Shown piece by piece: positions 1 to 64,000 of a DNA stretch of 64,000 bases (its first letter is position 1; every line of letters starts with the position of its first letter). The notes below the pieces were generated by a model, which saw nothing but the letters and a program-made list of their open reading frames with translations, was not told where the DNA came from and did not search any database. A program made the position numbers and the translations under genes. Origin of the DNA: Nitratireductor sp. XY-223 (GTDB lineage Bacteria > Pseudomonadota > Alphaproteobacteria > Rhizobiales > Rhizobiaceae); contig NZ_SPNT01000001.1 in assembly GCF_004959855.1 (NCBI RefSeq), forward strand, positions 248,001 to 312,000, in the 5' to 3' direction.

Positions 1-1188
1 ATGGGGATTTCCCAACACACCCACGGCACGGACAATTCGCGCTGTCTCATCGCGTTGGCACTGACGACCGGCCATGTCGGGCGGCCGGGCACCGGACTGC
101 ACCCGCTGCGCGGTCAGAACAATGTCCAGGGTGCCTCCGATGCCGGTCTCATCCCGATGTTCTATCCGGACTACAAGTCGGTCGAAAACGCCGATATCCG
201 GGGCGGATTCGAGGATCTTTGGGGACGCTCACTGGATCCCGTCAAAGGCCTGACCGTGGTCGAGATCGTCGATGCGATCCTCGAAGGCAAAATCAAGGGC
301 ATGTACATCATGGGCGAGAACCCGGCGATGTCCGACCCGGACCAGCAGCACGCGCGCGCAGCGCTCGCCGCCCTCGATCACCTGGTGGTGCAGGACATAT
401 TCCTCACGGAAACGGCATGGCACGCCGATGTCGTTCTGCCGGCGTCGGCGCATGCTGAAAAGCTCGGCACCTATACGAATACCAACCGCCAGGTGCAGAT
501 CGGCCGGCCGGCGATCGATCCGCCCGGCGAAGCGCGTCAGGACTGGGAACTGATTGCCGCTCTCGCCAGGGGCATCGGGCTTGGCTGGGACTACGGCGAT
601 ATCTCCGATGTCTACGACGAGATGGCGTCGGTCATGCCGTCCCTCGACAATATCCCGTGGGAGCGGATCGAACGGGAAGACGCGGTGACCTACCCGGCCG
701 ACGCGGTCGACCAACCCGGCAACGAGGTGATCTTCCGGGAAGGTTTCCCGACGGCCGACGGACGCGGAAAAATCGTTCCCGCCGACCTGCTGCCGCCGGA
801 CGAAGTGCCGGACGAGCAGTTCCCGCTGGTGCTGACGACGGGCCGGCTGCTTGAGCACTGGCACACCGGCGCCATGACCCGCCGCTCCGGGGTTCTGGAC
901 GAGATCGAGCCGCAGGGCATCGCGGTCATGAACCCTTATGAAATTGAGCGCCAGGGACTGGAACAGGGGCAGTTGGTTACCGTCGAAACCCGCAGGGGCG
1001 TTGTCGAGGCCGTTCTGCGTTCCGACCGGGAAGTCGCCGACGGGATGATCTTCATGCCGTTCTGCTTCAACGAAAGCCCGGCCAACCGGCTGACCAATCC
1101 GAAGCTCGATCCGTTCGGCAAAATCCCCGAGTTCAAGTATTGCGCCGCGAAGATTGCGGCGGTTTCAGCGGCCGACGCCGCGGAATAG
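1..1188 (+). CDS. Formate dehydrogenase alpha subunit, C-terminal part
   Basis: This is the C-terminal part (about 395 residues) of a molybdopterin-dependent formate dehydrogenase large subunit (FdhF/FdsA type), which oxidises formate to CO2. The frame is open to the left edge, so the ATG at position 1 is probably internal: the first residues (MGISQHTHGTDN) are the mid-protein motif of this family. The LRGQNNVQGASD and MGENPAMSDPD motifs belong to the molybdopterin-binding core. The last ~115 residues, beginning near LTTGRLLEHWHTG, form the dinucleotide-binding domain. The iron-sulfur and N-terminal domains would lie outside the window. A related molybdopterin oxidoreductase cannot be fully excluded. 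Confidence 0.88.
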   Translation: MGISQHTHGTDNSRCLIALALTTGHVGRPGTGLHPLRGQNNVQGASDAGLIPMFYPDYKSVENADIRGGFEDLWGRSLDPVKGLTVVEIVDAILEGKIKGMYIMGENPAMSDPDQQHARAALAALDHLVVQDIFLTETAWHADVVLPASAHAEKLGTYTNTNRQVQIGRPAIDPPGEARQDWELIAALARGIGLGWDYGDISDVYDEMASVMPSLDNIPWERIEREDAVTYPADAVDQPGNEVIFREGFPTADGRGKIVPADLLPPDEVPDEQFPLVLTTGRLLEHWHTGAMTRRSGVLDEIEPQGIAVMNPYEIERQGLEQGQLVTVETRRGVVEAVLRSDREVADGMIFMPFCFNESPANRLTNPKLDPFGKIPEFKYCAAKIAAVSAADAAE

Positions 1189-1189
1189 G

Positions 1190-1204
1190 GGCTGCCCGGC
1201 AGCC
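1190..1204. terminator. Small hairpin between convergent genes
   Basis: GGCTG (1190-1194) can pair with CAGCC (1200-1204) around a 5-base loop, between the stops of the formate dehydrogenase and the convergent DUF922 gene. It is short and has no T-tract, so a terminator role is only a guess from its position. Confidence 0.2.
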
Positions 1205-1209
1205 GGCCG

Positions 1210-1821
1210 TCAGCTTGCGTAGCCGAGCGAACGCAGGCGTCGCTCGATGGCCTCGCGCTCGGACGCGTCGAAGGCGCGCTGCTCGCGGTTGTGCGCCTCG
1301 AACATCGCTCTGAACTTTGATCGCGCCTTCGTCATCAACTGACGGCAGGTCTTCTGCGGCGGAATGGCGACCAGGGCTTTCTCGATCAGCGTCTTGTGCT
1401 TTTTCGATATGTCGACATGCTGCTGCTCGTGCCATTCGACGTGCCTGCTGAGGGCTTCGAATGCAGAGCGTGTCCTTCCGTCAGCCCGGTTGAGTTCGGA
1501 CCATTCGGGAAGCGTGACAAGCAGGTCAAGGTCGATTTCGGCGGATTCGATACGGCAGGTCTCGCCATTGCGGACAGTCTTGACCCGCGGCGTCATGCGC
1601 GTCTCGGTGGTGCCGATGGCGTGGCCGTCTTGCGGGCCGCGGCGGGCGATCTGCTCGTTGATCTGCTCAACCGTGGTGCCGGGGACCTTGTAATAGACGG
1701 TTGTCAGGCCCGAACTCGTGCTGGTGCAGGCCGACAGACCCGCAAGGCACAGTGCAAACAGCGCTGTTTTTCCCATTCCAAGGGAACGCGTGCCGGGATT
1801 GTGCTCAAGGTTTTGGCGCAT
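1210..1821 (-). CDS. DUF922-family putative zinc-protease lipoprotein
   Basis: This encodes a protein of about 203 residues. The N-terminus has a hydrophobic stretch ending LAGLSAC, which reads as a lipoprotein signal with the lipidated cysteine in the lipobox, so the product is probably exported and anchored. The HEWHEQQHVDI segment contains an HExxH-like array (HEQQH) as in DUF922 putative zinc peptidases. Conserved cysteines around NGETC and QKTC could form a disulfide. The frame is open further upstream to 1938, but MRQNL at 1821 is preferred because it puts the signal peptide near the start and has a GGGAGAG stretch upstream. The substrate is unknown. Confidence 0.75.
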   Translation of the reverse strand: MRQNLEHNPGTRSLGMGKTALFALCLAGLSACTSTSSGLTTVYYKVPGTTVEQINEQIARRGPQDGHAIGTTETRMTPRVKTVRNGETCRIESAEIDLDLLVTLPEWSELNRADGRTRSAFEALSRHVEWHEQQHVDISKKHKTLIEKALVAIPPQKTCRQLMTKARSKFRAMFEAHNREQRAFDASEREAIERRLRSLGYAS

Positions 1822-2048
1822 GAACTTTTCGCTCTCCCACTCTGTACCTGCCGAGCTTTGCGTCAAGTTTGCGGAAAAATCGTGTCGGGTACAATATGGT
1901 CGGAACAATAATGCCGGTCCAGAGGTTTGTGTGACCAAAAAAGCACGGTGCAGGCTTTACCGGGCTGCACAAACATGCTTGATGGAAATGAACGGTCGTT
2001 TGTTTGTTTTTGCGGGATCGGCCGATTGACACCGACGACAAATGCGCT

Positions 2049-2068
2049 GGAGCTCCTCCCGGAGCTCC
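2049..2068 (+). promoter_or_regulatory. Double palindrome / hairpin before the acyl-CoA dehydrogenase
   Basis: GGAGCTCC occurs twice (2049-2056 and 2061-2068), separated by TCCC. Each copy is itself palindromic, so RNA could form an 8-bp stem with a 4-base loop. It lies 15 bases before the AGGGAGG ribosome-binding site at 2083 and could affect translation or be an operator. No function is demonstrated. Confidence 0.3.
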
Positions 2069-2095
2069 CGGCGGCAGGCATCAGGGAGGCAGACG

Positions 2096-3259
2096 ATGGA
2101 CGCAGTGGTCGAATCTCGCGAGGAGCGTTTCGGTCTGACCGATGAACAACGCGCCATCCAGGAAATGGTCGCCGCCTTCGCGGCCGACCGCGTGGCGCCC
2201 AATGCAATCGAATGGGACCAGGGCAAGCATTTTCCGCTCGACGTTATCCGGGAAACGGCGCCGCTCGGTCTCGGCGGGATCTATGTCGGCGACGATGTCG
2301 GCGGCTCGGGTCTCGGCCGCCTGGACGCCGTGGTGATCTTCGAGGCCCTGGCGAAGGCCTGTCCGGCGTTTTCGAGCTTTATATCGATCCACAACATGGC
2401 CGCCTGGATGATCGACGAGTTCGGCTCCCAGGAATTGCGCGAGCGGTTTCTTCCCGGACTGACCTCGATGGAGCAGGTCGCCAGCTACTGCCTGACGGAG
2501 CCGGGTTCCGGTTCCGACGCCGCCGCGCTCAAGACGCGTGCCGTCAGGGACGGCGACAGCTACGTGATCAATGGATCGAAGCAGTTCATTTCCGGCGCCG
2601 GGGTGAACGACATATACGTCGTCATGGTCAGGACCGGCGACGAAGGCTCGTCCGGCGTTTCGGCCCTCGTCGTGCCCAAGGACGCGCCGGGCCTTTCCTT
2701 CGGTGCGCCGGAATCCAAGATGGGCTGGCATATCCAGCCCACCGCCCAGGTTAATTTCGACAATTGCCGGGTGCCGGCGGAAAACTGCATCAACCATGAA
2801 GGCATGGGCTTCAAGATCGCCATGGCGGGACTGGACGGCGGACGGCTGAACATCGCTGCCTGTTCCCTGGGCGGCGCGCAGTCGGCGCTCGAAAAGGCGC
2901 TGGAATACACCTCCGAACGCAAGGCCTTCGGCAAGACGATCAACCAGTTCCAGGGCCTTCAGTTCAAGATGGCTGATATGGCGACGGAACTGGAGGCCGC
3001 GCGCCTGCTGCTTTACGCGGCGGCGAACCGGCTGGACGAGAAGGCTTTCGATGCCGGAACCTGGTCGGCGATGGCGAAGCGCTATGTGACCGATACCGGA
3101 TTCAATGTCGCCAATGACGCGCTGCAGCTTTTCGGCGGCTATGGCTATCTGGCAGACTACGGCGTCGAGAAAATCGTGCGCGATCTGCGCGTCCACCAGA
3201 TCCTGGAAGGCACCAACGAAATCATGCGGGTTATCATCGCGCGCCATCTGACCCGCTAG
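2096..3259 (+). CDS. Acyl-CoA dehydrogenase (isobutyryl-CoA dehydrogenase-like)
   Basis: This 387-residue FAD enzyme introduces a 2,3-double bond into an acyl-CoA. The start at 2096 is supported by AGGGAGGC at 2083-2090; the frame is open further upstream without such a site. The family signature CLTEPGSGSDAAALKTRA is present, and the C-terminal LEGTNEIMR carries the Glu (about residue 371) that acts as catalytic base in isobutyryl- and medium-chain-type enzymes. A 3-hydroxyisobutyrate dehydrogenase follows 30 bases downstream, so the branched-chain substrate isobutyryl-CoA (valine degradation) is inferred from context. Short- or other branched-chain acyl-CoA remains possible. Confidence 0.88.
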   Translation: MDAVVESREERFGLTDEQRAIQEMVAAFAADRVAPNAIEWDQGKHFPLDVIRETAPLGLGGIYVGDDVGGSGLGRLDAVVIFEALAKACPAFSSFISIHNMAAWMIDEFGSQELRERFLPGLTSMEQVASYCLTEPGSGSDAAALKTRAVRDGDSYVINGSKQFISGAGVNDIYVVMVRTGDEGSSGVSALVVPKDAPGLSFGAPESKMGWHIQPTAQVNFDNCRVPAENCINHEGMGFKIAMAGLDGGRLNIAACSLGGAQSALEKALEYTSERKAFGKTINQFQGLQFKMADMATELEAARLLLYAAANRLDEKAFDAGTWSAMAKRYVTDTGFNVANDALQLFGGYGYLADYGVEKIVRDLRVHQILEGTNEIMRVIIARHLTR

Positions 3260-3289
3260 ATCGGCAATCGGAAAAGGGCAAGAGCGGAC

Positions 3290-4177
3290 ATGACGAATAT
3301 CGCGTTTATCGGCCTCGGCAACATGGGAAACCCCATGGCCGCCAACCTGGTCAAGGCGGGGCTCAGTGTGACCGGTTTCGACCTGGTCGCGGACAATCTC
3401 GAGCTGGCAAGGGCGCACGGGCTCTCCATTGCCGAATCGGCGCCCGGCGCGGTTGAGGGCGCCGATGTGGTGATCACCATGCTGCCGGCAGGCCAGCACG
3501 TTCTTTCCGTCTATCGGGATGTGCTCGAAAAAGCGCGGGCGCAGACCTTGTTCATCGATTCCTCCACCATCGATGTCGACAGTGCCCGGCAAGCCCACAA
3601 GCTCGCCAGGGACAAGGGCATGCTGACTGTCGACGCCCCCGTTTCCGGCGGTGTCGGCGGCGCCGAGGCCGGAACGCTCACATTCATGGCGGGCGGCTCG
3701 GACGAGGCGTTCAGGCTGGCCGAACCGATCCTCGACCCCATGGCAGGCCGGATCGTGCATTGCGGCGACGGCGGCGCAGGCCAGGCAGCGAAGATCTGCA
3801 ACAACATGATCCTCGGCATTTCGATGATCGGCGTCGGCGAGGCGTTTGTGCTGGCCGAGAAACTCGGCCTTTCCCACCAGGCACTTTTCGATGTCGCCTC
3901 GACGTCCTCCGGCCAGTGCTGGTCGATAAACACCTATTGCCCGGTGCCCGGCCCGGTGCCGACTTCCCCGGCGAACAACGACTACAAGCCCGGTTTTGCC
4001 GCGGCACTGATGCTCAAGGATCTCAAGCTTTCGCAGGAGGCCGCGCAGAGCGCCGGCGTGGCAACCCCGCTCGGCGCCAGCGCCATGCAGCTCTATGCGC
4101 TGTTCAACGCGGCCGGTGAAGGCGGAACGGACTTCTCGGGCATCATAAACTTCCTGCGCGGCCAGGAAAAAAAATGA
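3290..4177 (+). CDS. mmsB: 3-hydroxyisobutyrate dehydrogenase
   Basis: This 295-residue NAD-dependent enzyme oxidises 3-hydroxyisobutyrate to methylmalonate semialdehyde in valine breakdown. The N-terminal Rossmann motif GLGNMGNPMAANL (about residues 8-20), the substrate loop DAPVSGGVGGAEAGT (about 118-132) and the GQAAKICNN segment with the catalytic Lys (about 170) are all present, and the length is typical. It lies directly downstream of a branched-chain acyl-CoA dehydrogenase on the same strand. A related beta-hydroxyacid dehydrogenase is the main alternative, but the context favours mmsB. Methylmalonate-semialdehyde dehydrogenase is not in the window. Confidence 0.88.
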   Translation: MTNIAFIGLGNMGNPMAANLVKAGLSVTGFDLVADNLELARAHGLSIAESAPGAVEGADVVITMLPAGQHVLSVYRDVLEKARAQTLFIDSSTIDVDSARQAHKLARDKGMLTVDAPVSGGVGGAEAGTLTFMAGGSDEAFRLAEPILDPMAGRIVHCGDGGAGQAAKICNNMILGISMIGVGEAFVLAEKLGLSHQALFDVASTSSGQCWSINTYCPVPGPVPTSPANNDYKPGFAAALMLKDLKLSQEAAQSAGVATPLGASAMQLYALFNAAGEGGTDFSGIINFLRGQEKK

Positions 4178-4589
4178 CCCAAAATCGCCGAATTTAGGTT
4201 TGATTAAGGTCTCAATAACCGTCCGGTAACGTTATTCCCGTAGAACAGTTCTGCGGCGGGCAAACCGCCGACCGCTCCGGATCAGGTACTGCGTACCGGG
4301 GTGCCAGCGATCTTCGTGCGTCACTTGCGAAGGGTCACGTAGTTGGTGACCAAACCGCGCCCGGGCCTTCCCGAAGCGCGGTGATCGCGTATCCGATAGC
4401 CCGGTAATCTCCACAATGCAGCACAGGGCAAACCGGTCGTCCGGCGGAACGTTCCGGTTTCCGGTCCGTTGCGCATGTGGCACGGGTCAATTTATTCGAC
4501 ACCTCTTTACAGAAATTTGTTGTCGGTTGCCGGTCGCCTGCTTTAGCCTGTCAACCTGGGGGCGAGAATATTCTGACGCGGGGGATCAC
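4178..4589. other. 412-base gap with small inverted repeats
   Basis: No convincing gene was found here. A minus-strand open frame at 4232-4483 has no recognisable domain. Several short stems are visible, for example CTTCG/CGAAG around 4314-4332 and GTCAC/GTGAC around 4336-4352, but nothing matches an RNA family I recognise. The region probably holds the promoter of the downstream hydrolase. Confidence 0.4.
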
Positions 4590-5738
4590 GTGCCAGCGCT
4601 ATTCTCAGTCAAAGACATATTTTGTTTATGCTATTTGTTCCGCCTGATCTGTATTGTCATTGTTCCGTTGGGCGGAGCGGCCTGTACAACCTCGAAATGG
4701 AATGTCCCGGTGGTGGCCGTCGATACGGACGTCGCCGATATCGAACGTGTCTTCGTAGCGACCGTGCGCGCGCCGACACGCAGGAACGAGATGCGTTTTT
4801 CCGCCGAGCGGGACGATCGGCTTCATTTCGTCGATATCGAGGTGTCGGTGCCGAAGGAACGCAAGGTCGGCAAACTTGTCGGTCCGAGCGATGCGCCGGA
4901 TCCGGCGAAACAGTTCGGCGCGGTGCGCATCGAAAGTTTTGACAGCGATGCGGCCTTCGTCGCGGCGGTCGACAAGGAAATGCTCAAACGCCCGCCGCAG
5001 GAACGCGTCGCCTTCGTTTTCGTGCATGGATACAACACCAAATTCGGGGAGGCGGTTTACCGGCACGCACAATTGCGGCGGGACTACAATGTCCGCGCGG
5101 TGCCGGTCACCTATTCCTGGCCGTCCGCCGGAAAGCTTGAGGGATACCTCTACGACCGGGACAGCGTCCAGTACGCCAGGGACGGACTCATCAAGACCCT
5201 GAAGTTGTTGCAGCGCTCGAAGGCGCGCAGCACGTTTCTTGTCGCCCATTCAATGGGCACACTGCTGACGATGGAAACCCTGCGGCAGGTGAGCATCAGC
5301 GGCGACAAGCCGCTCCTGCGGTCCGTCGGTGCGCTGGTCCTTGCGGCGCCCGATATCGACAACGATGTGTTCAAGGAACAGGTCGGCAAGATCGACCCGC
5401 TGCCAGAGCCGTTCGTGATGTTCGTGTCGTCCAAAGACCAGGCACTCAGGGCGTCACAGTTCATCCGGCGCGGAACACCGAGGGTCGGCGAGGGCAAGGA
5501 GATCGCGACGTGGCAGTCGCTCGGCATAACCGTTGTCGACCTGTCCGGTGTGAAAGATGGCGGCCTGACAAGGCACGGTGTCTATGCCAGTTCGCCGACA
5601 CTGATCAGGATCATCCAGGACGAGGGTCTCAATCTGGCGATGCTCGGGCAGGACCGCAGCGACTACCCCGAGGCTGAGGCGGCGGATACCGGTACCCGGT
5701 TCGCCGAAAACGTCGTGCACTTTCCGACAAACGATTAG
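4590..5738 (+). CDS. DUF900-family alpha/beta hydrolase, probable lipoprotein
   Basis: This alpha/beta-hydrolase has about 382 residues when started at the GTG at 4590, which follows a GGGGGA stretch. The product then begins with a short basic/hydrophobic segment ending LGGAAC, a plausible lipobox, so it may be an exported lipoprotein. The hydrolase signatures are VFVHGYNTKF (oxyanion strand and loop), LVAHSMGT (nucleophile elbow with Ser) and a C-terminal LTRHGVY with the likely catalytic His, as in DUF900 proteins. The frame stays open upstream to 4416, but that extension is not hydrophobic-led. The substrate is unknown. A strong hairpin follows immediately. Confidence 0.72.
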   Translation: MPALFSVKDIFCLCYLFRLICIVIVPLGGAACTTSKWNVPVVAVDTDVADIERVFVATVRAPTRRNEMRFSAERDDRLHFVDIEVSVPKERKVGKLVGPSDAPDPAKQFGAVRIESFDSDAAFVAAVDKEMLKRPPQERVAFVFVHGYNTKFGEAVYRHAQLRRDYNVRAVPVTYSWPSAGKLEGYLYDRDSVQYARDGLIKTLKLLQRSKARSTFLVAHSMGTLLTMETLRQVSISGDKPLLRSVGALVLAAPDIDNDVFKEQVGKIDPLPEPFVMFVSSKDQALRASQFIRRGTPRVGEGKEIATWQSLGITVVDLSGVKDGGLTRHGVYASSPTLIRIIQDEGLNLAMLGQDRSDYPEAEAADTGTRFAENVVHFPTND

Positions 5739-5743
5739 TCAGA

Positions 5744-5778
5744 GAATGCCGCAGCTTCGCAACGAGGCTGCGGCATTC
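5744..5778. terminator. 12-bp perfect hairpin, probable bidirectional terminator
   Basis: GAATGCCGCAGC (5744-5755) pairs perfectly with GCTGCGGCATTC (5767-5778) around an 11-base loop. It lies between the stops of the plus-strand hydrolase (5738) and the small minus-strand gene (5800). There is no long T-run, so intrinsic termination strength is uncertain, but position and symmetry fit a shared terminator. Confidence 0.6.
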
Positions 5779-5799
5779 GGCTTGTCGCAAAGGCGCCGG

Positions 5800-5940
5800 T
5801 TACCCGGCGGATTGGGTCCTGATCCAGGCGGCGGTCCTTGCCACGGGTCTGCGGCTCCGAGGCTCTTTCTTTTGAGTGCTGCCTGTCTCGCCGTTCCATG
5901 CAATGTGCACGCCGTCGTTTTTGTTGAAGATATAAAGCAT
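5800..5940 (-). CDS. Hypothetical 46-residue protein
   Basis: A short minus-strand frame starts MLYIFNKNDGVHIAWNG and ends with a basic, Arg/Pro-rich tail. The ATG at 5940 is preceded by AAGGAACGAAGCG, a good ribosome-binding site at normal spacing, and the gene ends just before a perfect hairpin. The frame continues upstream to 6054 without a comparable site. I do not recognise the family and no domain is visible. It may be a genuine small protein, or a chance frame in GC-rich DNA. Confidence 0.4.
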   Translation of the reverse strand: MLYIFNKNDGVHIAWNGETGSTQKKEPRSRRPVARTAAWIRTQSAG

Positions 5941-6149
5941 CGCTTCGTTCCTTGACTGGCTCTCATGGCACATCCGTGCCCTTATTGCCCATATAGTTGC
6001 GCCGCAGATGCGGAAAAAGACCTGAAAACGTCGTCGGCTATCGTTTCTGCGCACAATCCGGTGATGCTGCTCCGCAACCGGGATTCATGCATGTGCATCA
6101 GGCATTTGGTGGCTAGGCACATGTGTGCCGCAATGCTAGATCAACGACT

Positions 6150-7607
6150 ATGACCAAGGCCATCATGCTTCAGGGAACAGGCTCCGATGTCGGCAAGACG
6201 GTGCTCGTCGCCGGCCTGTGCCGCCTTGCCGCCAACAAGGGCCTGAAGGTGCGCCCGTTCAAGCCGCAGAACATGTCCAACAATGCCGCGGTCGCCGACG
6301 ATGGCGGCGAGATCGGGCGGGCGCAGTGGCTGCAGGCGCTTGCCTGCCGGGTGCCGGCCTCCGTCCACATGAACCCGGTCCTGCTCAAACCCCAGTCGAC
6401 CACCGGATCCCAGATCGTCGTGCACGGGCAGGTGCGGGGAACGGCGGGAGGGCGGGATTACCAGACCTTGAAGGGCGAGTTGCTCGGTGCCGTCATGGAA
6501 AGCTGGGAGGAGATGTGCGACGGCGCCGACCTTGTGATCGCAGAAGGCGCCGGATCGCCGGCCGAAATCAACCTGCGTGCGAACGACATCGCCAATATGG
6601 GCTTTGCAACACGCGCCGATGTGCCGGTCGTGCTGGTGGGCGATATCGATCGCGGCGGGGTGATCGCCTCGCTGGTGGGCACGCACCGCATCCTGCCGGA
6701 AGAGGACCTGCAGCAGATCCGCGGCTATCTCATCAACAAGTTCCGCGGTGACGTGTCGCTGTTCGACGACGGGATCGCCCGTATCGGAGACTTTACGGGA
6801 TGGCCCTGTCTCGGCGTGATCCCGTGGCTCGCGGAGGCGGGCCGGCTGCCGGCGGAGGATTCCGTCGTGCTTGAACGCATGGCGCGCGGCGCGGGCCGGG
6901 CGCTCAAAGTGGCGGTTCCGGTGCTCGACCGCATCGCCAACTTTGACGATTTCGATCCGCTTGCAGCGGAGCCCGATGTCGAAGTCGTCATGGTGCGGCC
7001 GGGAGATGACATTCCGGCCGACGCCGGGCTGGTCGTCATTCCGGGATCCAAGTCGACGATCTCCGACCTTGCAGCCTTTCGCCGCAACGGCTGGCATCGG
7101 CAACTCGACCGGCACGTGCGGCGCGGCGGTCATGTGCTGGGTATTTGCGGCGGCTTCCAGATGCTCGGCCGCACGGTCTACGACCCGGATGGAATCGAAG
7201 GCGCCGAAACCGAGGCCGACGGTCTCGGGCTGCTCGATGTGGAGACTGTAATGGAGCCGGAAAAGACGGTTCGAAATGTCACCGCGACGAGCGCCGAACT
7301 CGGTGTTCCACTGTCCGGATACGAGATCCATCTCGGCAGGACGGAGGGTCCCGACTGCCTGCGGCCCTTTGCCGTGGTCGACGGGCGTGACGACGGCGCG
7401 ATTTCGTCGGACGGTCGCGTTGCGGGGACCTACCTCCACGGCCTTTTTGCGGGCGATGCTTTTCGCCGCGGTTACCTGGCAGGCCTCGGCATCGAAAACA
7501 GCGGAACAAACTACCGCGCCGAGGTGGACAGCGCGCTGGACAGCATTGCCGGGAAACTGGCGGAGCTTGTCAGCCCGCAACTGCCCGGATTTGAAGATCT
7601 TCTTTAA
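6150..7607 (+). CDS. cobQ: Cobyric acid synthase (glutamine-hydrolysing)
   Basis: This 485-residue enzyme amidates the b, d, e and g side chains of adenosylcobyrinic acid a,c-diamide to give adenosylcobyric acid, using glutamine and ATP. The N-terminal MLQGTGSDVGKTVLVAGL is the modified P-loop of the MinD-like amidotransferase fold, and RPFKPQNMSNNAAV is a CobQ signature. The C-terminal class I glutamine amidotransferase domain has its nucleophile in GICGGFQMLG (Cys near residue 333) and the partner His in GTYLHGLF. Start at 6150 matches the family start. It stands alone, 1.5 kb before the riboswitch-led cob operon. Confidence 0.95.
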   Translation: MTKAIMLQGTGSDVGKTVLVAGLCRLAANKGLKVRPFKPQNMSNNAAVADDGGEIGRAQWLQALACRVPASVHMNPVLLKPQSTTGSQIVVHGQVRGTAGGRDYQTLKGELLGAVMESWEEMCDGADLVIAEGAGSPAEINLRANDIANMGFATRADVPVVLVGDIDRGGVIASLVGTHRILPEEDLQQIRGYLINKFRGDVSLFDDGIARIGDFTGWPCLGVIPWLAEAGRLPAEDSVVLERMARGAGRALKVAVPVLDRIANFDDFDPLAAEPDVEVVMVRPGDDIPADAGLVVIPGSKSTISDLAAFRRNGWHRQLDRHVRRGGHVLGICGGFQMLGRTVYDPDGIEGAETEADGLGLLDVETVMEPEKTVRNVTATSAELGVPLSGYEIHLGRTEGPDCLRPFAVVDGRDDGAISSDGRVAGTYLHGLFAGDAFRRGYLAGLGIENSGTNYRAEVDSALDSIAGKLAELVSPQLPGFEDLL

Positions 7608-7880
7608 CGCACCGCTAACCGCGTTTCCTAAAGGCATATTTGCGAATTCGTTCTAGTGTGCTGTTGGTTGAAACGGTCAATATGACGCTGACCGCATTCG
7701 CGCCTTTTTCAGGGCGGGAAACTGCCGGATGCAAGTTTGCCTCCGGCCGGCGAATGAAAGGTGCCGTGCCCCTGGGCCGGCACTCGCCGCAACGCAGGCG
7801 TTCGCGCATATGGACCAAACCAGTGGCCGGGTCGGCGCATTGCGCCGTCGGTATGTGTAACGCTTGTTTGGGGGAACGGG

Positions 7881-8666
7881 GTGGCATACCCGGATTTGTC
7901 ATTTCTCAGCGTTGTCAGGAAGCGGACTCGCTCGATCGTTGTCCGGTCCCTGCTGCTGCTTGTGGCGATCGTGTTTTTCGCCCAGGGCGTCAACGGTTAT
8001 TTCTACCCCGAGCTTTCCGGTGCCGAGCGGATCGCCAATGTGCTTCTTTGCCTGAAAATCACCGTCATCGTCGCCGTTCCCTTCGTGATCTACGTCGTCC
8101 TTCTTCAGGCCCGCGCGGATCTTGCCGCCGAGTATTTTCGCCTGCTTTCACGGACCGATGCGCTGACCGGCCTTCTCAACCGGCGGGCCTTTGTCGATCT
8201 GCACACGGCGGTGGATGTGGACGAGTCGGATCAGGCGATAAACAGCAGGGCCCTGCTCGTTATCGATCTTGACCATTTCAAGCAGGTCAACGACAGGTTC
8301 GGGCATGACGCGGGCGATGCGATCCTGATCCAGCTGGCGGACCTCTTCCGGGTGAACCTGAGGCCCGAGGACGCGGTGGCGCGCATGGGCGGCGAGGAAT
8401 TTGCCGTTGCGCTCAGCCGCGGAACGGAACATGAGGCCCTGCAGGTCGCTCAGCGGCTCCGACACGCGGTCGAACGCAATGTCTTCCTTTATGACAGACA
8501 GGAAATCCGGCTGACGGTCAGCATCGGGCTGGTGCGCTACGAGGGCGGCGAATACTTCGAGACCGCACTGCGCCAGGCGGACCTTCTGACGTACAAGTCC
8601 AAGAAAGACGGCCGCAACCGCATCAGCTGCGGTGAGGGGCAATTCGATCTGCCCACGGCTGCCTGA
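7881..8666 (+). CDS. Membrane-anchored GGDEF diguanylate cyclase
   Basis: The product has about 261 residues. Two hydrophobic segments near the N-terminus (around SIVVRSLLLLVAIVFFAQG and ITVIVAVPFVIYVVLL) precede a single GGDEF domain. The active-site motif is RMGGEEF, an active variant, and the inhibitory I-site RPED lies exactly five residues before it, so the protein probably makes cyclic-di-GMP with product inhibition. The GTG at 7881 is chosen because GGGGGAACG lies just upstream and it places the first membrane segment near the terminus; the frame is open back to 7761. No sensory domain other than the membrane part is seen. Confidence 0.85.
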   Translation: MAYPDLSFLSVVRKRTRSIVVRSLLLLVAIVFFAQGVNGYFYPELSGAERIANVLLCLKITVIVAVPFVIYVVLLQARADLAAEYFRLLSRTDALTGLLNRRAFVDLHTAVDVDESDQAINSRALLVIDLDHFKQVNDRFGHDAGDAILIQLADLFRVNLRPEDAVARMGGEEFAVALSRGTEHEALQVAQRLRHAVERNVFLYDRQEIRLTVSIGLVRYEGGEYFETALRQADLLTYKSKKDGRNRISCGEGQFDLPTAA

Positions 8667-8760
8667 CACTTGCAGCAGGTGCCGAGGTTTCGCTGTAAAC
8701 ACGGTGCATGGCGCAAACGCGATTGACAGCCGTCGCCAATCAAGCCTATCACTTTGAATT

Positions 8761-9081
8761 GCGAATGGTCCCGTACGGCGAAGCCAGAGGGATCAAAAGG
8801 GAATGTGACGGGTGGACCCAAACCGGGCGCCTCAATCGCAGCCGACCCCGCGACTGTAGAGCGGATGGGCAATCCCGACCCCGGTCCACGTGATATTCGA
8901 TTTCACGAATTGATTCATGGTCCGGCGGTAAGCCACTGAAGTGGCGGCGCAATGAACCGGGTTGGACGCCTCTAGGAATCTGCGAATCGTCCGCCTTTGC
9001 GCCGCAACACTTTGGGAAGGCGAGGGTGCGCCTGACCGGCGAGAGCCGGTCGATCCGTGAGCCAGGAGACCTGCCATTCGC
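8761..9081 (+). promoter_or_regulatory. Cobalamin (adenosylcobalamin) riboswitch
   Basis: All the landmark blocks of a cobalamin riboswitch occur in order: AAAAGGGAATG (8795-8805), CCCGCGACTGTA (8847-8858), GCCACTG (8932-8938), GGGAAGGCG (9014-9022) and the B12 box GAGCCAGGAGACCTGCC (9059-9075). The closing P1 helix is visible: GCGAATGG (8761-8768) pairs with CCATTCGC (9074-9081). It lies just before cbtB and should reduce expression of the cbt-cob operon when coenzyme B12 is abundant. The spacing between the second and third blocks is long, suggesting an enlarged peripheral arm. Confidence 0.95.
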
Positions 9082-9092
9082 TAGGGCCGACA

Positions 9093-9123
9093 GGCCCGCA
9101 CGTAAATGGGATGTTCCCGGGCC
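9093..9123 (+). promoter_or_regulatory. Hairpin between riboswitch and cbtB, possible expression platform
   Basis: GGCCCG (9093-9098) can pair with CGGGCC (9118-9123), immediately upstream of the cbtB ribosome-binding site CGGAGG (9129-9134). There is no T-run, so if this is the expression platform it more likely works by sequestering the translation start than by termination. Inferred from position only. Confidence 0.4.
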
Positions 9124-9139
9124 AGACACGGAGGTTGCT

Positions 9140-9319
9140 ATGGCTGCACAAACGGTTTCCACCACTTTGTCGCTGAGCGGGGCTCAGCGGTTCACGGTCG
9201 CGCTCTCGGCGCTGTTGCTGGGTGTTTTTCTCGTCTATGGAGCCGGGCTGGCGAATTCGGCCGTCCTGCACGACACCGCGCACGACACCCGCCACTCCTA
9301 CGGTTTTCCCTGCCACTAG
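9140..9319 (+). CDS. cbtB: Cobalt transporter subunit CbtB
   Basis: This 59-residue protein has one transmembrane segment (about residues 19-38) and a metal-ligand-rich C-terminus, HDTAHDTRHSYGFPCH, the hallmark of CbtB. With CbtA it forms a predicted cobalt transporter found under B12 riboswitches in alphaproteobacteria. The ATG at 9140 follows CGGAGG at 9129. It is the first gene after the riboswitch and is followed 13 bases later by cbtA. Function rests on family and regulation rather than direct evidence. Confidence 0.92.
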   Translation: MAAQTVSTTLSLSGAQRFTVALSALLLGVFLVYGAGLANSAVLHDTAHDTRHSYGFPCH

Positions 9320-9332
9320 GGGATGAACCGAC

Positions 9333-10073
9333 ATGTTGATCAGACTTTTGCTTGCCGCGATCGTGGCAGGATTGCTCTCGGGTGTACTGATGACCGGTGC
9401 CCAGGAGCTCAAGGTCACGCCGCTTATCCTGCATGCGGAGCAGTATGAGGGCGGCGAGGACACCCACCATGGCAACGTAACGCCGCTGCCCGGCCTGTCG
9501 CGGCTGGCGCAGTTCGTGTCGCCTGTAACGGCTGCCCACGCACACGGCGATGCCGAGGCGGCGGGCGGTATTCTGTTCGGCCTCAATCGGTTCGGCGGCA
9601 CGCTTATGGCAAATCTCGTCACGGGTGCCGGATTCGGACTGATCCTGCTGGCCGTCAGCCTTCTTACCGGCACCGGGATCACGCTGAAAAACGGTGTCCT
9701 GTGGGGCGCCGCCGGATGGCTGAGCTTCCAGTTCCTGCCGGCAATCGGGCTGCCGCCGGAACTGCCGGGCTTTCCGGCCGCGGACCTTGTCGAGCGGCAG
9801 ACATGGTGGATCGCAACCGTGGTGCTATCGGCGCTCGGCCTTTATTGCCTCGTGTTGCGGGAGGCGGCCTGGGCAAAGGCGCTCGGCGTTTTGCTGCTTG
9901 CCGCTCCGCATCTTTACGGCGCACCGCAGCCGACTGACATCGAAAGCAATGTTCCGGCGCTGCTCGGTGCGGAATTCGCCGTTGCGGCACTGGCGACGAC
10001 CGCCTTTTTCTGGGTGGTGCTCGGCCTGTTGCTCGGCGGTGCGATGGACCGTTTCGGACGTGCCGCACAATGA
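9333..10073 (+). CDS. cbtA: Cobalt transporter subunit CbtA
   Basis: The product is a 246-residue inner-membrane protein with about six hydrophobic segments. The loop between the first and second carries histidines (HHGN, AAHAHGD) that could bind metal, as in CbtA proteins. It pairs with CbtB immediately upstream, and the stop overlaps the start of cobP by four bases, showing it is part of the same transcription unit. The riboswitch and neighbouring cobalt-consuming enzymes support cobalt as substrate. Confidence 0.92.
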
Positions 10074-10594
10074 ACCCGGAGAAACCGGGCAGGGTTCTTG
10101 TCCTGGGCGGCGCACGGTCCGGCAAGTCGGCCTTTGCGGAGGATTATGTCGAACGCTCCGGGCTCGAACCGGTCTATGTCGCGACCGGCCGCTCCTTCGA
10201 TCAGGAGATGGATGAGCGGATACGCCATCACAAGGCGCGTCGGGGCGAGGGTTGGCGAACCGTCGAGGAGCCGTTGGCGCTTGTCGGCGCTCTCGACGAA
10301 TATTGCCGGGAAGGCCGGGCCGTGCTCGTCGACTGCCTGACCCTGTGGGTGACGAACCTGATGATGGCAGACCGGGACGTGGAGCGCGAGGGATCGGCGC
10401 TGGCTGTGTGCCTGGGCCGTTGTCAGGGAGCCGTGGTGCTTGTCTCCAACGAGGTGGGCCTCGGCATCGTGCCGGAAAACGCCATGGCGCGGGCGTTCCG
10501 CGACCACGCCGGGCGGCTGCATCAGCAAATCGCCGCGCAATGCGATGAAGTTTATTTCCTGGCGGCCGGGCTGCCTTTGAAGATGAAGGGTTGA
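10070..10594 (+). CDS. cobP: Adenosylcobinamide kinase / adenosylcobinamide-phosphate guanylyltransferase
   Basis: This 174-residue bifunctional enzyme phosphorylates adenosylcobinamide and then adds GMP, giving adenosylcobinamide-GDP for nucleotide-loop assembly. The P-loop GGARSGKS is at residues 13-20, and the conserved [12 protein letters not shown] and [11 protein letters not shown] segments of the CobU/CobP family follow. Length is typical. It overlaps cbtA by ATGA and precedes cobW by six bases, so it lies in the riboswitch-controlled operon. Confidence 0.95.
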
Positions 10595-10600
10595 ATCAAC

Positions 10601-11674
10601 ATGCAGGGTCAGAAAATCCCAGCCACAGTGATCACCGGGTTCCTCGGCGCCGGCAAAACCACCATGATCCGCAATCTGCTCGGCGATGCCGGCGGACGGA
10701 AGATCGCGCTGATCGTCAATGAATTCGGCGATCTGGGTGTCGACGGCGAGGTGCTGAAGGGCTGCGGCGCCGAGAACTGCACGGAGGACGACATCGTCGA
10801 GCTGACCAATGGCTGCATCTGCTGCACGGTCGCCGACGATTTCATCCCGACGATGGAAAAGCTGCTGGAGCGCGAGGAAAGGCCTGATCATATCGTTATC
10901 GAAACATCGGGCCTGGCGCTGCCGCAGCCGCTGGTCGCGGCCTTCAACTGGCCGGGCATCAAGACGCAGGTCACCGTCGACGGCGTTATCACCGTGGTGG
11001 ACAGCGCGGCCGTCGCCGGCGGCCGGTTCGCCGATGATCACGACAGGCTCGACGCGCAACGACGGGCCGACGATGCGCTCGACCATGAAAGCCCGCTGGA
11101 AGAACTCTTCGAAGACCAGTTGACGGCGGCCGACCTCATCATCCTCAACAAGGCCGACCTTGTCGACGCGTCCGGGCTGGAAACGGTGCGGCACGACATC
11201 GCCGGCCGCTCGCGCCGCAATCCGGCAATGGTCACCGCGCGCCAGGGCCAGGTGCCGTCGAGCGTGCTGCTCGGTCTCGGCATGGAAAGCGAGAGCGATA
11301 TCGATAACCGCAAATCGCATCACGAGCTGGAGCACGAGGCCGCGCACGAGGCGGGCGAGGACCACGATCACGACCATGACGCGTTCGAGAGCTTCGTTGT
11401 CGATGCCGGCGCGATAACCGATCAGGATGCTTTCATCGCCACGCTAAATGGCGTCGTTGCAAAGCACGACATCCTTCGCCTGAAGGGCTTTGCGCATGTG
11501 CCGGACAAGCCCATGCGCCTGGTCGTCCAAGCCGTCGGAGCGCGGATCGACAGCTATTACGACCGCCCCTGGGGAACGGCCGAGGACAGGTCGACACGGC
11601 TGGTGGTCATCGGGTTGCACGACATCGACCGGGCCGCGATCGCAAACGCGATCCGCCGCGCTGCACGGGGCTGA
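10601..11674 (+). CDS. cobW: CobW GTPase, cobalt metallochaperone
   Basis: This is a 357-residue COG0523 GTPase thought to deliver cobalt to the CobNST chelatase. The Walker A motif GFLGAGKTT is at residues 13-21, and the metal-binding GCICC motif at 71-75. A His/Asp/Glu-rich linker (HEAAHEAGEDHDHDHD, about residues 244-260) separates the GTPase from the C-terminal CobW domain. Position directly before cobN is the classic arrangement. The operon is controlled by the B12 riboswitch upstream of cbtB. Confidence 0.95.
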   Translation: MQGQKIPATVITGFLGAGKTTMIRNLLGDAGGRKIALIVNEFGDLGVDGEVLKGCGAENCTEDDIVELTNGCICCTVADDFIPTMEKLLEREERPDHIVIETSGLALPQPLVAAFNWPGIKTQVTVDGVITVVDSAAVAGGRFADDHDRLDAQRRADDALDHESPLEELFEDQLTAADLIILNKADLVDASGLETVRHDIAGRSRRNPAMVTARQGQVPSSVLLGLGMESESDIDNRKSHHELEHEAAHEAGEDHDHDHDAFESFVVDAGAITDQDAFIATLNGVVAKHDILRLKGFAHVPDKPMRLVVQAVGARIDSYYDRPWGTAEDRSTRLVVIGLHDIDRAAIANAIRRAARG

Positions 11675-11681
11675 CAAGACC

Positions 11682-14600
11682 ATGCACCTGCTGCTCGCCC
11701 AGAAAGGTTCGATTTCTGACGGCAACGAGGCGGTCGATCTTGGCCAGACGCCGGGCGAGATCGTCTTCCTGACGGCGGCGGACACGGAACTTGCGAGTCT
11801 CGCCAAGGCGTGTCAGGCGCTGAAAGCGGCGGCGCCGCAGGTCCGGCTGGCCAATCTGATGGAACTGCGCCATCCCATGTCCGTCGACACCTATGTCGAA
11901 CGGACGGCCCGGCACGCCAGGCTGATCATCGTGCGGGCGCTCGGCGGCGCCAGTTATTTCTCCTACGTGCTGGAAGCCCTGCATGCGGCCGCTACCCAGC
12001 AGGGAATATTGATGGCGGCCCTGCCGGGCGACGACAAGCCGGATCCGGGCCTCGCCCAATTCAGCACGATGGCCGCAGAAGATGTCGACGCGTTGTGGCG
12101 TTATCTCGTTGAGGGCGGCGCGCCCAATACGGTCTCCTTCCTGAACTATTGCTCGGCGCTGCTCGACGGTTCGGAGCGGCCACCGGCGGCGGTGCCGCTG
12201 CTGAAATCAGGCCTGTGGTGGCCGGGCGCGGACAATCCGTCGATCGACGACGTGGTTTCCCGGGATGACAGGCGCCCAGTGGTGCCGATCTGTTTTTACC
12301 GAGCGCTGGTTCAGAGCGGCCAGACGCAGCCGGTCGAAGCACTGATCCGGGCGCTGCAGGCCGAAGGCATGCAGCCGGTGCCGATCTTCATCTCCAGCCT
12401 GAAGGATCCGGTCTCGGTCGCAACCGTCGAAACGCTGTTCGCAGGATGTCCCCCCGATGTCGTCGTCAATGCCACCGGCTTTGCGGTCTCGTCTCCGGGC
12501 GGGTCGCGCAAGCCGACGGTTCTGGAATCGACCGGGGCGGTGGTGCTGCAGGCGATCTTCTCCGGTTCGACACGGGACGCCTGGCAAGAATCGGCGCAGG
12601 GCCTGACGGCGCGTGACCTTGCGATGAACGTGGCGCTGCCCGAGGTCGACGGGCGGGTGCTCAGCCGCGCGGTCTCGTTCAAATCGGCGACCTTCTACGA
12701 TGAGGCGGTGGAAGCCAACATCGTCACCCACGAGCCGCTTGCCGACCGTGTCGCCTTTGTCGCCCGGCTGGCCGCCGGCTGGGCCCGGCTGCGGCGGCGT
12801 ACCGAAAGCGAGCGGCGCGTCGCGCTCATTATGGCCAATTACCCGAATCGGGACGGGCGGCTCGGCAACGGCGTCGGGCTCGATACGCCCGCCGGGACGA
12901 TCGAGGTGCTGCGCGCTCTGGCGGCCTCTGGCTATGCGCTCGACGAGGTGCCCGGCGACGGCGACGCGCTGATGCGCCACCTCATGGCCGGCCCCACCAA
13001 TGCCGCCGTCGATGCGCGGGACATCCGCGAAACTCTCGATCTCGCGGCCTACCAGAGTTATTTCGAAAGCCTTCCACAGATCATTCGCGAGGCGGTCCAG
13101 GCGCGCTGGGGAGAGCCGGAGGACGATCCCTATTTCCTCGCTGGTCGCGCTGCCTTCGCCCTGCCGCTCGCCCGCTTCGGCCACGTCGTGGTCGGTATCC
13201 AGCCGGCGCGCGGCTACAACATCGATCCGAAGGAAAGCTACCACTGCCCGGATCTCGTGCCGCCGCACGGCTATTTCGCCTTCTACGCCTTCCTGCGCGC
13301 GCAGTTCGGCGCCGACGCCATTGTGCACATGGGAAAGCACGGCAATCTCGAATGGCTGCCCGGCAAGGCGCTGGCGCTTTCCGAGGCCTGTTATCCCGAG
13401 GCCCTGCTCAGCGCGGTGCCGCATCTTTATCCGTTCATCGTCAACGATCCGGGCGAGGGGACGCAGGCGAAGCGGCGCACGGCCGCCGTCATCATCGATC
13501 ACCTCACACCGCCGCTGACCCGCGCTGAAAGCTACGGGCCGCTGAAGGATCTCGAGGCGCTGGTCGACGAATATTACGAGGCGGCGGGCGGCGATCCGCG
13601 CCGCCTGCGGCTCCTGAAAGGGCAGATCCTCGACCTCGTCCGCGATATCGGCCTCGATATGGATGCCGGCATTGCCGAGAGCGACGGCGACGATACCGCG
13701 CTTGCAAAGCTCGATGCTTATCTGTGCGACTTGAAGGAAATGCAGATCCGCGACGGCCTGCACATTTTCGGCAAGGCCCCGGAAGGCAGGCTGCTCGACG
13801 ACCTGGTCTGCGCCCTGGCGCGGGTGCCGCGCGGCCTCGGCGAGGCGGGCGACGCCAGCCTGCAGCGCGCCATTGCCGACGATCTCGGCCTTTCGTTCGA
13901 TCCGCTCGACTGCGAAATGGCGGCGCCCTGGAAGGGACCGCGGCCGGACCTTTTGACCGGGGTGAGTGACGAATCGTGGCGCACGGCCGGCGACACCGTG
14001 GAGCGGGTGGAACTCCTCGCGCAAGCCCTCGTTTCGGGCTCTGTTGCATGTCCAAAGGACTGGAAGGCTGCGGCGTCCGTGCTCGCCGAAATCGACGAGA
14101 ACCTGCGGCCCGCGGTGCAGCGGTCCGGCCGCGCCGAGATCGATGGGCTGATGGCGGGCCTTTCCGGGCGATTTGTCGAACCCGGCCCGTCGGGGGCGCC
14201 GACGCGCGGGCGCCCGGACGTGCTTCCGACGGGGCGCAATTTCTATTCGGTCGACAGCCGCAGCGTGCCGACGCCGGCGGCCTGGGAACTCGGCAGGAAA
14301 TCCGCCGAGATGCTGGTTGCCCGCTACACGCAGGACAATGGCGAGTGGCCGACCTCCTTCGGCCTGACCGCCTGGGGCACGTCCAATATGCGCACCGGCG
14401 GCGACGATATCGCCCAGGCGTTGGCCCTGATCGGCGTCAAACCGGTATGGGACCACGCATCGCGCCGGGTGACCGGATACGAGGTCATCCCGCTTGCGGT
14501 CCTCGGCCGCCCACGCGTCGATGTGACCCTGCGCATCTCCGGCTTCTTCCGCGATGCGTTTCCCGACCAGATCGCGCTGTTCGACAAGGCAGTGCGTGCC

Positions 14601-15440
14601 GTCGGCGCGCTGGAAGAGGACGAAGCGGACAATCCCGTCGCGGCACGCATGCAAAGCGACAGGAAATCGCTCATTGCAGCGGGCGCGGATGAACAATCCG
14701 CTTCGGAACGGGCCGGCTATCGCGTTTTCGGCTCGAAGCCCGGAGCCTATGGCGCCGGACTGCAGGCGCTGATCGACGAGAGGGGCTGGCAAACACAGGC
14801 GGATCTTGCCGAGGCCTATCTCGTATGGGGCGGCTATGCCTACGGCGCCCAGGCTGAAGGCAAGGCCGAACGGCAGCAGTTCGAAAGGCGTCTGCGGGGT
14901 GTCGAGGCGGTGGTACAGAACCAGGACAACCGCGAACACGACCTTCTCGACAGCGACGACTACTACCAGTTCGAGGGCGGCATGACGGCGGCGGTCGAGA
15001 CGCTGTCGGGCGCACGCCCCGCCATCTATCACAACGATCATTCGCGGCCCGAGAAACCGGTGATCCGGACGCTCGATGAGGAAATCGCCCGGGTCGTGCG
15101 CGGCCGGGCGGTCAATCCCAAATGGATTGCCGGCGTCATGCGTCACGGCTACAAGGGCGCATTCGAGATCGCCGCCACGGTCGACTACCTGTTCGCCTTC
15201 GCGGCGACGACGGGCGCGGTGCGCGACCATCACTTCGAGGCCGTCTACAAGGCTTTCGTCATGGACGACGCCGTGCGCGAGTTCATCGAGGAGCACAATC
15301 TGCCGGCCCTGCGCGAAATCGCCGAGCGGCTTGAAGAGGCGATCGACAGGGGTCTTTGGACACCGCGCTCCAATTCGGCGCGGTTCGGTCTCAAGGCGCT
15401 GGCCGGCAAAACGGAGGAAAGGCTGTCGGGACATGGCTGA
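11682..15440 (+). CDS. cobN: Cobaltochelatase subunit CobN
   Basis: This 1252-residue large subunit of the ATP-dependent aerobic cobaltochelatase inserts cobalt into hydrogenobyrinic acid a,c-diamide together with CobS and CobT, which are not in this window. The start MHLLLAQKG at 11682 lies seven bases after the cobW stop; the frame is open back to 11490 only inside cobW. The CobN/BchH signature IVHMGKHGNLEWLPGK is present near the middle, and conserved motifs run to the C-terminus without disruption. The length agrees with known CobN proteins (about 1275). A very long open frame on the opposite strand is a composition artefact. Confidence 0.96.
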   Translation: MHLLLAQKGSISDGNEAVDLGQTPGEIVFLTAADTELASLAKACQALKAAAPQVRLANLMELRHPMSVDTYVERTARHARLIIVRALGGASYFSYVLEALHAAATQQGILMAALPGDDKPDPGLAQFSTMAAEDVDALWRYLVEGGAPNTVSFLNYCSALLDGSERPPAAVPLLKSGLWWPGADNPSIDDVVSRDDRRPVVPICFYRALVQSGQTQPVEALIRALQAEGMQPVPIFISSLKDPVSVATVETLFAGCPPDVVVNATGFAVSSPGGSRKPTVLESTGAVVLQAIFSGSTRDAWQESAQGLTARDLAMNVALPEVDGRVLSRAVSFKSATFYDEAVEANIVTHEPLADRVAFVARLAAGWARLRRRTESERRVALIMANYPNRDGRLGNGVGLDTPAGTIEVLRALAASGYALDEVPGDGDALMRHLMAGPTNAAVDARDIRETLDLAAYQSYFESLPQIIREAVQARWGEPEDDPYFLAGRAAFALPLARFGHVVVGIQPARGYNIDPKESYHCPDLVPPHGYFAFYAFLRAQFGADAIVHMGKHGNLEWLPGKALALSEACYPEALLSAVPHLYPFIVNDPGEGTQAKRRTAAVIIDHLTPPLTRAESYGPLKDLEALVDEYYEAAGGDPRRLRLLKGQILDLVRDIGLDMDAGIAESDGDDTALAKLDAYLCDLKEMQIRDGLHIFGKAPEGRLLDDLVCALARVPRGLGEAGDASLQRAIADDLGLSFDPLDCEMAAPWKGPRPDLLTGVSDESWRTAGDTVERVELLAQALVSGSVACPKDWKAAASVLAEIDENLRPAVQRSGRAEIDGLMAGLSGRFVEPGPSGAPTRGRPDVLPTGRNFYSVDSRSVPTPAAWELGRKSAEMLVARYTQDNGEWPTSFGLTAWGTSNMRTGGDDIAQALALIGVKPVWDHASRRVTGYEVIPLAVLGRPRVDVTLRISGFFRDAFPDQIALFDKAVRAVGALEEDEADNPVAARMQSDRKSLIAAGADEQSASERAGYRVFGSKPGAYGAGLQALIDERGWQTQADLAEAYLVWGGYAYGAQAEGKAERQQFERRLRGVEAVVQNQDNREHDLLDSDDYYQFEGGMTAAVETLSGARPAIYHNDHSRPEKPVIRTLDEEIARVVRGRAVNPKWIAGVMRHGYKGAFEIAATVDYLFAFAATTGAVRDHHFEAVYKAFVMDDAVREFIEEHNLPALREIAERLEEAIDRGLWTPRSNSARFGLKALAGKTEERLSGHG

Positions 15441-16071
15441 AAAATCGGACAAACTCAAGAACCTCTCGGAAGAGGAACTGAACGCGCGGCACGCCGAAAA
15501 GATGAAGAAGAAGAAAGCGGCGCGCGACAAGATCATCGCCACCAAGACCATCGAGAAGGGCCTGACGATCATCCACAGCGGCAAGGGCAAGGGCAAGTCG
15601 ACCGCCGCCTTCGGGATGATCTTCCGGGCCATCGGCAACGGCATGAAGGTCGGTGTCGTGCAGTTCGTCAAGGGCAAGTGGGGCACCGGCGAGCGCAAGG
15701 TGCTGGAGGCGTTTCCCGAGCAGGTGACGCTGGCGACGATGGGCGAGGGCTTCACTTGGGAGACGCAGGATCGGCAACGCGACATCGCGGCGGCCCGTCA
15801 GGCCTGGGAGAAGGCCAAGGAGATGATCCTCGACGATAAGCACGACATGGTGCTGTGCGACGAGCTCAATATCGTGCTTCGCTACGACTACCTGCCGGTC
15901 GAGGAGATCATCGAGACCCTGAAGCAGAAGCCCGAGATGAAGCATGTCATCATAACCGGCCGGAACGCCAAGGAGGAACTGATCGGTTTCGCCGACCTGG
16001 TGACCGAGATGGAGATGGTCAAGCACCCGTTCCGGTCGGGGGTCAAGGCCCAGGTGGGGATCGAGTTTTAG
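15433..16071 (+). CDS. cobO: Cob(I)yrinic acid a,c-diamide adenosyltransferase
   Basis: This 212-residue CobA/CobO-type corrinoid adenosyltransferase attaches the 5'-deoxyadenosyl group from ATP to cobalt(I). The P-loop GKGKGKST is at residues 50-57, and an Arg/Lys-rich N-terminal region typical of CobO precedes it. The ATG overlaps the end of cobN. Its last 28 codons (15988-16071) recur in shortened, diverged form at 17925-18002, beyond a lower-GC insert, so the 3' end of this gene appears to be a recombination or integration boundary. The protein itself looks intact. Confidence 0.95.
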   Translation: MAEKSDKLKNLSEEELNARHAEKMKKKKAARDKIIATKTIEKGLTIIHSGKGKGKSTAAFGMIFRAIGNGMKVGVVQFVKGKWGTGERKVLEAFPEQVTLATMGEGFTWETQDRQRDIAAARQAWEKAKEMILDDKHDMVLCDELNIVLRYDYLPVEEIIETLKQKPEMKHVIITGRNAKEELIGFADLVTEMEMVKHPFRSGVKAQVGIEF

Positions 16072-16252
16072 GGCTGGGCTCGTTGATCGAGGCAACTAGA
16101 TTGCACGAACGGCAATTGGCAGGAATGCGGACGAAGCTGCCGTTCATCTCTGCGCAGTGAAAGCCATTTTGGACTCAGATGTTGCGAAGCAAGAAAGACG
16201 GAAAACAGGCGAGTTCGAAGACTCCGGTTGGAATCTCTCGGATAGCTTGCGC

Positions 16253-16786
16253 TCATTCAACCTTTCGCCCAAACCACATACGGCCCATCAAGCGGTCCTG
16301 GCGCACGAACTGGTGGTAGGCCCACCCCAACACGTGTAGAGCGATCAATAGCAACAAAAGCGTGGCTACAATCCCGTGCGCTGTACGCGCAGCTATGTCA
16401 TTGAAACTGGCAGGCAAAGCCGCGTCTGAACCACCGAATGCGATGGCGAAAACATCCGCAGAAAAGGCAATCCCCAGGCCGCTGGCTACCATCGCAAAAA
16501 CCAGCACATACAGTGCCGCATGCGCAACCTGCGTTCCAAAGTTGAGCGTGGGATGTCCGGTGTCCGCAAGAGGCGGCTTGCGTGTAAACACACGGATCGC
16601 AAGACGAGCCAACATCAGCCCGCCAATGCACAGGCCCCATATCATGTGCCCGGTGAGCGCGGTGATCTTTTGCGGATCAGAGTTCTTCATGTCCGCGAGC
16701 ATCGGTCCGCCAACAATCAACGAAATGAGGATCATGATCGCGACAAGCCAATGAAGCACTACAAGCAAAGGGTGATATCTGTTCAT
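16253..16786 (-). CDS. Cytochrome b561-family membrane protein
   Basis: This encodes a 177-residue four-helix inner-membrane b-type cytochrome, likely passing electrons from quinol or another donor. Four hydrophobic helices are visible, with candidate haem-ligand histidines in LHWLVA (residue 12), GHMIWG (about 47), AHAALY and ALHVLG near the C-terminus. Length fits bacterial cytochrome b561 / YceJ proteins. It is divergent from a LysR regulator 144 bases away, which probably controls it. GC is lower than in the flanking cob genes, consistent with acquisition by transfer. The physiological partner is unknown. Confidence 0.85.
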   Translation of the reverse strand: MNRYHPLLVVLHWLVAIMILISLIVGGPMLADMKNSDPQKITALTGHMIWGLCIGGLMLARLAIRVFTRKPPLADTGHPTLNFGTQVAHAALYVLVFAMVASGLGIAFSADVFAIAFGGSDAALPASFNDIAARTAHGIVATLLLLLIALHVLGWAYHQFVRQDRLMGRMWFGRKVE

Positions 16787-16900
16787 CGAACGTTTCCTTG
16801 TGAAGCCGACACGCGAGCAACGCTCCCTTTGTCCGCGGTCTATTTCGATGCGATTTAACAGATGGCCATTCGGTCAAGAATATAACAAAATAGAATGTGC

Positions 16901-16918
16901 TGTTACAAATGTGGAACA
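16901..16918. promoter_or_regulatory. Candidate LysR operator between divergent genes
   Basis: TGTT (16901-16904) and AACA (16915-16918) form an interrupted inverted repeat with a T-rich/A-rich layout typical of LysR-type boxes. It is 13 bases before the LysR start in the cytochrome b561/LysR intergenic region. Assignment is by pattern and position only. Confidence 0.35.
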
Positions 16919-16930
16919 CATGGCAACGAT

Positions 16931-17800
16931 ATGAGATCATTTGATTGGGAGCTACTGCCATATTTTCTTGCTGTCGCCCGGACGGGCAGCTTGCGCGCCG
17001 CGGCAAGCACGATCAACGCAAGCTATGGAACCGTAAACCGAAACATCCAGGCGCTAGAAGCCAGCTACGGCGTCCGCCTGTTTCACCGCTCCAAACGCGG
17101 GTTCGCTCTCACCGAGTTCGGAGAGGCTTTGCTGCCTGTTGTTGAGGATGCCGAACAAACTATTCTGGCCGCGCGCAAAAAGGTGGAAGGGCTGGACAGG
17201 AGCGAGTCGGGTACAATCCGCTTCTCGCTTTCTCCGACACTCGCCTATGACTTTGTCGCGCCAATTATAGGGCGCTTTCATGAAAAGTACCCGAAGATCG
17301 ACATCGAATTTCACCTAACGTCGGAAGTTGAATCCATCACCAACGACGAAACCGACGTCTCGCTTCGCGCTGCTGAGAGCGTCGTAGATGATGTTGTTGC
17401 ACGAAAGCTCTTCAGGCTGATTTTGGGTGTCTATGCGAGTGAGACCTACGTTCAAAACGTATTCCCGAACTCAGGCCGTCAGGGCGAAGGGTTGAGTTGG
17501 ATTGGATTAGCTGACGAAAACTGGCGCCCACCGCCGATGTTCCAGATGGCCCAAATGCGGCACAGGGTGAGCGACGGTTATATGCGTGCTTGCCTGTTGA
17601 ACCAGCATTGCGGGATGTCGCCTATGCCAACCATATTCGAGAGTTCATTTCCAAACCTTCGCCGCGTGCCGGGTACAGATTTGTCAAAAGGTCCATGGCT
17701 ATGGATCTTGCTGCATTCTGATCTTCAAAAGACAGTACGGGTTCGCAGATTTGTCGACTTTCTGGCAGAGGAACTGCTCTCTTTGAAGCGTGCACTGTAG
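16931..17800 (+). CDS. LysR-family transcriptional regulator
   Basis: The product is a 289-residue LysR-type regulator. The N-terminal winged helix-turn-helix covers about residues 1-60 (FLAVARTGSLRAAASTINASYGTVNRNIQALE), and the rest is the substrate-binding domain. The ATG at 16931 is preferred over upstream in-frame codons because the HTH then begins at the usual distance from the terminus. It diverges from cytochrome b561, its likely target. Base composition is clearly more AT-rich than in the neighbouring genes, as expected for transferred DNA. The inducer is unknown. Confidence 0.88.
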   Translation: MRSFDWELLPYFLAVARTGSLRAAASTINASYGTVNRNIQALEASYGVRLFHRSKRGFALTEFGEALLPVVEDAEQTILAARKKVEGLDRSESGTIRFSLSPTLAYDFVAPIIGRFHEKYPKIDIEFHLTSEVESITNDETDVSLRAAESVVDDVVARKLFRLILGVYASETYVQNVFPNSGRQGEGLSWIGLADENWRPPPMFQMAQMRHRVSDGYMRACLLNQHCGMSPMPTIFESSFPNLRRVPGTDLSKGPWLWILLHSDLQKTVRVRRFVDFLAEELLSLKRAL

Positions 17801-17924
17801 TTTACAATCGATGGCATTCTGGAACGCTCATCAATCTCGCAAAGTCGAGCTTTGCCGCAACGCAGTGGCGGACACTCGCTGCGGCGCAGCGAAAGCCTGC
17901 TCTTTGTATGAACTTCCGCGTCAT

Positions 17925-18002
17925 TTCGCCGACCTGGCGACCGAGATGGTCAAGCATCCGTTTCGCTCCGGCGTCAAGGCACTGGTGGGGATCGAATTTT
18001 AG
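17925..18002 (+). pseudogene. cobO 3'-end remnant (26 codons)
   Basis: This stretch encodes FADLATEMVKHPFRSGVKAL and then VGIEF-stop, matching the C-terminus of cobO. Against the intact gene (15988-16071), 69 of 78 aligned bases agree and two codons are missing. Of the nine substitutions, seven are silent and two change residues (V to A, Q to L). There is no start or upstream cobO sequence, so it is a displaced 3' end rather than a gene. It ends four bases from the convergent histidine kinase stop. Confidence 0.85.
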
Positions 18003-18005
18003 AGC

Positions 18006-19007
18006 CTATGCGCTGTCCGAAAACCGTATCCGGAACGTGACCGGATCCGGCGAATGCAGCGTGATCGTGCTGTTGGCCGAGGCGAGCAGGGCAATGGCGA
18101 TTGCCAGTCCGAGGCCGGTTCCGCCCTCCTGCCGCCGCGTCGAGAAGAACGGCGTGAAGAGCTTCTCCCGCGCTTCCTCTGACACCGGCTCGCCATTGTT
18201 GACAAGGTCCAGCACGTCGTCTTGCGGCATGCGCATTGTCAGTGCTGTCGCTCCGTGCCGCAGCGCATTGTCGGCAATGTGGTGCATGACGATCGCCGCG
18301 CTTTCGGGCGAAAGCGGAATGGCCGCGCCTTCAGGCGCTTCGACCGACACCGCGAGCTTGGCGAAATCCGAAGACAGCTTTTCGGCAAGCGCCGCCAACT
18401 CCGCACGCCCATCGCCGGTCGCAAGATCCGCCCGGGCGAGATCGCGCATCCGGTTGGCGAGTGCCGACAGTTGTTCGGCATCGCTGATGATGTTTTCGAG
18501 GAACTGTTGCCGTTTCGGCGCCTCCATTGCGGCGGCATCGTCCCGCATCAGTTCGGCCGCTCCGCGTACGGAGGTGAGGGGAGACTTCAACTCATGCGCA
18601 AAGTGCGCGGAGAGCGTTTCAAGATACCGCGAGCGTTTCTGGAGACGCCTGACGAGAACAGAAAAGTCTTCCGCAAGCTGCGCAACCTCGCGGGTGCCGT
18701 AGGGCGCGTCCGTGTCGAAGGTGCTGTGGCCCCTGGCGACGGAATCGGTGGCCTGGGCAAGGATCTTCAACGGACGGGAAAGACCGCGCCAGAAAACATA
18801 GGTGGCCGCCGCCGTCGCGACGGCGACAACAATCAGCGCCAAGGCGATCTTGCCCCAGTTCGCGACGAGACTGGCGATCAGTTCGTCCGGCTGTTTCATC
18901 ACGGCGACGACAACAGCCATCGCAAAGGTCGGCATCACAAAGAGCAACGCGACGAAGCCCGTGACGATGAGGGCAAGCGGCGGGCGCCATTTCTGCCGGA
19001 CGCTCAT
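18006..19007 (-). CDS. Sensor histidine kinase (CreC-like)
   Basis: The product is a 333-residue two-component sensor kinase in the inner membrane. Two transmembrane helices (about residues 11-34 and 53-73) flank a very short periplasmic part; then come a HAMP region, the phospho-acceptor box AHELKSPLTSVRG (His about 139), the N-box IADNALRHG and the G-box GGTGLGLAIA. It overlaps the response-regulator gene by four bases, so the two are a pair. With so little periplasmic sequence, the signal is probably intramembrane or supplied by a partner such as the DUF4173 protein encoded upstream. Confidence 0.9.
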   Translation of the reverse strand: MSVRQKWRPPLALIVTGFVALLFVMPTFAMAVVVAVMKQPDELIASLVANWGKIALALIVVAVATAAATYVFWRGLSRPLKILAQATDSVARGHSTFDTDAPYGTREVAQLAEDFSVLVRRLQKRSRYLETLSAHFAHELKSPLTSVRGAAELMRDDAAAMEAPKRQQFLENIISDAEQLSALANRMRDLARADLATGDGRAELAALAEKLSSDFAKLAVSVEAPEGAAIPLSPESAAIVMHHIADNALRHGATALTMRMPQDDVLDLVNNGEPVSEEAREKLFTPFFSTRRQEGGTGLGLAIAIALLASANSTITLHSPDPVTFRIRFSDSA

Positions 19008-19720
19008 GGGTCCTCTTGCGGCGATGCAATGGTGCAGGCGCCGAGACGGAAACCCAGCCGCGGCACGGTTTCGATGACATCGCTGCAGCCGGCGGCGGCA
19101 AATTTCGATCGCAGATTGCGGATGTGGCTGTCGATCGTCCGGTCCGACACATGGATGTTGCCGTCATAGGCGAATTCGATGATCCGACCACGGCTGAACA
19201 CCGTGCCGGGACGTTTCAGCAATACCTGCAGGATCGACATTTCCAGCGCCGTCAGGGAAAGCCGGTCCCCGTTGCAGGTCGCCTCGGCCCGGTCGGAGTC
19301 AAGGCAAACGACGCCGTGGGACAGGGCGCTCCCGCGTGCCTCCTGCTTCGGCCCGCTCCTTCGCAGGATGGTCGAGACGCGCGCCGTCAGTTCGCGCGGG
19401 CTGAAGGGCTTCGTCACGTAGTCGTCGGCGCCCATTTCGAGGCCGACGATACGGTCGACCTCCTCGTCGAGCGCCGAAAGAAACAAGATGGGCAGGTCGC
19501 TGAAACGGTCCTCTGAGCGCAGCAGGCGGCACACTTCCAGCCCGTCCCGCTTCGGCAGGCCGACATCGAGGACGATCAGATCGGGATTGCCGCTGCGCGC
19601 CATCATGAGCGCCTCGTCGCCGTCGCCGGCGCGGGACACTAGGTGCCCCGCACGTTCCAGCGCGAAGGCCACGACATCGATTATGTGGGGATCGTCATCG
19701 ACGACCAGAATGAGGGCCAT
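19004..19720 (-). CDS. OmpR-family response regulator (CreB-like)
   Basis: This 238-residue response regulator has an N-terminal receiver with the acidic pocket VVDDDP, the phospho-acceptor Asp in LIVLDVGLP (about residue 52) and the Lys in YVTKPFSP. The C-terminal winged helix (about 140-230) carries RTIDSHIRNLRSKF, the DNA-recognition part of OmpR/PhoB proteins. It is co-transcribed with the kinase downstream and overlaps the DUF4173 gene upstream by 26 bases. TGCAC repeats upstream of the operon are its candidate binding sites. Confidence 0.92.
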   Translation of the reverse strand: MALILVVDDDPHIIDVVAFALERAGHLVSRAGDGDEALMMARSGNPDLIVLDVGLPKRDGLEVCRLLRSEDRFSDLPILFLSALDEEVDRIVGLEMGADDYVTKPFSPRELTARVSTILRRSGPKQEARGSALSHGVVCLDSDRAEATCNGDRLSLTALEMSILQVLLKRPGTVFSRGRIIEFAYDGNIHVSDRTIDSHIRNLRSKFAAAGCSDVIETVPRLGFRLGACTIASPQEDP

Positions 19721-21323
19721 GTTCCACCGTGTCGTTCAAAACAGCGCCGGCGTTGCCGTCCGCATCGGCAACCGGCAATAGTGGCGTCACCTTTCTCAAT
19801 ATGCGCGCTCCTCGCCAACTCCACGAATGCCAATCGGACTGGCTGCGTTCCAGAGCTTTGTACCGGCATCGAAAACAGTCTCCCAGACGGGTTGTCCACA
19901 GATCAACATGTTTGTTGTCATCGATGAAGGTTGCGATGGCGATCAGGGCGCCGTCGCCCAGTTGGCACAGATAGTCAATATCCACCGATGATAGCAGGGC
20001 ATCGAGCGAGCGCGCATCTTCGGATGCGAATTTGGCGCGTTCCACATTCTTGCGGGCGATGTAACCGTCAAGATTGAGCGCGCCGCACGCAAATGCGACG
20101 GCGGTCAGGACGAGAAGGCACCGGCGCGTCAGCCAACGATTGGACTTATTTCGGGCGATGCGCAGGATCACCAGCACCAGCCCGGATCCGATGAGACCCA
20201 TGCCGATGAAGGTGTAGAGCCGCAGCCGTGTGAGGCCGTAGACATCGACGTAAAGATCGAGCCTCGCGGCCGCCGACGCCAGCAATAAAATGGTCTGGAG
20301 CACCCAAAGAACGATCAGCGGGACGACGAGGTCGCCGGACGATTTTCTGGCGTCGTCCTTCAGGAGGGCGAGGATGATGGCCGCGGCGAGCAGGGTGGCC
20401 GCCAGCAGCGGGAAGGCGCCGGCCTTGGCGAATTCGGCATAGGTCTTGCCTTCGGGAAGCAATGTGCCGGAGCCGGCGCCCAGAAGGAAGCCCGGCCAAA
20501 GGTTCGTCATGTCGTTCAGGGTCTGCAGGAAAAAGACCGCGTTGAAGAGGATCAGCACCGCGGCCCGGTTGTTTGCGAAAACCGGTCTCGCTTGCCGGGT
20601 GCGGCTTTTGACGGCGCGCCACCGCCCATCCTGACGTTTCATCTCTATCGTCAGCAACGGCCAGAGGAGAAGCCCGGTCGCCAGCCACAAGAGCACGGTC
20701 GAAATGTCCGGCAGCGCGATCCACCTCAAGGGATCGAGATAGGCAAGCGAGACCGCAAGCCACGGGTTGGCCGGCAGGAACAGCCACAGGAAGACAGCCA
20801 CGAGCAGAACCGGCATGATCCATTGCCGGATGCCGTGTCTGCGGGTTTTCAGGCCGCCGAACCAGGTTCCGGCGAGGAAAAGGCCGGATGCGATCTCGCG
20901 AACGGCAAGGATCGGCCCCGCCAGGTAGCGGTAGAGGAAAACACCGGCCTTCCGCCAGTCCTCATCCAGCAACCTGTCGGCGCGGCCCAGGGCGAACAGG
21001 CCAAGGAAAACGATTGCCAGTAATATCGTCAGGAAATCGGCGGATTCCACGATGAGCAGAATGCCCGCCAGCGCTGCGCAGCCCCACAGAAGCGCGTTCC
21101 GGTTCCTGTATTTCACCGCGACCACGACGGAAAGGGCCGTCATGAAAACAGCCAGACCGGCACCGATTTCCTGATGAAACACGGTGAGTTGCGCAATGGC
21201 CAGAAGGCCGACCAGTTGCAGGAGCCAGACGCCGGTCCGGGCGTCGACAGGCCTCGGTTTGCGCCGTGCCGTCCCCTGATGCGGGACATCCATTCGGCTT
21301 GAAACGGAAGGATGGTCTGTCAT
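19695..21323 (-). CDS. DUF4173-type polytopic membrane protein
   Basis: This encodes about 542 residues with many hydrophobic helices from about residue 30 to 430, followed by a soluble C-terminal region of roughly 110 residues that includes VERAKFASEDARSLDALL and a Trp-rich SDWHSWSWR near the end. The central part resembles DUF4173 proteins, whose function is unknown. The start ATG at 21323 overlaps the stop of a small upstream gene (ATGA), and its end overlaps the response-regulator start, so all four genes form one operon. A role as membrane partner or target of the two-component system is inferred from that. Confidence 0.75.
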   Translation of the reverse strand: MTDHPSVSSRMDVPHQGTARRKPRPVDARTGVWLLQLVGLLAIAQLTVFHQEIGAGLAVFMTALSVVVAVKYRNRNALLWGCAALAGILLIVESADFLTILLAIVFLGLFALGRADRLLDEDWRKAGVFLYRYLAGPILAVREIASGLFLAGTWFGGLKTRRHGIRQWIMPVLLVAVFLWLFLPANPWLAVSLAYLDPLRWIALPDISTVLLWLATGLLLWPLLTIEMKRQDGRWRAVKSRTRQARPVFANNRAAVLILFNAVFFLQTLNDMTNLWPGFLLGAGSGTLLPEGKTYAEFAKAGAFPLLAATLLAAAIILALLKDDARKSSGDLVVPLIVLWVLQTILLLASAAARLDLYVDVYGLTRLRLYTFIGMGLIGSGLVLVILRIARNKSNRWLTRRCLLVLTAVAFACGALNLDGYIARKNVERAKFASEDARSLDALLSSVDIDYLCQLGDGALIAIATFIDDNKHVDLWTTRLGDCFRCRYKALERSQSDWHSWSWRGARILRKVTPLLPVADADGNAGAVLNDTVEHGPHSGRR

Positions 21324-21511
21324 TTTTTTGACGAGTCCCGCTGCCGTTGAATCGATGGACCAGCGACCGGCGTCGAACGTTCCGAAATGAGCCACCAGCC
21401 GTCCCGCCGCAGGCGATCGGGCAAAGGAGCCGTGTTGGTCACAACGTGAAGGGGCGGGTTGGTTTGGCGAACCGGGTGCGATCCGGGAAAACGGATGATC
21501 TCTGCTGACAT
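21320..21511 (-). CDS. Small hypothetical protein, first gene of two-component operon
   Basis: The product has 63 residues starting MSAEIIRFPG and containing the hydrophobic patch DGWWLISERSTPVAG. The ATG at 21511 is chosen because GGGGA lies just upstream; in-frame starts up to 21523 are possible. Its stop overlaps the DUF4173 start in an ATGA arrangement, strong evidence that it is translated and coupled. No family is recognised and no membrane helix or signal peptide is evident. Confidence 0.65.
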   Translation of the reverse strand: MSAEIIRFPGSHPVRQTNPPLHVVTNTAPLPDRLRRDGWWLISERSTPVAGPSIQRQRDSSKK

Positions 21512-21560
21512 GGTCATCCCCATGGCGGTTAATCGGAACTGCCGAGGCTAGGAAAACACC

Positions 21561-21620
21561 GTGCAGGCAACCGGACGCGCCTGTGCAGGCCATCAGGATT
21601 GTTGTGCAGAAGCTGTGCAG
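21561..21620 (-). promoter_or_regulatory. Phased TGCAC repeats, candidate response-regulator sites
   Basis: Read on the plus strand, GTGCA occurs at 21561, 21583, 21604 and 21615: spacings of 22, 21 and 11 bases, close to whole helical turns. The last two form TGCAC-N6-TGCAC on the minus strand, the same layout as the E. coli CreB site TTCAC-N6-TTCAC. They lie 50-110 bases upstream of the operon encoding the OmpR-type regulator, so autoregulation is plausible. Confidence 0.5.
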
Positions 21621-21689
21621 TCTTCGTCGCGCGCCGCGGGAATCGCGTTCAGGGGCCGGTTTCGCTCCCGGCCCTATCCCTGGTCGGCG

Positions 21690-23045
21690 TCAGATCCGGC
21701 GCCGTTTCAATGGCGAAACGAGATCGTTTATGTCCGGCAACTCTTCGAGCCGCGTGATCCGGTCGATGACGTTTGATGCCTCGTCGTCCTTTGCGAAGAA
21801 GAAATACGTGCGGAGCTTGTCCTCGATTTCCGCATCGCTTAGCGGATCGGCCGGATCGCCGCGCGGGCAGTCGCGGGAGGCTGTTTCCTTTGTTCCGTCG
21901 GCGCGCGTGACGGTGATGCTGCAGGCCGATTTGGCCGGAAACGCGGCGGTCATGGACGCATCCTCGGCGACGGTGACCTTGGCCATGAGATCGTTCAGGG
22001 TCGGATCGCCGGAATAGGGCGGGTCGAAATCCTGATAGGCGATCGAACCCTTGGCCAATACGGCCGCCACGCAGTAGGGCAGCGAATGGGTCCGCCCGGC
22101 GCGACTGTCCGGCTTCCATGCGGTTTCGCCGGCGGCGATATTGACACACATCTCATAGGTGCCGACGTCGATCTTTTCGATCGATGCCGGATCGCCGATC
22201 TTCGGCGCAAGCTCGAGGGCGACGTCGATCGGGGTCTGGCAGAACACCAGAGCGGGCCAGCGTTTAAACACGACCGAACCGAGGTCGGGCGTCAGATCGA
22301 ACATCTTTTCCGAATGGGGGAAGAAGCGGTTCACGCCGGCCGTTCCCTGGTAAATCTCGTAGGGCCCTTCAATGCCGGCCTTTGCCATCTTGGCCGCAAA
22401 CAGTCCGCGCAGGGCGCAGGACGCGTAGGTGCAGTGCTTCCAGTCCGTCACCCGGTCACGGGCCGACTGGTTGGTATCGAGCCCCAGGCCGCCGGCTATG
22501 CGCTGGGCGTTGGTCAGTTGCTCGGGTTCGAGATCGAGCGCGCAGCCGATGATGAGCGTCGTATAGAAGATCGCCGCGGCGTCGTGATCGTACTCGACCG
22601 ATTCCGGGAAATAGTAGTCGGAGAAGAGACCCGCCAGCATATATGCCAAGTGGGTCAGCCCAAGCACATCGCGGCCGGATTTGCCCAGCCAGTCGGCGAG
22701 CGACAGGATCAGGGACACATTGTCCGAAGGGTGGGCGACACCCATGTTGTTCGGCGAAAAATAGGTGTTGAGCAGATCGCTGCGCCGGCCGAGGATTGCG
22801 TTCAGGAAGATCGCGTCGGCATGGGTTCCCGTCTTACCGGTTCCCCAGACATCCACACCGCTGGTGACCGGGGCGATGTCGATCATGCGGTCGAACTTGC
22901 CGACCATCTCGGTGTCATACAATGATCCGCAAATGCCTGCGTAGGAATCCAGAATGTTGCGTTTCAGGATGTGGGCGGTATCGGTGTCGACCTGCGCCTT
23001 GAATGTGTCGACGGCGAATTGGGACAGTTTTTCTTCAATGAGCAT
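21690..23045 (-). CDS. MmgE/PrpD-family protein
   Basis: This 451-residue protein belongs to the MmgE/PrpD family, which includes 2-methylcitrate dehydratase and cis-aconitate decarboxylase. The family layout is visible: an all-helical N-terminal part (ILDSYAGICGS, then NAILGRRSDLLNTYF and HPSDN), and a smaller C-terminal alpha/beta domain from about residue 270. It has no prpB/prpC neighbours, and its start overlaps the SnoaL-like gene upstream by 11 bases, so a methylcitrate role is unlikely. The substrate is unknown, probably a small carboxylic acid. Confidence 0.8.
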   Translation of the reverse strand: MLIEEKLSQFAVDTFKAQVDTDTAHILKRNILDSYAGICGSLYDTEMVGKFDRMIDIAPVTSGVDVWGTGKTGTHADAIFLNAILGRRSDLLNTYFSPNNMGVAHPSDNVSLILSLADWLGKSGRDVLGLTHLAYMLAGLFSDYYFPESVEYDHDAAAIFYTTLIIGCALDLEPEQLTNAQRIAGGLGLDTNQSARDRVTDWKHCTYASCALRGLFAAKMAKAGIEGPYEIYQGTAGVNRFFPHSEKMFDLTPDLGSVVFKRWPALVFCQTPIDVALELAPKIGDPASIEKIDVGTYEMCVNIAAGETAWKPDSRAGRTHSLPYCVAAVLAKGSIAYQDFDPPYSGDPTLNDLMAKVTVAEDASMTAAFPAKSACSITVTRADGTKETASRDCPRGDPADPLSDAEIEDKLRTYFFFAKDDEASNVIDRITRLEELPDINDLVSPLKRRRI

Positions 23046-23451
23046 CTTCGTCGGCCCTCACCAGATTGAGGTAAATGAATACCTCGACGAATTTTCCGTT
23101 CTTGAGGGTGTAGAATGCTGCACAGTGGCCCCAGAAAACGTCCCCCGCCTTGCGGTGTCCGAGATAGTCGGTGTCTTTGAAACACCGCCACTCAATGTCG
23201 AGCTGGACGGCAACCTTGTCTTCGACGGAGAGGAAATTCTTCAGGTGCAAGAGCTCGTGGATGCCGTCGTGGCCGGAATTCTTCCCCGAATTCCAGAAAC
23301 CGACCAGCTGGTCCTTTCCTCTGAAGGTGCCCTTGAAAGGATGAATGAACACAGCGTCTGGATCGTAGAACCTGTCAAAGAACGCACTCTTGTCGGGGGC
23401 GTTGTTGAACTCGTTTTCGTATGCTTCGAACTGGTCTTGCGTGAATATCAT
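23035..23451 (-). CDS. SnoaL-like (NTF2-fold) protein
   Basis: This 138-residue protein has the cone-shaped NTF2/SnoaL fold signature: helical start YENEFNNAPDKSAFFDRFYDPDAVFIHP, then strands around HLKNFLSVEDKVAVQLDIEW and GHCAAFYTLKNGKFVEVFIYLN. Such proteins act as small isomerases, hydrolases, dehydratases or binding proteins. It overlaps the MmgE/PrpD gene, so the two are coexpressed and may act on the same molecule. No catalytic assignment is possible from sequence. Confidence 0.8.
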   Translation of the reverse strand: MIFTQDQFEAYENEFNNAPDKSAFFDRFYDPDAVFIHPFKGTFRGKDQLVGFWNSGKNSGHDGIHELLHLKNFLSVEDKVAVQLDIEWRCFKDTDYLGHRKAGDVFWGHCAAFYTLKNGKFVEVFIYLNLVRADEDAH

Positions 23452-23614
23452 TTTTCGTTATCCGTTAGGTCTATATAAAGGTCGAGCGGTTGGCTCGGGT
23501 CTATCGTAGATAATCCTTGGATGCTATGGGTTGATGACGTAATTGAGGCGAAGTGCGATCAGAAGTTGAGCCGTGTGGGCACGTGTTGGCAAACAGTCGG
23601 CAATTTCCGTTCGT

Positions 23615-24454
23615 CTACCGATCGCCGTCGATGAAGGCCGCGTAGGCCTCCGCGTAGTCCGGATGCCAGCGGCTCAGCGCCGGGCGGTTCTCGATCATGT
23701 CGCCCATGGCCCAGGCGATGCGCTTTTCGTCGAGCGCGCGGGGGACGTCATTGTCGGGGCAAATGATGTAGAAATCGCCGCGGGCCATGCTCTCGACGAA
23801 GAAATCGGCGGTCTGCCCGGCGGTCCAGGCGGCCGGCGGCTTCTCGGCAAGCCCGATCATGCCGGTATGGACGAAACCGGGGATCAAGAGGTGGGCGCTG
23901 ATCCGGCAGTCATCGGTGTTGCGAAGTTCGTGCGCGAGCGCCTCGGTAAAGGCCTTCAGCGCCGCCTTTGAAACGTTGTAGGCCGGGTTGCCGGGCGGCG
24001 TGGTGATGCCCTGCTTGGAGCCTGTATTGACGATGGCGCCCGGCCTGCCGCGCGCGATCATGCGCGGCGCGAAAACCTGCGTGCCGTGAACGGCGCCCCA
24101 AAGGTTGACATCCAGCGTCGATTGCCAGGCATCGAGCGGGCCGAGGCAGGACGAGCGCATGCCGATGCCGGCATTGTTCATCAGGATGTCCGTGCCGCCG
24201 AAGCGGGTCGCAACCTCGCTTTCGAGCGCTTCGACCTCTGCCCTGTCGGAGATGTCGGTTGCGGCCGTCATGACGTCTGCGGCACCGGCGGAACGCAGGG
24301 CGCTTTCCGCTTCAGCGAGCTTGTCCTCGGCGCGGTCAACGATCACCAGCCTCATGCCCATGCCGGCGAAGTTCGTCGCCGAAGCCAGGCCGATCCCCGA
24401 CGCCCCGCCGGTAACGACGGCGACCGATTCGGAATTGAACGCGGGGTGGGTCAT
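23615..24454 (-). CDS. Short-chain dehydrogenase/reductase
   Basis: This 279-residue NAD(P)-dependent SDR has the cofactor motif TGGASGIG at about residues 15-22, an Asp after the second strand (VIVDRAED) and NNAGIG. The catalytic array is the Ser of NTGSKQG with YNVSK (Tyr and Lys), as in classical SDRs. The ATG at 24454 follows AGGAGGATGCTTC, an excellent ribosome-binding site. It is divergent from an AraC regulator 249 bases away and lies upstream of the SnoaL-MmgE pair, separated by 163 bases. The substrate is unknown. Confidence 0.9.
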   Translation of the reverse strand: MTHPAFNSESVAVVTGGASGIGLASATNFAGMGMRLVIVDRAEDKLAEAESALRSAGAADVMTAATDISDRAEVEALESEVATRFGGTDILMNNAGIGMRSSCLGPLDAWQSTLDVNLWGAVHGTQVFAPRMIARGRPGAIVNTGSKQGITTPPGNPAYNVSKAALKAFTEALAHELRNTDDCRISAHLLIPGFVHTGMIGLAEKPPAAWTAGQTADFFVESMARGDFYIICPDNDVPRALDEKRIAWAMGDMIENRPALSRWHPDYAEAYAAFIDGDR

Positions 24455-24569
24455 GAAGCATCCTCCTGTTTGGCAGTTAAACTAGCGGGTGGAGAGGGAA
24501 GGGCAAACGGGGAGTCCCGGCCGGGAACTCTTTGGCCGTCAATCGTTGGGGCTTTGCCGTCCGACAATC

Positions 24570-24601
24570 TTGGACTGTCACTGGTTTGGGGACTTGTCCA
24601 A
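24570..24601. promoter_or_regulatory. Inverted repeat in the SDR/AraC intergenic region
   Basis: TTGGAC (24570-24575) and GTCCAA (24596-24601) form an inverted repeat with a 20-base spacer, centred between the divergent SDR and AraC genes. It could be a regulator site, but six-base half-sites occur by chance. Confidence 0.25.
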
Positions 24602-24703
24602 TCGACGGTGTTCGCTAGCATCATCGCCGGCCAAGTGCCTTTTGCACCTGGTACAGGAGCAATAAAATCCATTCTGTTTGGCTCACAGTCGCTATGGTGG
24701 GTT

Positions 24704-25765
24704 ATGACCACTCCAACCGCATCCAGCTATCTCGTGGCGCATCTTGTCGCGACGCTGAAAATGCTGGGTATTGATGCCACTCCGGCGCTGCACTCCGCGG
24801 GTATAGATAAAGTCGTGCTGAGCGATCCCGACACTCGGTTGCCCATCACAACCGTTTTTCGCTTCTGGTGTGCGGTTGAGGACATGACAGGGGATCCGCT
24901 GATTGGTCTGAAGACCGCAGCAAATGTCGAGGCGGGATATCCCGTATTCAGGCACCTGTTGTCTAACAGCCCGACACTCTCGGTGGCTTATGAACGCTGG
25001 AGCCGCTTTTACCGTCTGATATCAGGCGCCGCTGAAATTCGTTTGGTGCGGGATGCTGACACGCCGATGCTTGTCTGTGAGCCGGCGACGCCCCATGCGC
25101 TGCCCGCGCTTGGCGAAGATTGGACGGTTGGTCAATGGCTGACGCTAGGAAGGCGGCTCACGGGACGGGACTGGCGACCAAAGGCGCTCTGGCTGAAACA
25201 CACCGACTTTGGTGCGGCTGCAGCCTATCGCAAATGGTTCGCAGCGCCGGTGACATTTGGTGCAGATTCCGCGGCAATGGCACTCCCGGCAGAGATTCTC
25301 GAGTTCGAAATCCCGGGCGCTGATGCAACCTTGCTGGATGTCCTTGATCGGCATGTCGGCGACATGATCGCTCACATGCCCGCGGCCCGGAGCACGGCGT
25401 CTGTTCTTCGCGGCCTTCTGGCCAAACGTCTTGCCGAAGGACGGACTACTCATGCCGGTGTGGCTTCGGAACTCGGCATGAGCGAACGCACATTGCAGCG
25501 CCGCCTCAACCTGGAAGGAACGACGTTTCGGACAGTGTTTACCGAAGTGCGGCGTGATATTGCCGAGGCGACGCTCTCTGATCCCGACATCTCGCTTGGC
25601 GAAACGGCATTTCTACTCGGATTTTCCGAACCGAGCGCTTTTCATCGGGCGTTCAAGCGCTGGACCGGCCAAACCCCGGCAGCCTACCGGGCGAAACACT
25701 CGGCAGTGCTTTTGGCGGGAGCTGTCAATGATCTGACGGCTCCGGTCAATGATCGGGGCGACTGA
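24704..25765 (+). CDS. AraC-family transcriptional regulator
   Basis: The product is a 353-residue regulator. The first ~200 residues match the arabinose-binding-like N-terminal domain seen in OruR/ArgR-type AraC proteins, and the C-terminal ~95 residues carry the double helix-turn-helix, with GVASELGMSERTLQRRLN as the first and ISLGETAFLLGFSEPSAFHR as the second. The ATG at 24704 gives the family-typical start; the frame is open far upstream only as a shadow of the SDR gene. It probably controls the divergent SDR or the small membrane protein downstream. Confidence 0.88.
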   Translation: MTTPTASSYLVAHLVATLKMLGIDATPALHSAGIDKVVLSDPDTRLPITTVFRFWCAVEDMTGDPLIGLKTAANVEAGYPVFRHLLSNSPTLSVAYERWSRFYRLISGAAEIRLVRDADTPMLVCEPATPHALPALGEDWTVGQWLTLGRRLTGRDWRPKALWLKHTDFGAAAAYRKWFAAPVTFGADSAAMALPAEILEFEIPGADATLLDVLDRHVGDMIAHMPAARSTASVLRGLLAKRLAEGRTTHAGVASELGMSERTLQRRLNLEGTTFRTVFTEVRRDIAEATLSDPDISLGETAFLLGFSEPSAFHRAFKRWTGQTPAAYRAKHSAVLLAGAVNDLTAPVNDRGD

Positions 25766-25810
25766 CGTTCCTAAATTGACTTCATCGATCTCGAACCGAT
25801 GGAGAACGCA

Positions 25811-26212
25811 ATGATCGCATTCATCCCCGCAATCATTTTCTGGCTGATAGCGATATGCTATCTCAATGGTGCAATAATCCACGCCGCGAATATTCTCGGA
25901 TTTTCCGGCTATGCCTGGCTCGACGCACCGCTGAAATGGCAGGTGCTGGACGTTTTCTACCTGATCCTCAACCTGACCGTGGTGATCGGCTTGCTGATGG
26001 GTTGGCGTGCCGGCCTCATTGCCTTTTTTGCCGCCGCAACAACCCAGCTTCTTCTCTACACAGCTTTACGCGGTTGGATCCTCGACGTGCCCGCGCATTT
26101 CCTGAAGGCCGGCGCTGACGGTTCTCTGAACGGCCTTCTTGTCTTTCATGCAGTAACGGTGATGCTGGTCTTCCTGGCGCTGTGGCTCAAATCCGCTCCC
26201 GCAACCGCGTGA
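25811..26212 (+). CDS. Small polytopic membrane protein, unknown function
   Basis: This encodes about 133 residues with four hydrophobic helices (around residues 1-22, 41-63, 64-84 and 104-126). An ATG at 25811 with GGAGA just upstream is preferred over the in-frame ATG at 25799, which would place that ribosome-binding site inside the gene. It follows the AraC gene by 45 bases on the same strand and may be co-transcribed. No family is recognised. Confidence 0.65.
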   Translation: MIAFIPAIIFWLIAICYLNGAIIHAANILGFSGYAWLDAPLKWQVLDVFYLILNLTVVIGLLMGWRAGLIAFFAAATTQLLLYTALRGWILDVPAHFLKAGADGSLNGLLVFHAVTVMLVFLALWLKSAPATA

Positions 26213-26306
26213 GGTGCCATTGTTGTTCAGAGCCTTGGTTGGGTCTGGCCGGGACCGACGAGATACTGTCCGCGATTTCCTCGGCGGTCCGCGCCCTAGC
26301 CTTGCA

Positions 26307-26678
26307 TCAGGGCACGTCGCTGTTGAAAATGGAGACGCTGACCTTCCAGGAGCCGTCCGGCTGCCGTTTCAGGATGTTCACGAATTTACCCTGCTCGGGC
26401 GGGTCGGCGTCGGCAATCGCGTAGGTTCCGATTTGGTAAGCCAGATCACCCTCGACACCGTAGCCCACCAACTCATTCGTGTGTGTGCCGCCGGTGTTCT
26501 GCCTCATCCGGTCCCGGTAGGTTTCGACGAAGGCCTCTCTTCCGCGGACCATCGGCTGGTCGGGAGGCAACAGTGTCACGTCTTCGGTAAAGAAGGCAGC
26601 ACATCCCGCTGCATCGCCCCGGTTGAACGCTTCGTTGTAGGCGGCGTCAGAGTCTTCCAGAAATTCTTTCATGCCCAC
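26307..26678 (-). CDS. SnoaL/DUF4440-like NTF2-fold protein
   Basis: The product has 123 residues with the pattern of stand-alone NTF2-like proteins: DAAYNEAFNRGDAAGCAAFFTEDVTLLPPDQPMVRGREAF, a conserved middle strand and a C-terminal PDGSWKVSVSIFNSD. The GTG at 26678 follows AAGGAGAAAACC at ideal spacing; an ATG six bases downstream is the alternative. Such proteins can be isomerases, detoxifiers or binding proteins, and nothing here fixes the ligand. It converges on the small membrane protein gene. Confidence 0.78.
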   Translation of the reverse strand: MGMKEFLEDSDAAYNEAFNRGDAAGCAAFFTEDVTLLPPDQPMVRGREAFVETYRDRMRQNTGGTHTNELVGYGVEGDLAYQIGTYAIADADPPEQGKFVNILKRQPDGSWKVSVSIFNSDVP

Positions 26679-27047
26679 GGTTTTCTCCTTCCGTCAAAAA
26701 ACGTGCAGTCGCATCATCGAATTTACCGGGTTCGATAATGATCAGTTATCGGTGGAAGCGAAGTACAATCACTCGGTATTTCCCGCCCGATCCGGCAAGC
26801 CATTGCATGTCCTGTCGACACCATGTCGCGAATGGCGCGCGATCCGCCGCGATTGTGTTTGACGCCACAAACCGCTTTGCCTACAAACAGTCCTGCGTGT
26901 GACGGCGCCCGATTCCAGCGGGCTGAGAGAAATTCCGGTGCGGCCGACCCAAACAGGGGGTCAATTCCGGAGCTGTCCAGACCGGACCGGCGGGTTTCGG
27001 CCCTCCGCGGCGTTTCGTGCACGACAAATGCCAGCGGGGTGATCCGG
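26679..27047. other. 369-base gap before the second cobalamin operon
   Basis: No gene is supported here. It should contain the promoter of the DUF6732-cbiX-cob operon. A stretch at 26928-26993 has an AATTCCGGAGCTGTCC segment that faintly resembles part of a cobalamin riboswitch, but the B12 box and the GCCACTG and CCCGCAACTGT blocks are missing, so it is not called as one. Confidence 0.4.
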
Positions 27048-27281
27048 ATGACACGACTATTGTGTGCTTCAGCAGTTTTCCTTTCTTCGGCCGGCGCGGT
27101 CCACGCGCATATAGGCCATGTCGGCGAACTGGCCGGCCACGCCCACTGGGTGGGCATTGCCGCGGCGCTGGGCGCCGCCGCGCTCGCGGCACTGGCGGCA
27201 AAAGCCGGCAAGAAAGAACCCGAGGAAGAGCAGCCGGACGCCGAGGAAGCGAGCGGCGAGCCCGAGAGCACACAGGCATGA
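27048..27281 (+). CDS. Small membrane protein next to CbiX (DUF6732-like)
   Basis: This 77-residue protein has an N-terminal signal-like segment (LLCASAVFLSSAGAVHA), a His-containing stretch (HIGHVGELAGHAHW), one transmembrane helix rich in Ala/Gly, and an acidic, charged tail. The histidines could bind a metal. GGGGTG lies at proper distance before the ATG at 27048. The stop overlaps the cbiX start (ATGA), so it is translationally coupled to a cobalt chelatase. The layout fits small proteins annotated as DUF6732 beside cobalamin genes; a cobalt-related role is inferred from context. Confidence 0.7.
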   Translation: MTRLLCASAVFLSSAGAVHAHIGHVGELAGHAHWVGIAAALGAAALAALAAKAGKKEPEEEQPDAEEASGEPESTQA

Positions 27282-28387
27282 GCGCGCGCGAAAAGCTCGG
27301 CATCATGGTCTGCGGCCACGGCAGCCGCAACCAGAACGCGGCGCGCGAATTCGCCAAGGTCGCGGAGGGGCTGAAGAAACGCTATCCGGAGACGCCCGTC
27401 GAATACGGCTATCTGGAATTCTGCAATCCGGTAATCCATTCCGGCCTCGACCGGCTGCGCGACCAGGGCGTGACCCGCGTGCTCGCGGTGCCGGGCATGC
27501 TTTTCGCCGCTGGACACGCCAAGAACGATATCCCGTCGGTCCTCAACACCTATCAGGCACAGAATTCCGGCATGCGCATCGAGTACGGCCGCGAACTGGG
27601 CGTTGACCTGAAGATGATCCGCGCTGCGGGCGCCCGCATCCAGGAAGCGATCGATGCCGCGAATGCGGAAAATGGCGACGTGCCGCCGCACGAAACGCTG
27701 CTTATGGTGGTCGGCCGCGGTGCGTCCGACCCGGATGCCAACTCGAATGTCTCGAAGGTCACCCGCATGCTCTGGGAGGGCATGGGTTTCGGCTGGGCCG
27801 AGACCTGCTATTCGGGCGTTACGTTCCCGCTGGTCGAGCCGGGTCTGCGCCATGCGGTCAGGCTCGGATACCGCCGCATTGTCGTTTTTCCCTATTTCCT
27901 GTTCACCGGCGTGCTCGTCAAACGCATCTACAGCTACACGGACCAGGTCGCGGCCGATTTCCCGGATACCCAGTTCGTCAAGGCCGGTTATCTGAACGAC
28001 CACGACCTGGTGCTCGATACGTTCCAGGACCGGGTCGAGGAGACCCGTGCCGGCCAGGCGCTGATGAACTGCCAGATGTGCAAGTACCGCGAGCAGGTGC
28101 TTGGTTTCGAGGCCGAGGTCGGTCTCGCCCAGGAAAGCCACCACCACCACGTCGAAGGCATCGGCGGCGGGCTGGAGAACTGCCCCTGCGAAGGCGACTG
28201 CGATGCCTCCTGCCGCAACGAGGCGTTCTGCCGGGAACACGGTCTGCCGTGGACGCCGCTGCACGATCACAGCCACGATCATCACCATCATCATGGCGAT
28301 GATCACCACCACCATGATCATCATCATCACCCGTATCCGCATGCGGATCATCCGCACGGACCGGTGTCGATGAAGAAGCCGCAATGA
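27278..28387 (+). CDS. cbiX: CbiX-type cobaltochelatase with Cys- and His-rich tail
   Basis: The product has 369 residues. The N-terminal ~265 form a class II chelatase (two CbiX/CbiK-like halves) with the metal-binding His in MVCGHGSRNQN (residue 14) and a second half starting LLMVVGRGASDPDANSN. It should insert cobalt into sirohydrochlorin/precorrin-2. The extension has MNCQMCKY (about 265-272), a five-cysteine cluster (about 301-320) suited to an iron-sulfur centre, and a tail with 19 histidines in 33 residues (about 329-361), probably a metal store. It starts within the stop of the upstream small gene and is followed two bases later by cobH. Confidence 0.9.
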   Translation: MSAREKLGIMVCGHGSRNQNAAREFAKVAEGLKKRYPETPVEYGYLEFCNPVIHSGLDRLRDQGVTRVLAVPGMLFAAGHAKNDIPSVLNTYQAQNSGMRIEYGRELGVDLKMIRAAGARIQEAIDAANAENGDVPPHETLLMVVGRGASDPDANSNVSKVTRMLWEGMGFGWAETCYSGVTFPLVEPGLRHAVRLGYRRIVVFPYFLFTGVLVKRIYSYTDQVAADFPDTQFVKAGYLNDHDLVLDTFQDRVEETRAGQALMNCQMCKYREQVLGFEAEVGLAQESHHHHVEGIGGGLENCPCEGDCDASCRNEAFCREHGLPWTPLHDHSHDHHHHHGDDHHHHDHHHHPYPHADHPHGPVSMKKPQ

Positions 28388-28388
28388 G

Positions 28389-29027
28389 ATGGCAGCGGCT
28401 CCAGACTATATCCGCGATCCGGCGGAGATCTATCGCCTGAGTTTCGAGGCAATCCGGCGCGAGGTGGATTTATCGCGTTATTCCAATGGATTGGAAGAGG
28501 TTGCTGTGAGGCTGATTCATGCCTGCGGCATGGTCGATATTGTCAACGACCTTGTCATGAGCGCTGACGCGTCCGAGGCCGGGAAGGCGGCTTTGCGCCG
28601 GGGACGGCCGATCGTCTGCGACGTCGAAATGGTGCGCAACGGCATCATCCGGCGCCTGTTGCCTGACGGTTTGCCTGTGCTGTGCGGCCTTGCCGACGCA
28701 AGGACGGAGGGCCTTGCGAAAGAGCTTGGGACAACGCGCTCGGCAGCGGCGTTCGAGACACTGAAGCAGGACATGGCCGGCGGCATCGTTGCGGTCGGCA
28801 ATGCGCCCACGGCGCTGTTTCACCTGCTTGAGATGCTGGAACAGGGTGCCGCGCCGCCGGCGCTGATCGTCGGCATTCCCGTCGGTTTCGTCGGTGCCGA
28901 GGAGTCGAAGGACGCGCTGATGGACAACAATCTCGGTATTCCCTTTGTCACGGTGCGCGGCCGGCGCGGCGGCAGCGCCATGGCGGCGGCGGTGGTCAAC
29001 GCGATCGCAGGAGGACTTGGCGCATGA
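28389..29027 (+). CDS. cobH: Precorrin-8X methylmutase
   Basis: This 212-residue enzyme moves the C-11 methyl group to C-12, converting precorrin-8 to hydrogenobyrinic acid (or the cobalt equivalent). The catalytic His lies in RLIHACGMVD (residue 44). The C-terminal DNNLGIPFVTVRGRRGGSAMAAA motif is typical of CobH/CbiC. It follows cbiX by two bases and its stop overlaps the cobL start by four bases, so translation is coupled through the operon. Confidence 0.95.
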   Translation: MAAAPDYIRDPAEIYRLSFEAIRREVDLSRYSNGLEEVAVRLIHACGMVDIVNDLVMSADASEAGKAALRRGRPIVCDVEMVRNGIIRRLLPDGLPVLCGLADARTEGLAKELGTTRSAAAFETLKQDMAGGIVAVGNAPTALFHLLEMLEQGAAPPALIVGIPVGFVGAEESKDALMDNNLGIPFVTVRGRRGGSAMAAAVVNAIAGGLGA

Positions 29028-30286
29028 GCAGCGGAACGGAACGGGCCTGGCTGACCATTCTCGGGATCGGCGACGACGGTGTGAACTCGCTGACGCCTCC
29101 GGCACTCGCCTTGATGAAGTCAGCCAGGACGCTGGTGGCACCGCAGCGGGTGCTGGACCACCTCGACCTGCCGCGGCTTGGCCTGGACAATTGTGAAATC
29201 GTGCCCTGGACGATGGGGGTCGGACCGACACTGGATTTCCTGGAGGAGCGGCGCGGAACACCGGTGACGATCCTGGCGACCGGCGATCCGATGTTTTTCG
29301 GTATCGGCGCGACGATGCGGCGAAGGGTCGGTGCGGACGAGATGCTGGTCATCCCGTCGCCTTCCGGCTTTTCCCTCGCGGCGGCGCGCATGGGCTGGGG
29401 CCTCTCTGATGTCGCCTGCATTTCGCTGCACGGGCGGGCCGTTGCAGGCCTGCAGCCGCACATCCTGCCCGGCAACCGCGTCCTGTCCCTGACATCCGTC
29501 GGCCGGACGGTCCACGAGGCCGCGGAACTGCTGGTGTCGCGCGGCTATGGCGGCTCCGTCCTGACCGTTCTCGAACACATGGGCGGGGAGACTGAGCGGA
29601 CGGTCGTGACGACTGCCGACGAGGTCGGTGCATTTGACTCCGAAACAGAGCGCTTCGCCGATTTCAACGTGCTGGCGATCGAATGCGTCGCCAGTGAAGG
29701 CGCGGCGGTGCTGCCGCCCGTGCCGGGCCTGCCTGACGATGCGTTCGTGCATGACGGCCAGCTGACGAAACGCGAGGTGCGCGCCGTCACGCTCTCGGCG
29801 CTGCAACCGTGCCCACAGGCGGTCCTGTGGGACATTGGTGCCGGCTGCGGTTCCGTCTCTATCGAATGGATGCGTGCCGCCCAGGGTGCCAGGGCTGTGG
29901 CCATCGAGGCCGAGTCGGAGCGCCGCGCGATGATCGCCGAGAACGCGACCCGGCTCGGAACGCCAAGGCTGAAGATCGTCTGGGGACGCGCGCCAGCGGA
30001 AATCGCCGATCTCGATGCGCCGGATGCCGTCTTCATCGGCGGCGGGCTGGCGGACAAGGGCGTGTTCGAAGCCTGCTGGCAGGCGCTGAAGCCGGGCGGG
30101 CGCCTGGTCGCCAATACGGTGACCCTCGAAAACGAAGCGCGTCTGACGGCGCTGCACGCCGAATTCGGCGGCAGCCTCACGCGCATCGCGGTCTCGCGGG
30201 CACAGGAGATCGGCAGCTACCGCGGCTGGAAGCCGTTCATGCCGGTGACCCAGTGGGCGGTCCGCAAACCTTGGGGGCAGGCATGA
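29024..30286 (+). CDS. cobL: Precorrin-6Y C5,15-methyltransferase (decarboxylating)
   Basis: This 420-residue CbiE-CbiT fusion performs methylation at C-5 and C-15 and decarboxylation of the C-12 acetate. The N-terminal ~210 residues are the tetrapyrrole methylase (CbiE) domain, starting LTILGIGDDGVNSLTP. The C-terminal CbiT domain carries the SAM-binding motif WDIGAGCGSVSIEWMR (about residues 268-283). Length matches CobL. ATGA overlaps join it to both cobH and cobI. Confidence 0.95.
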   Translation: MSSGTERAWLTILGIGDDGVNSLTPPALALMKSARTLVAPQRVLDHLDLPRLGLDNCEIVPWTMGVGPTLDFLEERRGTPVTILATGDPMFFGIGATMRRRVGADEMLVIPSPSGFSLAAARMGWGLSDVACISLHGRAVAGLQPHILPGNRVLSLTSVGRTVHEAAELLVSRGYGGSVLTVLEHMGGETERTVVTTADEVGAFDSETERFADFNVLAIECVASEGAAVLPPVPGLPDDAFVHDGQLTKREVRAVTLSALQPCPQAVLWDIGAGCGSVSIEWMRAAQGARAVAIEAESERRAMIAENATRLGTPRLKIVWGRAPAEIADLDAPDAVFIGGGLADKGVFEACWQALKPGGRLVANTVTLENEARLTALHAEFGGSLTRIAVSRAQEIGSYRGWKPFMPVTQWAVRKPWGQA

Positions 30287-31035
30287 CGGGCACGCTCTAC
30301 GGGCTCGGGGTCGGGCCCGGCGATCCGGAGCTGTTGACGCTGAAGGCGCACCGCATATTGCGCGACTGCCCGGTGGTCGCCTATCCGGCGCCCGACACCG
30401 GCCAGAGCTTCGCCCGGTCGATCGCGGCCCGGTACTTGCGTGCCGGCCAGAAGGAGTATCCGATCGTCGTGCCGATGCGCATCGAGCGTTTCCCGGCACG
30501 GGACATCTACGACACGGCGGCGCGCGATCTGTCCCGCATTCTCGAAGAGGGGCGGGACGTGGCCGTCCTTTGCGAGGGCGACCCGTTCTTCTACGGCTCC
30601 TTCATGTATCTCTACGAGCGGCTCGCCGGGCGGTTCGACTGCGAGATCGTGCCGGGCGTCTCCTCCGTCATGGCTGGCGCCGCGGCGCTGGGACGGCCGC
30701 TCGCGGCCCGCAACGATGTCCTGACCGTGATCCCGGGTCCCTTGCCCGATGCGCAGATTTCGGAGCGACTGGGGTCGGCCGATGCCGTTGCCATTATCAA
30801 GATCGGGCGGCATTTCGGGCGCATCAAGGCTCTGCTCGAACGGGAGGGGCTGAGCGGGAACGCCGGCTACCTGGAACGCATCTCGCTGGCGCAGGAGCGC
30901 ATCCTGCCTCTGGACGAGGCGGAGGGCTCTGCGCCCTATTTTTCGATGATCCTCGTCTACAAGGGCGCGGAAAACTGGGTCTCCAGCCTGCCGGTCGAAG
31001 CCAGCCGTTTTGCAGCGGAGGAGGGTGCGCGATGA
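30283..31035 (+). CDS. cobI: Precorrin-2 C20-methyltransferase
   Basis: This 250-residue SAM-dependent methylase acts at C-20 of precorrin-2 (or cobalt-precorrin-2, since CbiX is encoded in the same operon). The family start LYGLGVGPGDPELLTLKA and the VAVLCEGDPFFYGSFMYL and VPGVSSVMAGAAALGRPLA motifs are present. The start at 30283 overlaps the cobL stop (ATGA), and its stop overlaps the next gene in the same way. The wider open frame upstream is a shadow of cobL. Confidence 0.94.
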   Translation: MTGTLYGLGVGPGDPELLTLKAHRILRDCPVVAYPAPDTGQSFARSIAARYLRAGQKEYPIVVPMRIERFPARDIYDTAARDLSRILEEGRDVAVLCEGDPFFYGSFMYLYERLAGRFDCEIVPGVSSVMAGAAALGRPLAARNDVLTVIPGPLPDAQISERLGSADAVAIIKIGRHFGRIKALLEREGLSGNAGYLERISLAQERILPLDEAEGSAPYFSMILVYKGAENWVSSLPVEASRFAAEEGAR

Positions 31036-32876
31036 AGCCGGCCATCGTCCTTCTGAATGAAGCCGCGCTGCCGACCGCCCGAAAAGTGGCCGACGCGATC
31101 GACGGCAAGATCCACGGCGCCCGGATGCGTGTCGAAAATGCCGACATCCGGTTCGAAAGCGCTCCGGAGCACATCGCGGCACTTTTCGGGGCCGGGCGGC
31201 CGATCGTCGGCCTGATGGCGAGCGGCGCTTTGATCCGCCTTCTCGCGCCGTATCTTGCCGACAAGCATGCGGAGCCGCCGGTGCTTGCGGTCTCCGAGGA
31301 CGGGCTAAGCGTTGTGCCGCTGCTGGGCGGGCATCACGGTGCCAACGAATTGGCGAGGCGCATCGCCGGGGTTCTCGGCGGGCACGCCGCGATCACGACG
31401 GCGGGTGATCTGCGCTTCGGCGTGGCACTCGATGCCCCGCCCGACGGCTACACGCTCGTCAATCCCGAGACGGCAAAACCGGTCATGGCTGCCCTTGTCG
31501 CCGGTGAAGCGGCCAGGCTCAACGGCACAGCCGCCTGGATAGAACGCTCCGGCATCCCGCTGGCCGGTGACGGCGCCGTGACCTTGACGGTCACCGACCG
31601 GACGCGCGCGCCGGGTGACGGTGAACTGGTCTATGCCCCGAAGACGCTGTGTCTCGGGATCGGCTGCGAACGGGGGACGGACCCAAATGAAGCCATCGAC
31701 CTTACCGAATCCGTGCTTTGCGAAGCCGGTCTCGCTTCGCAGGCGATTGCCGGCGTGTTCTCCATCGACCTGAAGGCCGACGAAGCGGCGGTCCACGCGG
31801 TTGCCCGCCATTTCGGTGTGCCGGCGCGGTTTTTCGAAGCCGCGACGCTGGAAGCCGAGGCCGATCGGCTGGAAAACCCGTCCGAGGTGGTGTTCGCCGA
31901 GGTCGGATGTCACGGGGTGGCGGAAGGCGCCGCGCTGGCAGCGGCCGGCCGCCAGGGCCGTCTCGCGGTTGCAAAGCGCAAGACGCGCCGCGCCACCTGC
32001 GCCATCGCACGTGCTGAGGGTCCCGTCGATGCGCAGCGGACCGGCAGGGCGCGCGGCACGCTCTTCGTCGTCGGCATCGGGCCGGGCAGTGACGCCTGGC
32101 GCTCGCCGGAGGTCTCGGAACTGGTAGCGCGGTCGACGGATCTCGTCGGCTATTCGCTCTATCTCGATCTGCTCGGGCCCCTGGCGCGCGGCAAGACCCG
32201 CCACGATTTCGATCTCGGCAGGGAAGAGGCGCGGGTGCGCCATGCCATGGAACTCGCCGGCGAAGGCCGGACGGTCTCGCTGGTGTGTTCTGGCGACGCC
32301 GGCATTTACGCCATGGCGACACTGGCCTTCGAACTGCTCGACAAGGGCGGGGCCACCGACGACGATGAGGGGGGGCTCAGTGACGCTGCACGGCGCATCG
32401 AACTGGCCGTTTCGCCGGGTATTTCTGCGCTGCAGGCCGCCGCCGCCCGTGCCGGCGCGCCGCTGGGGCATGATTTCTGCACGATCTCGCTGTCGGACCT
32501 TCTGACGCCCTGGCCTGATATCCAGCGCCGCATCCGGGCGGCGGGCGAGGGCGACTTCGTCATCGCCTTCTACAACCCGGTGTCGAAACGCCGCCGCAAA
32601 CAGCTTGCCTATGCGCGCGACGCGCTCCTGGAGCAGCGCCCCTCCGACACGCCGGTGGTGCTGGCAACCAATCTCGGCCGGGAGGGTGAGGCGGTGCGCA
32701 TCGTTCCGCTCGGTGAACTGCAGGTCGATGATGTCGACATGCTGACGGTCGTCATCGTCGGCTCATCGCAAAGCCGGACTGTTCGGACCGGGGACGGAAG
32801 CACCTGGGTCTATACGCCGCGCGGCTACGCGGCAAAGGCCGGAAGTGTCATTGGCGGCAAGGAGGCGGCGGAATGA
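31032..32876 (+). CDS. cobJ: CbiG-CobJ fusion: cobalt-precorrin-5A hydrolase domain plus precorrin-3B C17-methyltransferase
   Basis: This is a 614-residue fusion. Residues ~1-345 match CbiG: an N-terminal domain (VGLMASGALIRLLAPYL, LLGGHHGANELA) and a C-terminal CobE/CbiG domain (CLGIGCERGTDPNEAI, SIDLKADEAAVHAVARHFGVP). Residues ~350-614 are the CobJ methylase (LFVVGIGPGSDAWRSPE, SGDAGIYAMA, SPGISALQAAAARAGAPLGHDF, IAFYNPVSKRRRKQ). CobJ methylates C-17 with ring contraction; CbiG opens the lactone in the cobalt-dependent route. Overlaps of four bases with cobI and cobM show coupling. Confidence 0.93.
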   Translation: MKPAIVLLNEAALPTARKVADAIDGKIHGARMRVENADIRFESAPEHIAALFGAGRPIVGLMASGALIRLLAPYLADKHAEPPVLAVSEDGLSVVPLLGGHHGANELARRIAGVLGGHAAITTAGDLRFGVALDAPPDGYTLVNPETAKPVMAALVAGEAARLNGTAAWIERSGIPLAGDGAVTLTVTDRTRAPGDGELVYAPKTLCLGIGCERGTDPNEAIDLTESVLCEAGLASQAIAGVFSIDLKADEAAVHAVARHFGVPARFFEAATLEAEADRLENPSEVVFAEVGCHGVAEGAALAAAGRQGRLAVAKRKTRRATCAIARAEGPVDAQRTGRARGTLFVVGIGPGSDAWRSPEVSELVARSTDLVGYSLYLDLLGPLARGKTRHDFDLGREEARVRHAMELAGEGRTVSLVCSGDAGIYAMATLAFELLDKGGATDDDEGGLSDAARRIELAVSPGISALQAAAARAGAPLGHDFCTISLSDLLTPWPDIQRRIRAAGEGDFVIAFYNPVSKRRRKQLAYARDALLEQRPSDTPVVLATNLGREGEAVRIVPLGELQVDDVDMLTVVIVGSSQSRTVRTGDGSTWVYTPRGYAAKAGSVIGGKEAAE

Positions 32877-33655
32877 CGGTTTATTTCATCGGCGCGGGGC
32901 CGGGTGCCCCCGACCTCATAACGGTTCGTGGCCTGCGGCTTGTCGAGCGCTGTCCGGTCTGCCTCTACGCCGGATCGCTGGTGCCCCCGGAAATCGTTGC
33001 CGCGGCGCCGAAGGATGCGCAGGTTGTGGACACCGCGCCGATGCATCTGGACATGATCATCGCGAAGATCGAGAAAGCCCACCGCGAAGGCAAGGACGTC
33101 GCGCGGGTGCACTCGGGCGATCCTTCCATCTATGGCGCTATCGCAGAGCAGATGCGACGCCTCGACGCCCTCGGGATCGACTACGAGGTCGTGCCGGGCG
33201 TTCCCGCGTTCGCCGGCGTTGCCGCGAAACTCAAGACGGAACTGACGCTGCCGGAGATCGCCCAGACGGTGATCCTGACCCGCACCGGCATGAAGGCGTC
33301 GTCCATGCCCGAGGGCGAGCAGCTCGAAATCCTCGGCCGGTCCGGCGCGACGCTGGCCATCCACCTGTCGATCCGCAATCTCGACTATGTGCGGGACGCG
33401 CTGGTTCCGCATTACGGCGAGGACTGCCCGGTGGTGGTCGCCTATCGCGCCACCTGGCCGGACGAGCTTTACCTGCGGACGACGCTGACCGAGATGAAAA
33501 CGGTGGTCCGCAAGGCCAAATTGACACGCACGGCACTGATCATGGTCGGGCCGGTGCTCGGCGATGTGCAGTACCGGGATTCGGCCCTCTACGATGCCGG
33601 ATTTGCCCATGTGCTGCGCAATGCCGGCAAGAAGAAGAACCGCGCGGAGGCCTAG
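32873..33655 (+). CDS. cobM: Precorrin-4 C11-methyltransferase
   Basis: This 260-residue SAM-dependent methylase adds the C-11 methyl group. Motifs seen are VYFIGAGPGAPDLITVRG, VARVHSGDPSIYGAIAEQMR and YEVVPGVPAFAGVAAKL, typical of CobM/CbiF. Its start overlaps the cobJ stop by four bases. Its TAG stop (33653-33655) interlocks with the stop of the convergent cobK in the four-base palindrome CTAG, so there is no spacer between the two transcription units. Confidence 0.95.
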   Translation: MTVYFIGAGPGAPDLITVRGLRLVERCPVCLYAGSLVPPEIVAAAPKDAQVVDTAPMHLDMIIAKIEKAHREGKDVARVHSGDPSIYGAIAEQMRRLDALGIDYEVVPGVPAFAGVAAKLKTELTLPEIAQTVILTRTGMKASSMPEGEQLEILGRSGATLAIHLSIRNLDYVRDALVPHYGEDCPVVVAYRATWPDELYLRTTLTEMKTVVRKAKLTRTALIMVGPVLGDVQYRDSALYDAGFAHVLRNAGKKKNRAEA

Positions 33656-34392
33656 GTGATGGCAGCCACGAGCGCATCGACGGTGGCGAAGGACCGGCTC
33701 CCGGGCGGGACGGGGCGCTCGATCATGATGACCGGAAGGGCCAGATCACGGGCGGCCAGCAGCTTTGCGTATGCGCCGTCGCCGCCGGAATTGCGGCAAA
33801 CGATGTGGGTGACGCCATGTTCGCGCAGCAGCGCGGCTTCTTTCGCCGGATCGAGGTGGGGTTTGCCGATCACCAGATCGTATGACCGGAAGGGCAACGC
33901 CGTTTCCGGCCGGTCGACCATGCGCAGGATGAAATGGACGTCCGAGCGGACAGCGAATCCGTCTATGTGCTGGCGACCCAGCGCCAGGAAGGCGCGCGCC
34001 GCGGCAGGGATGGCATCACATGCCTCGTCAAGCGAGGCGACCGGGCGCCAGTTATCGCCATCGGCCGCTTTCCAGGACGGGCGCTGCAGGGCGACGACCG
34101 GGACATTGGCTTTTGCCGCTGCCGCGACGGCGTTGTGCGAAATGACAGCCGCGAAGGGGTGCGTGGCATCGACGAGCAGGTCGAAGCCCTCCCGGTCCAG
34201 AAAATCAGCCAGCCCCGCGACGCCGCCGAAACCGCCGATCCGCAGTTCCCCGGATGGCCTTTCGGGCGCCGCGGTCCGCCCGGCAAGGGATGTGACGACG
34301 CGCGATACGCCCAGCTCCGTCAGCCGGGCGGCGAGCGCCGCAGCCTCCCGCGTTCCGCCGAGGATCAGGACCGTTTCAGGGATACCGAGCAA
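33652..34392 (-). CDS. cobK: Precorrin-6A reductase
   Basis: This 246-residue NADPH-dependent enzyme reduces the C-18/C-19 bond of precorrin-6A (or the cobalt form). The start VLILGGTREAAALAARL, the VDATHPFAAVISHNA signature and the C-terminal VCRNSGGDGAYAKL are family features. The start is a TTG at 34392 lying inside the end of cbiD, with AGGAAGGG at proper distance; the next in-frame ATG lies more than 40 codons upstream, inside cbiD. It overlaps cbiD by 17 bases, so translation is probably coupled. Confidence 0.92.
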   Translation of the reverse strand: MLGIPETVLILGGTREAAALAARLTELGVSRVVTSLAGRTAAPERPSGELRIGGFGGVAGLADFLDREGFDLLVDATHPFAAVISHNAVAAAAKANVPVVALQRPSWKAADGDNWRPVASLDEACDAIPAAARAFLALGRQHIDGFAVRSDVHFILRMVDRPETALPFRSYDLVIGKPHLDPAKEAALLREHGVTHIVCRNSGGDGAYAKLLAARDLALPVIMIERPVPPGSRSFATVDALVAAIT

Positions 34393-35473
34393 GGATGTTT
34401 CCCTTCCTGTCGGTGACGATGACGTCAACGGCAATTTCGGCGCCGCGCAGCACTTCGGTGGCCTTCTCGCAAGCAAAACGCGCGACGGGCTGTGCAAGGT
34501 CAATCTTATTTTCACGCGTTATTTCAAGGGCTTCGAGCGCCGTGTTTGCAGAAAGAATCCGCTTCCTGAGGCCGTCGTGATCTTCGGGCACCAGGTTGGC
34601 GAGGAACTCCATGTCGACCTGGCTGCGGCTGGAATGCAGGTCCATGGCTCCCTGCGCGAGCTTGGTGAGTTTTGCGAAGCCGCCGGCAATCGTCAGCCGC
34701 TCGACCGGGTGCCGGCGCAGATATTTCAAAAGCCCGCCGGCGAAGTCGCCCATGTCGAGCAGGGCGATTTCAGGCAAATCGTAGATCTTCTGCGCGGCGG
34801 CCTCGGATGTCGATCCGGTGGCGCCGAGAACATGGGTGAGACCGGCGGCCCGCGCGACGTCGATCCCGCGGTGGATGGAGTGGATCCAGGCGGAGCAGGA
34901 GAAGGGCTGGACAATCCCGGTTGTGCCCAGGATGGAAAGTCCGCCGAGAATGCCGAGCCGCGGGTTCCACGTCTTCTCGGCAAGGTCCTCTCCGCCGGGA
35001 ACCGAGATGGTGATCTGGAGATCGGCTGGCAGGTCATGGGCGGCGCATATTTCATAGGCGACATCCTGCATCATCTGTCGCGGGACCGGGTTGATCGCCG
35101 GCTCGCCGACTTCAAGCGGGAGGCCCGGCAGGGTGACGGTGCCGACACCGCCGCCGGCCGCGAAACGGATGCCGGAACCGGGCGGCAGCGGGCGGACGCT
35201 GGAAATGACGGTGGCGCCGTGGGTCACATCCGGGTCGTCGCCGGCGTCCTTGACGATGCCGGCGGATGCGTAGCCGTCGCCGAGAGACTCGAAGGCCAGA
35301 GGAAAGGCGGGCTCCTGGCCCTTCGGCAGCACGATGGAAACCGGATCGGGAAACTCGCCGGTGATCAGCGCGGTGAGCGCCGCCTTCGTGGCCGCCGTCG
35401 CGCAGGCGCCCGTCGTCCAGCCGCGGCGCAAAGGTGCGGATTGAGTTTCGGATTCGGCGGGCGTCTCACTCAT
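34376..35473 (-). CDS. cbiD: Cobalt-precorrin-5B C1-methyltransferase
   Basis: This 365-residue enzyme methylates C-1 during corrin synthesis, the job of CobF in the classical aerobic route. The signature RRGWTTGACATAATKAAL lies near the N-terminus, and the conserved GGLSILGTTGIVQPFS segment is in the middle. MSETPAES at 35473 is taken as start; the frame is open to 35536 with other ATGs, and no start has a strong ribosome-binding site. It is divergent from cobA (83 bases between starts) and overlaps cobK. Its presence instead of cobF is notable in an operon system that also has cobN. Confidence 0.9.
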   Translation of the reverse strand: MSETPAESETQSAPLRRGWTTGACATAATKAALTALITGEFPDPVSIVLPKGQEPAFPLAFESLGDGYASAGIVKDAGDDPDVTHGATVISSVRPLPPGSGIRFAAGGGVGTVTLPGLPLEVGEPAINPVPRQMMQDVAYEICAAHDLPADLQITISVPGGEDLAEKTWNPRLGILGGLSILGTTGIVQPFSCSAWIHSIHRGIDVARAAGLTHVLGATGSTSEAAAQKIYDLPEIALLDMGDFAGGLLKYLRRHPVERLTIAGGFAKLTKLAQGAMDLHSSRSQVDMEFLANLVPEDHDGLRKRILSANTALEALEITRENKIDLAQPVARFACEKATEVLRGAEIAVDVIVTDRKGNILARYP

Positions 35474-35556
35474 GCAGCGGTTATAGACGGTTTGCCGGCC
35501 GTGGCGAATCATTTGAGCGCCGCCTCGCGGTCGCATGCAGGCAACGGAGCGCGGTC

Positions 35557-36351
35557 ATGACCGATGCGCTTTTCGGGCAATTTCCGACGATGGAACCCGG
35601 CTGCGTCTGGCTGGTCGGCGCGGGGCCGGGCGACCCCGGACTTCTGACGCTGCTCGCCGCCAGTGCCATCCGCACGGCGGACGTCATCGTCCATGACGCG
35701 CTGGTCAACGCGGCCTGTCTTGAGCTGGCGCGCGACGATGCGGTGCTCGAATATGCCGGCAAGCGCGGCGGCAAGCCCTCCGCGAAACAGCGTGGCATCT
35801 CGCTGCGGCTGGTGGAACTCGCGCGCGAGGGCAAGAAGGTGCTGCGTCTCAAGGGCGGCGATCCGTTCGTCTTCGGGCGCGGCGGCGAGGAAGCCCTCAC
35901 GCTGATCGAACACAATGTGCCGTTCCGCATCGTGCCGGGCATTACCGCCGGGATCGGCGGTCTCGCCTATGCGGGCATTCCTGTCACCCATCGCGACGTC
36001 AATCACAGCGTCACGTTCCTGACGGGCCACGATTCCAGCGGCATCGTGCCGGACCGGATCGACTGGGACAGTGTCGCGAAGGGTTCGCCCGTGATCGTCA
36101 TGTATATGGCAATGCGGCATATTGCGACGATAACGGATCGCCTCATCAAGGCGGGCCGCGAACCGGACGAGCCGGTGGCGGTTGTCTGCAACGCGACGAC
36201 TGACCAGCAGCAGGTACTCGAGACGACGCTTGAAAACGCCGAGCAGGATCTGGTGGTGGCCGGGCTTTCACCGCCGGCCGTCGTCGTCGTGGGCGGCGTG
36301 GTGCCGATGCGCCGGACGCTCGACTGGCTCCAACGGGGCGGCGAACAATGA
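35557..36351 (+). CDS. cobA: Uroporphyrinogen-III C-methyltransferase
   Basis: This 264-residue SUMT methylates uroporphyrinogen III at C-2 and C-7 to give precorrin-2, the entry step to cobalamin and sirohaem. Motifs VWLVGAGPGDPGLLTLLA, LRLKGGDPFVFGRGGEE and VPGITAGIGGLAYAGIPVTHRD are diagnostic. It is a stand-alone methylase without the CysG oxidase/chelatase domain. The start at 35557 was chosen at the family start. It overlaps cobB by four bases and opens the cobA-cobB-cobC-cobD run. Confidence 0.95.
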   Translation: MTDALFGQFPTMEPGCVWLVGAGPGDPGLLTLLAASAIRTADVIVHDALVNAACLELARDDAVLEYAGKRGGKPSAKQRGISLRLVELAREGKKVLRLKGGDPFVFGRGGEEALTLIEHNVPFRIVPGITAGIGGLAYAGIPVTHRDVNHSVTFLTGHDSSGIVPDRIDWDSVAKGSPVIVMYMAMRHIATITDRLIKAGREPDEPVAVVCNATTDQQQVLETTLENAEQDLVVAGLSPPAVVVVGGVVPMRRTLDWLQRGGEQ

Positions 36352-37652
36352 GCGGGCTTCTGATCGCTTCGCCCATGTCGGGTTCCGGCAAGACGACAAT
36401 CACGCTCGGACTATTGCGCGCACTCCGCCGCCGCGGCGTCGAGATAGCACCCGGAAAGGCCGGCCCCGACTATATCGATCCGGCTTTCCATGCTGCGGCA
36501 AGCGGCAGCGCATGCCTGAATTTCGATCCCTGGGCCATGCGGCGGGACCTTTTGATCGCCAATGCGGGCCTTGCCGCGGGCGGCGGCCGGCTGCTGGTCG
36601 TCGAGGCGATGATGGGGCTCTTCGACGGCGCATCCGACGGAACCGGCGCCGCGGCGGATCTGGCCGAACTGCTGAAACTGCCGGTTGTCTTCGTCGTCAA
36701 TTGCGCGAAAATGTCCCACTCGGTCGCAGCACTCGTGCAGGGTTACAGCCGCTTCAGGCCGAACGTGATGATCGCCGGCGTCATCCTCAACAATGTCGCG
36801 AGCGACCGGCATGAGGCCATGCTGCGCGCGGCACTCGACGGCATCGGGATGGACGTCTTCGGTGTCGTTCGCCGCAACGATGCCCTTTCGCTGCCAGAGC
36901 GGCATCTCGGTCTCGTGCAGGCGGGGGAACATTCTGCGCTCGAGGCCTTCATCGAGAAGGCAGCCGCTTGCGTCGAAACGGGATGCGATCTCGACGCCAT
37001 CGTTGCGGCGTCGACGGCCCTCGGCGCCGCCGATACCGTTTCGAACATCGAACGGCTGACGCCGCCCGGTCAGCGCGTCGCCGTGGCGCGCGATGTCGCC
37101 TTCGCCTTCGCCTATGAGCACATGCTCGATGGCTGGCGGCGGCGGGGTGCTGAAATATCCTTTTTTTCTCCGCTCGCCGACGCGGCGCCCGATGCCGACT
37201 GCGACGCGGTTTTCCTGCCGGGCGGCTACCCGGAGCTGCACGCAGGCAGGCTCGCCGCCGCCGGAAACTTCCGCAAGGCAATGACATTGGCGGCGGAACG
37301 CGGCACGGCGATCTACGGCGAGTGCGGCGGCTATATGGTGCTCGGCGATGCGCTGGTTGACGGTGACGGCGAAAGCCACACCATGCTCGGCCTTTTGCCG
37401 CTCACCACGAGCTTTGCTGAGAGAAAGCTGCATCTTGGCTATCGGCGCGTCGAACCGGTGCGGCCGTTCATCTGGGATAGGCCGCTGACGGCGCACGAAT
37501 TCCACTACGCCACGATCGTCGAGGAGGGCGAGGCCGACCCGCTGTTCGCGGTTCGCGACGCCGGCGGCAACGACCTCGGCCATGCCGGGTTGCGGCGCGG
37601 ATCGGTGGCCGGTTCGTTCCTGCATGTCATCGACCTCGGGGAGAGGGGCTGA
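36348..37652 (+). CDS. cobB: Cobyrinic (hydrogenobyrinic) acid a,c-diamide synthase
   Basis: This 434-residue glutamine-dependent enzyme amidates the a and c side chains. The N-terminal P-loop-like SPMSGSGKTTITLGLL spans residues 8-23, and the signature GPDYIDPAFH follows. The C-terminal class I amidotransferase domain has its Cys in IYGECGGYMVLG (residue about 326) and the conserved GYRRVEP and HEFHY segments. It overlaps cobA by ATGA, and its TGATG stop-start overlap joins it to cobC. Confidence 0.95.
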   Translation: MSGLLIASPMSGSGKTTITLGLLRALRRRGVEIAPGKAGPDYIDPAFHAAASGSACLNFDPWAMRRDLLIANAGLAAGGGRLLVVEAMMGLFDGASDGTGAAADLAELLKLPVVFVVNCAKMSHSVAALVQGYSRFRPNVMIAGVILNNVASDRHEAMLRAALDGIGMDVFGVVRRNDALSLPERHLGLVQAGEHSALEAFIEKAAACVETGCDLDAIVAASTALGAADTVSNIERLTPPGQRVAVARDVAFAFAYEHMLDGWRRRGAEISFFSPLADAAPDADCDAVFLPGGYPELHAGRLAAAGNFRKAMTLAAERGTAIYGECGGYMVLGDALVDGDGESHTMLGLLPLTTSFAERKLHLGYRRVEPVRPFIWDRPLTAHEFHYATIVEEGEADPLFAVRDAGGNDLGHAGLRRGSVAGSFLHVIDLGERG

Positions 37653-38662
37653 TGGCGGCCGCGGTCGAACACGGCGGCGCCCTGGCGCGGGCCGTCGCCG
37701 AATATGGCGGGGAACCCGCCGACTGGATCGACCTTTCCACCGGCATCAACCCAAACCCGGCGCCGTTGCCGGACCTGCCGGCAAAGGTCTGGTCGCGGCT
37801 GCCCGATGAGGACCTGTTCGAAAGGGCCAGTGACGCGGCGGCGGCCTTTTACGGCGCCGCGGACGGGATCCGGCCACTGCCCGTCGCCGGAACGCAAAGC
37901 GTGATCCAGTTGCTGCCGTTCCTGTTTGACGGCGATGTCGCGATAATGGGGCCGACCTACGAGGAATACAGGGCCCGGTTCCAGCGCGCCGGGCGCGCCG
38001 TCGACATCATTTCCGGCACCGACGAGATCAGCGATCGCCACCGTCTGGTGATCCTCGTCAACCCGAACAATCCGGACGGCCGGGTCATGCCGCGCGCCGC
38101 GGTTCTGGAGCTCGCCGACCGGCTCGCCGTGCGCGGCGGGCACCTGGTGGTCGACGAGGCATTCGCCGATCTTTACCCGGAACACAGTGTCGCGGGTTTT
38201 GCCGGGACACGGCCGAACCTGATCGTGTTCCGCTCCTTCGGGAAATTCTTCGGCCTTGCGGGCCTGCGGTTGGGCTTTGTCCTGGCTGCACCTGCGATCA
38301 GCAGCGCCATGCGCGACGGGCAGGGGCCCTGGGCGGTCTCCGGGCCGGCTCTAGAGCTTGCAAGCCTTGTTCTGAGGGACCATGCGCTGCGAATCCGGAT
38401 CGAGGGTGCTATTCGGCAGCGGCACGTCGCGCTCTGTGCGGTGCTCGAAGAGGCCGGTCTCAAAATCACCGGCGGAACGCCGCTCTTTGTCCTCGTCGAC
38501 GATGATCGCGCCCAGGCTCTGCATTCGCACCTTTGCCGGCACCGGATCCTGACCCGGAAATTCCACTACGCGCCGCGCTGGCTACGGATCGGGCTCTGCC
38601 GGAACGGGGACGAGGAGTCCCGCCTGCGCGCAGCGCTTGCTCAGTACAGCGAGCCGGTCTGA
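37652..38662 (+). CDS. cobC: CobC: PLP-dependent threonine-phosphate decarboxylase-like enzyme
   Basis: This 336-residue fold-type I aminotransferase family member probably supplies (R)-1-amino-2-propanol phosphate for attachment to cobyric acid. The PLP Lys lies in RSFGKFFGLAGLRLGF (Lys about residue 198), with NPNNPDGRV and DEAFADLYPE as the other cofactor-pocket motifs. WIDLSTGINPNPAP near the start is a CobC/CobD signature. A histidinol-phosphate aminotransferase paralogue is the main alternative, but the location between cobB and cobD argues for CobC. Confidence 0.92.
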   Translation: MAAAVEHGGALARAVAEYGGEPADWIDLSTGINPNPAPLPDLPAKVWSRLPDEDLFERASDAAAAFYGAADGIRPLPVAGTQSVIQLLPFLFDGDVAIMGPTYEEYRARFQRAGRAVDIISGTDEISDRHRLVILVNPNNPDGRVMPRAAVLELADRLAVRGGHLVVDEAFADLYPEHSVAGFAGTRPNLIVFRSFGKFFGLAGLRLGFVLAAPAISSAMRDGQGPWAVSGPALELASLVLRDHALRIRIEGAIRQRHVALCAVLEEAGLKITGGTPLFVLVDDDRAQALHSHLCRHRILTRKFHYAPRWLRIGLCRNGDEESRLRAALAQYSEPV

Positions 38663-38671
38663 GGCGGACGC

Positions 38672-39643
38672 GTGGAAACACATTTCGCCATACTCACCCT
38701 GGCCTTGCTGGCGGACCGGCTGCTCGGCGATCCGCAATGGCTGTGGGAACGGGTCAGGCACCCGGTCGTGCTTTTCGGAAGTGCCATTGACCTGGCCGAC
38801 CGCCTCGGAAACAAGTCTTCCCAAACGGAATCCGTTCGCCGTCGTAACGGACTGATTGCAATCGTGATTCTGCTGTTCGTTGTCGTAGCGATCGGGCTTG
38901 CCTTGTCACGGCTTTTGGGAATTCTGGGTGTTGCCGGCTTCCTCCTTGAGGTTGCAATCGTCGCGGTCCTGCTGGCGCAAAAGAGCCTCGGCGATCATGT
39001 CGGCCATGTTGCGCTTGCCCTGCGCGAAGGCGGCATTGCCGGCGGGCGCGAGGCGGTCTCGCGCATTGTCGGCCGTGATCCGGACAGTCTCGACGGAAGC
39101 GGGATCTGTCGGGCGGCGATCGAGAGCCTGTCGGAGAATTTCTCCGATGGTGTCGTCGCGCCGGCACTGTGGTACGCCGTTTTCGGGCTGCCGGGCATCC
39201 TGTTCTACAAGATGCTCAATACGGCCGATTCCATGATCGGGCACAGGAACGAGCGGCACGGTGCGTTCGGCCGGGCCGCCGCGCGTCTCGACGATCTGGC
39301 GAACTGGCCAGCGGCGCGGCTGTCGGCCGTTCTGATTGCCGCCGGAGCCCTCATCGTCCGGGGCGGAGGTGCCGCGCGCCGGGCCCTGGACGCGGCCCGG
39401 CGCGATGCAGCGCTGCATCGCTCTCCGAATGCCGGGTGGCCGGAATGCGCGATGGCTGGATCGCTCGGCCTGGCGCTTGCCGGCGCACGGGTCTATGGCG
39501 GTGTGGTCGTGCGCGAGCCCTATATGAACGCCGTGGGCCGGCGGCATTTGACTGTCGACGACATCGACGCCGCTTTGGATGTATTTCATGCAGCGTGCAC
39601 GGTCTTGATCTGTCTTGCCGCAGTATTATTCCTGCTATTGTGA
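38672..39643 (+). CDS. cobD: Adenosylcobinamide-phosphate synthase
   Basis: This 323-residue inner-membrane CobD/CbiB protein joins the aminopropanol unit to adenosylcobyric acid. It starts with GTG at 38672, with GAGGCGG just upstream. Motifs LLADRLLGDPQWLWERVRHP, SLSENFSDGVVAPALWY and KMLNTADSMIGHR are typical. Several hydrophobic helices are visible, among them a strong one around residues 59-98. It is the last gene of the block; 155 bases separate it from the transpeptidase gene. Confidence 0.94.
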   Translation: METHFAILTLALLADRLLGDPQWLWERVRHPVVLFGSAIDLADRLGNKSSQTESVRRRNGLIAIVILLFVVVAIGLALSRLLGILGVAGFLLEVAIVAVLLAQKSLGDHVGHVALALREGGIAGGREAVSRIVGRDPDSLDGSGICRAAIESLSENFSDGVVAPALWYAVFGLPGILFYKMLNTADSMIGHRNERHGAFGRAAARLDDLANWPAARLSAVLIAAGALIVRGGGAARRALDAARRDAALHRSPNAGWPECAMAGSLGLALAGARVYGGVVVREPYMNAVGRRHLTVDDIDAALDVFHAACTVLICLAAVLFLLL

Positions 39644-39798
39644 CATTTCTTACATCCAGTCCCAGCACACCTCACGCAATGTAGAATAACCGCTCTTACC
39701 AGTGCGGATTAAATCTCGCCGTCTGTAGATCTTTCGGACTTGGGGGAAGCAAGAGCGCGCGTCGTGCCGTCGGCGCCGCGCCAATTGGGGGAAGAAAT

Positions 39799-40230
39799 AT
39801 GCGTTTGTTCTTGTCGGTTCTGGTTCTTGGTTTCGCGATTCTCGTTTTTCAGCCGGTTGCCGCCGGGGCGGTGACGCTGACTGCCCGTATCGACCTTTCC
39901 AGCCAGACGATGGTGGTGACCCATCGCGGCAAGGTCAAATACCGCTGGAAGGTTTCGACAGGACGCCGGGGCTACTATACGCCGACCGGCAGTTACCGTC
40001 CGAAATGGCTTTCCAGACATCACCGCTCGCGCAAATACAACAATGCGCCGATGCCCTTCGCGATCTTCTTCCGCGGCGGCTATGCTGTTCACGGCACCAA
40101 TGAGATCAGCCGCCTTGGACGCCCCGCCTCGCACGGCTGCGTCAGGCTCGATCCGAACAATGCCGCGACGCTGTTTTCGCTGGTACAGCGGGAAGGGTTC
40201 AAGAATACGCGGATTATCATCCGGCGCTAG
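39799..40230 (+). CDS. L,D-transpeptidase (YkuD domain)
   Basis: This 143-residue exported enzyme begins with a signal peptide (LFLSVLVLGFAILVFQPVAAGA), followed directly by a YkuD domain that cross-links peptidoglycan or attaches proteins to it. The catalytic motif HGTNEISRLGRPASHGCVRL contains the His and Cys of the HX(n)SHGCVR signature. GGGGGAAG lies upstream of the ATG at 39799. There is no peptidoglycan-binding or LysM domain, so the protein is a minimal form. Confidence 0.92.
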   Translation: MRLFLSVLVLGFAILVFQPVAAGAVTLTARIDLSSQTMVVTHRGKVKYRWKVSTGRRGYYTPTGSYRPKWLSRHHRSRKYNNAPMPFAIFFRGGYAVHGTNEISRLGRPASHGCVRLDPNNAATLFSLVQREGFKNTRIIIRR

Positions 40231-40234
40231 GTGC

Positions 40235-41170
40235 TCACCCGTAGAGCTTGTGCTTGATATTCCAGCGGTCGTGGAACCACTGCCACTGGCCGGGATATTC
40301 GCGCACCCAGCTTTCCACCTTGTCGTTCAGCAATTGCGCGGTTGCGGCGACGTCGATCTGACCGCTGCCGTTGCGCGGCAGTTCCACGGCCGGCTCGATC
40401 TCCAGCCGGAAGCGGCCGTCGGGCAGGCGGATCGACCGGGCGGGGTAGACCTCGCAGTCGTAGTTGCGCGCAAGTTTCACCAGCAGCGGATTGGTCTGGA
40501 CCTTCAATCCGAAGAACTCCGTCTTCGCGCCCTTGTGGAACTTCTGGTCGACCAGCATCCCGACGCCCTTGCCGGTCTCCAGGACACCGGCGAGGCTCCA
40601 GGCCGCGCCGACCTGGGACGGCACGAGATGACCCATATGGGTGCGGCGCGCCGACATGAGCTTGCGCGCGATATAGGGATTGTTCGGCGGGCGGAACAGC
40701 GCCGTGACGTTGAGCCCGTACTTGGCGGCGATGATCGGCAGCAACTCGAAATTGCCCGTATGGGCCGTGAAGACAATAAAGGGGCGGGGATTGTCACGCA
40801 GGTCGAGAAAGCGCTCGATGCCGTCGACCTCGATCATGCCACCGTTGCCGTTGGCGAGATCGTGGTCGATCAGTTCCTCGACAAACACATACTCGGCGGC
40901 AAGCCGCGCCATGTTGCCCCACATGTCGCGGGCGATCGCCTCGCGCTCTTCCTCGGACTTTTCGGGAAAGGCGCGTTCGAGATTGTAGAGCACGAGCTTG
41001 TGGCGTGCCGTCCTGGGACCGATCAGATAAGCCATCTTCTCGGTGAAGCGGATTGCCGTGCGAGCCGGTATGCGCCGCAGGATCCTCAGGATCACGAAGA
41101 TGATCTGCGCGACAAGCCAGTTCTTGGCCTTTCGCAGCTTGAATGCATATCTCGAAAGGAAACGCTTCAC
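40235..41170 (-). CDS. lpxXL: Lipid A very-long-chain fatty acid acyltransferase
   Basis: This 311-residue inner-membrane acyltransferase of the LpxL/HtrB family is predicted to transfer the 27-hydroxyoctacosanoyl chain from AcpXL to lipid A. The acyltransferase motif HTGNFE (H-X4-E) is followed by the LFRPPNNPYIA region, and GKGVGMLVDQKFHKGA matches the later conserved block. The GTG at 41170 is taken as start because GAGGA lies nine bases before it; the open frame extends further upstream only inside adh2XL. It ends the acpXL cluster and converges on the transpeptidase gene four bases away. Confidence 0.9.
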   Translation of the reverse strand: MKRFLSRYAFKLRKAKNWLVAQIIFVILRILRRIPARTAIRFTEKMAYLIGPRTARHKLVLYNLERAFPEKSEEEREAIARDMWGNMARLAAEYVFVEELIDHDLANGNGGMIEVDGIERFLDLRDNPRPFIVFTAHTGNFELLPIIAAKYGLNVTALFRPPNNPYIARKLMSARRTHMGHLVPSQVGAAWSLAGVLETGKGVGMLVDQKFHKGAKTEFFGLKVQTNPLLVKLARNYDCEVYPARSIRLPDGRFRLEIEPAVELPRNGSGQIDVAATAQLLNDKVESWVREYPGQWQWFHDRWNIKHKLYG

Positions 41171-41175
41171 GCCGA

Positions 41176-42204
41176 TCAATCCATCCTCAGGATGATCTTC
41201 CCGAAAACCTGCCGGCCTTCCATGCGCGCCAGCGCGGTGTCGATATCGTCGAGACCGACCTCCGTGTCTATCACCGGGTGCACAAGTCCGCGCGCCATCT
41301 TCTGCATGGCGTTGGCCATGTTCTCCATGCGGCAGCCGAAGGATCCGATCAGTCGCAATTGCTGCTGGAACAGCTGCATCAGGTTCATCTGGGTGGAAAC
41401 GCCCGATGTGGAGCCGCAGGTGACGAGGCGCCCGCCACGCTTCATGCACAGCATGGAACCCGCCCAGGTGTCGGCGCCGACATGTTCGAAGACAACGTCG
41501 ACGCCCTTCTTCTTCGTCAGCTTGCGCACGACGCCCTCGAAGCGGTCCTCGCGGTAATTGATGACGTGGTCGGCCCCGAGCGCCTTGGCCTTGTCCATCT
41601 TACCGTTAGAGCCAACCGTTGTGATTACCGTGCAGCCGTGCTTCTTCGCCAGCTGTATGGCGGCGGTTCCGATGCCGGAGCCGCCGGCCTGCACGAGTAT
41701 GGTCTCTCCCGGTTCGAGGCGGGCGTTGTCGAAAAGCATGTGCTCGACCGTGCCGAAGGTGACCGGCGCGAGCGCCGCGCCGACGGCATCGACGCCCGGC
41801 GGTGCGGGCACCAGCAGCCGTGCCGGCAGGTTGATCTTTTCCTGCGCGAAGCCGTCGAGGTGGAAGCCGTGCACGCCGCCGACATGTTCGCAAAGATTGT
41901 CCCGGCCCTCGCGGCACGCGTGGCACAGCCCGCAGGTTCGCGCGCCGTAAATAGAGACGAGTTGCCCGGGAAGGACGTTGGAGACGCCGGGTCCGATTTC
42001 CTCGACCGTGCCGGAGGCCTCGGCGCCGATGACCAGCGGCAGCTTGCGCTTGGCGAAGGCCATGCCGCGCCATCCCCAGACGTCGATGTGGTTGAGCGCC
42101 ACCGCGCCGATGCGCAATGTGACCTCCCCGGGTGCGGGAGGGGGTGGCGCGTCAATGTCCGCCAGTTCAAGTTTGCGGTCTTCTACGAGCTGCAGTGCGC
42201 GCAT
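41176..42204 (-). CDS. adh2XL: Zinc-binding alcohol dehydrogenase-like oxidoreductase of the VLCFA cluster
   Basis: This 342-residue medium-chain dehydrogenase/reductase is the conserved fifth member of the rhizobial lipid A fatty-acid cluster; its exact step is not fixed. Structural zinc cysteines are seen in CGLCHACREGRDNLC, and the NADP-binding motif ILVQAGGSGIGTAAIQLA is in the middle. It may reduce or otherwise process a chain intermediate. The stop lies just upstream of the lpxXL start. Confidence 0.85.
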   Translation of the reverse strand: MRALQLVEDRKLELADIDAPPPPAPGEVTLRIGAVALNHIDVWGWRGMAFAKRKLPLVIGAEASGTVEEIGPGVSNVLPGQLVSIYGARTCGLCHACREGRDNLCEHVGGVHGFHLDGFAQEKINLPARLLVPAPPGVDAVGAALAPVTFGTVEHMLFDNARLEPGETILVQAGGSGIGTAAIQLAKKHGCTVITTVGSNGKMDKAKALGADHVINYREDRFEGVVRKLTKKKGVDVVFEHVGADTWAGSMLCMKRGGRLVTCGSTSGVSTQMNLMQLFQQQLRLIGSFGCRMENMANAMQKMARGLVHPVIDTEVGLDDIDTALARMEGRQVFGKIILRMD

Positions 42205-42260
42205 AGTCGTGCGGTGTCCTGTCTCTACGGGCGTAGCCGATTAATTCGATCAGCAGCCGT

Positions 42261-43544
42261 TTAGGCCGGTTCAGCCGTCATGACAAGACATGCGTTCTGT
42301 CCGCCGAAGCCGAAGGAGTTCGACAGGACCGATGTCACGGCCTGGTCGCGCTTGACGTTGGGAACGACATCCAACTCGATTGCCGGATCCGGGTTTTCGT
42401 AATTGATGGTGGGCGGCAGCGTTCCGGTCTGGATCGTCAGCAGCGAGAAAACCGCCTCAACGGCTCCGGCCGCCGTGAGCGTGTGGCCGATCATCGACTT
42501 GTTGGAGGAAACCGGAATCGCGGACAGGTGATCGCCGAATACCGTCGAAAGCGACAGGTATTCCATCTTGTCGTTCTCGGGGGTCGATGTGCCGTGGGCG
42601 TTGATGTAGCCGATGCCCGATGCGTCGAGACCGGCGTCGTCGAGCGCCGCCTGGACCGTTGCGATGGCCGGCGCGCCGTCGGGCGAGGAACGGGTGCGGT
42701 GAAAATGGTCGGCCTTCTCGCCGTAGCCCTTCATGATTCCGAGGATCGTCGCGCCGCGCGACACGGCGCTTTCGAGCGATTCAAGGACCAACGCGGCGCC
42801 GCCTTCGGCAATGACGAATCCGTCGCGGTCGCTGTTGAATGGCTTGGACGCTTTCTCCGGAGGATCGTTCTGGGTCGAAAGGGCCGAAAGCAGGGAAAAC
42901 CGGATCAGCGCTTCCGCGTTGACCGAGCCGTCCGTAGCGACGGTCAGCGCCCGCTCCGTGCGGCCCTGGCGGATTGCGTCGACGCCGAGCTGGATCGCCG
43001 TCGCGCCGGACGCGCATGCGGTCGACAGCGTCACCGGCAGGCCCCGGGTGCCGTAACGGTCCGAGAGGCGCTCGGCGACGGTGCCGAACAGCGCGGTGCG
43101 CGTGAACTCCGGGTGCGGCCGCGTGCGCAGGACTTCGAGGAGGCCGTCATAGGCATTTTCCTGATCGCTCTTGAGGCCGGCTTCATCGGCAAGGGCGAAC
43201 CGGTCGGTCCATTCGCACTCCACCGGCGGAGCGGCAACGAAGAGCGGTCCGTTGAAATCGCCGTTTATGCCGGCCTGGGAGACGGCTTCCCGGGTCGCCG
43301 CATCCGCCAGCGCGAAGGACAATTCGCTGGCTCTGTTGGAGGTGTCCATGAAGTCCACGGTCCCGCAAATGCGCGTCGAAAGGCCTTCCGTCGGAAACCG
43401 CGTGATCGTGTGAATGCCGGATGTTCCGCCGCTGAGCGCCTGCCAGTTGTCTTGCTTGCCCTGACCGAGCGAGGTGACGATGCCCATGCCCGTTACGGCG
43501 ATCAGGGGCCGTCCGAGATGATCCGTGTAGGTGCTCTTGGTCAT
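42261..43544 (-). CDS. fabF1XL: Beta-ketoacyl-ACP synthase of the VLCFA cluster
   Basis: This 427-residue KAS II-type condensing enzyme is predicted to elongate acyl chains on AcpXL toward C28. The catalytic triad is complete: Cys177 in STACASG, His317 in INAHGTST and His354 in NKSMIGHTL, with Lys349. It sits 17 bases downstream of fabF2XL, which lacks the active-site Cys, so this is probably the active half of a heterodimer. Confidence 0.92.
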   Translation of the reverse strand: MTKSTYTDHLGRPLIAVTGMGIVTSLGQGKQDNWQALSGGTSGIHTITRFPTEGLSTRICGTVDFMDTSNRASELSFALADAATREAVSQAGINGDFNGPLFVAAPPVECEWTDRFALADEAGLKSDQENAYDGLLEVLRTRPHPEFTRTALFGTVAERLSDRYGTRGLPVTLSTACASGATAIQLGVDAIRQGRTERALTVATDGSVNAEALIRFSLLSALSTQNDPPEKASKPFNSDRDGFVIAEGGAALVLESLESAVSRGATILGIMKGYGEKADHFHRTRSSPDGAPAIATVQAALDDAGLDASGIGYINAHGTSTPENDKMEYLSLSTVFGDHLSAIPVSSNKSMIGHTLTAAGAVEAVFSLLTIQTGTLPPTINYENPDPAIELDVVPNVKRDQAVTSVLSNSFGFGGQNACLVMTAEPA

Positions 43545-43561
43545 ATCTGTGCTCCGGGTTG

Positions 43562-44758
43562 TTACTCGGCGTTGAGCGAAGCAAGGCCCTCGCCGTGCGT
43601 GAACCCGACGGCAGTCACGATCGCCGTTTCCGCCGGTCCGCTCATATCGGCCTCGGCCTCGGTGTCAAAGCGCGGCAGGCCGGCGCCGGAATTCAGGGCC
43701 AGTGCGGCGATTGCGACACCGACCGGAAACTGCGCCTCCATGGTGTGGCCGGTAATGCCGCCATAACCGCGCAATGCCGCATCCGGCCAGCGTTCTTCGA
43801 TGAACGTCCTCTCGCGGTCCCGCAGATCGTGTTTACCGGACGTTCCCGAGAGGACCAGGGGGTTCCGGTCCTCGGCGGGCGCTACACGGTCGGCGAGGTC
43901 GCCCAACCGTCTTTCCAGGCCGGCCTCGTCACGGTTCCCGCGGTCGCCGTCCACATTGCCGATCGAAGCGTAGATCCGGGCGCCCCTGGCTTCGGCATGG
44001 CTTCGCGATTCGAGCACCAGGAACGCGGATGCGGACCCGGTGATAATGCCGCCGCCGCTGGAACGGGACCAGAGCGGCTGCCAGTCGCCCTGTGCCAGCG
44101 ACTGCACGCCCTCGTAAAGCATGTGCATGTCCTGACGTTCGGCGTTGTACGCGCCGCCGACCAGCGCATGCGTCGACTGACCGGCGCGGATGCGCTCGAA
44201 GGCGGTAGCCAGCGCCGAGATGCCGGCTGCCTCCTCGCCCATGAAGGTCTTGGACGAACCGGTGACCTTGTGGACGATCGAGATATTGCCGGCCAGCAGA
44301 TTGGAGAGCTGGGCCAGAAACAGGGTCGGGCGCAGCTCGGTCGTCAGGATTTCATTGAGGACATGGTCCCGGTCGTTACGGGTCAGTGCCTTGTTGACGA
44401 TCATCGTATCGACCGCGACGTCCCGTTCGCCGCCGCCGGCTGCGACGATCATGTCCATGGAGCCGCACAGTTCGGCATCTTCCTTGAGACCGGCATCATC
44501 CAGCGCCAGTCCGGCCGTGAAGACGCCGAGACGCTGCCAGTTCTCCATCTGGCGCTGGTCGCCGCGCCGCGGAATCTGTTCCGACCAGTCGATCTCGGGT
44601 GCCGGGTGCACGGGGTAGGGCGCAAAACGCTCGCTGTCGATGATCGGTTGCGGACTTTCGGATGCCGCAAGCACGGCCTCGTGCGCCTGGCGGCCGACGC
44701 CGTGGCAACTGACAATGCCGATGCCGGTGATCACCACATCATTCGGTTTCTTCGCCAT
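43562..44758 (-). CDS. fabF2XL: KAS-like protein without active-site cysteine (FabF2XL)
   Basis: This 398-residue thiolase-fold protein begins VVITGIGIVSCHG like a ketoacyl synthase, but the active-site Cys is missing. Aligned from the conserved IRAG helix, the position holds Glu (about residue 176, in FMGEEAAGI). No INAHGT motif is found, and of the second His motif only GITGHTMEAQ remains. By analogy with chain-length factors, it may form an inactive partner that sets chain length for fabF1XL. The start at 44758 follows GAGGACC; upstream in-frame ATGs overlap fabZXL. Confidence 0.88.
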   Translation of the reverse strand: MAKKPNDVVITGIGIVSCHGVGRQAHEAVLAASESPQPIIDSERFAPYPVHPAPEIDWSEQIPRRGDQRQMENWQRLGVFTAGLALDDAGLKEDAELCGSMDMIVAAGGGERDVAVDTMIVNKALTRNDRDHVLNEILTTELRPTLFLAQLSNLLAGNISIVHKVTGSSKTFMGEEAAGISALATAFERIRAGQSTHALVGGAYNAERQDMHMLYEGVQSLAQGDWQPLWSRSSGGGIITGSASAFLVLESRSHAEARGARIYASIGNVDGDRGNRDEAGLERRLGDLADRVAPAEDRNPLVLSGTSGKHDLRDRERTFIEERWPDAALRGYGGITGHTMEAQFPVGVAIAALALNSGAGLPRFDTEAEADMSGPAETAIVTAVGFTHGEGLASLNAE

Positions 44759-44768
44759 GGAACGGTCC

Positions 44769-45266
44769 TCAGGCATCGGCGCTTTGCGGCATGGCTGCAA
44801 TCAGCCCGACGTCTTTCGCCCGTGCCTTGATGAGTTGTGCCAGCTGCGCTGTTTTCGGATCGACCGCCGCATCAAACGCCACCGTGCGGAATTTGAGCTG
44901 CGCGTCGCATATCTTCGTGCCGCCGCTGCGGATGCGGGCCTTGGTGACCGCGAATCCGGATCCTTCATGCTCCAGATCCGCTTCGATATCGAGCACCGTT
45001 TCCGGTTCGACAAAGGTCCTCAGCTTGGCGCCGTCCACCGACATCAGGAAGGGCATGGCGCTGAACGCGTTCGCTGCCAGCAGCAAAAAGCCGCTCGCCT
45101 GCGCCATTGTCTCGATCAAGAGCACGCCGGGGACGAGGGGAAGACCGGGGAAATGGCCCTCGAATACCGGGCTGTCGGCTGGAACGGTGGACTGGGCCGT
45201 GATGCGCCCCGCATCGAGATCGATGCCCTGGACGCGGTCGATCATCTGAAAATATTCAAGGAGCAT
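44769..45266 (-). CDS. fabZXL: 3-hydroxyacyl-ACP dehydratase of the VLCFA cluster
   Basis: This 165-residue hotdog-fold dehydratase should remove water from 3-hydroxyacyl-AcpXL in each elongation cycle. The FabZ signature VFEGHFPGLPLVPGVLLIE carries the catalytic His and the Glu. The stop is ten bases upstream of the fabF2XL start, so the genes are co-transcribed. It is longer than typical FabZ because of a C-terminal extension after residue ~135. Confidence 0.9.
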   Translation of the reverse strand: MLLEYFQMIDRVQGIDLDAGRITAQSTVPADSPVFEGHFPGLPLVPGVLLIETMAQASGFLLLAANAFSAMPFLMSVDGAKLRTFVEPETVLDIEADLEHEGSGFAVTKARIRSGGTKICDAQLKFRTVAFDAAVDPKTAQLAQLIKARAKDVGLIAAMPQSADA

Positions 45267-45311
45267 CAGCCACCCATATGCCGCTCTTGGTCAATGTTCG
45301 CGGCGCTTGCG

Positions 45312-45596
45312 TCAGGACTTGGCGGCCCTCAATTCATCGATCTTCACACACAGATTTTTCAGGACGAAGTACTCCTCCGTGGCAACCTTGCCGTCATTGA
45401 CTTCCTGCGTCCACTGCTCGAGCGGAATCTTGATACCGAATTCCTTGTCGATGGCGAAAACAATGTCCAGAAAATCGAGGCTGTCGATTCCCAGATCGTC
45501 GATCGTATGGCTTTCGGGCGTAATGGTGTCCCGGTCGATTTCGCTTGTTTCGGCGATAATGTCGGCAACTTTGTCGAATGTGGCTGACACGCTCAT
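45312..45596 (-). CDS. acpXL: Acyl carrier protein AcpXL
   Basis: This 94-residue specialised acyl carrier protein carries the growing very-long-chain fatty acid for lipid A. The phosphopantetheine Ser is in [10 protein letters not shown]. Compared with the housekeeping ACP it has the extra length, the KIPLEQW and [15 protein letters not shown] features expected of AcpXL. The ATG at 45596 is preceded by AAGGAT. It is the first gene of the operon, divergent from mrp, with about 205 bases between them for both promoters. Confidence 0.93.
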
Positions 45597-45801
45597 ATCC
45601 TTATGGTTTGTCCGTTTCGCGGTGAGCTATAGAAAAATCCGCTGCAAAAGCCAATGGTGTGTATACGGTTTCGCAAATGAATACCATCGCCGTGTTGCAA
45701 TCATCCGGATCGGTGTGGAGATAGTGCGGCATATCCTCCATTGTAAGGGGTGGAAATGTGCACTATTTGCTGATGAACTTTTGTTCGGAAACGGGTCGCC
45801 A

Positions 45802-46929
45802 ATGTCACAGGTGAGCAAGGAAGAGGTTCTCAACAGGCTGGAAGGCGTCAGCCATCCGGCGATCGGCGGGAACATTGTCGAAAAGGGCCTTGTTTCGGAT
45901 GTCTTCATCGCCGACGGCAAGGTCTATTTTTCCATCACGGTATCGGCCGACCTGGCGCCGAAACTCGAACCGTTGCGGCTGGCGGCCGAGAACGCCGTCA
46001 AATCGATGGACGGTGTCAGTGCCGCCATGGTTGCGCTGACGGCCGAGAAGAAGCCCGGAGCCGGCCCGGAACCCGCAAACGCCAACCGGCAGGCACCCCA
46101 GCCGCAGCAGCCGCAAAAGGCCGGGGTGCCAGGCGTCGGCGCAATCATCGCCGTGGCCTCCGGCAAGGGCGGCGTCGGGAAATCGACCACCGCCGTCAAC
46201 CTGGCGCTTGGCCTGCAGGCGATCGGGCTCAGGGTCGGCATACTCGATGCCGATATCTACGGCCCGTCCATGCCCCGCCTGCTCAATGTCGGCGGACAGC
46301 CGGAGCAGACCGGCGAACGCATGCTGAAGCCCAAGGAAGCCTATGGCCTCAAGGTCATGTCCATGGGGTTCCTCGTGGCCGAGGAAACGCCGATGATCTG
46401 GCGCGGTCCGATGGTTGTGTCGGCGCTGACGCAGATGCTGCGCGAGGTCGATTGGGGCGAACTCGACGTGATCGTCGTCGACATGCCGCCCGGCACCGGC
46501 GATGCGCAGCTGACCATGGCGCAGAAGGTGCCGCTTGCCGGCGCCGTCATCGTCTCGACGCCGCAGGACCTGGCGCTGATCGATGCCCGCAAGGGTCTCA
46601 ACATGTTCAAGAAGGTCGATGTTCCGCTGCTCGGCCTCATCGAGAACATGAGCTACTTCCAGTGTCCGTCCTGCGGCGAACGGTCCGACATCTTCGGCCA
46701 TGGCGGCGCCCGCGAGGAGGCCGAGCGGATCGGCGTTCCATTCCTCGGGGAAGTGCCGCTGCACATGGACATCCGCGAAAACTCCGATGCCGGAACGCCG
46801 GTGGTCGTCGCCCAGCCGGACGGGCCCCATGCGCTAATCTTCAGGGAGATCGCCGAAAAGGTGCGCGATCAGATCATGGAAGGCGCCGAAGCGGCGGAGA
46901 TCGCGGCGCCGCGGATCGTTTTCGAATAG
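45802..46929 (+). CDS. mrp: Mrp/ApbC iron-sulfur cluster carrier ATPase
   Basis: This 375-residue P-loop ATPase of the Mrp/NBP35 family binds and transfers [4Fe-4S] clusters to apo-enzymes. The N-terminal DUF59 (MIP18) domain covers about residues 1-85, followed by a Gln/Pro-rich linker. The deviant Walker A SGKGGVGKST is at about 117-126, with VVDMPPGTGD as the Walker B region. The FQCPSCG motif provides the CXXC cluster ligands of the dimer. In-frame codons upstream of 45802 belong to a shadow of the acpXL region. Confidence 0.93.
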   Translation: MSQVSKEEVLNRLEGVSHPAIGGNIVEKGLVSDVFIADGKVYFSITVSADLAPKLEPLRLAAENAVKSMDGVSAAMVALTAEKKPGAGPEPANANRQAPQPQQPQKAGVPGVGAIIAVASGKGGVGKSTTAVNLALGLQAIGLRVGILDADIYGPSMPRLLNVGGQPEQTGERMLKPKEAYGLKVMSMGFLVAEETPMIWRGPMVVSALTQMLREVDWGELDVIVVDMPPGTGDAQLTMAQKVPLAGAVIVSTPQDLALIDARKGLNMFKKVDVPLLGLIENMSYFQCPSCGERSDIFGHGGAREEAERIGVPFLGEVPLHMDIRENSDAGTPVVVAQPDGPHALIFREIAEKVRDQIMEGAEAAEIAAPRIVFE

Positions 46930-47032
46930 CGCTGCGGAATCTGCTCACAAGTCTCTGAATAAATTTAACAATGTCGAACGCCGCGCGGCCGTTGAAGGCG
47001 CGTGGTGGGCTTAAGCTGTTTTCAGTGCAAAA

Positions 47033-47048
47033 TTGACCATATGATAAA
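47033..47048 (+). promoter_or_regulatory. RutR-like operator before preT
   Basis: TTGACCATATGATAAA matches the E. coli RutR consensus TTGACCA-NW-TGGTCAA at 12 of its 14 specified positions. It lies about 110 bases before preT, the first gene of the pyrimidine-degradation pair, and a RutR-like TetR regulator is encoded at the right end of the window. Confidence 0.5.
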
Positions 47049-47053
47049 AAATT

Positions 47054-47077
47054 TGACCTTGTGAGAAAATCAGGTCA
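47054..47077. promoter_or_regulatory. TGACCT-N12-AGGTCA inverted repeat
   Basis: TGACCT (47054-47059) and AGGTCA (47072-47077) form an inverted repeat just downstream of the RutR-like box and share the TGACC core. Two related sites in tandem support a real operator region before preT, though the 12-base spacer differs from the RutR consensus. Confidence 0.4.
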
Positions 47078-47156
47078 TTCTGTTGACGGTAAATGGGAGC
47101 ACTGCCGCGCAGGAAACCGGAAAAGGTGGCGCGGCACTACGAGGAAGGAGGCGTGC

Positions 47157-48506
47157 ATGGCGAGCGAAGCAATGCGTGACGTCAGGGCCGGTCGGCTCGA
47201 GCAATCCGAATATGCCGAGAATTTTTCCGACATCCACCCGCCGCTCAATGCACATGAGGCTGCCGTGGAGGCGGATCGCTGTTATTTCTGCTACGACGCT
47301 CCGTGCATGATCGCATGCCCGACCAGCATCGACGTTCCGCTGTTTATTCGGCAGATCGCCGCGGAGAACGCCAAGGGCGCGGCGAAAACCATCTTCGAAC
47401 AGAACATCCTCGGCGGCATGTGTGCCCGCGTCTGCCCCACGGAAACGCTGTGCGAGCAAGCTTGCGTGCGCGAGATCGCCGAAGGCAAACCGGTCAAGAT
47501 CGGACAGTTGCAGCGCTATGCGACCGATGTGCTCATGCGCGAGGCGTCCGACCATCCCTTTGAGCGGGCGCCGTCGACCGGCAAGCGCGTGGCCGTTGTC
47601 GGCGCGGGACCGGCGGGCCTTTCATGCGCCCACCGTCTGGCCATGCACGGTCACGACGTGACCGTGTTCGAAGCCAGGGAGAAGGGCGGGGGCCTTAGCG
47701 AGTACGGCATCGCGGCCTATAAATCGGTCGACGACTTCGCCCAGAAGGAACTGCAGTTCATCCTCGACATCGGCGGCATCACGGTCGAGACCGGCAAGAA
47801 GCTGGGCGCCGATTTCAGCCTGTCGGACCTGACCGGTCAGTTCGATGCCGTTTTCCTCGGTATCGGCCTTGCCAATGTCAATTCGCTCGGCGTCGAAGGC
47901 GAGGATGCCGAGGGCTGCGAAGACGCGGTGGACTATATTGCCGGGCTCCGGCAGGCCGCCGATCTTTCCAGGCTTGCCATCGGCCGCCGCGTGGTGGTGA
48001 TCGGCGGCGGCATGACCGCAATCGATATCGCAACCCAGGCCAAACGGCTCGGCGCCGAGGAGGTGACGATCGCCTACCGGCGCGGTCAGGACGGCATGAA
48101 CGCCAGCGACTATGAACAGGAGGTCGCCCAGACGAGCGGCGTGACCATCCGCCACTGGCTGCAGCCGAAAGCCCTGGTGCTGGATGACGCCGGCGCCGTG
48201 GCCGGTATCGAGCTGGAATATACCAGCCAGGCAAACGGCACGCTTTCCGGCACCGGCGAAACAACGACCATCGCCGCGGACCAGGTCTTCAAGGCCATCG
48301 GCCAGAGCTTCGACGATCATCCGCTGGCCGGCAGCGGACTCGATATGGACCGCGGCCGCATCCGCACCGACGAAAACCGCAAGACCAGTCTTGCGACCGT
48401 CTGGGCCGGCGGCGATTGCGTCAGGAGCGGCGAGGACCTGACGGTCGTATCCGTTGAGGACGGCAAGATTGCCGCCGAATCCATTCACGCAACGCTTTCC
48501 GCGTAG
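47157..48506 (+). CDS. preT: Dihydropyrimidine dehydrogenase subunit PreT
   Basis: This 449-residue NAD(P)H-binding flavoprotein subunit passes electrons to PreA for reduction of uracil or thymine. The N-terminal iron-sulfur domain is GltD-like with clusters of Cys in RCYFCYDAPCMIACP and MCARVCPTETLCEQACV. FAD and nucleotide sites follow: VAVVGAGPAGLSCAHRL and VVVIGGGMTAIDIATQAKRLG. GAGGAAGGAGG directly precedes the ATG at 47157. It is followed 14 bases later by preA. GltD-like glutamate synthase subunits are the alternative, but the PreA neighbour resolves this. Confidence 0.93.
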   Translation: MASEAMRDVRAGRLEQSEYAENFSDIHPPLNAHEAAVEADRCYFCYDAPCMIACPTSIDVPLFIRQIAAENAKGAAKTIFEQNILGGMCARVCPTETLCEQACVREIAEGKPVKIGQLQRYATDVLMREASDHPFERAPSTGKRVAVVGAGPAGLSCAHRLAMHGHDVTVFEAREKGGGLSEYGIAAYKSVDDFAQKELQFILDIGGITVETGKKLGADFSLSDLTGQFDAVFLGIGLANVNSLGVEGEDAEGCEDAVDYIAGLRQAADLSRLAIGRRVVVIGGGMTAIDIATQAKRLGAEEVTIAYRRGQDGMNASDYEQEVAQTSGVTIRHWLQPKALVLDDAGAVAGIELEYTSQANGTLSGTGETTTIAADQVFKAIGQSFDDHPLAGSGLDMDRGRIRTDENRKTSLATVWAGGDCVRSGEDLTVVSVEDGKIAAESIHATLSA

Positions 48507-48520
48507 CTCGGGAGGAAATC

Positions 48521-49831
48521 ATGGCAGATATCTCAACCAACTTTCTGGGCATCCAATCCCCCAATCCGTTCTGGCTCGCGTCAGCCCCGCCGACGGACAA
48601 GGCTTATAATGTCGAGCGTGCCTTCGAAGCCGGCTGGGGCGGCGTGGTGTGGAAGACCCTCGGCGAAGCGGGGCCGCCTGTCGTCAACGTGAACGGACCG
48701 CGCTACGGCGCCATTCACGGCCCCGACCGCCGCTTGCTCGGCCTGAACAATATCGAGCTCATCACCGACCGCGATCTCGAGATCAACCTGAAGGAAATCA
48801 TCGAGGTCAAGAAGCGCTGGCCCGACCGGGCGATGATCGTGTCGCTGATGGTGCCGTGCGAGGAACGCTGCTGGAAGGAAATCCTCAGCCGCGTCAATGA
48901 CACCGGCGCCGATGGAATCGAGCTCAATTTCGGCTGTCCACACGGCATGAGCGAGCGCGGCATGGGCTCGGCCGTCGGTCAGGTGCCGGAATATATTCAG
49001 ATGGTCACCGAATGGTGCAAGCAGTATTCGCACCTGCCGGTGATCGTGAAGCTGACGCCGAATATCACGGACGTGCGCTATCCGGCGCGGGCGGCCAAGG
49101 CCGGCGGGGCCGACGCCGTCTCGCTGATCAACACCATCAACTCCATCGTCTCGGTCGATCTCGACAATTTCGCACCCGAGCCGACCATCGACGGCAAGGG
49201 TTCGCACGGCGGCTATTGCGGTCCGGCCGTCAAGCCGATCGCCATGAACATGGTCGCCGAGATTGCCAGGGACCAGGAGACAAAGGGCCTGCCGATTTCC
49301 GGCATTGGCGGCATTTCCACCTGGCGCGACGCGGCGGAATTCATCGCCCTGGGTTGCGGCACGGTCCAGGTCTGCACGGCGGCGATGACATACGGCTTCA
49401 AGATCGTCCAGGAAATGATCGACGGCCTTTCGGACTGGATGGACGAGAAGGGCTATCACACGATCGGCGAGTTCCAGGGCATGGCCGTGCCGAACGTCTC
49501 CGACTGGCAGTACCTCAACCTCAATTACGTGACCAAGGCGCGCATCGACCAGGACGCCTGCATCAAGTGCGGACGCTGCCATATCGCCTGCGAGGACACC
49601 TCGCACCAGGCGATCACCAGCATCGTCAACGGTGAGCGCATGTTCGAGGTGATCGACGAGGAATGCGTCGGCTGCAATCTGTGCGTTAATGTCTGCCCGG
49701 TCGACGGCTGTATCACGATGGAGCAGATCGCCGGCGTCGATCCGCGCACCAAGGAGCCGATCGATCCGGACTACGCCAACTGGACGACGCATCCGAACAA
49801 CCCGATGGCGGCCAAGGAAGCGGCCGAATAG
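48521..49831 (+). CDS. preA: Dihydropyrimidine dehydrogenase subunit PreA
   Basis: The product is a 436-residue FMN-dependent catalytic subunit. A dihydroorotate-dehydrogenase-like TIM barrel fills about residues 1-320, with ELNFGCPHGMSERGMG holding the catalytic Cys. The C-terminus has two [4Fe-4S] motifs: ACIKCGRCHIAC and CVGCNLCVNVCPVDGC. With PreT it reduces uracil/thymine to the dihydro forms, the first step of reductive pyrimidine degradation. The later pathway enzymes (hydantoinase, amidohydrolase) are not in the window. The start at 48521 has GGGAGGAAATC just upstream. Confidence 0.95.
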   Translation: MADISTNFLGIQSPNPFWLASAPPTDKAYNVERAFEAGWGGVVWKTLGEAGPPVVNVNGPRYGAIHGPDRRLLGLNNIELITDRDLEINLKEIIEVKKRWPDRAMIVSLMVPCEERCWKEILSRVNDTGADGIELNFGCPHGMSERGMGSAVGQVPEYIQMVTEWCKQYSHLPVIVKLTPNITDVRYPARAAKAGGADAVSLINTINSIVSVDLDNFAPEPTIDGKGSHGGYCGPAVKPIAMNMVAEIARDQETKGLPISGIGGISTWRDAAEFIALGCGTVQVCTAAMTYGFKIVQEMIDGLSDWMDEKGYHTIGEFQGMAVPNVSDWQYLNLNYVTKARIDQDACIKCGRCHIACEDTSHQAITSIVNGERMFEVIDEECVGCNLCVNVCPVDGCITMEQIAGVDPRTKEPIDPDYANWTTHPNNPMAAKEAAE

Positions 49832-49849
49832 CGGTCAAAATGGCGGCGG

Positions 49850-50593
49850 CTAGGTGTTCACCGAGCCGCCGTCCACTGCGATGGTCTGCCCGGTGACGAA
49901 ATCGCTGTCGTTCGAGGCGAGGAATATCAGGGCGCCGATGAGATCGTCGGGATAGGCGTCGCGTGCCAGTGCGCGCGATGAAAGCACTTTCGAACGCGCC
50001 GCTTCCACATGTTCGGTATTTTCGACGATGCTGCTCGACAGCGTCAGCCCGGGCGCCAGCGAATTGACGCAGATCCCGGCAGGTCCGAGTTCACGCGACA
50101 GCGCCCGTGTCATTGCCGCGAGCGCGCCTTTCGACGCGATGTAGTGCAGCATTCCGGGCATGCCCTTGTAGACGGTTCCGGACGTGACATTGATGATCTT
50201 GCCGGATTGCTGCCTTTCCATGTGCGGCCCGGCGGCGCGCACCATGTTGAAGGCCCCGCGCACGTTGACGGCCATGACTTCGTCCCAGAGATCCGGATCG
50301 ATCTCGTCGTATCGGGCGACCGGAAGCGTCGCGAACACCGCGGCATTGTTGACGAGGACGTCGATCCGGCCGAATGCTTCGATACACGCTGACACCGCGT
50401 CCGCCGCTTCGGCAGGGTCCGAGACATCGGTGTGTTTATAGAGCGCGCCGGTATCGGCGGCTGCCTCCGCCCCGTCGGCGATGTCGGCGATCAGGACATT
50501 CGCGCCCTCGACACGGAGCGTCCGTGAAAATTCCAGCCCGAGGCCCTTTGCGCCGCCGGTGACTATGCAGGCTTTTCCCTTCAGCCGACCCAT
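49850..50593 (-). CDS. Short-chain dehydrogenase/reductase
   Basis: This 247-residue classical SDR has TGGAKGLG (about residues 12-19), NNAA, the Ser of INVTSG and the YIASK catalytic pair. It likely oxidises or reduces a secondary alcohol/ketone. It is three bases downstream of an aldehyde dehydrogenase gene on the same strand, with a GntR gene upstream of that, so it is the last gene of a GntR-ALDH-SDR operon. The substrate is unknown. Confidence 0.9.
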   Translation of the reverse strand: MGRLKGKACIVTGGAKGLGLEFSRTLRVEGANVLIADIADGAEAAADTGALYKHTDVSDPAEAADAVSACIEAFGRIDVLVNNAAVFATLPVARYDEIDPDLWDEVMAVNVRGAFNMVRAAGPHMERQQSGKIINVTSGTVYKGMPGMLHYIASKGALAAMTRALSRELGPAGICVNSLAPGLTLSSSIVENTEHVEAARSKVLSSRALARDAYPDDLIGALIFLASNDSDFVTGQTIAVDGGSVNT

Positions 50594-50596
50594 GAT

Positions 50597-52042
50597 CTAT
50601 CCACCCGGAAGGCGGCCGAATTCGGCGTAGATGTGCTTCGTCTCGAGAAAATCGTCGAGACCTTCCAGGCCGTGCAGCCGGCCAAGGCCGCTCTCGCGGA
50701 AACCGCCGGTCTCGGCCTCGGCGAACAACCGGTTGTGGCAGTTGATCCAGACCGTGCCCGCCTTAAGAGCACGCGCGACGCGCCGCGCCCGGCCGTGATC
50801 GGACGTGTGCACGCTCGCTGCGAGGCCGTAGCGGGTCGCATTGGCGCTCGCGACCGCGGCTTCCTCGTCGTTGAACCTTTCCGCCAGCACCAGCGGACAG
50901 AAAAGCTCTTCCTGGACCAGCCGGTGACTGTTGTCGGCAATCTCAAAAAGCGCCGGCGTCACCACGTTGCCGCGCGGGTGGCCGTCTCGAACTTCGCCAT
51001 CCAGCAAGGTGCTTCCCGCCTGTCTCGCCGCGTCGACCGCCGTACGGTAGCGATCGGCACCCTGCAGGTCGAACAGCGGTCCCATCTGGACGGAGCCGTC
51101 CATCGGGTCACCCACGGCAACGGCGCCGAGCGCATCGACAAGCCGGCCGGTAAATGCGTCCCAAAGGCTCTCCTCCACCAGGACACGGGTGATGGCCGTG
51201 CACATCTGCCCGGCATGGGGTATTGAACCGCGGACGATCTCTGCGGTTGCCGTATCCAGGTCCGCATCGGCAAACACCAGGGCAGGCGCCTTGCCGCCCA
51301 GCTCCAACGACAGGCGTTTCAGCGTCGGCGCGGCGCCGGCCATGATCTTCTTTCCGGTGGCGCTCGAACCGGTGAAGCTGACCACATCGACCTCCGGATG
51401 CGTACAGAGTACCTGCGAAACCTCAAGATCGCCGTGAACGATGTTGGCGACACCGGCGGGGAGGGAGGGGCAGGCGGAGAGGCATTCGGCAAAGATCCGG
51501 TTGACGCCGCTCGTCTGGTGCGCGCCCTTGATAACGACGGTGCATCCGGCGGCAAGGGCAGGGCCGAGCGAACGCAGCAGCAGTGTCGACGGAGCATTCC
51601 AGGGAACGATGATGGCGGCGACGCCGATGGGCTCGCGGGCAAAGATCGACTGCTTGCCCTCGTCGATCTCGCTCACGCGGCCGAAAATGGACCGGGCAAG
51701 CCCGGCATAGTAGCGCGCCTCGCTGATGGCGGCGTCCGTCTCGTGCAGGCAATGGGCGAGTACCTTGCCGTTCTCGACGGCGATTTCCCGCGCAATCTCG
51801 TCACGGCGTGCGGCGATCGCATCGGCGAGTTCCAGCAGGGTCTTCGCCCTCAGCCGCGGCGCGTGGGGCCAGGGCGTCCGGTCGAATGTCCTGCGGGCTG
51901 CGTCAATGGCCTCTTCGGCGGTGCCGGCACCGCCCATGAGGAACGCGGCGTGATCGGCTCCCCGGTAGACGTCGACCGTGGTCGCGGCCTCGCCCTCTTC
52001 GATCCAAGTGCCGTTGATCCAGTGGCGCGCGGTTTGCGTCAT
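50597..52042 (-). CDS. Aldehyde dehydrogenase
   Basis: This 481-residue NAD(P)-dependent aldehyde dehydrogenase oxidises an aldehyde to a carboxylate. The Glu general base is in LELGGKAPALVFADADLD, and the nucleophile Cys in HAGQMCTAITR. NAD-site motif IIVPWNAPSTLLLRSLGPALAAGCTVVIKGA is typical of ALDHs. It sits six bases downstream of the GntR gene and three bases before the SDR, in the same operon. Which aldehyde it uses is not evident; aromatic or aliphatic substrates are both possible. Confidence 0.92.
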   Translation of the reverse strand: MTQTARHWINGTWIEEGEAATTVDVYRGADHAAFLMGGAGTAEEAIDAARRTFDRTPWPHAPRLRAKTLLELADAIAARRDEIAREIAVENGKVLAHCLHETDAAISEARYYAGLARSIFGRVSEIDEGKQSIFAREPIGVAAIIVPWNAPSTLLLRSLGPALAAGCTVVIKGAHQTSGVNRIFAECLSACPSLPAGVANIVHGDLEVSQVLCTHPEVDVVSFTGSSATGKKIMAGAAPTLKRLSLELGGKAPALVFADADLDTATAEIVRGSIPHAGQMCTAITRVLVEESLWDAFTGRLVDALGAVAVGDPMDGSVQMGPLFDLQGADRYRTAVDAARQAGSTLLDGEVRDGHPRGNVVTPALFEIADNSHRLVQEELFCPLVLAERFNDEEAAVASANATRYGLAASVHTSDHGRARRVARALKAGTVWINCHNRLFAEAETGGFRESGLGRLHGLEGLDDFLETKHIYAEFGRLPGG

Positions 52043-52048
52043 GGCGTC

Positions 52049-52771
52049 CTACTCGTTGGCCGCCGCTTCAAGGCGATCGGCGCTGGAGGTTTCGTAGATG
52101 CGTTTGACGAAGAGGTCGGCATAGTTGAGCGTCGCATGGCTGTGTTCGCGCATCATCGCCTCGGCCCGCGCCGCATCTCGTTTCTTGATGGCGTCGAAGA
52201 TAATGATGTGCTGCGAGTGACCGACGGTGAGCCGCTTCAGCTCGCGGCGCGGATTGGTCCGGTCGAAGGCAAGCGAGCCAAGCGCGGCGAGCGGAAGCAT
52301 GGCGATGCGCTCATAGGCATGCGCGATCAGGTCGTTGCCGCACTGGTACATGATCGTCTCGTGGAAGAGGATGTTCGCCTCCTGATAGCCGTCCATATAG
52401 TCCGGGTCCGGCTCGTCGGCGTCGAGCACCCTCTCGGTGAAGGCGATCGACTTCAGCAAGGCATCCTCGGCCGATTTTGGCATCCCGTTCTCCGCCATGG
52501 TGCGGGCGGCGAGTGCCTCCAGCGCGGCGCGCACGGCAATCGATTTCTCGACGTCCGAACTCGAAATCGAGCGAACCGTGAATCCGCGGCCGCTGCGTTT
52601 TTCGATGAGACCTTCGGCGGCCAATGTGGCCAGCGCCGTGCGGGTCGGCGTTCGCGAGACATCCATCTCGGCCGCGATGCCGACTTCCGTGATCTTTTCG
52701 CCGGGCACGCGTTCGCCGTTCAGGATCTGTCTGCGCACCACCGCGAGCACGCGTTGCGAACTGGAAGACAT
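52049..52771 (-). CDS. GntR-family regulator, FCD domain
   Basis: The product is a 240-residue regulator. The N-terminal winged helix-turn-helix (ILNGERVPGEKITEVGIAAEMDVSRTPTRTALATLAAEGLIE) is followed by an all-helical FCD ligand-binding domain; ANILFHETIMYQCGN and VGHSQHIIIFDAI fit the metal/ligand-binding histidines of that domain. The ATG at 52771, just after GAGGAACCG, is preferred; the frame is open to 52816. It heads an ALDH-SDR operon and diverges from a second ALDH gene and a TRAP transporter, which it probably controls. Repeats TTTGGATAC lie between them. Confidence 0.9.
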   Translation of the reverse strand: MSSSSQRVLAVVRRQILNGERVPGEKITEVGIAAEMDVSRTPTRTALATLAAEGLIEKRSGRGFTVRSISSSDVEKSIAVRAALEALAARTMAENGMPKSAEDALLKSIAFTERVLDADEPDPDYMDGYQEANILFHETIMYQCGNDLIAHAYERIAMLPLAALGSLAFDRTNPRRELKRLTVGHSQHIIIFDAIKKRDAARAEAMMREHSHATLNYADLFVKRIYETSSADRLEAAANE

Positions 52772-52786
52772 CGGTTCCTCTTCATT

Positions 52787-52857
52787 TTTGGATACATAAG
52801 AGCACTTTTTACGCAAAATTCCAGCTAATTTCCGATATCGATCTTAACTTTGGATAC
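52787..52857. promoter_or_regulatory. Paired TTTGGATAC repeats, candidate GntR operators
   Basis: TTTGGATAC occurs twice in the same orientation, at 52787-52795 and 52849-52857, in the space between the GntR gene and the divergent operon. Extended, the second copy reads TTTGGATACAAA, a near-palindrome of the type bound by FCD-class GntR regulators. The two copies are 62 bases apart, close to six helical turns. Confidence 0.45.
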
Positions 52858-52964
52858 AAAATCTGGTTCAAATTTCAAAAGACAGGTTGGGATGACGCGA
52901 CCGGAACGGCTCGGTCAGCGGGCCGCGCTCGGGCAGTCCCGGTCCGTCCAGGGAGGAACGAGCC

Positions 52965-54452
52965 ATGAGCCAGGCAGTGCAAAATCCGGTCACGACCGAT
53001 CTGTATATTGGCGGAGAGGCACGTCCCGCGGCGGCCGGGCGAACCTACGAGATCTTTAATCCGGCGCGCCCCGATGAGCTGGTCGGCCACGCCGCAGCAG
53101 CCGGGGCCTCGGATGTCGATGCCGCGGTGCAGGCGGCGCACGGCGCATTCCCTGCCTGGTCGGCGCTGTCCTATGGCGAGCGGGCGAAACTGCTCCTCAA
53201 GGTCGCCGATGAACTGGTCGCCGACGAGGCGGATGTCGCGTACCGGTCGCATCTCTTCTGCCGCGAACACGGAAAAATCATCAAGGAAACCTTGCTGGAG
53301 ATTTCGCGGCTCGGGGATCGGTTCCGGCAATCGGCCGCCTATGCGGAGCGCCTGGCAGCGGACGAGGAGATCAGCGGCCCGCCCTTCGATACCATCGTGA
53401 CGCGCCAGCCGCGCGGTGTCGCCGCGCTGATCGTGCCGTGGAACTGGCCGCTCTCCATCCTCGGCGCCAAGTTGCCGCAGGCACTGGTCGCCGGCAACAC
53501 CGTCGTCGTCAAGCCCAGCCACAATTCGGCGCTCGCACCGTCGCTGACCCTGAAGAAGATCGCCGAGATGCTGCCGCCGGGCGTCGTCAACATCCTGACG
53601 GGCGGTGCCTCCGAGATCGGCGATCCGCTGGTCTCGCATCCGCTCGTGCGCTTCGTCAATTTCACCGGTTCGGTGGATGTCGGCCGGCACGTGATGCAGG
53701 TGGCGGCGAAAAACATCACACCGGTGACTCTCGAGCTCGGCGGGAACGACGCGGCGATCGTGTGCCCGGATGCGAAGATCGACGACGCCGCCCTGATGCG
53801 CATGTATTTGGGGGCCTTTATGTCGTCGGGGCAGATCTGCATGGCGCTCAAGCGCCTTTACGTGCACCGCTCGCGCTATGACGAGGTCGTCGACGGCCTG
53901 ACAGCCGTGTGCAACCGCATGGTTGTCGGCGACGGGCTGCTGGAGGAAACCAACATGGGTCCGGTGAACAATCGCAAGCAGCTCAACGTTGTCACCGGCA
54001 TGATCGATCAGGCGCGCTCGGCCGGCGCGGACCTGAAGGAACTGGGCCAGGTCCCGGACGAAGACCTTTATGCGAAGGGCTATTTCCAGCGGCCGACACT
54101 GGTCTACGATCCGGACCAGGCGCTCGACATCGTGCGCAAGGAACAGTTCGGTCCGGCGCTTCCGATCATGCCCTTCGACACCGAGGAAGAGGCTGTGACC
54201 AAGGCCAATGACAGCGAATTCGGCCTGTGTTCCTCGGTGTGGACAGAGGATCGCGACCGCGCCGTCAAGATCGCGCGGCAGATCGAAGCCGGCTTTACCT
54301 ATCTCAACGCCCACGGTCCCACGGCGCAGGACGGCCGCGGTCCGTTCGGCGGCTTCAAACAATCGGGAATTGGACGCAATCTGGGATACGAGGGCATAAT
54401 CCAGTTTCAGGGATACCACTCGATCAGCGGGCCGGCCGGCTGGCTATTTTGA
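52965..54452 (+). CDS. Aldehyde dehydrogenase
   Basis: This 495-residue NAD(P)-dependent aldehyde dehydrogenase has the NAD-site segment ALIVPWNWPLSILGAKLPQALVAGNTVVVKPS, the Glu in LELGGNDAAIVCPDAKID and the nucleophile Cys in SSGQICMALKRLY. GGGAGG lies just before the ATG at 52965. It is the first gene of a plus-strand run with a TRAP transporter, an FAD monooxygenase and an EamA exporter. It is not a close duplicate of the ALDH at 50597-52042, so two different aldehydes or two steps are likely. Confidence 0.92.
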   Translation: MSQAVQNPVTTDLYIGGEARPAAAGRTYEIFNPARPDELVGHAAAAGASDVDAAVQAAHGAFPAWSALSYGERAKLLLKVADELVADEADVAYRSHLFCREHGKIIKETLLEISRLGDRFRQSAAYAERLAADEEISGPPFDTIVTRQPRGVAALIVPWNWPLSILGAKLPQALVAGNTVVVKPSHNSALAPSLTLKKIAEMLPPGVVNILTGGASEIGDPLVSHPLVRFVNFTGSVDVGRHVMQVAAKNITPVTLELGGNDAAIVCPDAKIDDAALMRMYLGAFMSSGQICMALKRLYVHRSRYDEVVDGLTAVCNRMVVGDGLLEETNMGPVNNRKQLNVVTGMIDQARSAGADLKELGQVPDEDLYAKGYFQRPTLVYDPDQALDIVRKEQFGPALPIMPFDTEEEAVTKANDSEFGLCSSVWTEDRDRAVKIARQIEAGFTYLNAHGPTAQDGRGPFGGFKQSGIGRNLGYEGIIQFQGYHSISGPAGWLF

Positions 54453-54472
54453 GGAATTAAGGGAGGAAAAAA

Positions 54473-55453
54473 ATGAAACATGTGTCAATGCTTGCAGCCG
54501 CCGCGCTGGCGGTTTCGGTCTCGGTTGCCGAAGCGAAGGAGTTGAGCCTCGCCTATTTCATGGGGCCGAAGCATCCGATGAACGCGGCGGTCTTTACGCC
54601 GTTTGCCGAAAAGCTGGCGGAGGTCTCCGGCGGCAAGATGACCGTTCAGCAGTTTCCCGGCGGGGCGCTGAATTCCGTACCGCCGAAACAGTACGCCATA
54701 CTGCTCGACGGCGTTGCCGATATCGTCTTCACGCTGCCGGGCTATACGGGCGACGTCTTCCCGATGACCAATGTCGTGACATTGCCGGGGGTCTGCGACA
54801 GCCCGAACGCATGCACCGAGGCGATCCTGCGGGCCCGCGATGTGCTGGAAGAGGAATACGACGCGAAACTCCTGGCGGTCTGGACGAACGCGCCGCCGGT
54901 GCTGATCACGAAGGACAAGCCGGTCCGTAAGCTCGAGGACCTTGAAGGCATGAAGATCCGCGTGACAGCGAAGCAGGACGTGCCGTTCATGGAGGCGCTC
55001 GGCGCGTCCGCGGTCGCCCAGCCGGTCACCGTGATCAACCAGAACCTGGCGAACGGCGTGATCGACGGTATTGCCATCGACAGTTCGGCGATTGCCGCAT
55101 TCAAGCTTCACGAGCCGGGAAACTATGTCACCACCTGGATGCCCGGCTCCGGCTCCGCCTTCGTTCTTTTGATGAACAAGGACGTCTATAACGGGCTGAG
55201 CGAGGAAGAACGCGGATGGGTCGACGAGGCCTCGGCCGACTGGCTGTCCGTTTCCGGTGGCGAGGGGTACCAGAAGGCGACCAAGTTCGGCATCAAGGTC
55301 GCGACCGACGCGGGGCTGGAAATGATCGAGCTGAGCGATGATGAAAAAGCGCGCTTCAACGCCAAGATCGAACCGGTTCTTGCGGAGATCATGCAGCAGA
55401 AGGCCGGATCGAAAACGGTCGGAGAGGTCATGGCGATCATGAAGGGCCAGTAA
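54473..55453 (+). CDS. TRAP transporter solute-binding protein (DctP family)
   Basis: This 326-residue periplasmic solute-binding protein has a signal peptide (MLAAAALAVSVSVAEA) and a DctP-type fold. The conserved Arg-containing motif LEGMKIRVTAKQDVPFMEALGASAVAQP, which in this family contacts a carboxylate ligand, is present. DctQ and DctM genes follow directly, so this delivers a substrate, probably an organic acid, to a sodium-driven importer. GGGAGGAAAAAA precedes the ATG at 54473. Confidence 0.93.
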   Translation: MKHVSMLAAAALAVSVSVAEAKELSLAYFMGPKHPMNAAVFTPFAEKLAEVSGGKMTVQQFPGGALNSVPPKQYAILLDGVADIVFTLPGYTGDVFPMTNVVTLPGVCDSPNACTEAILRARDVLEEEYDAKLLAVWTNAPPVLITKDKPVRKLEDLEGMKIRVTAKQDVPFMEALGASAVAQPVTVINQNLANGVIDGIAIDSSAIAAFKLHEPGNYVTTWMPGSGSAFVLLMNKDVYNGLSEEERGWVDEASADWLSVSGGEGYQKATKFGIKVATDAGLEMIELSDDEKARFNAKIEPVLAEIMQQKAGSKTVGEVMAIMKGQ

Positions 55454-55456
55454 CCC

Positions 55457-55987
55457 TTGTCCGACGAAACGCCCGGGACGCTCGCCTGGCTTGACAGGCA
55501 GCTCGGCCGCGTTGCCGGGCTGCTTGCCGTGATCGGGGCCGTCTCGATCGTCGCCCTGATGCTGATCACCATCGCCGCCGTCACCTGGCGCTACGGTCTG
55601 AACGATCCGATCTTCGGGATCGAGGATCTCTCGGTGGTCACCCTGACCCTGGTCGCCGGCGCCGCGGTCGCCTACGGCGCGCGCCACAACGCCCATGTCA
55701 GCGTCGACGTGATCTCCTATTTCTTCGGCAGGCGGGTCACCCGCTATACCGATGCGGTGATGCGGGCCCTGTCCGCCGCCATCGCCGGCCTTGCGACCTA
55801 TGCGCTGTTCCACGCAGCCTGCGGCATCGAAAAGGCGTGCATCACCAACAATTTCAGCATCGAGCACAGGCCGTTCTACTATTTCCTGGGCGTTGCGCTC
55901 GGCCTTTACACGCTGCACCTCCTGCTCAGGCTCTTTATCGGCCTGCGGCACTTCTCGGGCGAAGACCCCAACGAGATCGGCGACTGA
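55457..55987 (+). CDS. TRAP transporter small permease (DctQ)
   Basis: This 176-residue inner-membrane protein has four hydrophobic helices, as expected for the DctQ subunit. The start is a TTG at 55457, three bases after the binding-protein stop, as no ATG occurs near the expected N-terminus. GIEDLSVVTLTLVAGAAVAYGARHNAHVSVDV is a characteristic DctQ segment. The TGATG stop-start overlap couples it to the DctM gene. Confidence 0.88.
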   Translation: MSDETPGTLAWLDRQLGRVAGLLAVIGAVSIVALMLITIAAVTWRYGLNDPIFGIEDLSVVTLTLVAGAAVAYGARHNAHVSVDVISYFFGRRVTRYTDAVMRALSAAIAGLATYALFHAACGIEKACITNNFSIEHRPFYYFLGVALGLYTLHLLLRLFIGLRHFSGEDPNEIGD

Positions 55988-57291
55988 TGGACAACACCGC
56001 GATCGCCTTCCTCGGTTTTCTTGCCCTCTTCATCCTGTTGTTCATCCGCATGCCGGTTGGCGTCACCATGATGCTCGTCGGCACGGCCGGTATCTATTTC
56101 ATCCGCCCGCAGGCGGCGATCCCGAAACTGGCCGGTGAAATCTACAACGAGGCGTCGAATTATCCGCTGACGATCATCCCGCTCTTTGTCCTGATGGGCA
56201 ATCTTGCCGGTGTTTCCGGGATGAGCCGCGACCTCTACGACGCCGCCCATTCCTGGCTGGGACACCTGAAGGGGGGTCTTGCATCCGCGACGGTGGTGGG
56301 CTGCGCCGGCTTTTCGGCCCTGTCCGGCTCCTCGCTGGCGGCGGCGCTGACCATGGGCCGCGTTTCGCTGCCGGAGATGCAGCGCTACAACTACCACAAC
56401 GGGCTGGCGACCGGATCGATCGCCGCCGGGGGAACGCTCGGCATCCTGATCCCGCCTTCGGCCGGGTTCGTCATCTACGCGATCCTTACCGAGGAGAGCA
56501 TCGGGCGGCTGTTCATGGCCGGGGTCATTCCGGGCCTGTTGCTGACGGCGCTGTTCATCCTGGCGATCTGGATCGTGGTTGCACGCGATCCGGAAATGGC
56601 GCCCGGCGGAGCCAGCGCCGAATCCCTGCGCAAACGGCTGCGCGCGCTCGCCCGCGCCGGCTGGATCGTCGGCATCATCGTGCTGACCATCGGCGGCATC
56701 TATACGGGCGTGTTCTCGGCCGTGGAAGCGGCCGGCATCGGCGCCTTCCTTGCGCTGGTCGTCACCGCGATCCGCCGCAAGCTGACCTGGGCGAACATCG
56801 TCGAGGTGTTCTCGAGCACGCTCAAATCCTCGGGCACCGTCTTCATGATCCTGTTCGGGGCCTTTGTCTTCAAGACGTTCATCGGCTTTACCGGCATTAC
56901 CTACGCGTTGTCGCTCTGGGTCGATTCACAGGGCTTTACCGGCGTCCAGGTGGTCATCGCGTTCCTCGCCATCTTCATCGTCCTCGGCATGTTCATGGAC
57001 GGTTTCGCGATCCTGGTGCTGACGGTGCCGCTGGTGCAGCCGATCATCGAGCCGCTCGGCATCAACATGGTCTGGTTCGGCGTCCTCATGGTCATCGCCC
57101 TGGAGATGGGGCTGATTTCGCCGCCGGTCGGCGTCAACGTATTCGTCGTCAAGGGCATTGCACCCGATGTCTCGCTCAACACGATTTTCCGCGGCATCTG
57201 GCCGTTCTGGTTCGCCATGCTGGCGGCCGTCATCCTGGTGCTGATGTTCCCGCAACTGGCCTTGCTGTTGCCGAACACCATGTTCGGATAG
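55987..57291 (+). CDS. TRAP transporter large permease (DctM)
   Basis: This 434-residue DctM subunit has about twelve hydrophobic helices and catalyses the sodium-coupled substrate passage. Motifs GCAGFSALSGSSLAAALTMG, AAGGTLGILIPPSAGFVIYA and EMGLISPPVGVNVFVVKG are typical of the family. It starts within the DctQ stop. The binding protein, DctQ and DctM make a complete system with its own GntR regulator nearby. Confidence 0.94.
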   Translation: MDNTAIAFLGFLALFILLFIRMPVGVTMMLVGTAGIYFIRPQAAIPKLAGEIYNEASNYPLTIIPLFVLMGNLAGVSGMSRDLYDAAHSWLGHLKGGLASATVVGCAGFSALSGSSLAAALTMGRVSLPEMQRYNYHNGLATGSIAAGGTLGILIPPSAGFVIYAILTEESIGRLFMAGVIPGLLLTALFILAIWIVVARDPEMAPGGASAESLRKRLRALARAGWIVGIIVLTIGGIYTGVFSAVEAAGIGAFLALVVTAIRRKLTWANIVEVFSSTLKSSGTVFMILFGAFVFKTFIGFTGITYALSLWVDSQGFTGVQVVIAFLAIFIVLGMFMDGFAILVLTVPLVQPIIEPLGINMVWFGVLMVIALEMGLISPPVGVNVFVVKGIAPDVSLNTIFRGIWPFWFAMLAAVILVLMFPQLALLLPNTMFG

Positions 57292-57323
57292 GCTCGGAAC
57301 CGGCATCTGATTGGGAGAAACGA

Positions 57324-58916
57324 ATGTCCGGCGAATACGACGTGCTGATCTCGGGCTGCGGGCCGGTCGGCGCCGGCCTTGCCATTGAGCTCGGGCAGCG
57401 GGGCGTGCGAGTTGGTGTCGTCGAGCGCAATCTCGAGCCGCCGCGCATTCCCAAGGGCCAGAACCTCACCCAGCGGACCATGGAACACATGCAGGCCTGG
57501 GGTGTCGAGAAGGCGATGCGGGAAGCCAAGACCATTCCCAGCAATGTCGGCCTTGGCGGCCTCACGGCCTACGGCTCGCTGCTGAGCGGCTATCACTACG
57601 ACTGGTTCAAGCGCGCGGCGGTCCGACCTTACTACAGTGCGGATAACGAGCGGCTGCCGCAATACGAGACCGAGCGGGTGCTTCGCGAGCGGCTGGAGGC
57701 GCTGGACAGCGTCGATGTTTTCTACGGCTGGAAAACCGAAGCCCTGCAGGACCACGCGGACGGCGCGAGCCTGACCGCGCGGAAGGGCGATGCAACCCGC
57801 ACGCTTCGCGGGCAATACCTTGTCGGCTGCGACGGTGCCCGCTCAACGGTCCGGCAGACAGCGGGGATCGGTGAGACCCTCGACGACCATGACCGGTTGA
57901 TGGCGCTCGTCGTTTTCCGGTCGCCGGAATTCTTCAAGCTGATCGAGGGCTTCCGCGACAAGCAGTTCTACAATGTCCTGCACCCGGACAATGACGGGTA
58001 CTGGATGTTCTTCGGCATGGTGGAGTGGAAACAGTCCTTCTTCTTTCACGCGCCGGTTCCAGCCGACACCGACCGGGACAATTTCGATTTCAAGGCGCTG
58101 ATCCGCCGGGCGGTCGGCACCGATTTCGCGCTCGATCTGGAATATGTCGGTTTCTGGGACCTGCGGATCTCGGTCGCCGAGACCTACCGCAAAGGGCGCG
58201 TCTTCCTGGCCGGGGACGCGGCGCACAGCCATCCGCCCTATGGCGGATACGGCATCAACACCGGCTTCGAGGATGCGCGCAACCTCGGCTGGAAGCTGGC
58301 CGCCGTCCTTGACGGCTGGGGTGGCGAAACGCTGCTCGACAGCTATGACGGCGAGCGGCGTGTGGTGTTCCAATCGACGGCCAGGGACTTCATCGAGCGG
58401 TTCATCGTCGAGGACCGGGCCTTTGTTCGCAGTTTCGATCCCGGCAGCGACCGGGCCGCCTTCGAGACGGCGTGGGCGGAAAGGGCCAATGCGGGCGCCG
58501 GCATCGGCATTTCGACCTTCGCCCCGCAATATGAGGGCTCGGACATTGTCGACGGACCGGCCGGCGGCGAAACCTCCGCCATCGGCATCCACGATTTCAC
58601 TGCGCGGCCGGGCCATCACCTGCCACCGCTCGATCTGGCGGACGGTTCGACGACGCTCGATCGTCTTTCGGACGGCTTTACGCTGCTGCAGTTGGGCGCC
58701 CCGCAGGAACTGACGAAGGAACTGCAGGTCATCGCCGAATGCGCCGGCATTCCGCTCACCGTTGTCAATTTTGCCGCCGAACGCGTCGATGGCGACTACG
58801 GGCACGCGCTCGTGCTCGCGCGGCCGGACGGTTATGTGGCATGGGCCGGCGAGACCCTCGGGGATGCCGAGCACCTGTTGGCGCTGGTCGGCGGCAGGGG
58901 CGCGTCCGGTCCCTGA
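57324..58916 (+). CDS. FAD-dependent monooxygenase (MhpA/PheA-like hydroxylase)
   Basis: This 530-residue flavoprotein aromatic hydroxylase resembles MhpA and TfdB-type enzymes that hydroxylate phenolic rings with NAD(P)H and O2. The FAD site SGCGPVGAGLAIELG is at the N-terminus, the DG motif CDGARSTVRQTAG in the middle, and the GD motif FLAGDAAHSHPPYGGYG after it. The C-terminal thioredoxin-like domain is present (roughly residues 420-530). GGGAGAAACG precedes the ATG at 57324. It follows the DctM gene by 32 bases, so it belongs to the GntR-adjacent operon. The substrate is inferred only as aromatic. Confidence 0.88.
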   Translation: MSGEYDVLISGCGPVGAGLAIELGQRGVRVGVVERNLEPPRIPKGQNLTQRTMEHMQAWGVEKAMREAKTIPSNVGLGGLTAYGSLLSGYHYDWFKRAAVRPYYSADNERLPQYETERVLRERLEALDSVDVFYGWKTEALQDHADGASLTARKGDATRTLRGQYLVGCDGARSTVRQTAGIGETLDDHDRLMALVVFRSPEFFKLIEGFRDKQFYNVLHPDNDGYWMFFGMVEWKQSFFFHAPVPADTDRDNFDFKALIRRAVGTDFALDLEYVGFWDLRISVAETYRKGRVFLAGDAAHSHPPYGGYGINTGFEDARNLGWKLAAVLDGWGGETLLDSYDGERRVVFQSTARDFIERFIVEDRAFVRSFDPGSDRAAFETAWAERANAGAGIGISTFAPQYEGSDIVDGPAGGETSAIGIHDFTARPGHHLPPLDLADGSTTLDRLSDGFTLLQLGAPQELTKELQVIAECAGIPLTVVNFAAERVDGDYGHALVLARPDGYVAWAGETLGDAEHLLALVGGRGASGP

Positions 58917-59036
58917 TGCCGCTCCACGCGTCACAATGGGTCTGGCCGTCGGATCGCTGTTCATGTATGGCTGCCCCGATGCCGACCGGGCGGTGACCAT
59001 CGCCCCTGATCGCAAACCGGCAAATCGGGAAACGCA

Positions 59037-59972
59037 ATGAGCGAACGGACGGAAACGTCGTTCCTGGCAACGGGTGAACTCGCCAGCGGACGCGAGAAGC
59101 TGCAGGGCCATCTGGCGATGGTGCTGTTCGCGGCGCTCATCTCGGGTTCCTTCTCGCTCGGCGCCCTGGCGATGCCGCATGTTGGTGCCGCGGCGCTCAA
59201 CACCATGCGGTTTTTCCTCGCGACGATCGCGATGGGCGCGGTTACCTTCGCCATCTACAGAAGGCTGCCGATGCCTGAAACCGCGCCATGGCGCTACGGG
59301 TTGCTCGGCCTGCTGATGGGCGTCTACTTCATCACCATGTTCATGGCGCTGAAGATCACGCACCCGGTCTCGACGAGCGCGGTGTTCACGCTCATCCCGC
59401 TGATGAGCGCCGGATTCGGTTTTCTGATCCTCGGTCAGATGGTGCGGCCCATCGTGCTGCTCAGCCTGCTGATTGCCGGCTGCGGGGCGATCTGGGTCAT
59501 CTTCCGGGGCGATCTGAACGCCATCCTGGCGTTCGACATCGGCGCCGGGGAGATGCTGTTCTTTTTCGGCTGCGTGTGCCACGCCCTGATGGCACCGCTC
59601 GTCAAGCGCTTCAACCGCAGCGAACCGGTGTTGCTGACCAGTTTCTGGACGACAATCGGAACCTTCGCCGCGATTGCGATCTACGGTTTCGGAGAGGTCG
59701 CCTCGACCGACTGGACCGCCCACCCGTCGATCGTCTGGGTCGCGATCGCCTATCTCGCTGTCTTCACCTCCGCCGGGACCTTCTTCCTCGTGCAATACGC
59801 CTCGATGCGCCTGCCGGCGTCGAAAGTCTTTTCCTACGGCTACCTGATCCCGGTCTTCGTCATTTTGTACGAGGGCGTGCTCGGCAATGGCTGGGCGAGC
59901 CTCGCGGTCATGGCCGGAGCTGTCATCATCGTCCTCGGACTGGTGGTCGTCGCCTTCGCGCCGGATCTCTAG
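59037..59972 (+). CDS. EamA-family DMT transporter
   Basis: This 311-residue inner-membrane transporter has about ten helices in two EamA repeats (for example ALISGSFSLGALAMPHVGAAA and later FFGCVCHALMAPL). It may export a metabolite or toxic intermediate of the neighbouring pathway. The ATG at 59037 lies 121 bases after the monooxygenase stop with no obvious promoter between, so co-transcription is likely. It converges on the cupin gene, overlapping it by four bases. Confidence 0.88.
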   Translation: MSERTETSFLATGELASGREKLQGHLAMVLFAALISGSFSLGALAMPHVGAAALNTMRFFLATIAMGAVTFAIYRRLPMPETAPWRYGLLGLLMGVYFITMFMALKITHPVSTSAVFTLIPLMSAGFGFLILGQMVRPIVLLSLLIAGCGAIWVIFRGDLNAILAFDIGAGEMLFFFGCVCHALMAPLVKRFNRSEPVLLTSFWTTIGTFAAIAIYGFGEVASTDWTAHPSIVWVAIAYLAVFTSAGTFFLVQYASMRLPASKVFSYGYLIPVFVILYEGVLGNGWASLAVMAGAVIIVLGLVVVAFAPDL

Positions 59973-60544
59973 CGCTTCGGAATGCCCTTGGCGTCCTGCG
60001 GATCCGCGTCGCGCTTAGTCACCCCGTCCACCAGGATAAAGGCGATGATGCAGGATTCGGTGCCGCGATTGGCCCAGGCGTGGTTGGTGCCGCGCTGGAC
60101 GACGATATCGCCGGCCTTCAGGTGGACCTCGCTGTCATCGAGCAGCATGTCGATCTCGCCCTTCAGGATGACGGCGTAGTCGACCGAGTCCGTGCGGTGC
60201 ATGTAGGGATGTCGGGCGCCTTCGACGATGTTGTCGGCCGCGCCCATCTCGGCGAACGCTGCCTTGCCGTCGATCCGGGCCATGACCTCCGGATCCTCCG
60301 GGCCGAACTCCACGCAGCGGAAGACGGAACCGTTCTTCGGCGGGTGTAGCACGAAGTCGCCGGTGCAGGTCTCCTCGGCACCGTCATACTCGGCCGGCGT
60401 GCCGTCGGAAATCCAGAAATTGGTGAGCGTCACGCCGGGGCGGCTCGGGCGCTGCAGCAGATGCGTCGCATCGGCATCGGAAACGACGACCGCCTTGCCT
60501 TGCGCATCGTGGCCGGTGACGACCCGCCTGAAACTTTGTGCCAT
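59969..60544 (-). CDS. Cupin-domain protein
   Basis: The product has 191 residues with one clear cupin core in the C-terminal half. The metal-ligand region ARHPYMHRTDSVDYAVILKGEIDMLLDD and the second motif GDIVVQRGTNHAWANRG supply His/Glu/His ligands. The family includes dioxygenases, decarboxylases and non-enzymatic binders. The ATG at 60544 follows AAAGGAAAAACC. It is ten bases downstream of the TRAP permease on the same strand, so it is probably co-transcribed with the TAXI uptake system. Confidence 0.85.
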   Translation of the reverse strand: MAQSFRRVVTGHDAQGKAVVVSDADATHLLQRPSRPGVTLTNFWISDGTPAEYDGAEETCTGDFVLHPPKNGSVFRCVEFGPEDPEVMARIDGKAAFAEMGAADNIVEGARHPYMHRTDSVDYAVILKGEIDMLLDDSEVHLKAGDIVVQRGTNHAWANRGTESCIIAFILVDGVTKRDADPQDAKGIPKR

Positions 60545-60554
60545 GGTTTTTCCT

Positions 60555-62450
60555 TTAGATCTTGTTGATGCCCGGCTGCAGGCGCATGCGGTCCGCCGCG
60601 AACAGTGCGGCCAGAAGCAGGGCGCCGACGATCGCCGTTGCCAGCCCCTGGAAGAGCAGCAGCGCACCGGCGGCAAGCGCGAGCGCCCGCAACGGCCAGG
60701 TGAGCGGCCGGTTGAAGCAGCCGACGACGCCGATGGCAATGGCGAAGGTCCCCGCCGTCGCGGTGATCACGGCGACAAGGTTCTCCACCGTCGTGCCCTG
60801 CAGCAGGAGCCCGGGCCCGAAGCAGAAGGCGAACGGCAGAAAATAGCTGGTCAGGCCGTAGCTGGCGGCCGTCCAGCCGACCTTGTTGATGTCCGACCCC
60901 GCAATGCCCGCCGCCACGTAGGCGGCCAGCGCAACAGGCGGCGTTATCGTCGAGATGCAGCCGTAGTAGAAGACAAAGAAATGTGCCGTCAGCGTCGGCA
61001 TGCCTAATTTGACGAGGGCAGGGGCGACGACGGTCGCCAGGATGAGATAGGCGGCCGTTGTCGGCAGGCCCATGCCGAGGATGATGGCCGCGACCATGGT
61101 CAACAGCAGGGCGAGCCAGAGTGTGCCGCCGGAGGCGAGATCGATGAGGATCGCGATCTTCGGCCCGAGGCCGCTGATCGCCAGCGTTCCCGAAATGATG
61201 CCGGCGGCGGCGCAGGCGGCGGAGATCGGAGCGACGTTGCGGGCGCCGTCCGAAATGCCCGCCGCGAGCCGGCGCACGAAGGCGAAATTGAAGTCCCGCG
61301 TCCACAAAAGCTCGCTGACCACCAGGAAGATGATCGCCCAGAACGACGCCTTGAACGGCGAATAGCCGGTCAGCATCAGGCCGAGCAACAGGGCGAATGT
61401 GGCGATGAAGCGGGAGCCGCCGAGAACCACGCGCCATGTGGAACGGTCGTCACCGGTGTCCTCGGCCTTCGGCTTGATGTCGCTCTTGACCGCCTGCAGA
61501 TGGACGATGAAGAAGATCGAGCCGAAGAACAGCAGCGCCGGCAGGAGACCGACGCCCATGATCTGGACGTAAGGCACGCCAACGATCTCGGCCATCAGGA
61601 AGGCGGCGGCACCCATGACCGGCGGCATCATCTGGCCGCCCGTCGAGACGACCGCCTCGATGGCGCCGGCCTGGTGCGGCGCGTAACCCTCACGCTTCAT
61701 CATCGGGATCGTCAGGGTTCCGGTGACGGCGACATTGCCGGCGGCGGACCCCGAGATCATGCCGATCAGCGTCGAGAACAGCACTGCGGTCTTGGCGCCG
61801 GCGGCCCGCATGCCGTACGTGAGGCGGCGCGAGAGCTCGAAGAAGAAATCGCCGGCGCCGAATTTTGACAGAAGCGAGCCGAAGATCGTGAAGATGATGA
61901 TGTAGGTCGCGGCGACGCCGATCGGGATGCCGTAGACGCCTTGCGTGTCGGTCGTCAGGAAGATGACGATGCGCTCGAAGCTGTAGCCCCTGCTATTGAG
62001 AAGGCCGGGCAGGTAGGGACTGACGAAGGGGTATAAAAAAAAGATAAGCGTGATTGCCGCAAGGATGGCGCCGACGCCGCGGCGTGCGGCCTCGAAGACG
62101 AGGATGACGATAACGGCGCCGGCGTAGAAATCCCCCGGTTCCGTCAGGCCGCCGCTGAAGGCGATGTCCTTCCAGCGCGACAGGAGCCAGAGGCTGGCGC
62201 CGGCGGTCGCGGCGACCAGCAGCCAAGAGACCACACGGTCGGCCGCGGTGCCTTTGGTTGCGGTCAGAATCGGCCGCGTCAGAAACAACAGGCAGAAAGC
62301 CAGCATCAGATGGGTGAGGCGCATCTCCATGGTGGAGACGGCGAACAGCCCCGAAACGATGGCGAGGTGATAAAGGCCAAGGGCCAGCGCCAGCGCACCG
62401 GTGACGGATTCAATTGTTATCGATTTTCGAAGATCCGACACAGACGGCAT
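60555..62450 (-). CDS. TRAP-TAXI fused permease (4TM plus 12TM)
   Basis: This 631-residue inner-membrane protein has many hydrophobic helices; the N-terminal portion (~1-150) corresponds to the small permease and the rest to the large permease, fused as in TRAP-TAXI systems. Characteristic segments are GMISGSAAGNVAVTGTLTIPMMKR and GGQMMPPVMGAAAFLMAEI. MPSVSDLRK at 62450 is used as start; the frame is open to 62492. The TAXI binding-protein gene is 69 bases upstream, and the cupin gene is ten bases downstream. Confidence 0.92.
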   Translation of the reverse strand: MPSVSDLRKSITIESVTGALALALGLYHLAIVSGLFAVSTMEMRLTHLMLAFCLLFLTRPILTATKGTAADRVVSWLLVAATAGASLWLLSRWKDIAFSGGLTEPGDFYAGAVIVILVFEAARRGVGAILAAITLIFFLYPFVSPYLPGLLNSRGYSFERIVIFLTTDTQGVYGIPIGVAATYIIIFTIFGSLLSKFGAGDFFFELSRRLTYGMRAAGAKTAVLFSTLIGMISGSAAGNVAVTGTLTIPMMKREGYAPHQAGAIEAVVSTGGQMMPPVMGAAAFLMAEIVGVPYVQIMGVGLLPALLFFGSIFFIVHLQAVKSDIKPKAEDTGDDRSTWRVVLGGSRFIATFALLLGLMLTGYSPFKASFWAIIFLVVSELLWTRDFNFAFVRRLAAGISDGARNVAPISAACAAAGIISGTLAISGLGPKIAILIDLASGGTLWLALLLTMVAAIILGMGLPTTAAYLILATVVAPALVKLGMPTLTAHFFVFYYGCISTITPPVALAAYVAAGIAGSDINKVGWTAASYGLTSYFLPFAFCFGPGLLLQGTTVENLVAVITATAGTFAIAIGVVGCFNRPLTWPLRALALAAGALLLFQGLATAIVGALLLAALFAADRMRLQPGINKI

Positions 62451-62519
62451 GTTCTTGCACTCGCTTCGTGGGGAGACGGCGCGGCAGTCCACCGCGCCGT
62501 CATCGTCGTTTCAACCGGC

Positions 62520-63446
62520 CTATTTGTTGAAGTAGCGCGCCGCACCCTCATGCAGCGGAATGGCCAGGTTCTTCGAATCGTCCGGGTTGATCTGACGCGC
62601 ATTGGCATTTTCGGCCTTGAACTCGTCCAGATTTTCAAAGACCGCGGACGTGATGGCGAAAACCCTGTCGGCGTCCGTGTCGGACGGAACGATCAGCATG
62701 TTGTTGACGCCGATGACCGTGCCGGGCGCATCGGTGCTGTAGACATCGGCGGGAATCTCCACGGATTTGAATGCGCCGTTCTTGCCGAGTGCCTCGTCAA
62801 GCTTGCCGGGCGAGAACTCGATGAAACGAAGCTTGTTGCTTGCACCGGCCTGCATCACCGCCGATGCGGGATAACCGGACAGTGCGAAGGCGGCGTCGAC
62901 ATTGCCGTCGGAAAGCTGGCTGAAGCCGTCCGAATAGGACAGGAAGCTGGGCGTGATGTCGTCCATGGACATGCCGTGCAGCGGCAAAAGGAAATTCATG
63001 AAGCCCAGCGTTCCGCCGCCGGCCGGTCCGACCGCGACGCGTTTGCCCTTGATGTCCTCGAAGGATTTGATGTCCGAGCCGTCGAGCACGATCATGTGCA
63101 GGACGCTGGGATGCAGCGCGGCGACGGCCTTGATGTCGATGGCGCCGCTCTTGTAGGGGCCGGCGCCCTTGGTCGCCAGGACCGCGAGATTGTTGTTGGT
63201 GATGGCGATATCGACCTCGCCCTCGCCGACGAGGCGCGGGTTCTGGACCGAGCCGCCGGTGACGACCGGGACCATGGTCAGATCGTCTCCGGCATATTTG
63301 TTCACCAGATTCGATATGCCCTGTCCGATCGGATAAAACGCGCCGCCAAGGCTCGCGGTGCCGATGCGCAGCTCTTCGGCAGCGACGGCGGTCGTGCCGG
63401 CAAAAAGCGCCGCGGCCATGCAGATGGATAGCAAGGATTTTCGCAT
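62520..63446 (-). CDS. TRAP transporter solute-binding protein, TAXI family
   Basis: This 308-residue periplasmic protein has a signal peptide (LLSICMAAALFAGTTAVAA) and the TAXI family start LRIGTASLGGAFYPIGQGISNLV. The GKRVAVGPAGGGTLGFMNFLL segment is typical. It should capture a small solute for the fused permease encoded downstream. The ATG at 63446 follows GGGAGGAACAAT. The proximity of a RutR-like regulator raises the possibility of a pyrimidine-related ligand, but TAXI ligands are poorly known. Confidence 0.93.
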   Translation of the reverse strand: MRKSLLSICMAAALFAGTTAVAAEELRIGTASLGGAFYPIGQGISNLVNKYAGDDLTMVPVVTGGSVQNPRLVGEGEVDIAITNNNLAVLATKGAGPYKSGAIDIKAVAALHPSVLHMIVLDGSDIKSFEDIKGKRVAVGPAGGGTLGFMNFLLPLHGMSMDDITPSFLSYSDGFSQLSDGNVDAAFALSGYPASAVMQAGASNKLRFIEFSPGKLDEALGKNGAFKSVEIPADVYSTDAPGTVIGVNNMLIVPSDTDADRVFAITSAVFENLDEFKAENANARQINPDDSKNLAIPLHEGAARYFNK

Positions 63447-63477
63447 AATTGTTCCTCCCGAAATCTCCTGATCGCGC

Positions 63478-63500
63478 CCAATATATATATTTTATGCTGA
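63478..63500 (-). promoter_or_regulatory. AT-rich promoter-like tract upstream of the TAXI operon
   Basis: An alternating AT tract (TATATATATATTTTAT around 63480-63495) lies about 35-50 bases upstream of the TAXI binding-protein start, in otherwise GC-rich DNA. It probably contains the promoter of the minus-strand operon. No operator is recognised. Confidence 0.35.
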
Positions 63501-63617
63501 AAAGCGAGAAAAAATCGATAAAAAATTCACGGATGCGTTACCGGTCGGCGCGCGGAGTCGCTTTCGCATGGCGCCGGCGCGCGGCATCCGTGGGAAATCA
63601 TGTTGTTTTGCCGTGCC

Positions 63618-64000
63618 TTAGCGTGGCTTGATGCCGTTGAGGAGGATCGACAGGATGGCCTCGGTGGCGTTGTCGAAAAAGCCGGGCCGGACCGTCTGTT
63701 CCGGCAGGATGGCGCGGATCTGGACGTCAAAATCGGCATAGTGCTGCGTCGTCGCCCAGATCATGAAGATCAGGTGATGGGGATCGACCGGAGCCAGCCG
63801 TCCCTCGTCGATCCACTGGCGGATCACGCGCGCCTTCTCGTCAACCAGCCGCTTGAGATTCGTTTTCAGGAAATCCTGGATCGCCGGCGCGCCGTGCAGG
63901 ATCTCGTTGGCGAACAACCGAGAGCTTTCCGGCTTCATTGCCGAAAGCTCCATCTTCAGCGCTATGTACTTGCGCAGCTCCTCGACGGGGTCGCCCGCCG
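63618..64000 (-). CDS. RutR-like TetR-family regulator, 5' end beyond the window
   Basis: This is the C-terminal ~127 residues of a TetR-type regulator whose DNA-binding domain lies outside the window. The frame is open to the right edge (…AGDPVEELRKYIALKMELSAM), so the ATG at 63953 is internal. The segment MKPESSRLFANEILHGAPAIQ, then WIDEGRLAPVDPHHLIFMIWATTQHYADF, matches the ligand-binding domain of RutR, the uracil/thymine-responsive regulator. It fits the preT-preA pair and the TTGACCA box at 47033. It may control pyrimidine genes to the right as well. Confidence 0.82.
   Translation of the reverse strand, partial: AGDPVEELRKYIALKMELSAMKPESSRLFANEILHGAPAIQDFLKTNLKRLVDEKARVIRQWIDEGRLAPVDPHHLIFMIWATTQHYADFDVQIRAILPEQTVRPGFFDNATEAILSILLNGIKPR

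Follow-up and report, generated by a model that had tools for sequence, protein, structure and literature searches.

A decayed second copy of the cobO 3' end in a variable gene interval of Nitratireductor sp. XY-223

Genes between cobO and cbiX

The window analysed here is a stretch of 64 kb from the genome of Nitratireductor sp. XY-223 in which the cob cluster breaks off after cobO and resumes some distance downstream. The cobO gene itself (15436–16071, plus strand), which encodes a corrinoid adenosyltransferase, is intact; its product matches the Pfam family CobA_CobO_BtuR with an E-value of 1e-67 and is 95% identical to the protein of the sister genome G007. The DNA that directly follows the cobO stop codon (16072–16100, plus strand) resembles the flank found in G007, with an anchored alignment score of 12 and a BLAST alignment that extends to 16100. 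Further to the right the interval contains a displaced and decayed copy of the cobO 3' end, 26 codons long (17925–18002, plus strand), with a left and a right insert on its two sides. The left insert holds a cytochrome b561 gene (16253–16786, minus strand; PF01292, E 5.6e-21; GC 55%, GC3 0.64) and, divergent from it, a gene for a LysR-type regulator (16895–17800, plus strand; Pfam HTH_1 and LysR_substrate), the frame of which is open from 16895 and contains another in-frame ATG at 16931. The right insert includes three genes on the minus strand that encode a sensor histidine kinase (18006–19007; Pfam HisKA, HATPase_c and HAMP), a response regulator (19004–19720; Pfam Response_reg and Trans_reg_C) and a DUF4153 membrane protein (19695–21593; PF13687, E 5.4e-48). 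The remaining cargo spans 21690–26738 and comprises genes for MmgE/PrpD, SnoaL and SDR proteins and an AraC regulator, a small unassigned ORF and a SnoaL/DUF4440 gene. The cob cluster resumes at 26821–28387 on the plus strand with a conserved leader, a DUF6732 gene and CbiX (Pfam DUF6732 and CbiX), and the genes after CbiX in the conserved block are presumably cobH and cobL. The distance from the cobO stop codon to CbiX is 11200 bp.

A reading made earlier from the sequence alone (the sequence-only reading) had placed a lower-GC segment with b561 and LysR between the two copies of the cobO end, and the composition bears this out, with GC contents of 55% for b561 and 53.5% for LysR against a window mean of 63%. 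The GC3 of this pair is likewise low (0.59–0.64, compared with 0.72–0.81 for the kinase, response regulator and DUF4153 genes). Low GC3 values are also found further right, in the AraC gene (0.60) and the small ORF (0.67), and composition is uneven throughout the interval.

Upstream of DUF6732-CbiX, the segment 26821–26990 is conserved in G026, G004 and G007. Its comparison with Rfam returned no family and one chance-level match, and it may represent a leader of the cob genes that has yet to be described. The sole Rfam match in the window at the gathering score is a cobalamin riboswitch (RF00174, 8749–9092, 56.3 bits) located upstream of the cob genes.

Variation of the interval among relatives

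The block that begins at 26821 in the window lies about 60 bp downstream of cobO in G004, a member of the same genus, and about 20 bp downstream of it in G026, a member of the same family. Since the cob cluster resumes right after cobO in these relatives, the DNA from 16072 to 26820, about 10.7 kb, is extra here. The sequence-only reading was thus right that acquired DNA which relatives lack lies beside cobO, and it underestimated the size of that DNA, which it had put at 1.9 kb. The distance between cobO and cbiX was measurable in nine of 13 relatives and ranged from 0.5 to 11.2 kb: 475 bp in G026, 592 bp in G004 (from a partial cbiX match), 920 bp in G003, 2064 bp in G011, 2990 bp in G031, 5306 bp in G007, 6688 bp in G017, 7144 bp in G005 and 11240 bp in G097. 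In the other four (G006, G001, G002 and G009), no cbiX block was present within the 9.5–19.3 kb downstream of cobO that were examined. Three of these genomes belong to the same genus (G006, G001 and G002; loci L041, L042 and L043) and have no cbiX-cobH-cobL block within about 19 kb after cobO, which suggests a split or rearranged cob cluster.

The cargo differs from one relative to the next between the same conserved flanks. G003 has a formaldehyde-activating enzyme at this place, G005 a peptide transporter, and G031 a sugar dehydrogenase with TauE. The G007 interval contains a zinc dehydrogenase, an SDR and a PNPOx-like protein, and that of G097 an unrelated b561, an IS4/5-type transposase and a LuxR-type two-component pair. 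The SDR gene is common to the window and G007 at the same site (84% DNA identity over 892 bp), so that some of the cargo was probably in place before the two lineages separated. A search of 151 family genomes with the insert DNA gave matches in three, the window's own genome included, and the other two matches are confined to 46 and 335 bases within the LysR stretch. The G097 fill of the site occupies 11.2 kb (L181, 7667–18900), and in it the different b561 adjoins the IS4/5-type transposase.

No integrase or transposase was identified by Pfam among the 11 proteins of the window's interval, one of which belongs to no family, in agreement with what the sequence-only reading had stated, and no mobile-element genes were found there. 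Among 24 proteins chosen from the intervals of seven relatives, the scan being confined to genomes other than G006, G001, G002 and G009, there was no integrase and one transposase, that of G097. No tRNA was found in the 64 kb of the window. Related bacteria keep different cargo between cobO and the cob block, and the site is an integrase-free hotspot. Many hotspots without an integrase, with recombination at the flanking core genes, are described by Oliveira et al. (2017, PMC5635113), who propose double exchange at flanking core genes as the route by which such hotspots are filled. The site analysed here resembles the hotspots as they are described there in its variable cargo between the same conserved genes, the absence of an integrase from this interval and the related donors that are implied.

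The kinase was searched for in 8 genomes of the genus, 394 of the family, 297 of the order and 289 of the class (overlapping sets) and in plasmids. Within the genus, matches at E ≤ 1e-40 occurred in only two of the seven other genomes, at 36% identity. The best match outside the window's genome had 57% identity (G097 and G048), the best plasmid match among the matches listed had 41.5%, and a protein search of genome contigs gave 79 loci with distant kinases, of which the one with the best E-value was 32% identical and short stretches reached up to 50%. The sequence-only reading had proposed looking for a relative that lacks the insert and has cobO abutting the kinase; no such relative emerged. 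Twelve places with kinase homologues were inspected, for the most part with about 1.5 kb of flanking DNA, and cobO lay beside the kinase in none of them, the G097 kinase running into a contig end on the relevant side. Given the weak matches in the genus and the absence of cobO beside the homologues, the kinase looks acquired. The kinase, response regulator and DUF4153 genes were linked in all ten places found in the family and order searches. They form a travelling three-gene module (18006–21593 in the window; L054–L061, L175 and L176 elsewhere) with kinase identities of 40–57%.

For LysR, the best match outside the window's genome in 247 family genomes and plasmids had 56% identity. Three places with LysR homologues were inspected; cobO lies within about 1.5 kb of none of them, and only one (G145) has b561 next to the LysR homologue, the divergent b561-LysR pair recurring there at about 55% identity. 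The genomes searched yielded neither an allele with cobO followed by b561 and LysR alone nor one in which cobO directly precedes this kinase.

The cobO 3' end and its displaced copy

We refer to the last 84 bp of cobO (15988–16071) as WL and to its 78-bp recurrence at 17925–18002 as WR. The alignment of the two, which reproduces the positions and the match count of the sequence-only reading, has 69 of 78 bases identical and a gap of six bases, or two codons. Seven of the nine differences are silent third-position changes and the other two are second-position changes (Val to Ala and Gln to Leu), so the silent excess and the two missing codons reported earlier hold as well. WL and WR form the top direct repeat by size found by a repeat search of 14000–20000, and in a self-BLAST of the whole 64 kb window they score 88.7 bits, against 38.3 for the runner-up pair. 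Of the last 60 bases of WL, 52 match WR, compared with a maximum of 34 in 200 dinucleotide shuffles. Homology to cobO begins at a novel joint with the LysR-side DNA at 17923–17924 and is absent upstream of it. The WR stop codon (18000–18002) and the stop codon of the kinase gene on the minus strand (18006–18008) are separated by three bases, not four as first counted. Searches by protein and by DNA found no additional cobO end in the window's genome, and no second cobO end like WR was present in the available cobO-region DNA of 13 relatives. These relatives gave only weak inverted matches to the cobO tail, one of 32 bp in G003 (E 0.05) and one of 34 bp in G097 (E 0.005), the latter lying at L181 11810–11842 and matching that genome's own cobO tail.

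The sequence-only reading took the present cobO end for the imported one and WR for the old native end. Several comparisons speak against this assignment. In eight 78-bp windows along cobO the identity to G007 is 0.86–0.94, with 0.90 in the last window, and there is no jump in identity along the gene, including the tail, in a genus sample of eight genomes. None of seven other relatives is closer than G007 in any of the eight windows, two of them being ties at two decimals (the window identities cover eight of the 12 fetched relatives and the flank comparison 11 of the 12). The 29 bp past the WL stop codon align with G007 at a score that is equalled by two of 1000 random window positions and is reached by none of ten other relatives. 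Since WL tracks G007 along cobO and is followed by a G007-like flank, WL is likelier to be the native end; this evidence is modest, as the pattern would be the same with a donor from within this small clade.

The tail tree proposed earlier as a check, built from 59 tails and 84 columns and with 39 of its 56 inner branches left open, pairs WL with the tail of G011, a member of another genus, at a support of 98/89 and not with that of G007, the tail most similar to WL (92%). WR is left unplaced, and a grouping of WL and WR as sisters is not rejected (p-AU 0.229), with the tree held to this grouping 23 log units lower. The pairing with G011 agrees with an origin in which the host carried cobO(WR) next to the kinase and a foreign piece with WL, b561 and LysR crossed over in cobO, stranding the old end. 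Such an event is mechanically simple, needing a single homologous crossover, in cobO, and a single joint without homology, and it would account for the more foreign composition of the b561-LysR pair in terms of GC3. Against it, WL is about as near to G007 as is the rest of cobO and the DNA past its stop codon is G007-like, and the kinase, which would be native in this case, has matches at E ≤ 1e-40 in only two of the other seven genus genomes, at 36%, and lies next to cobO at none of the 12 places. We regard an imported WL as rather unlikely, and as the most serious of the alternatives.

WR is a decayed former cobO end. The comparison set comprised 57 distinct tails, drawn from 61 cobO loci in related genomes, and all seven of the silent bases of WR are present among these tails. 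The Gln that is changed to Leu in WR is invariant in all 57, none of which has Leu, and the two codons absent from WR are retained by all 57, while the Val-to-Ala change is found in two of them. The sequence nearest to WR is WL, and among the 57 tails it is that of G007 (67 of 78 bases). In neutral simulations starting from WL, two or fewer amino-acid changes among nine arose with P 0.0006–0.004 (0.06–0.4%), varying with the assumed transition bias, and in 0.25–1.2% of cases with eight changes; if only five of the changes fell on the WR side the figure rises to 10–18% and the test loses its power. The silent bias, together with silent bases that are seen in other tails, points to a former working cobO, and most likely WR descends from that of a close relative and decayed later. 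The earlier claim that the second copy had been a real cobO end under selection, and not a duplicate that decayed in place, is supported by the simulation and the seven silent variants. The WR reading frame is open over just 71 codons, and WR is therefore not gene-like now.

The same observations bear on the proposal that WR arose within the genome as a duplicate of WL, for example as a by-product of repair, and drifted afterwards. In its favour, WL is the nearest tail to WR, a clade of the two is not rejected, and the six bases missing from WR correspond to a single unit of the perfect GAGATG repeat that WL contains. The silent bias for eight or nine changes argues against a duplicate, although it has no power for five, and so does a glycine codon at which WR has GGC, the form in 42 of the 57 tails, where WL has the rarer GGG (five of 57). 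We consider such a duplication improbable.

Genomic islands at gene 3' ends are bounded by attL and attR, with the 3' end of the gene repeated on both sides of the foreign DNA. A site-specific element that entered at the cobO 3' end, its attL and attR being WL and WR and its integrase since lost, would match the direct repetition of a gene 3' end around low-GC cargo, but is very improbable, as there is no integrase in the window's interval or among the 24 proteins of relatives, the repeats differ at nine of 78 bases and by a 6-bp gap where a near-identical core would be expected, and none of the 13 relatives, filled ones included, has a comparable second cobO end. An excisable element bounded by WL and WR was rejected as unlikely in view of the missing integrase and the imperfect repeats. 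Among the papers listed for cobO with genomic islands or integration sites, no title reports integration at cobO. A cobO gene carried by a cyanophage is described in PMC2784084.

Origin of the displaced end

We lean towards reading WR as the scar of an unequal join between two alleles of one integrase-free hotspot. The interval would then hold two cargo sets end to end, one consisting of cobO(WL)-b561-LysR and the other of cobO'(WR)-kinase-response regulator-DUF4153 and onward. Ordinary homologous recombination would have paired the DNA of one allele with the other at one end only, which could be the left, within cobO, or the right, within genes common to both such as the SDR or cob genes. The opposite end would have been joined without homology at 17923|17924, just before the stop codon of cobO in the second allele. 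Of that cobO, the terminal 78 bp would have survived as a scar, which would then have decayed because cobO already had an intact end. An intact cobO, a first cargo, a stray tip and a second cargo, in the same orientation and order, are the expected outcome of an unequal join of two alleles; the uneven composition across the interval means that several independent insertions could yield the same layout.

Homology-facilitated illegitimate recombination has reportedly been the subject of papers on Acinetobacter, pneumococcus and Pseudomonas. One-sided joining is known experimentally from the work reported in PMC3240628, and a mechanism with one homologous and one non-homologous end, as it is described there, would give the anatomy seen here. 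Both the fusion of two alleles and this mechanism are what we infer from the scar, the parents not being found in the genomes searched. In Vibrio T6SS arrays, one-sided joining has been proposed to shift the old 3' end of a gene downstream (PMC5361080). As that account has it, a new effector-immunity or Rhs module that shares the upstream part of the gene displaces the old 3' end, much as is proposed for cobO; the displaced piece in Vibrio is itself effector or immunity cargo, whereas the piece left behind at cobO comes from a housekeeping B12 gene, is of no use and has no relation to the cargo. The locus also differs from the hotspots described in PMC5635113 in that a core-gene remnant records the unequal join, where a clean double exchange would leave none. 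The stray tip probably marks the junction of two acquired gene sets, at a site where relatives also gather additional genes. As a fossil of ordinary DNA exchange, it adds an example to a known kind and does not represent a novel type of element.

The consequence for the locus is modest, as cobO is intact and the B12 cluster is merely stretched. The gain of DNA by integrase-free hotspots has largely been inferred from flanking-gene statistics, as set out in PMC5635113, and a flanking-gene tip left to decay within the cargo documents one such event physically. The signature can be searched for across genomes as a stray tip of the upstream core gene that is silent-biased and then decays. It is possible, if doubtful at present, that integrase-free hotspots grow by stacking, with two alternative cargo alleles being fused and not exchanged for each other, and each fusion leaving a core-gene 3' tip as a datable mark. 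The idea is testable, and one case is no proof of it; if it is true, a genome-wide search for stray core-gene tips in hotspots would count such events and place them in order.
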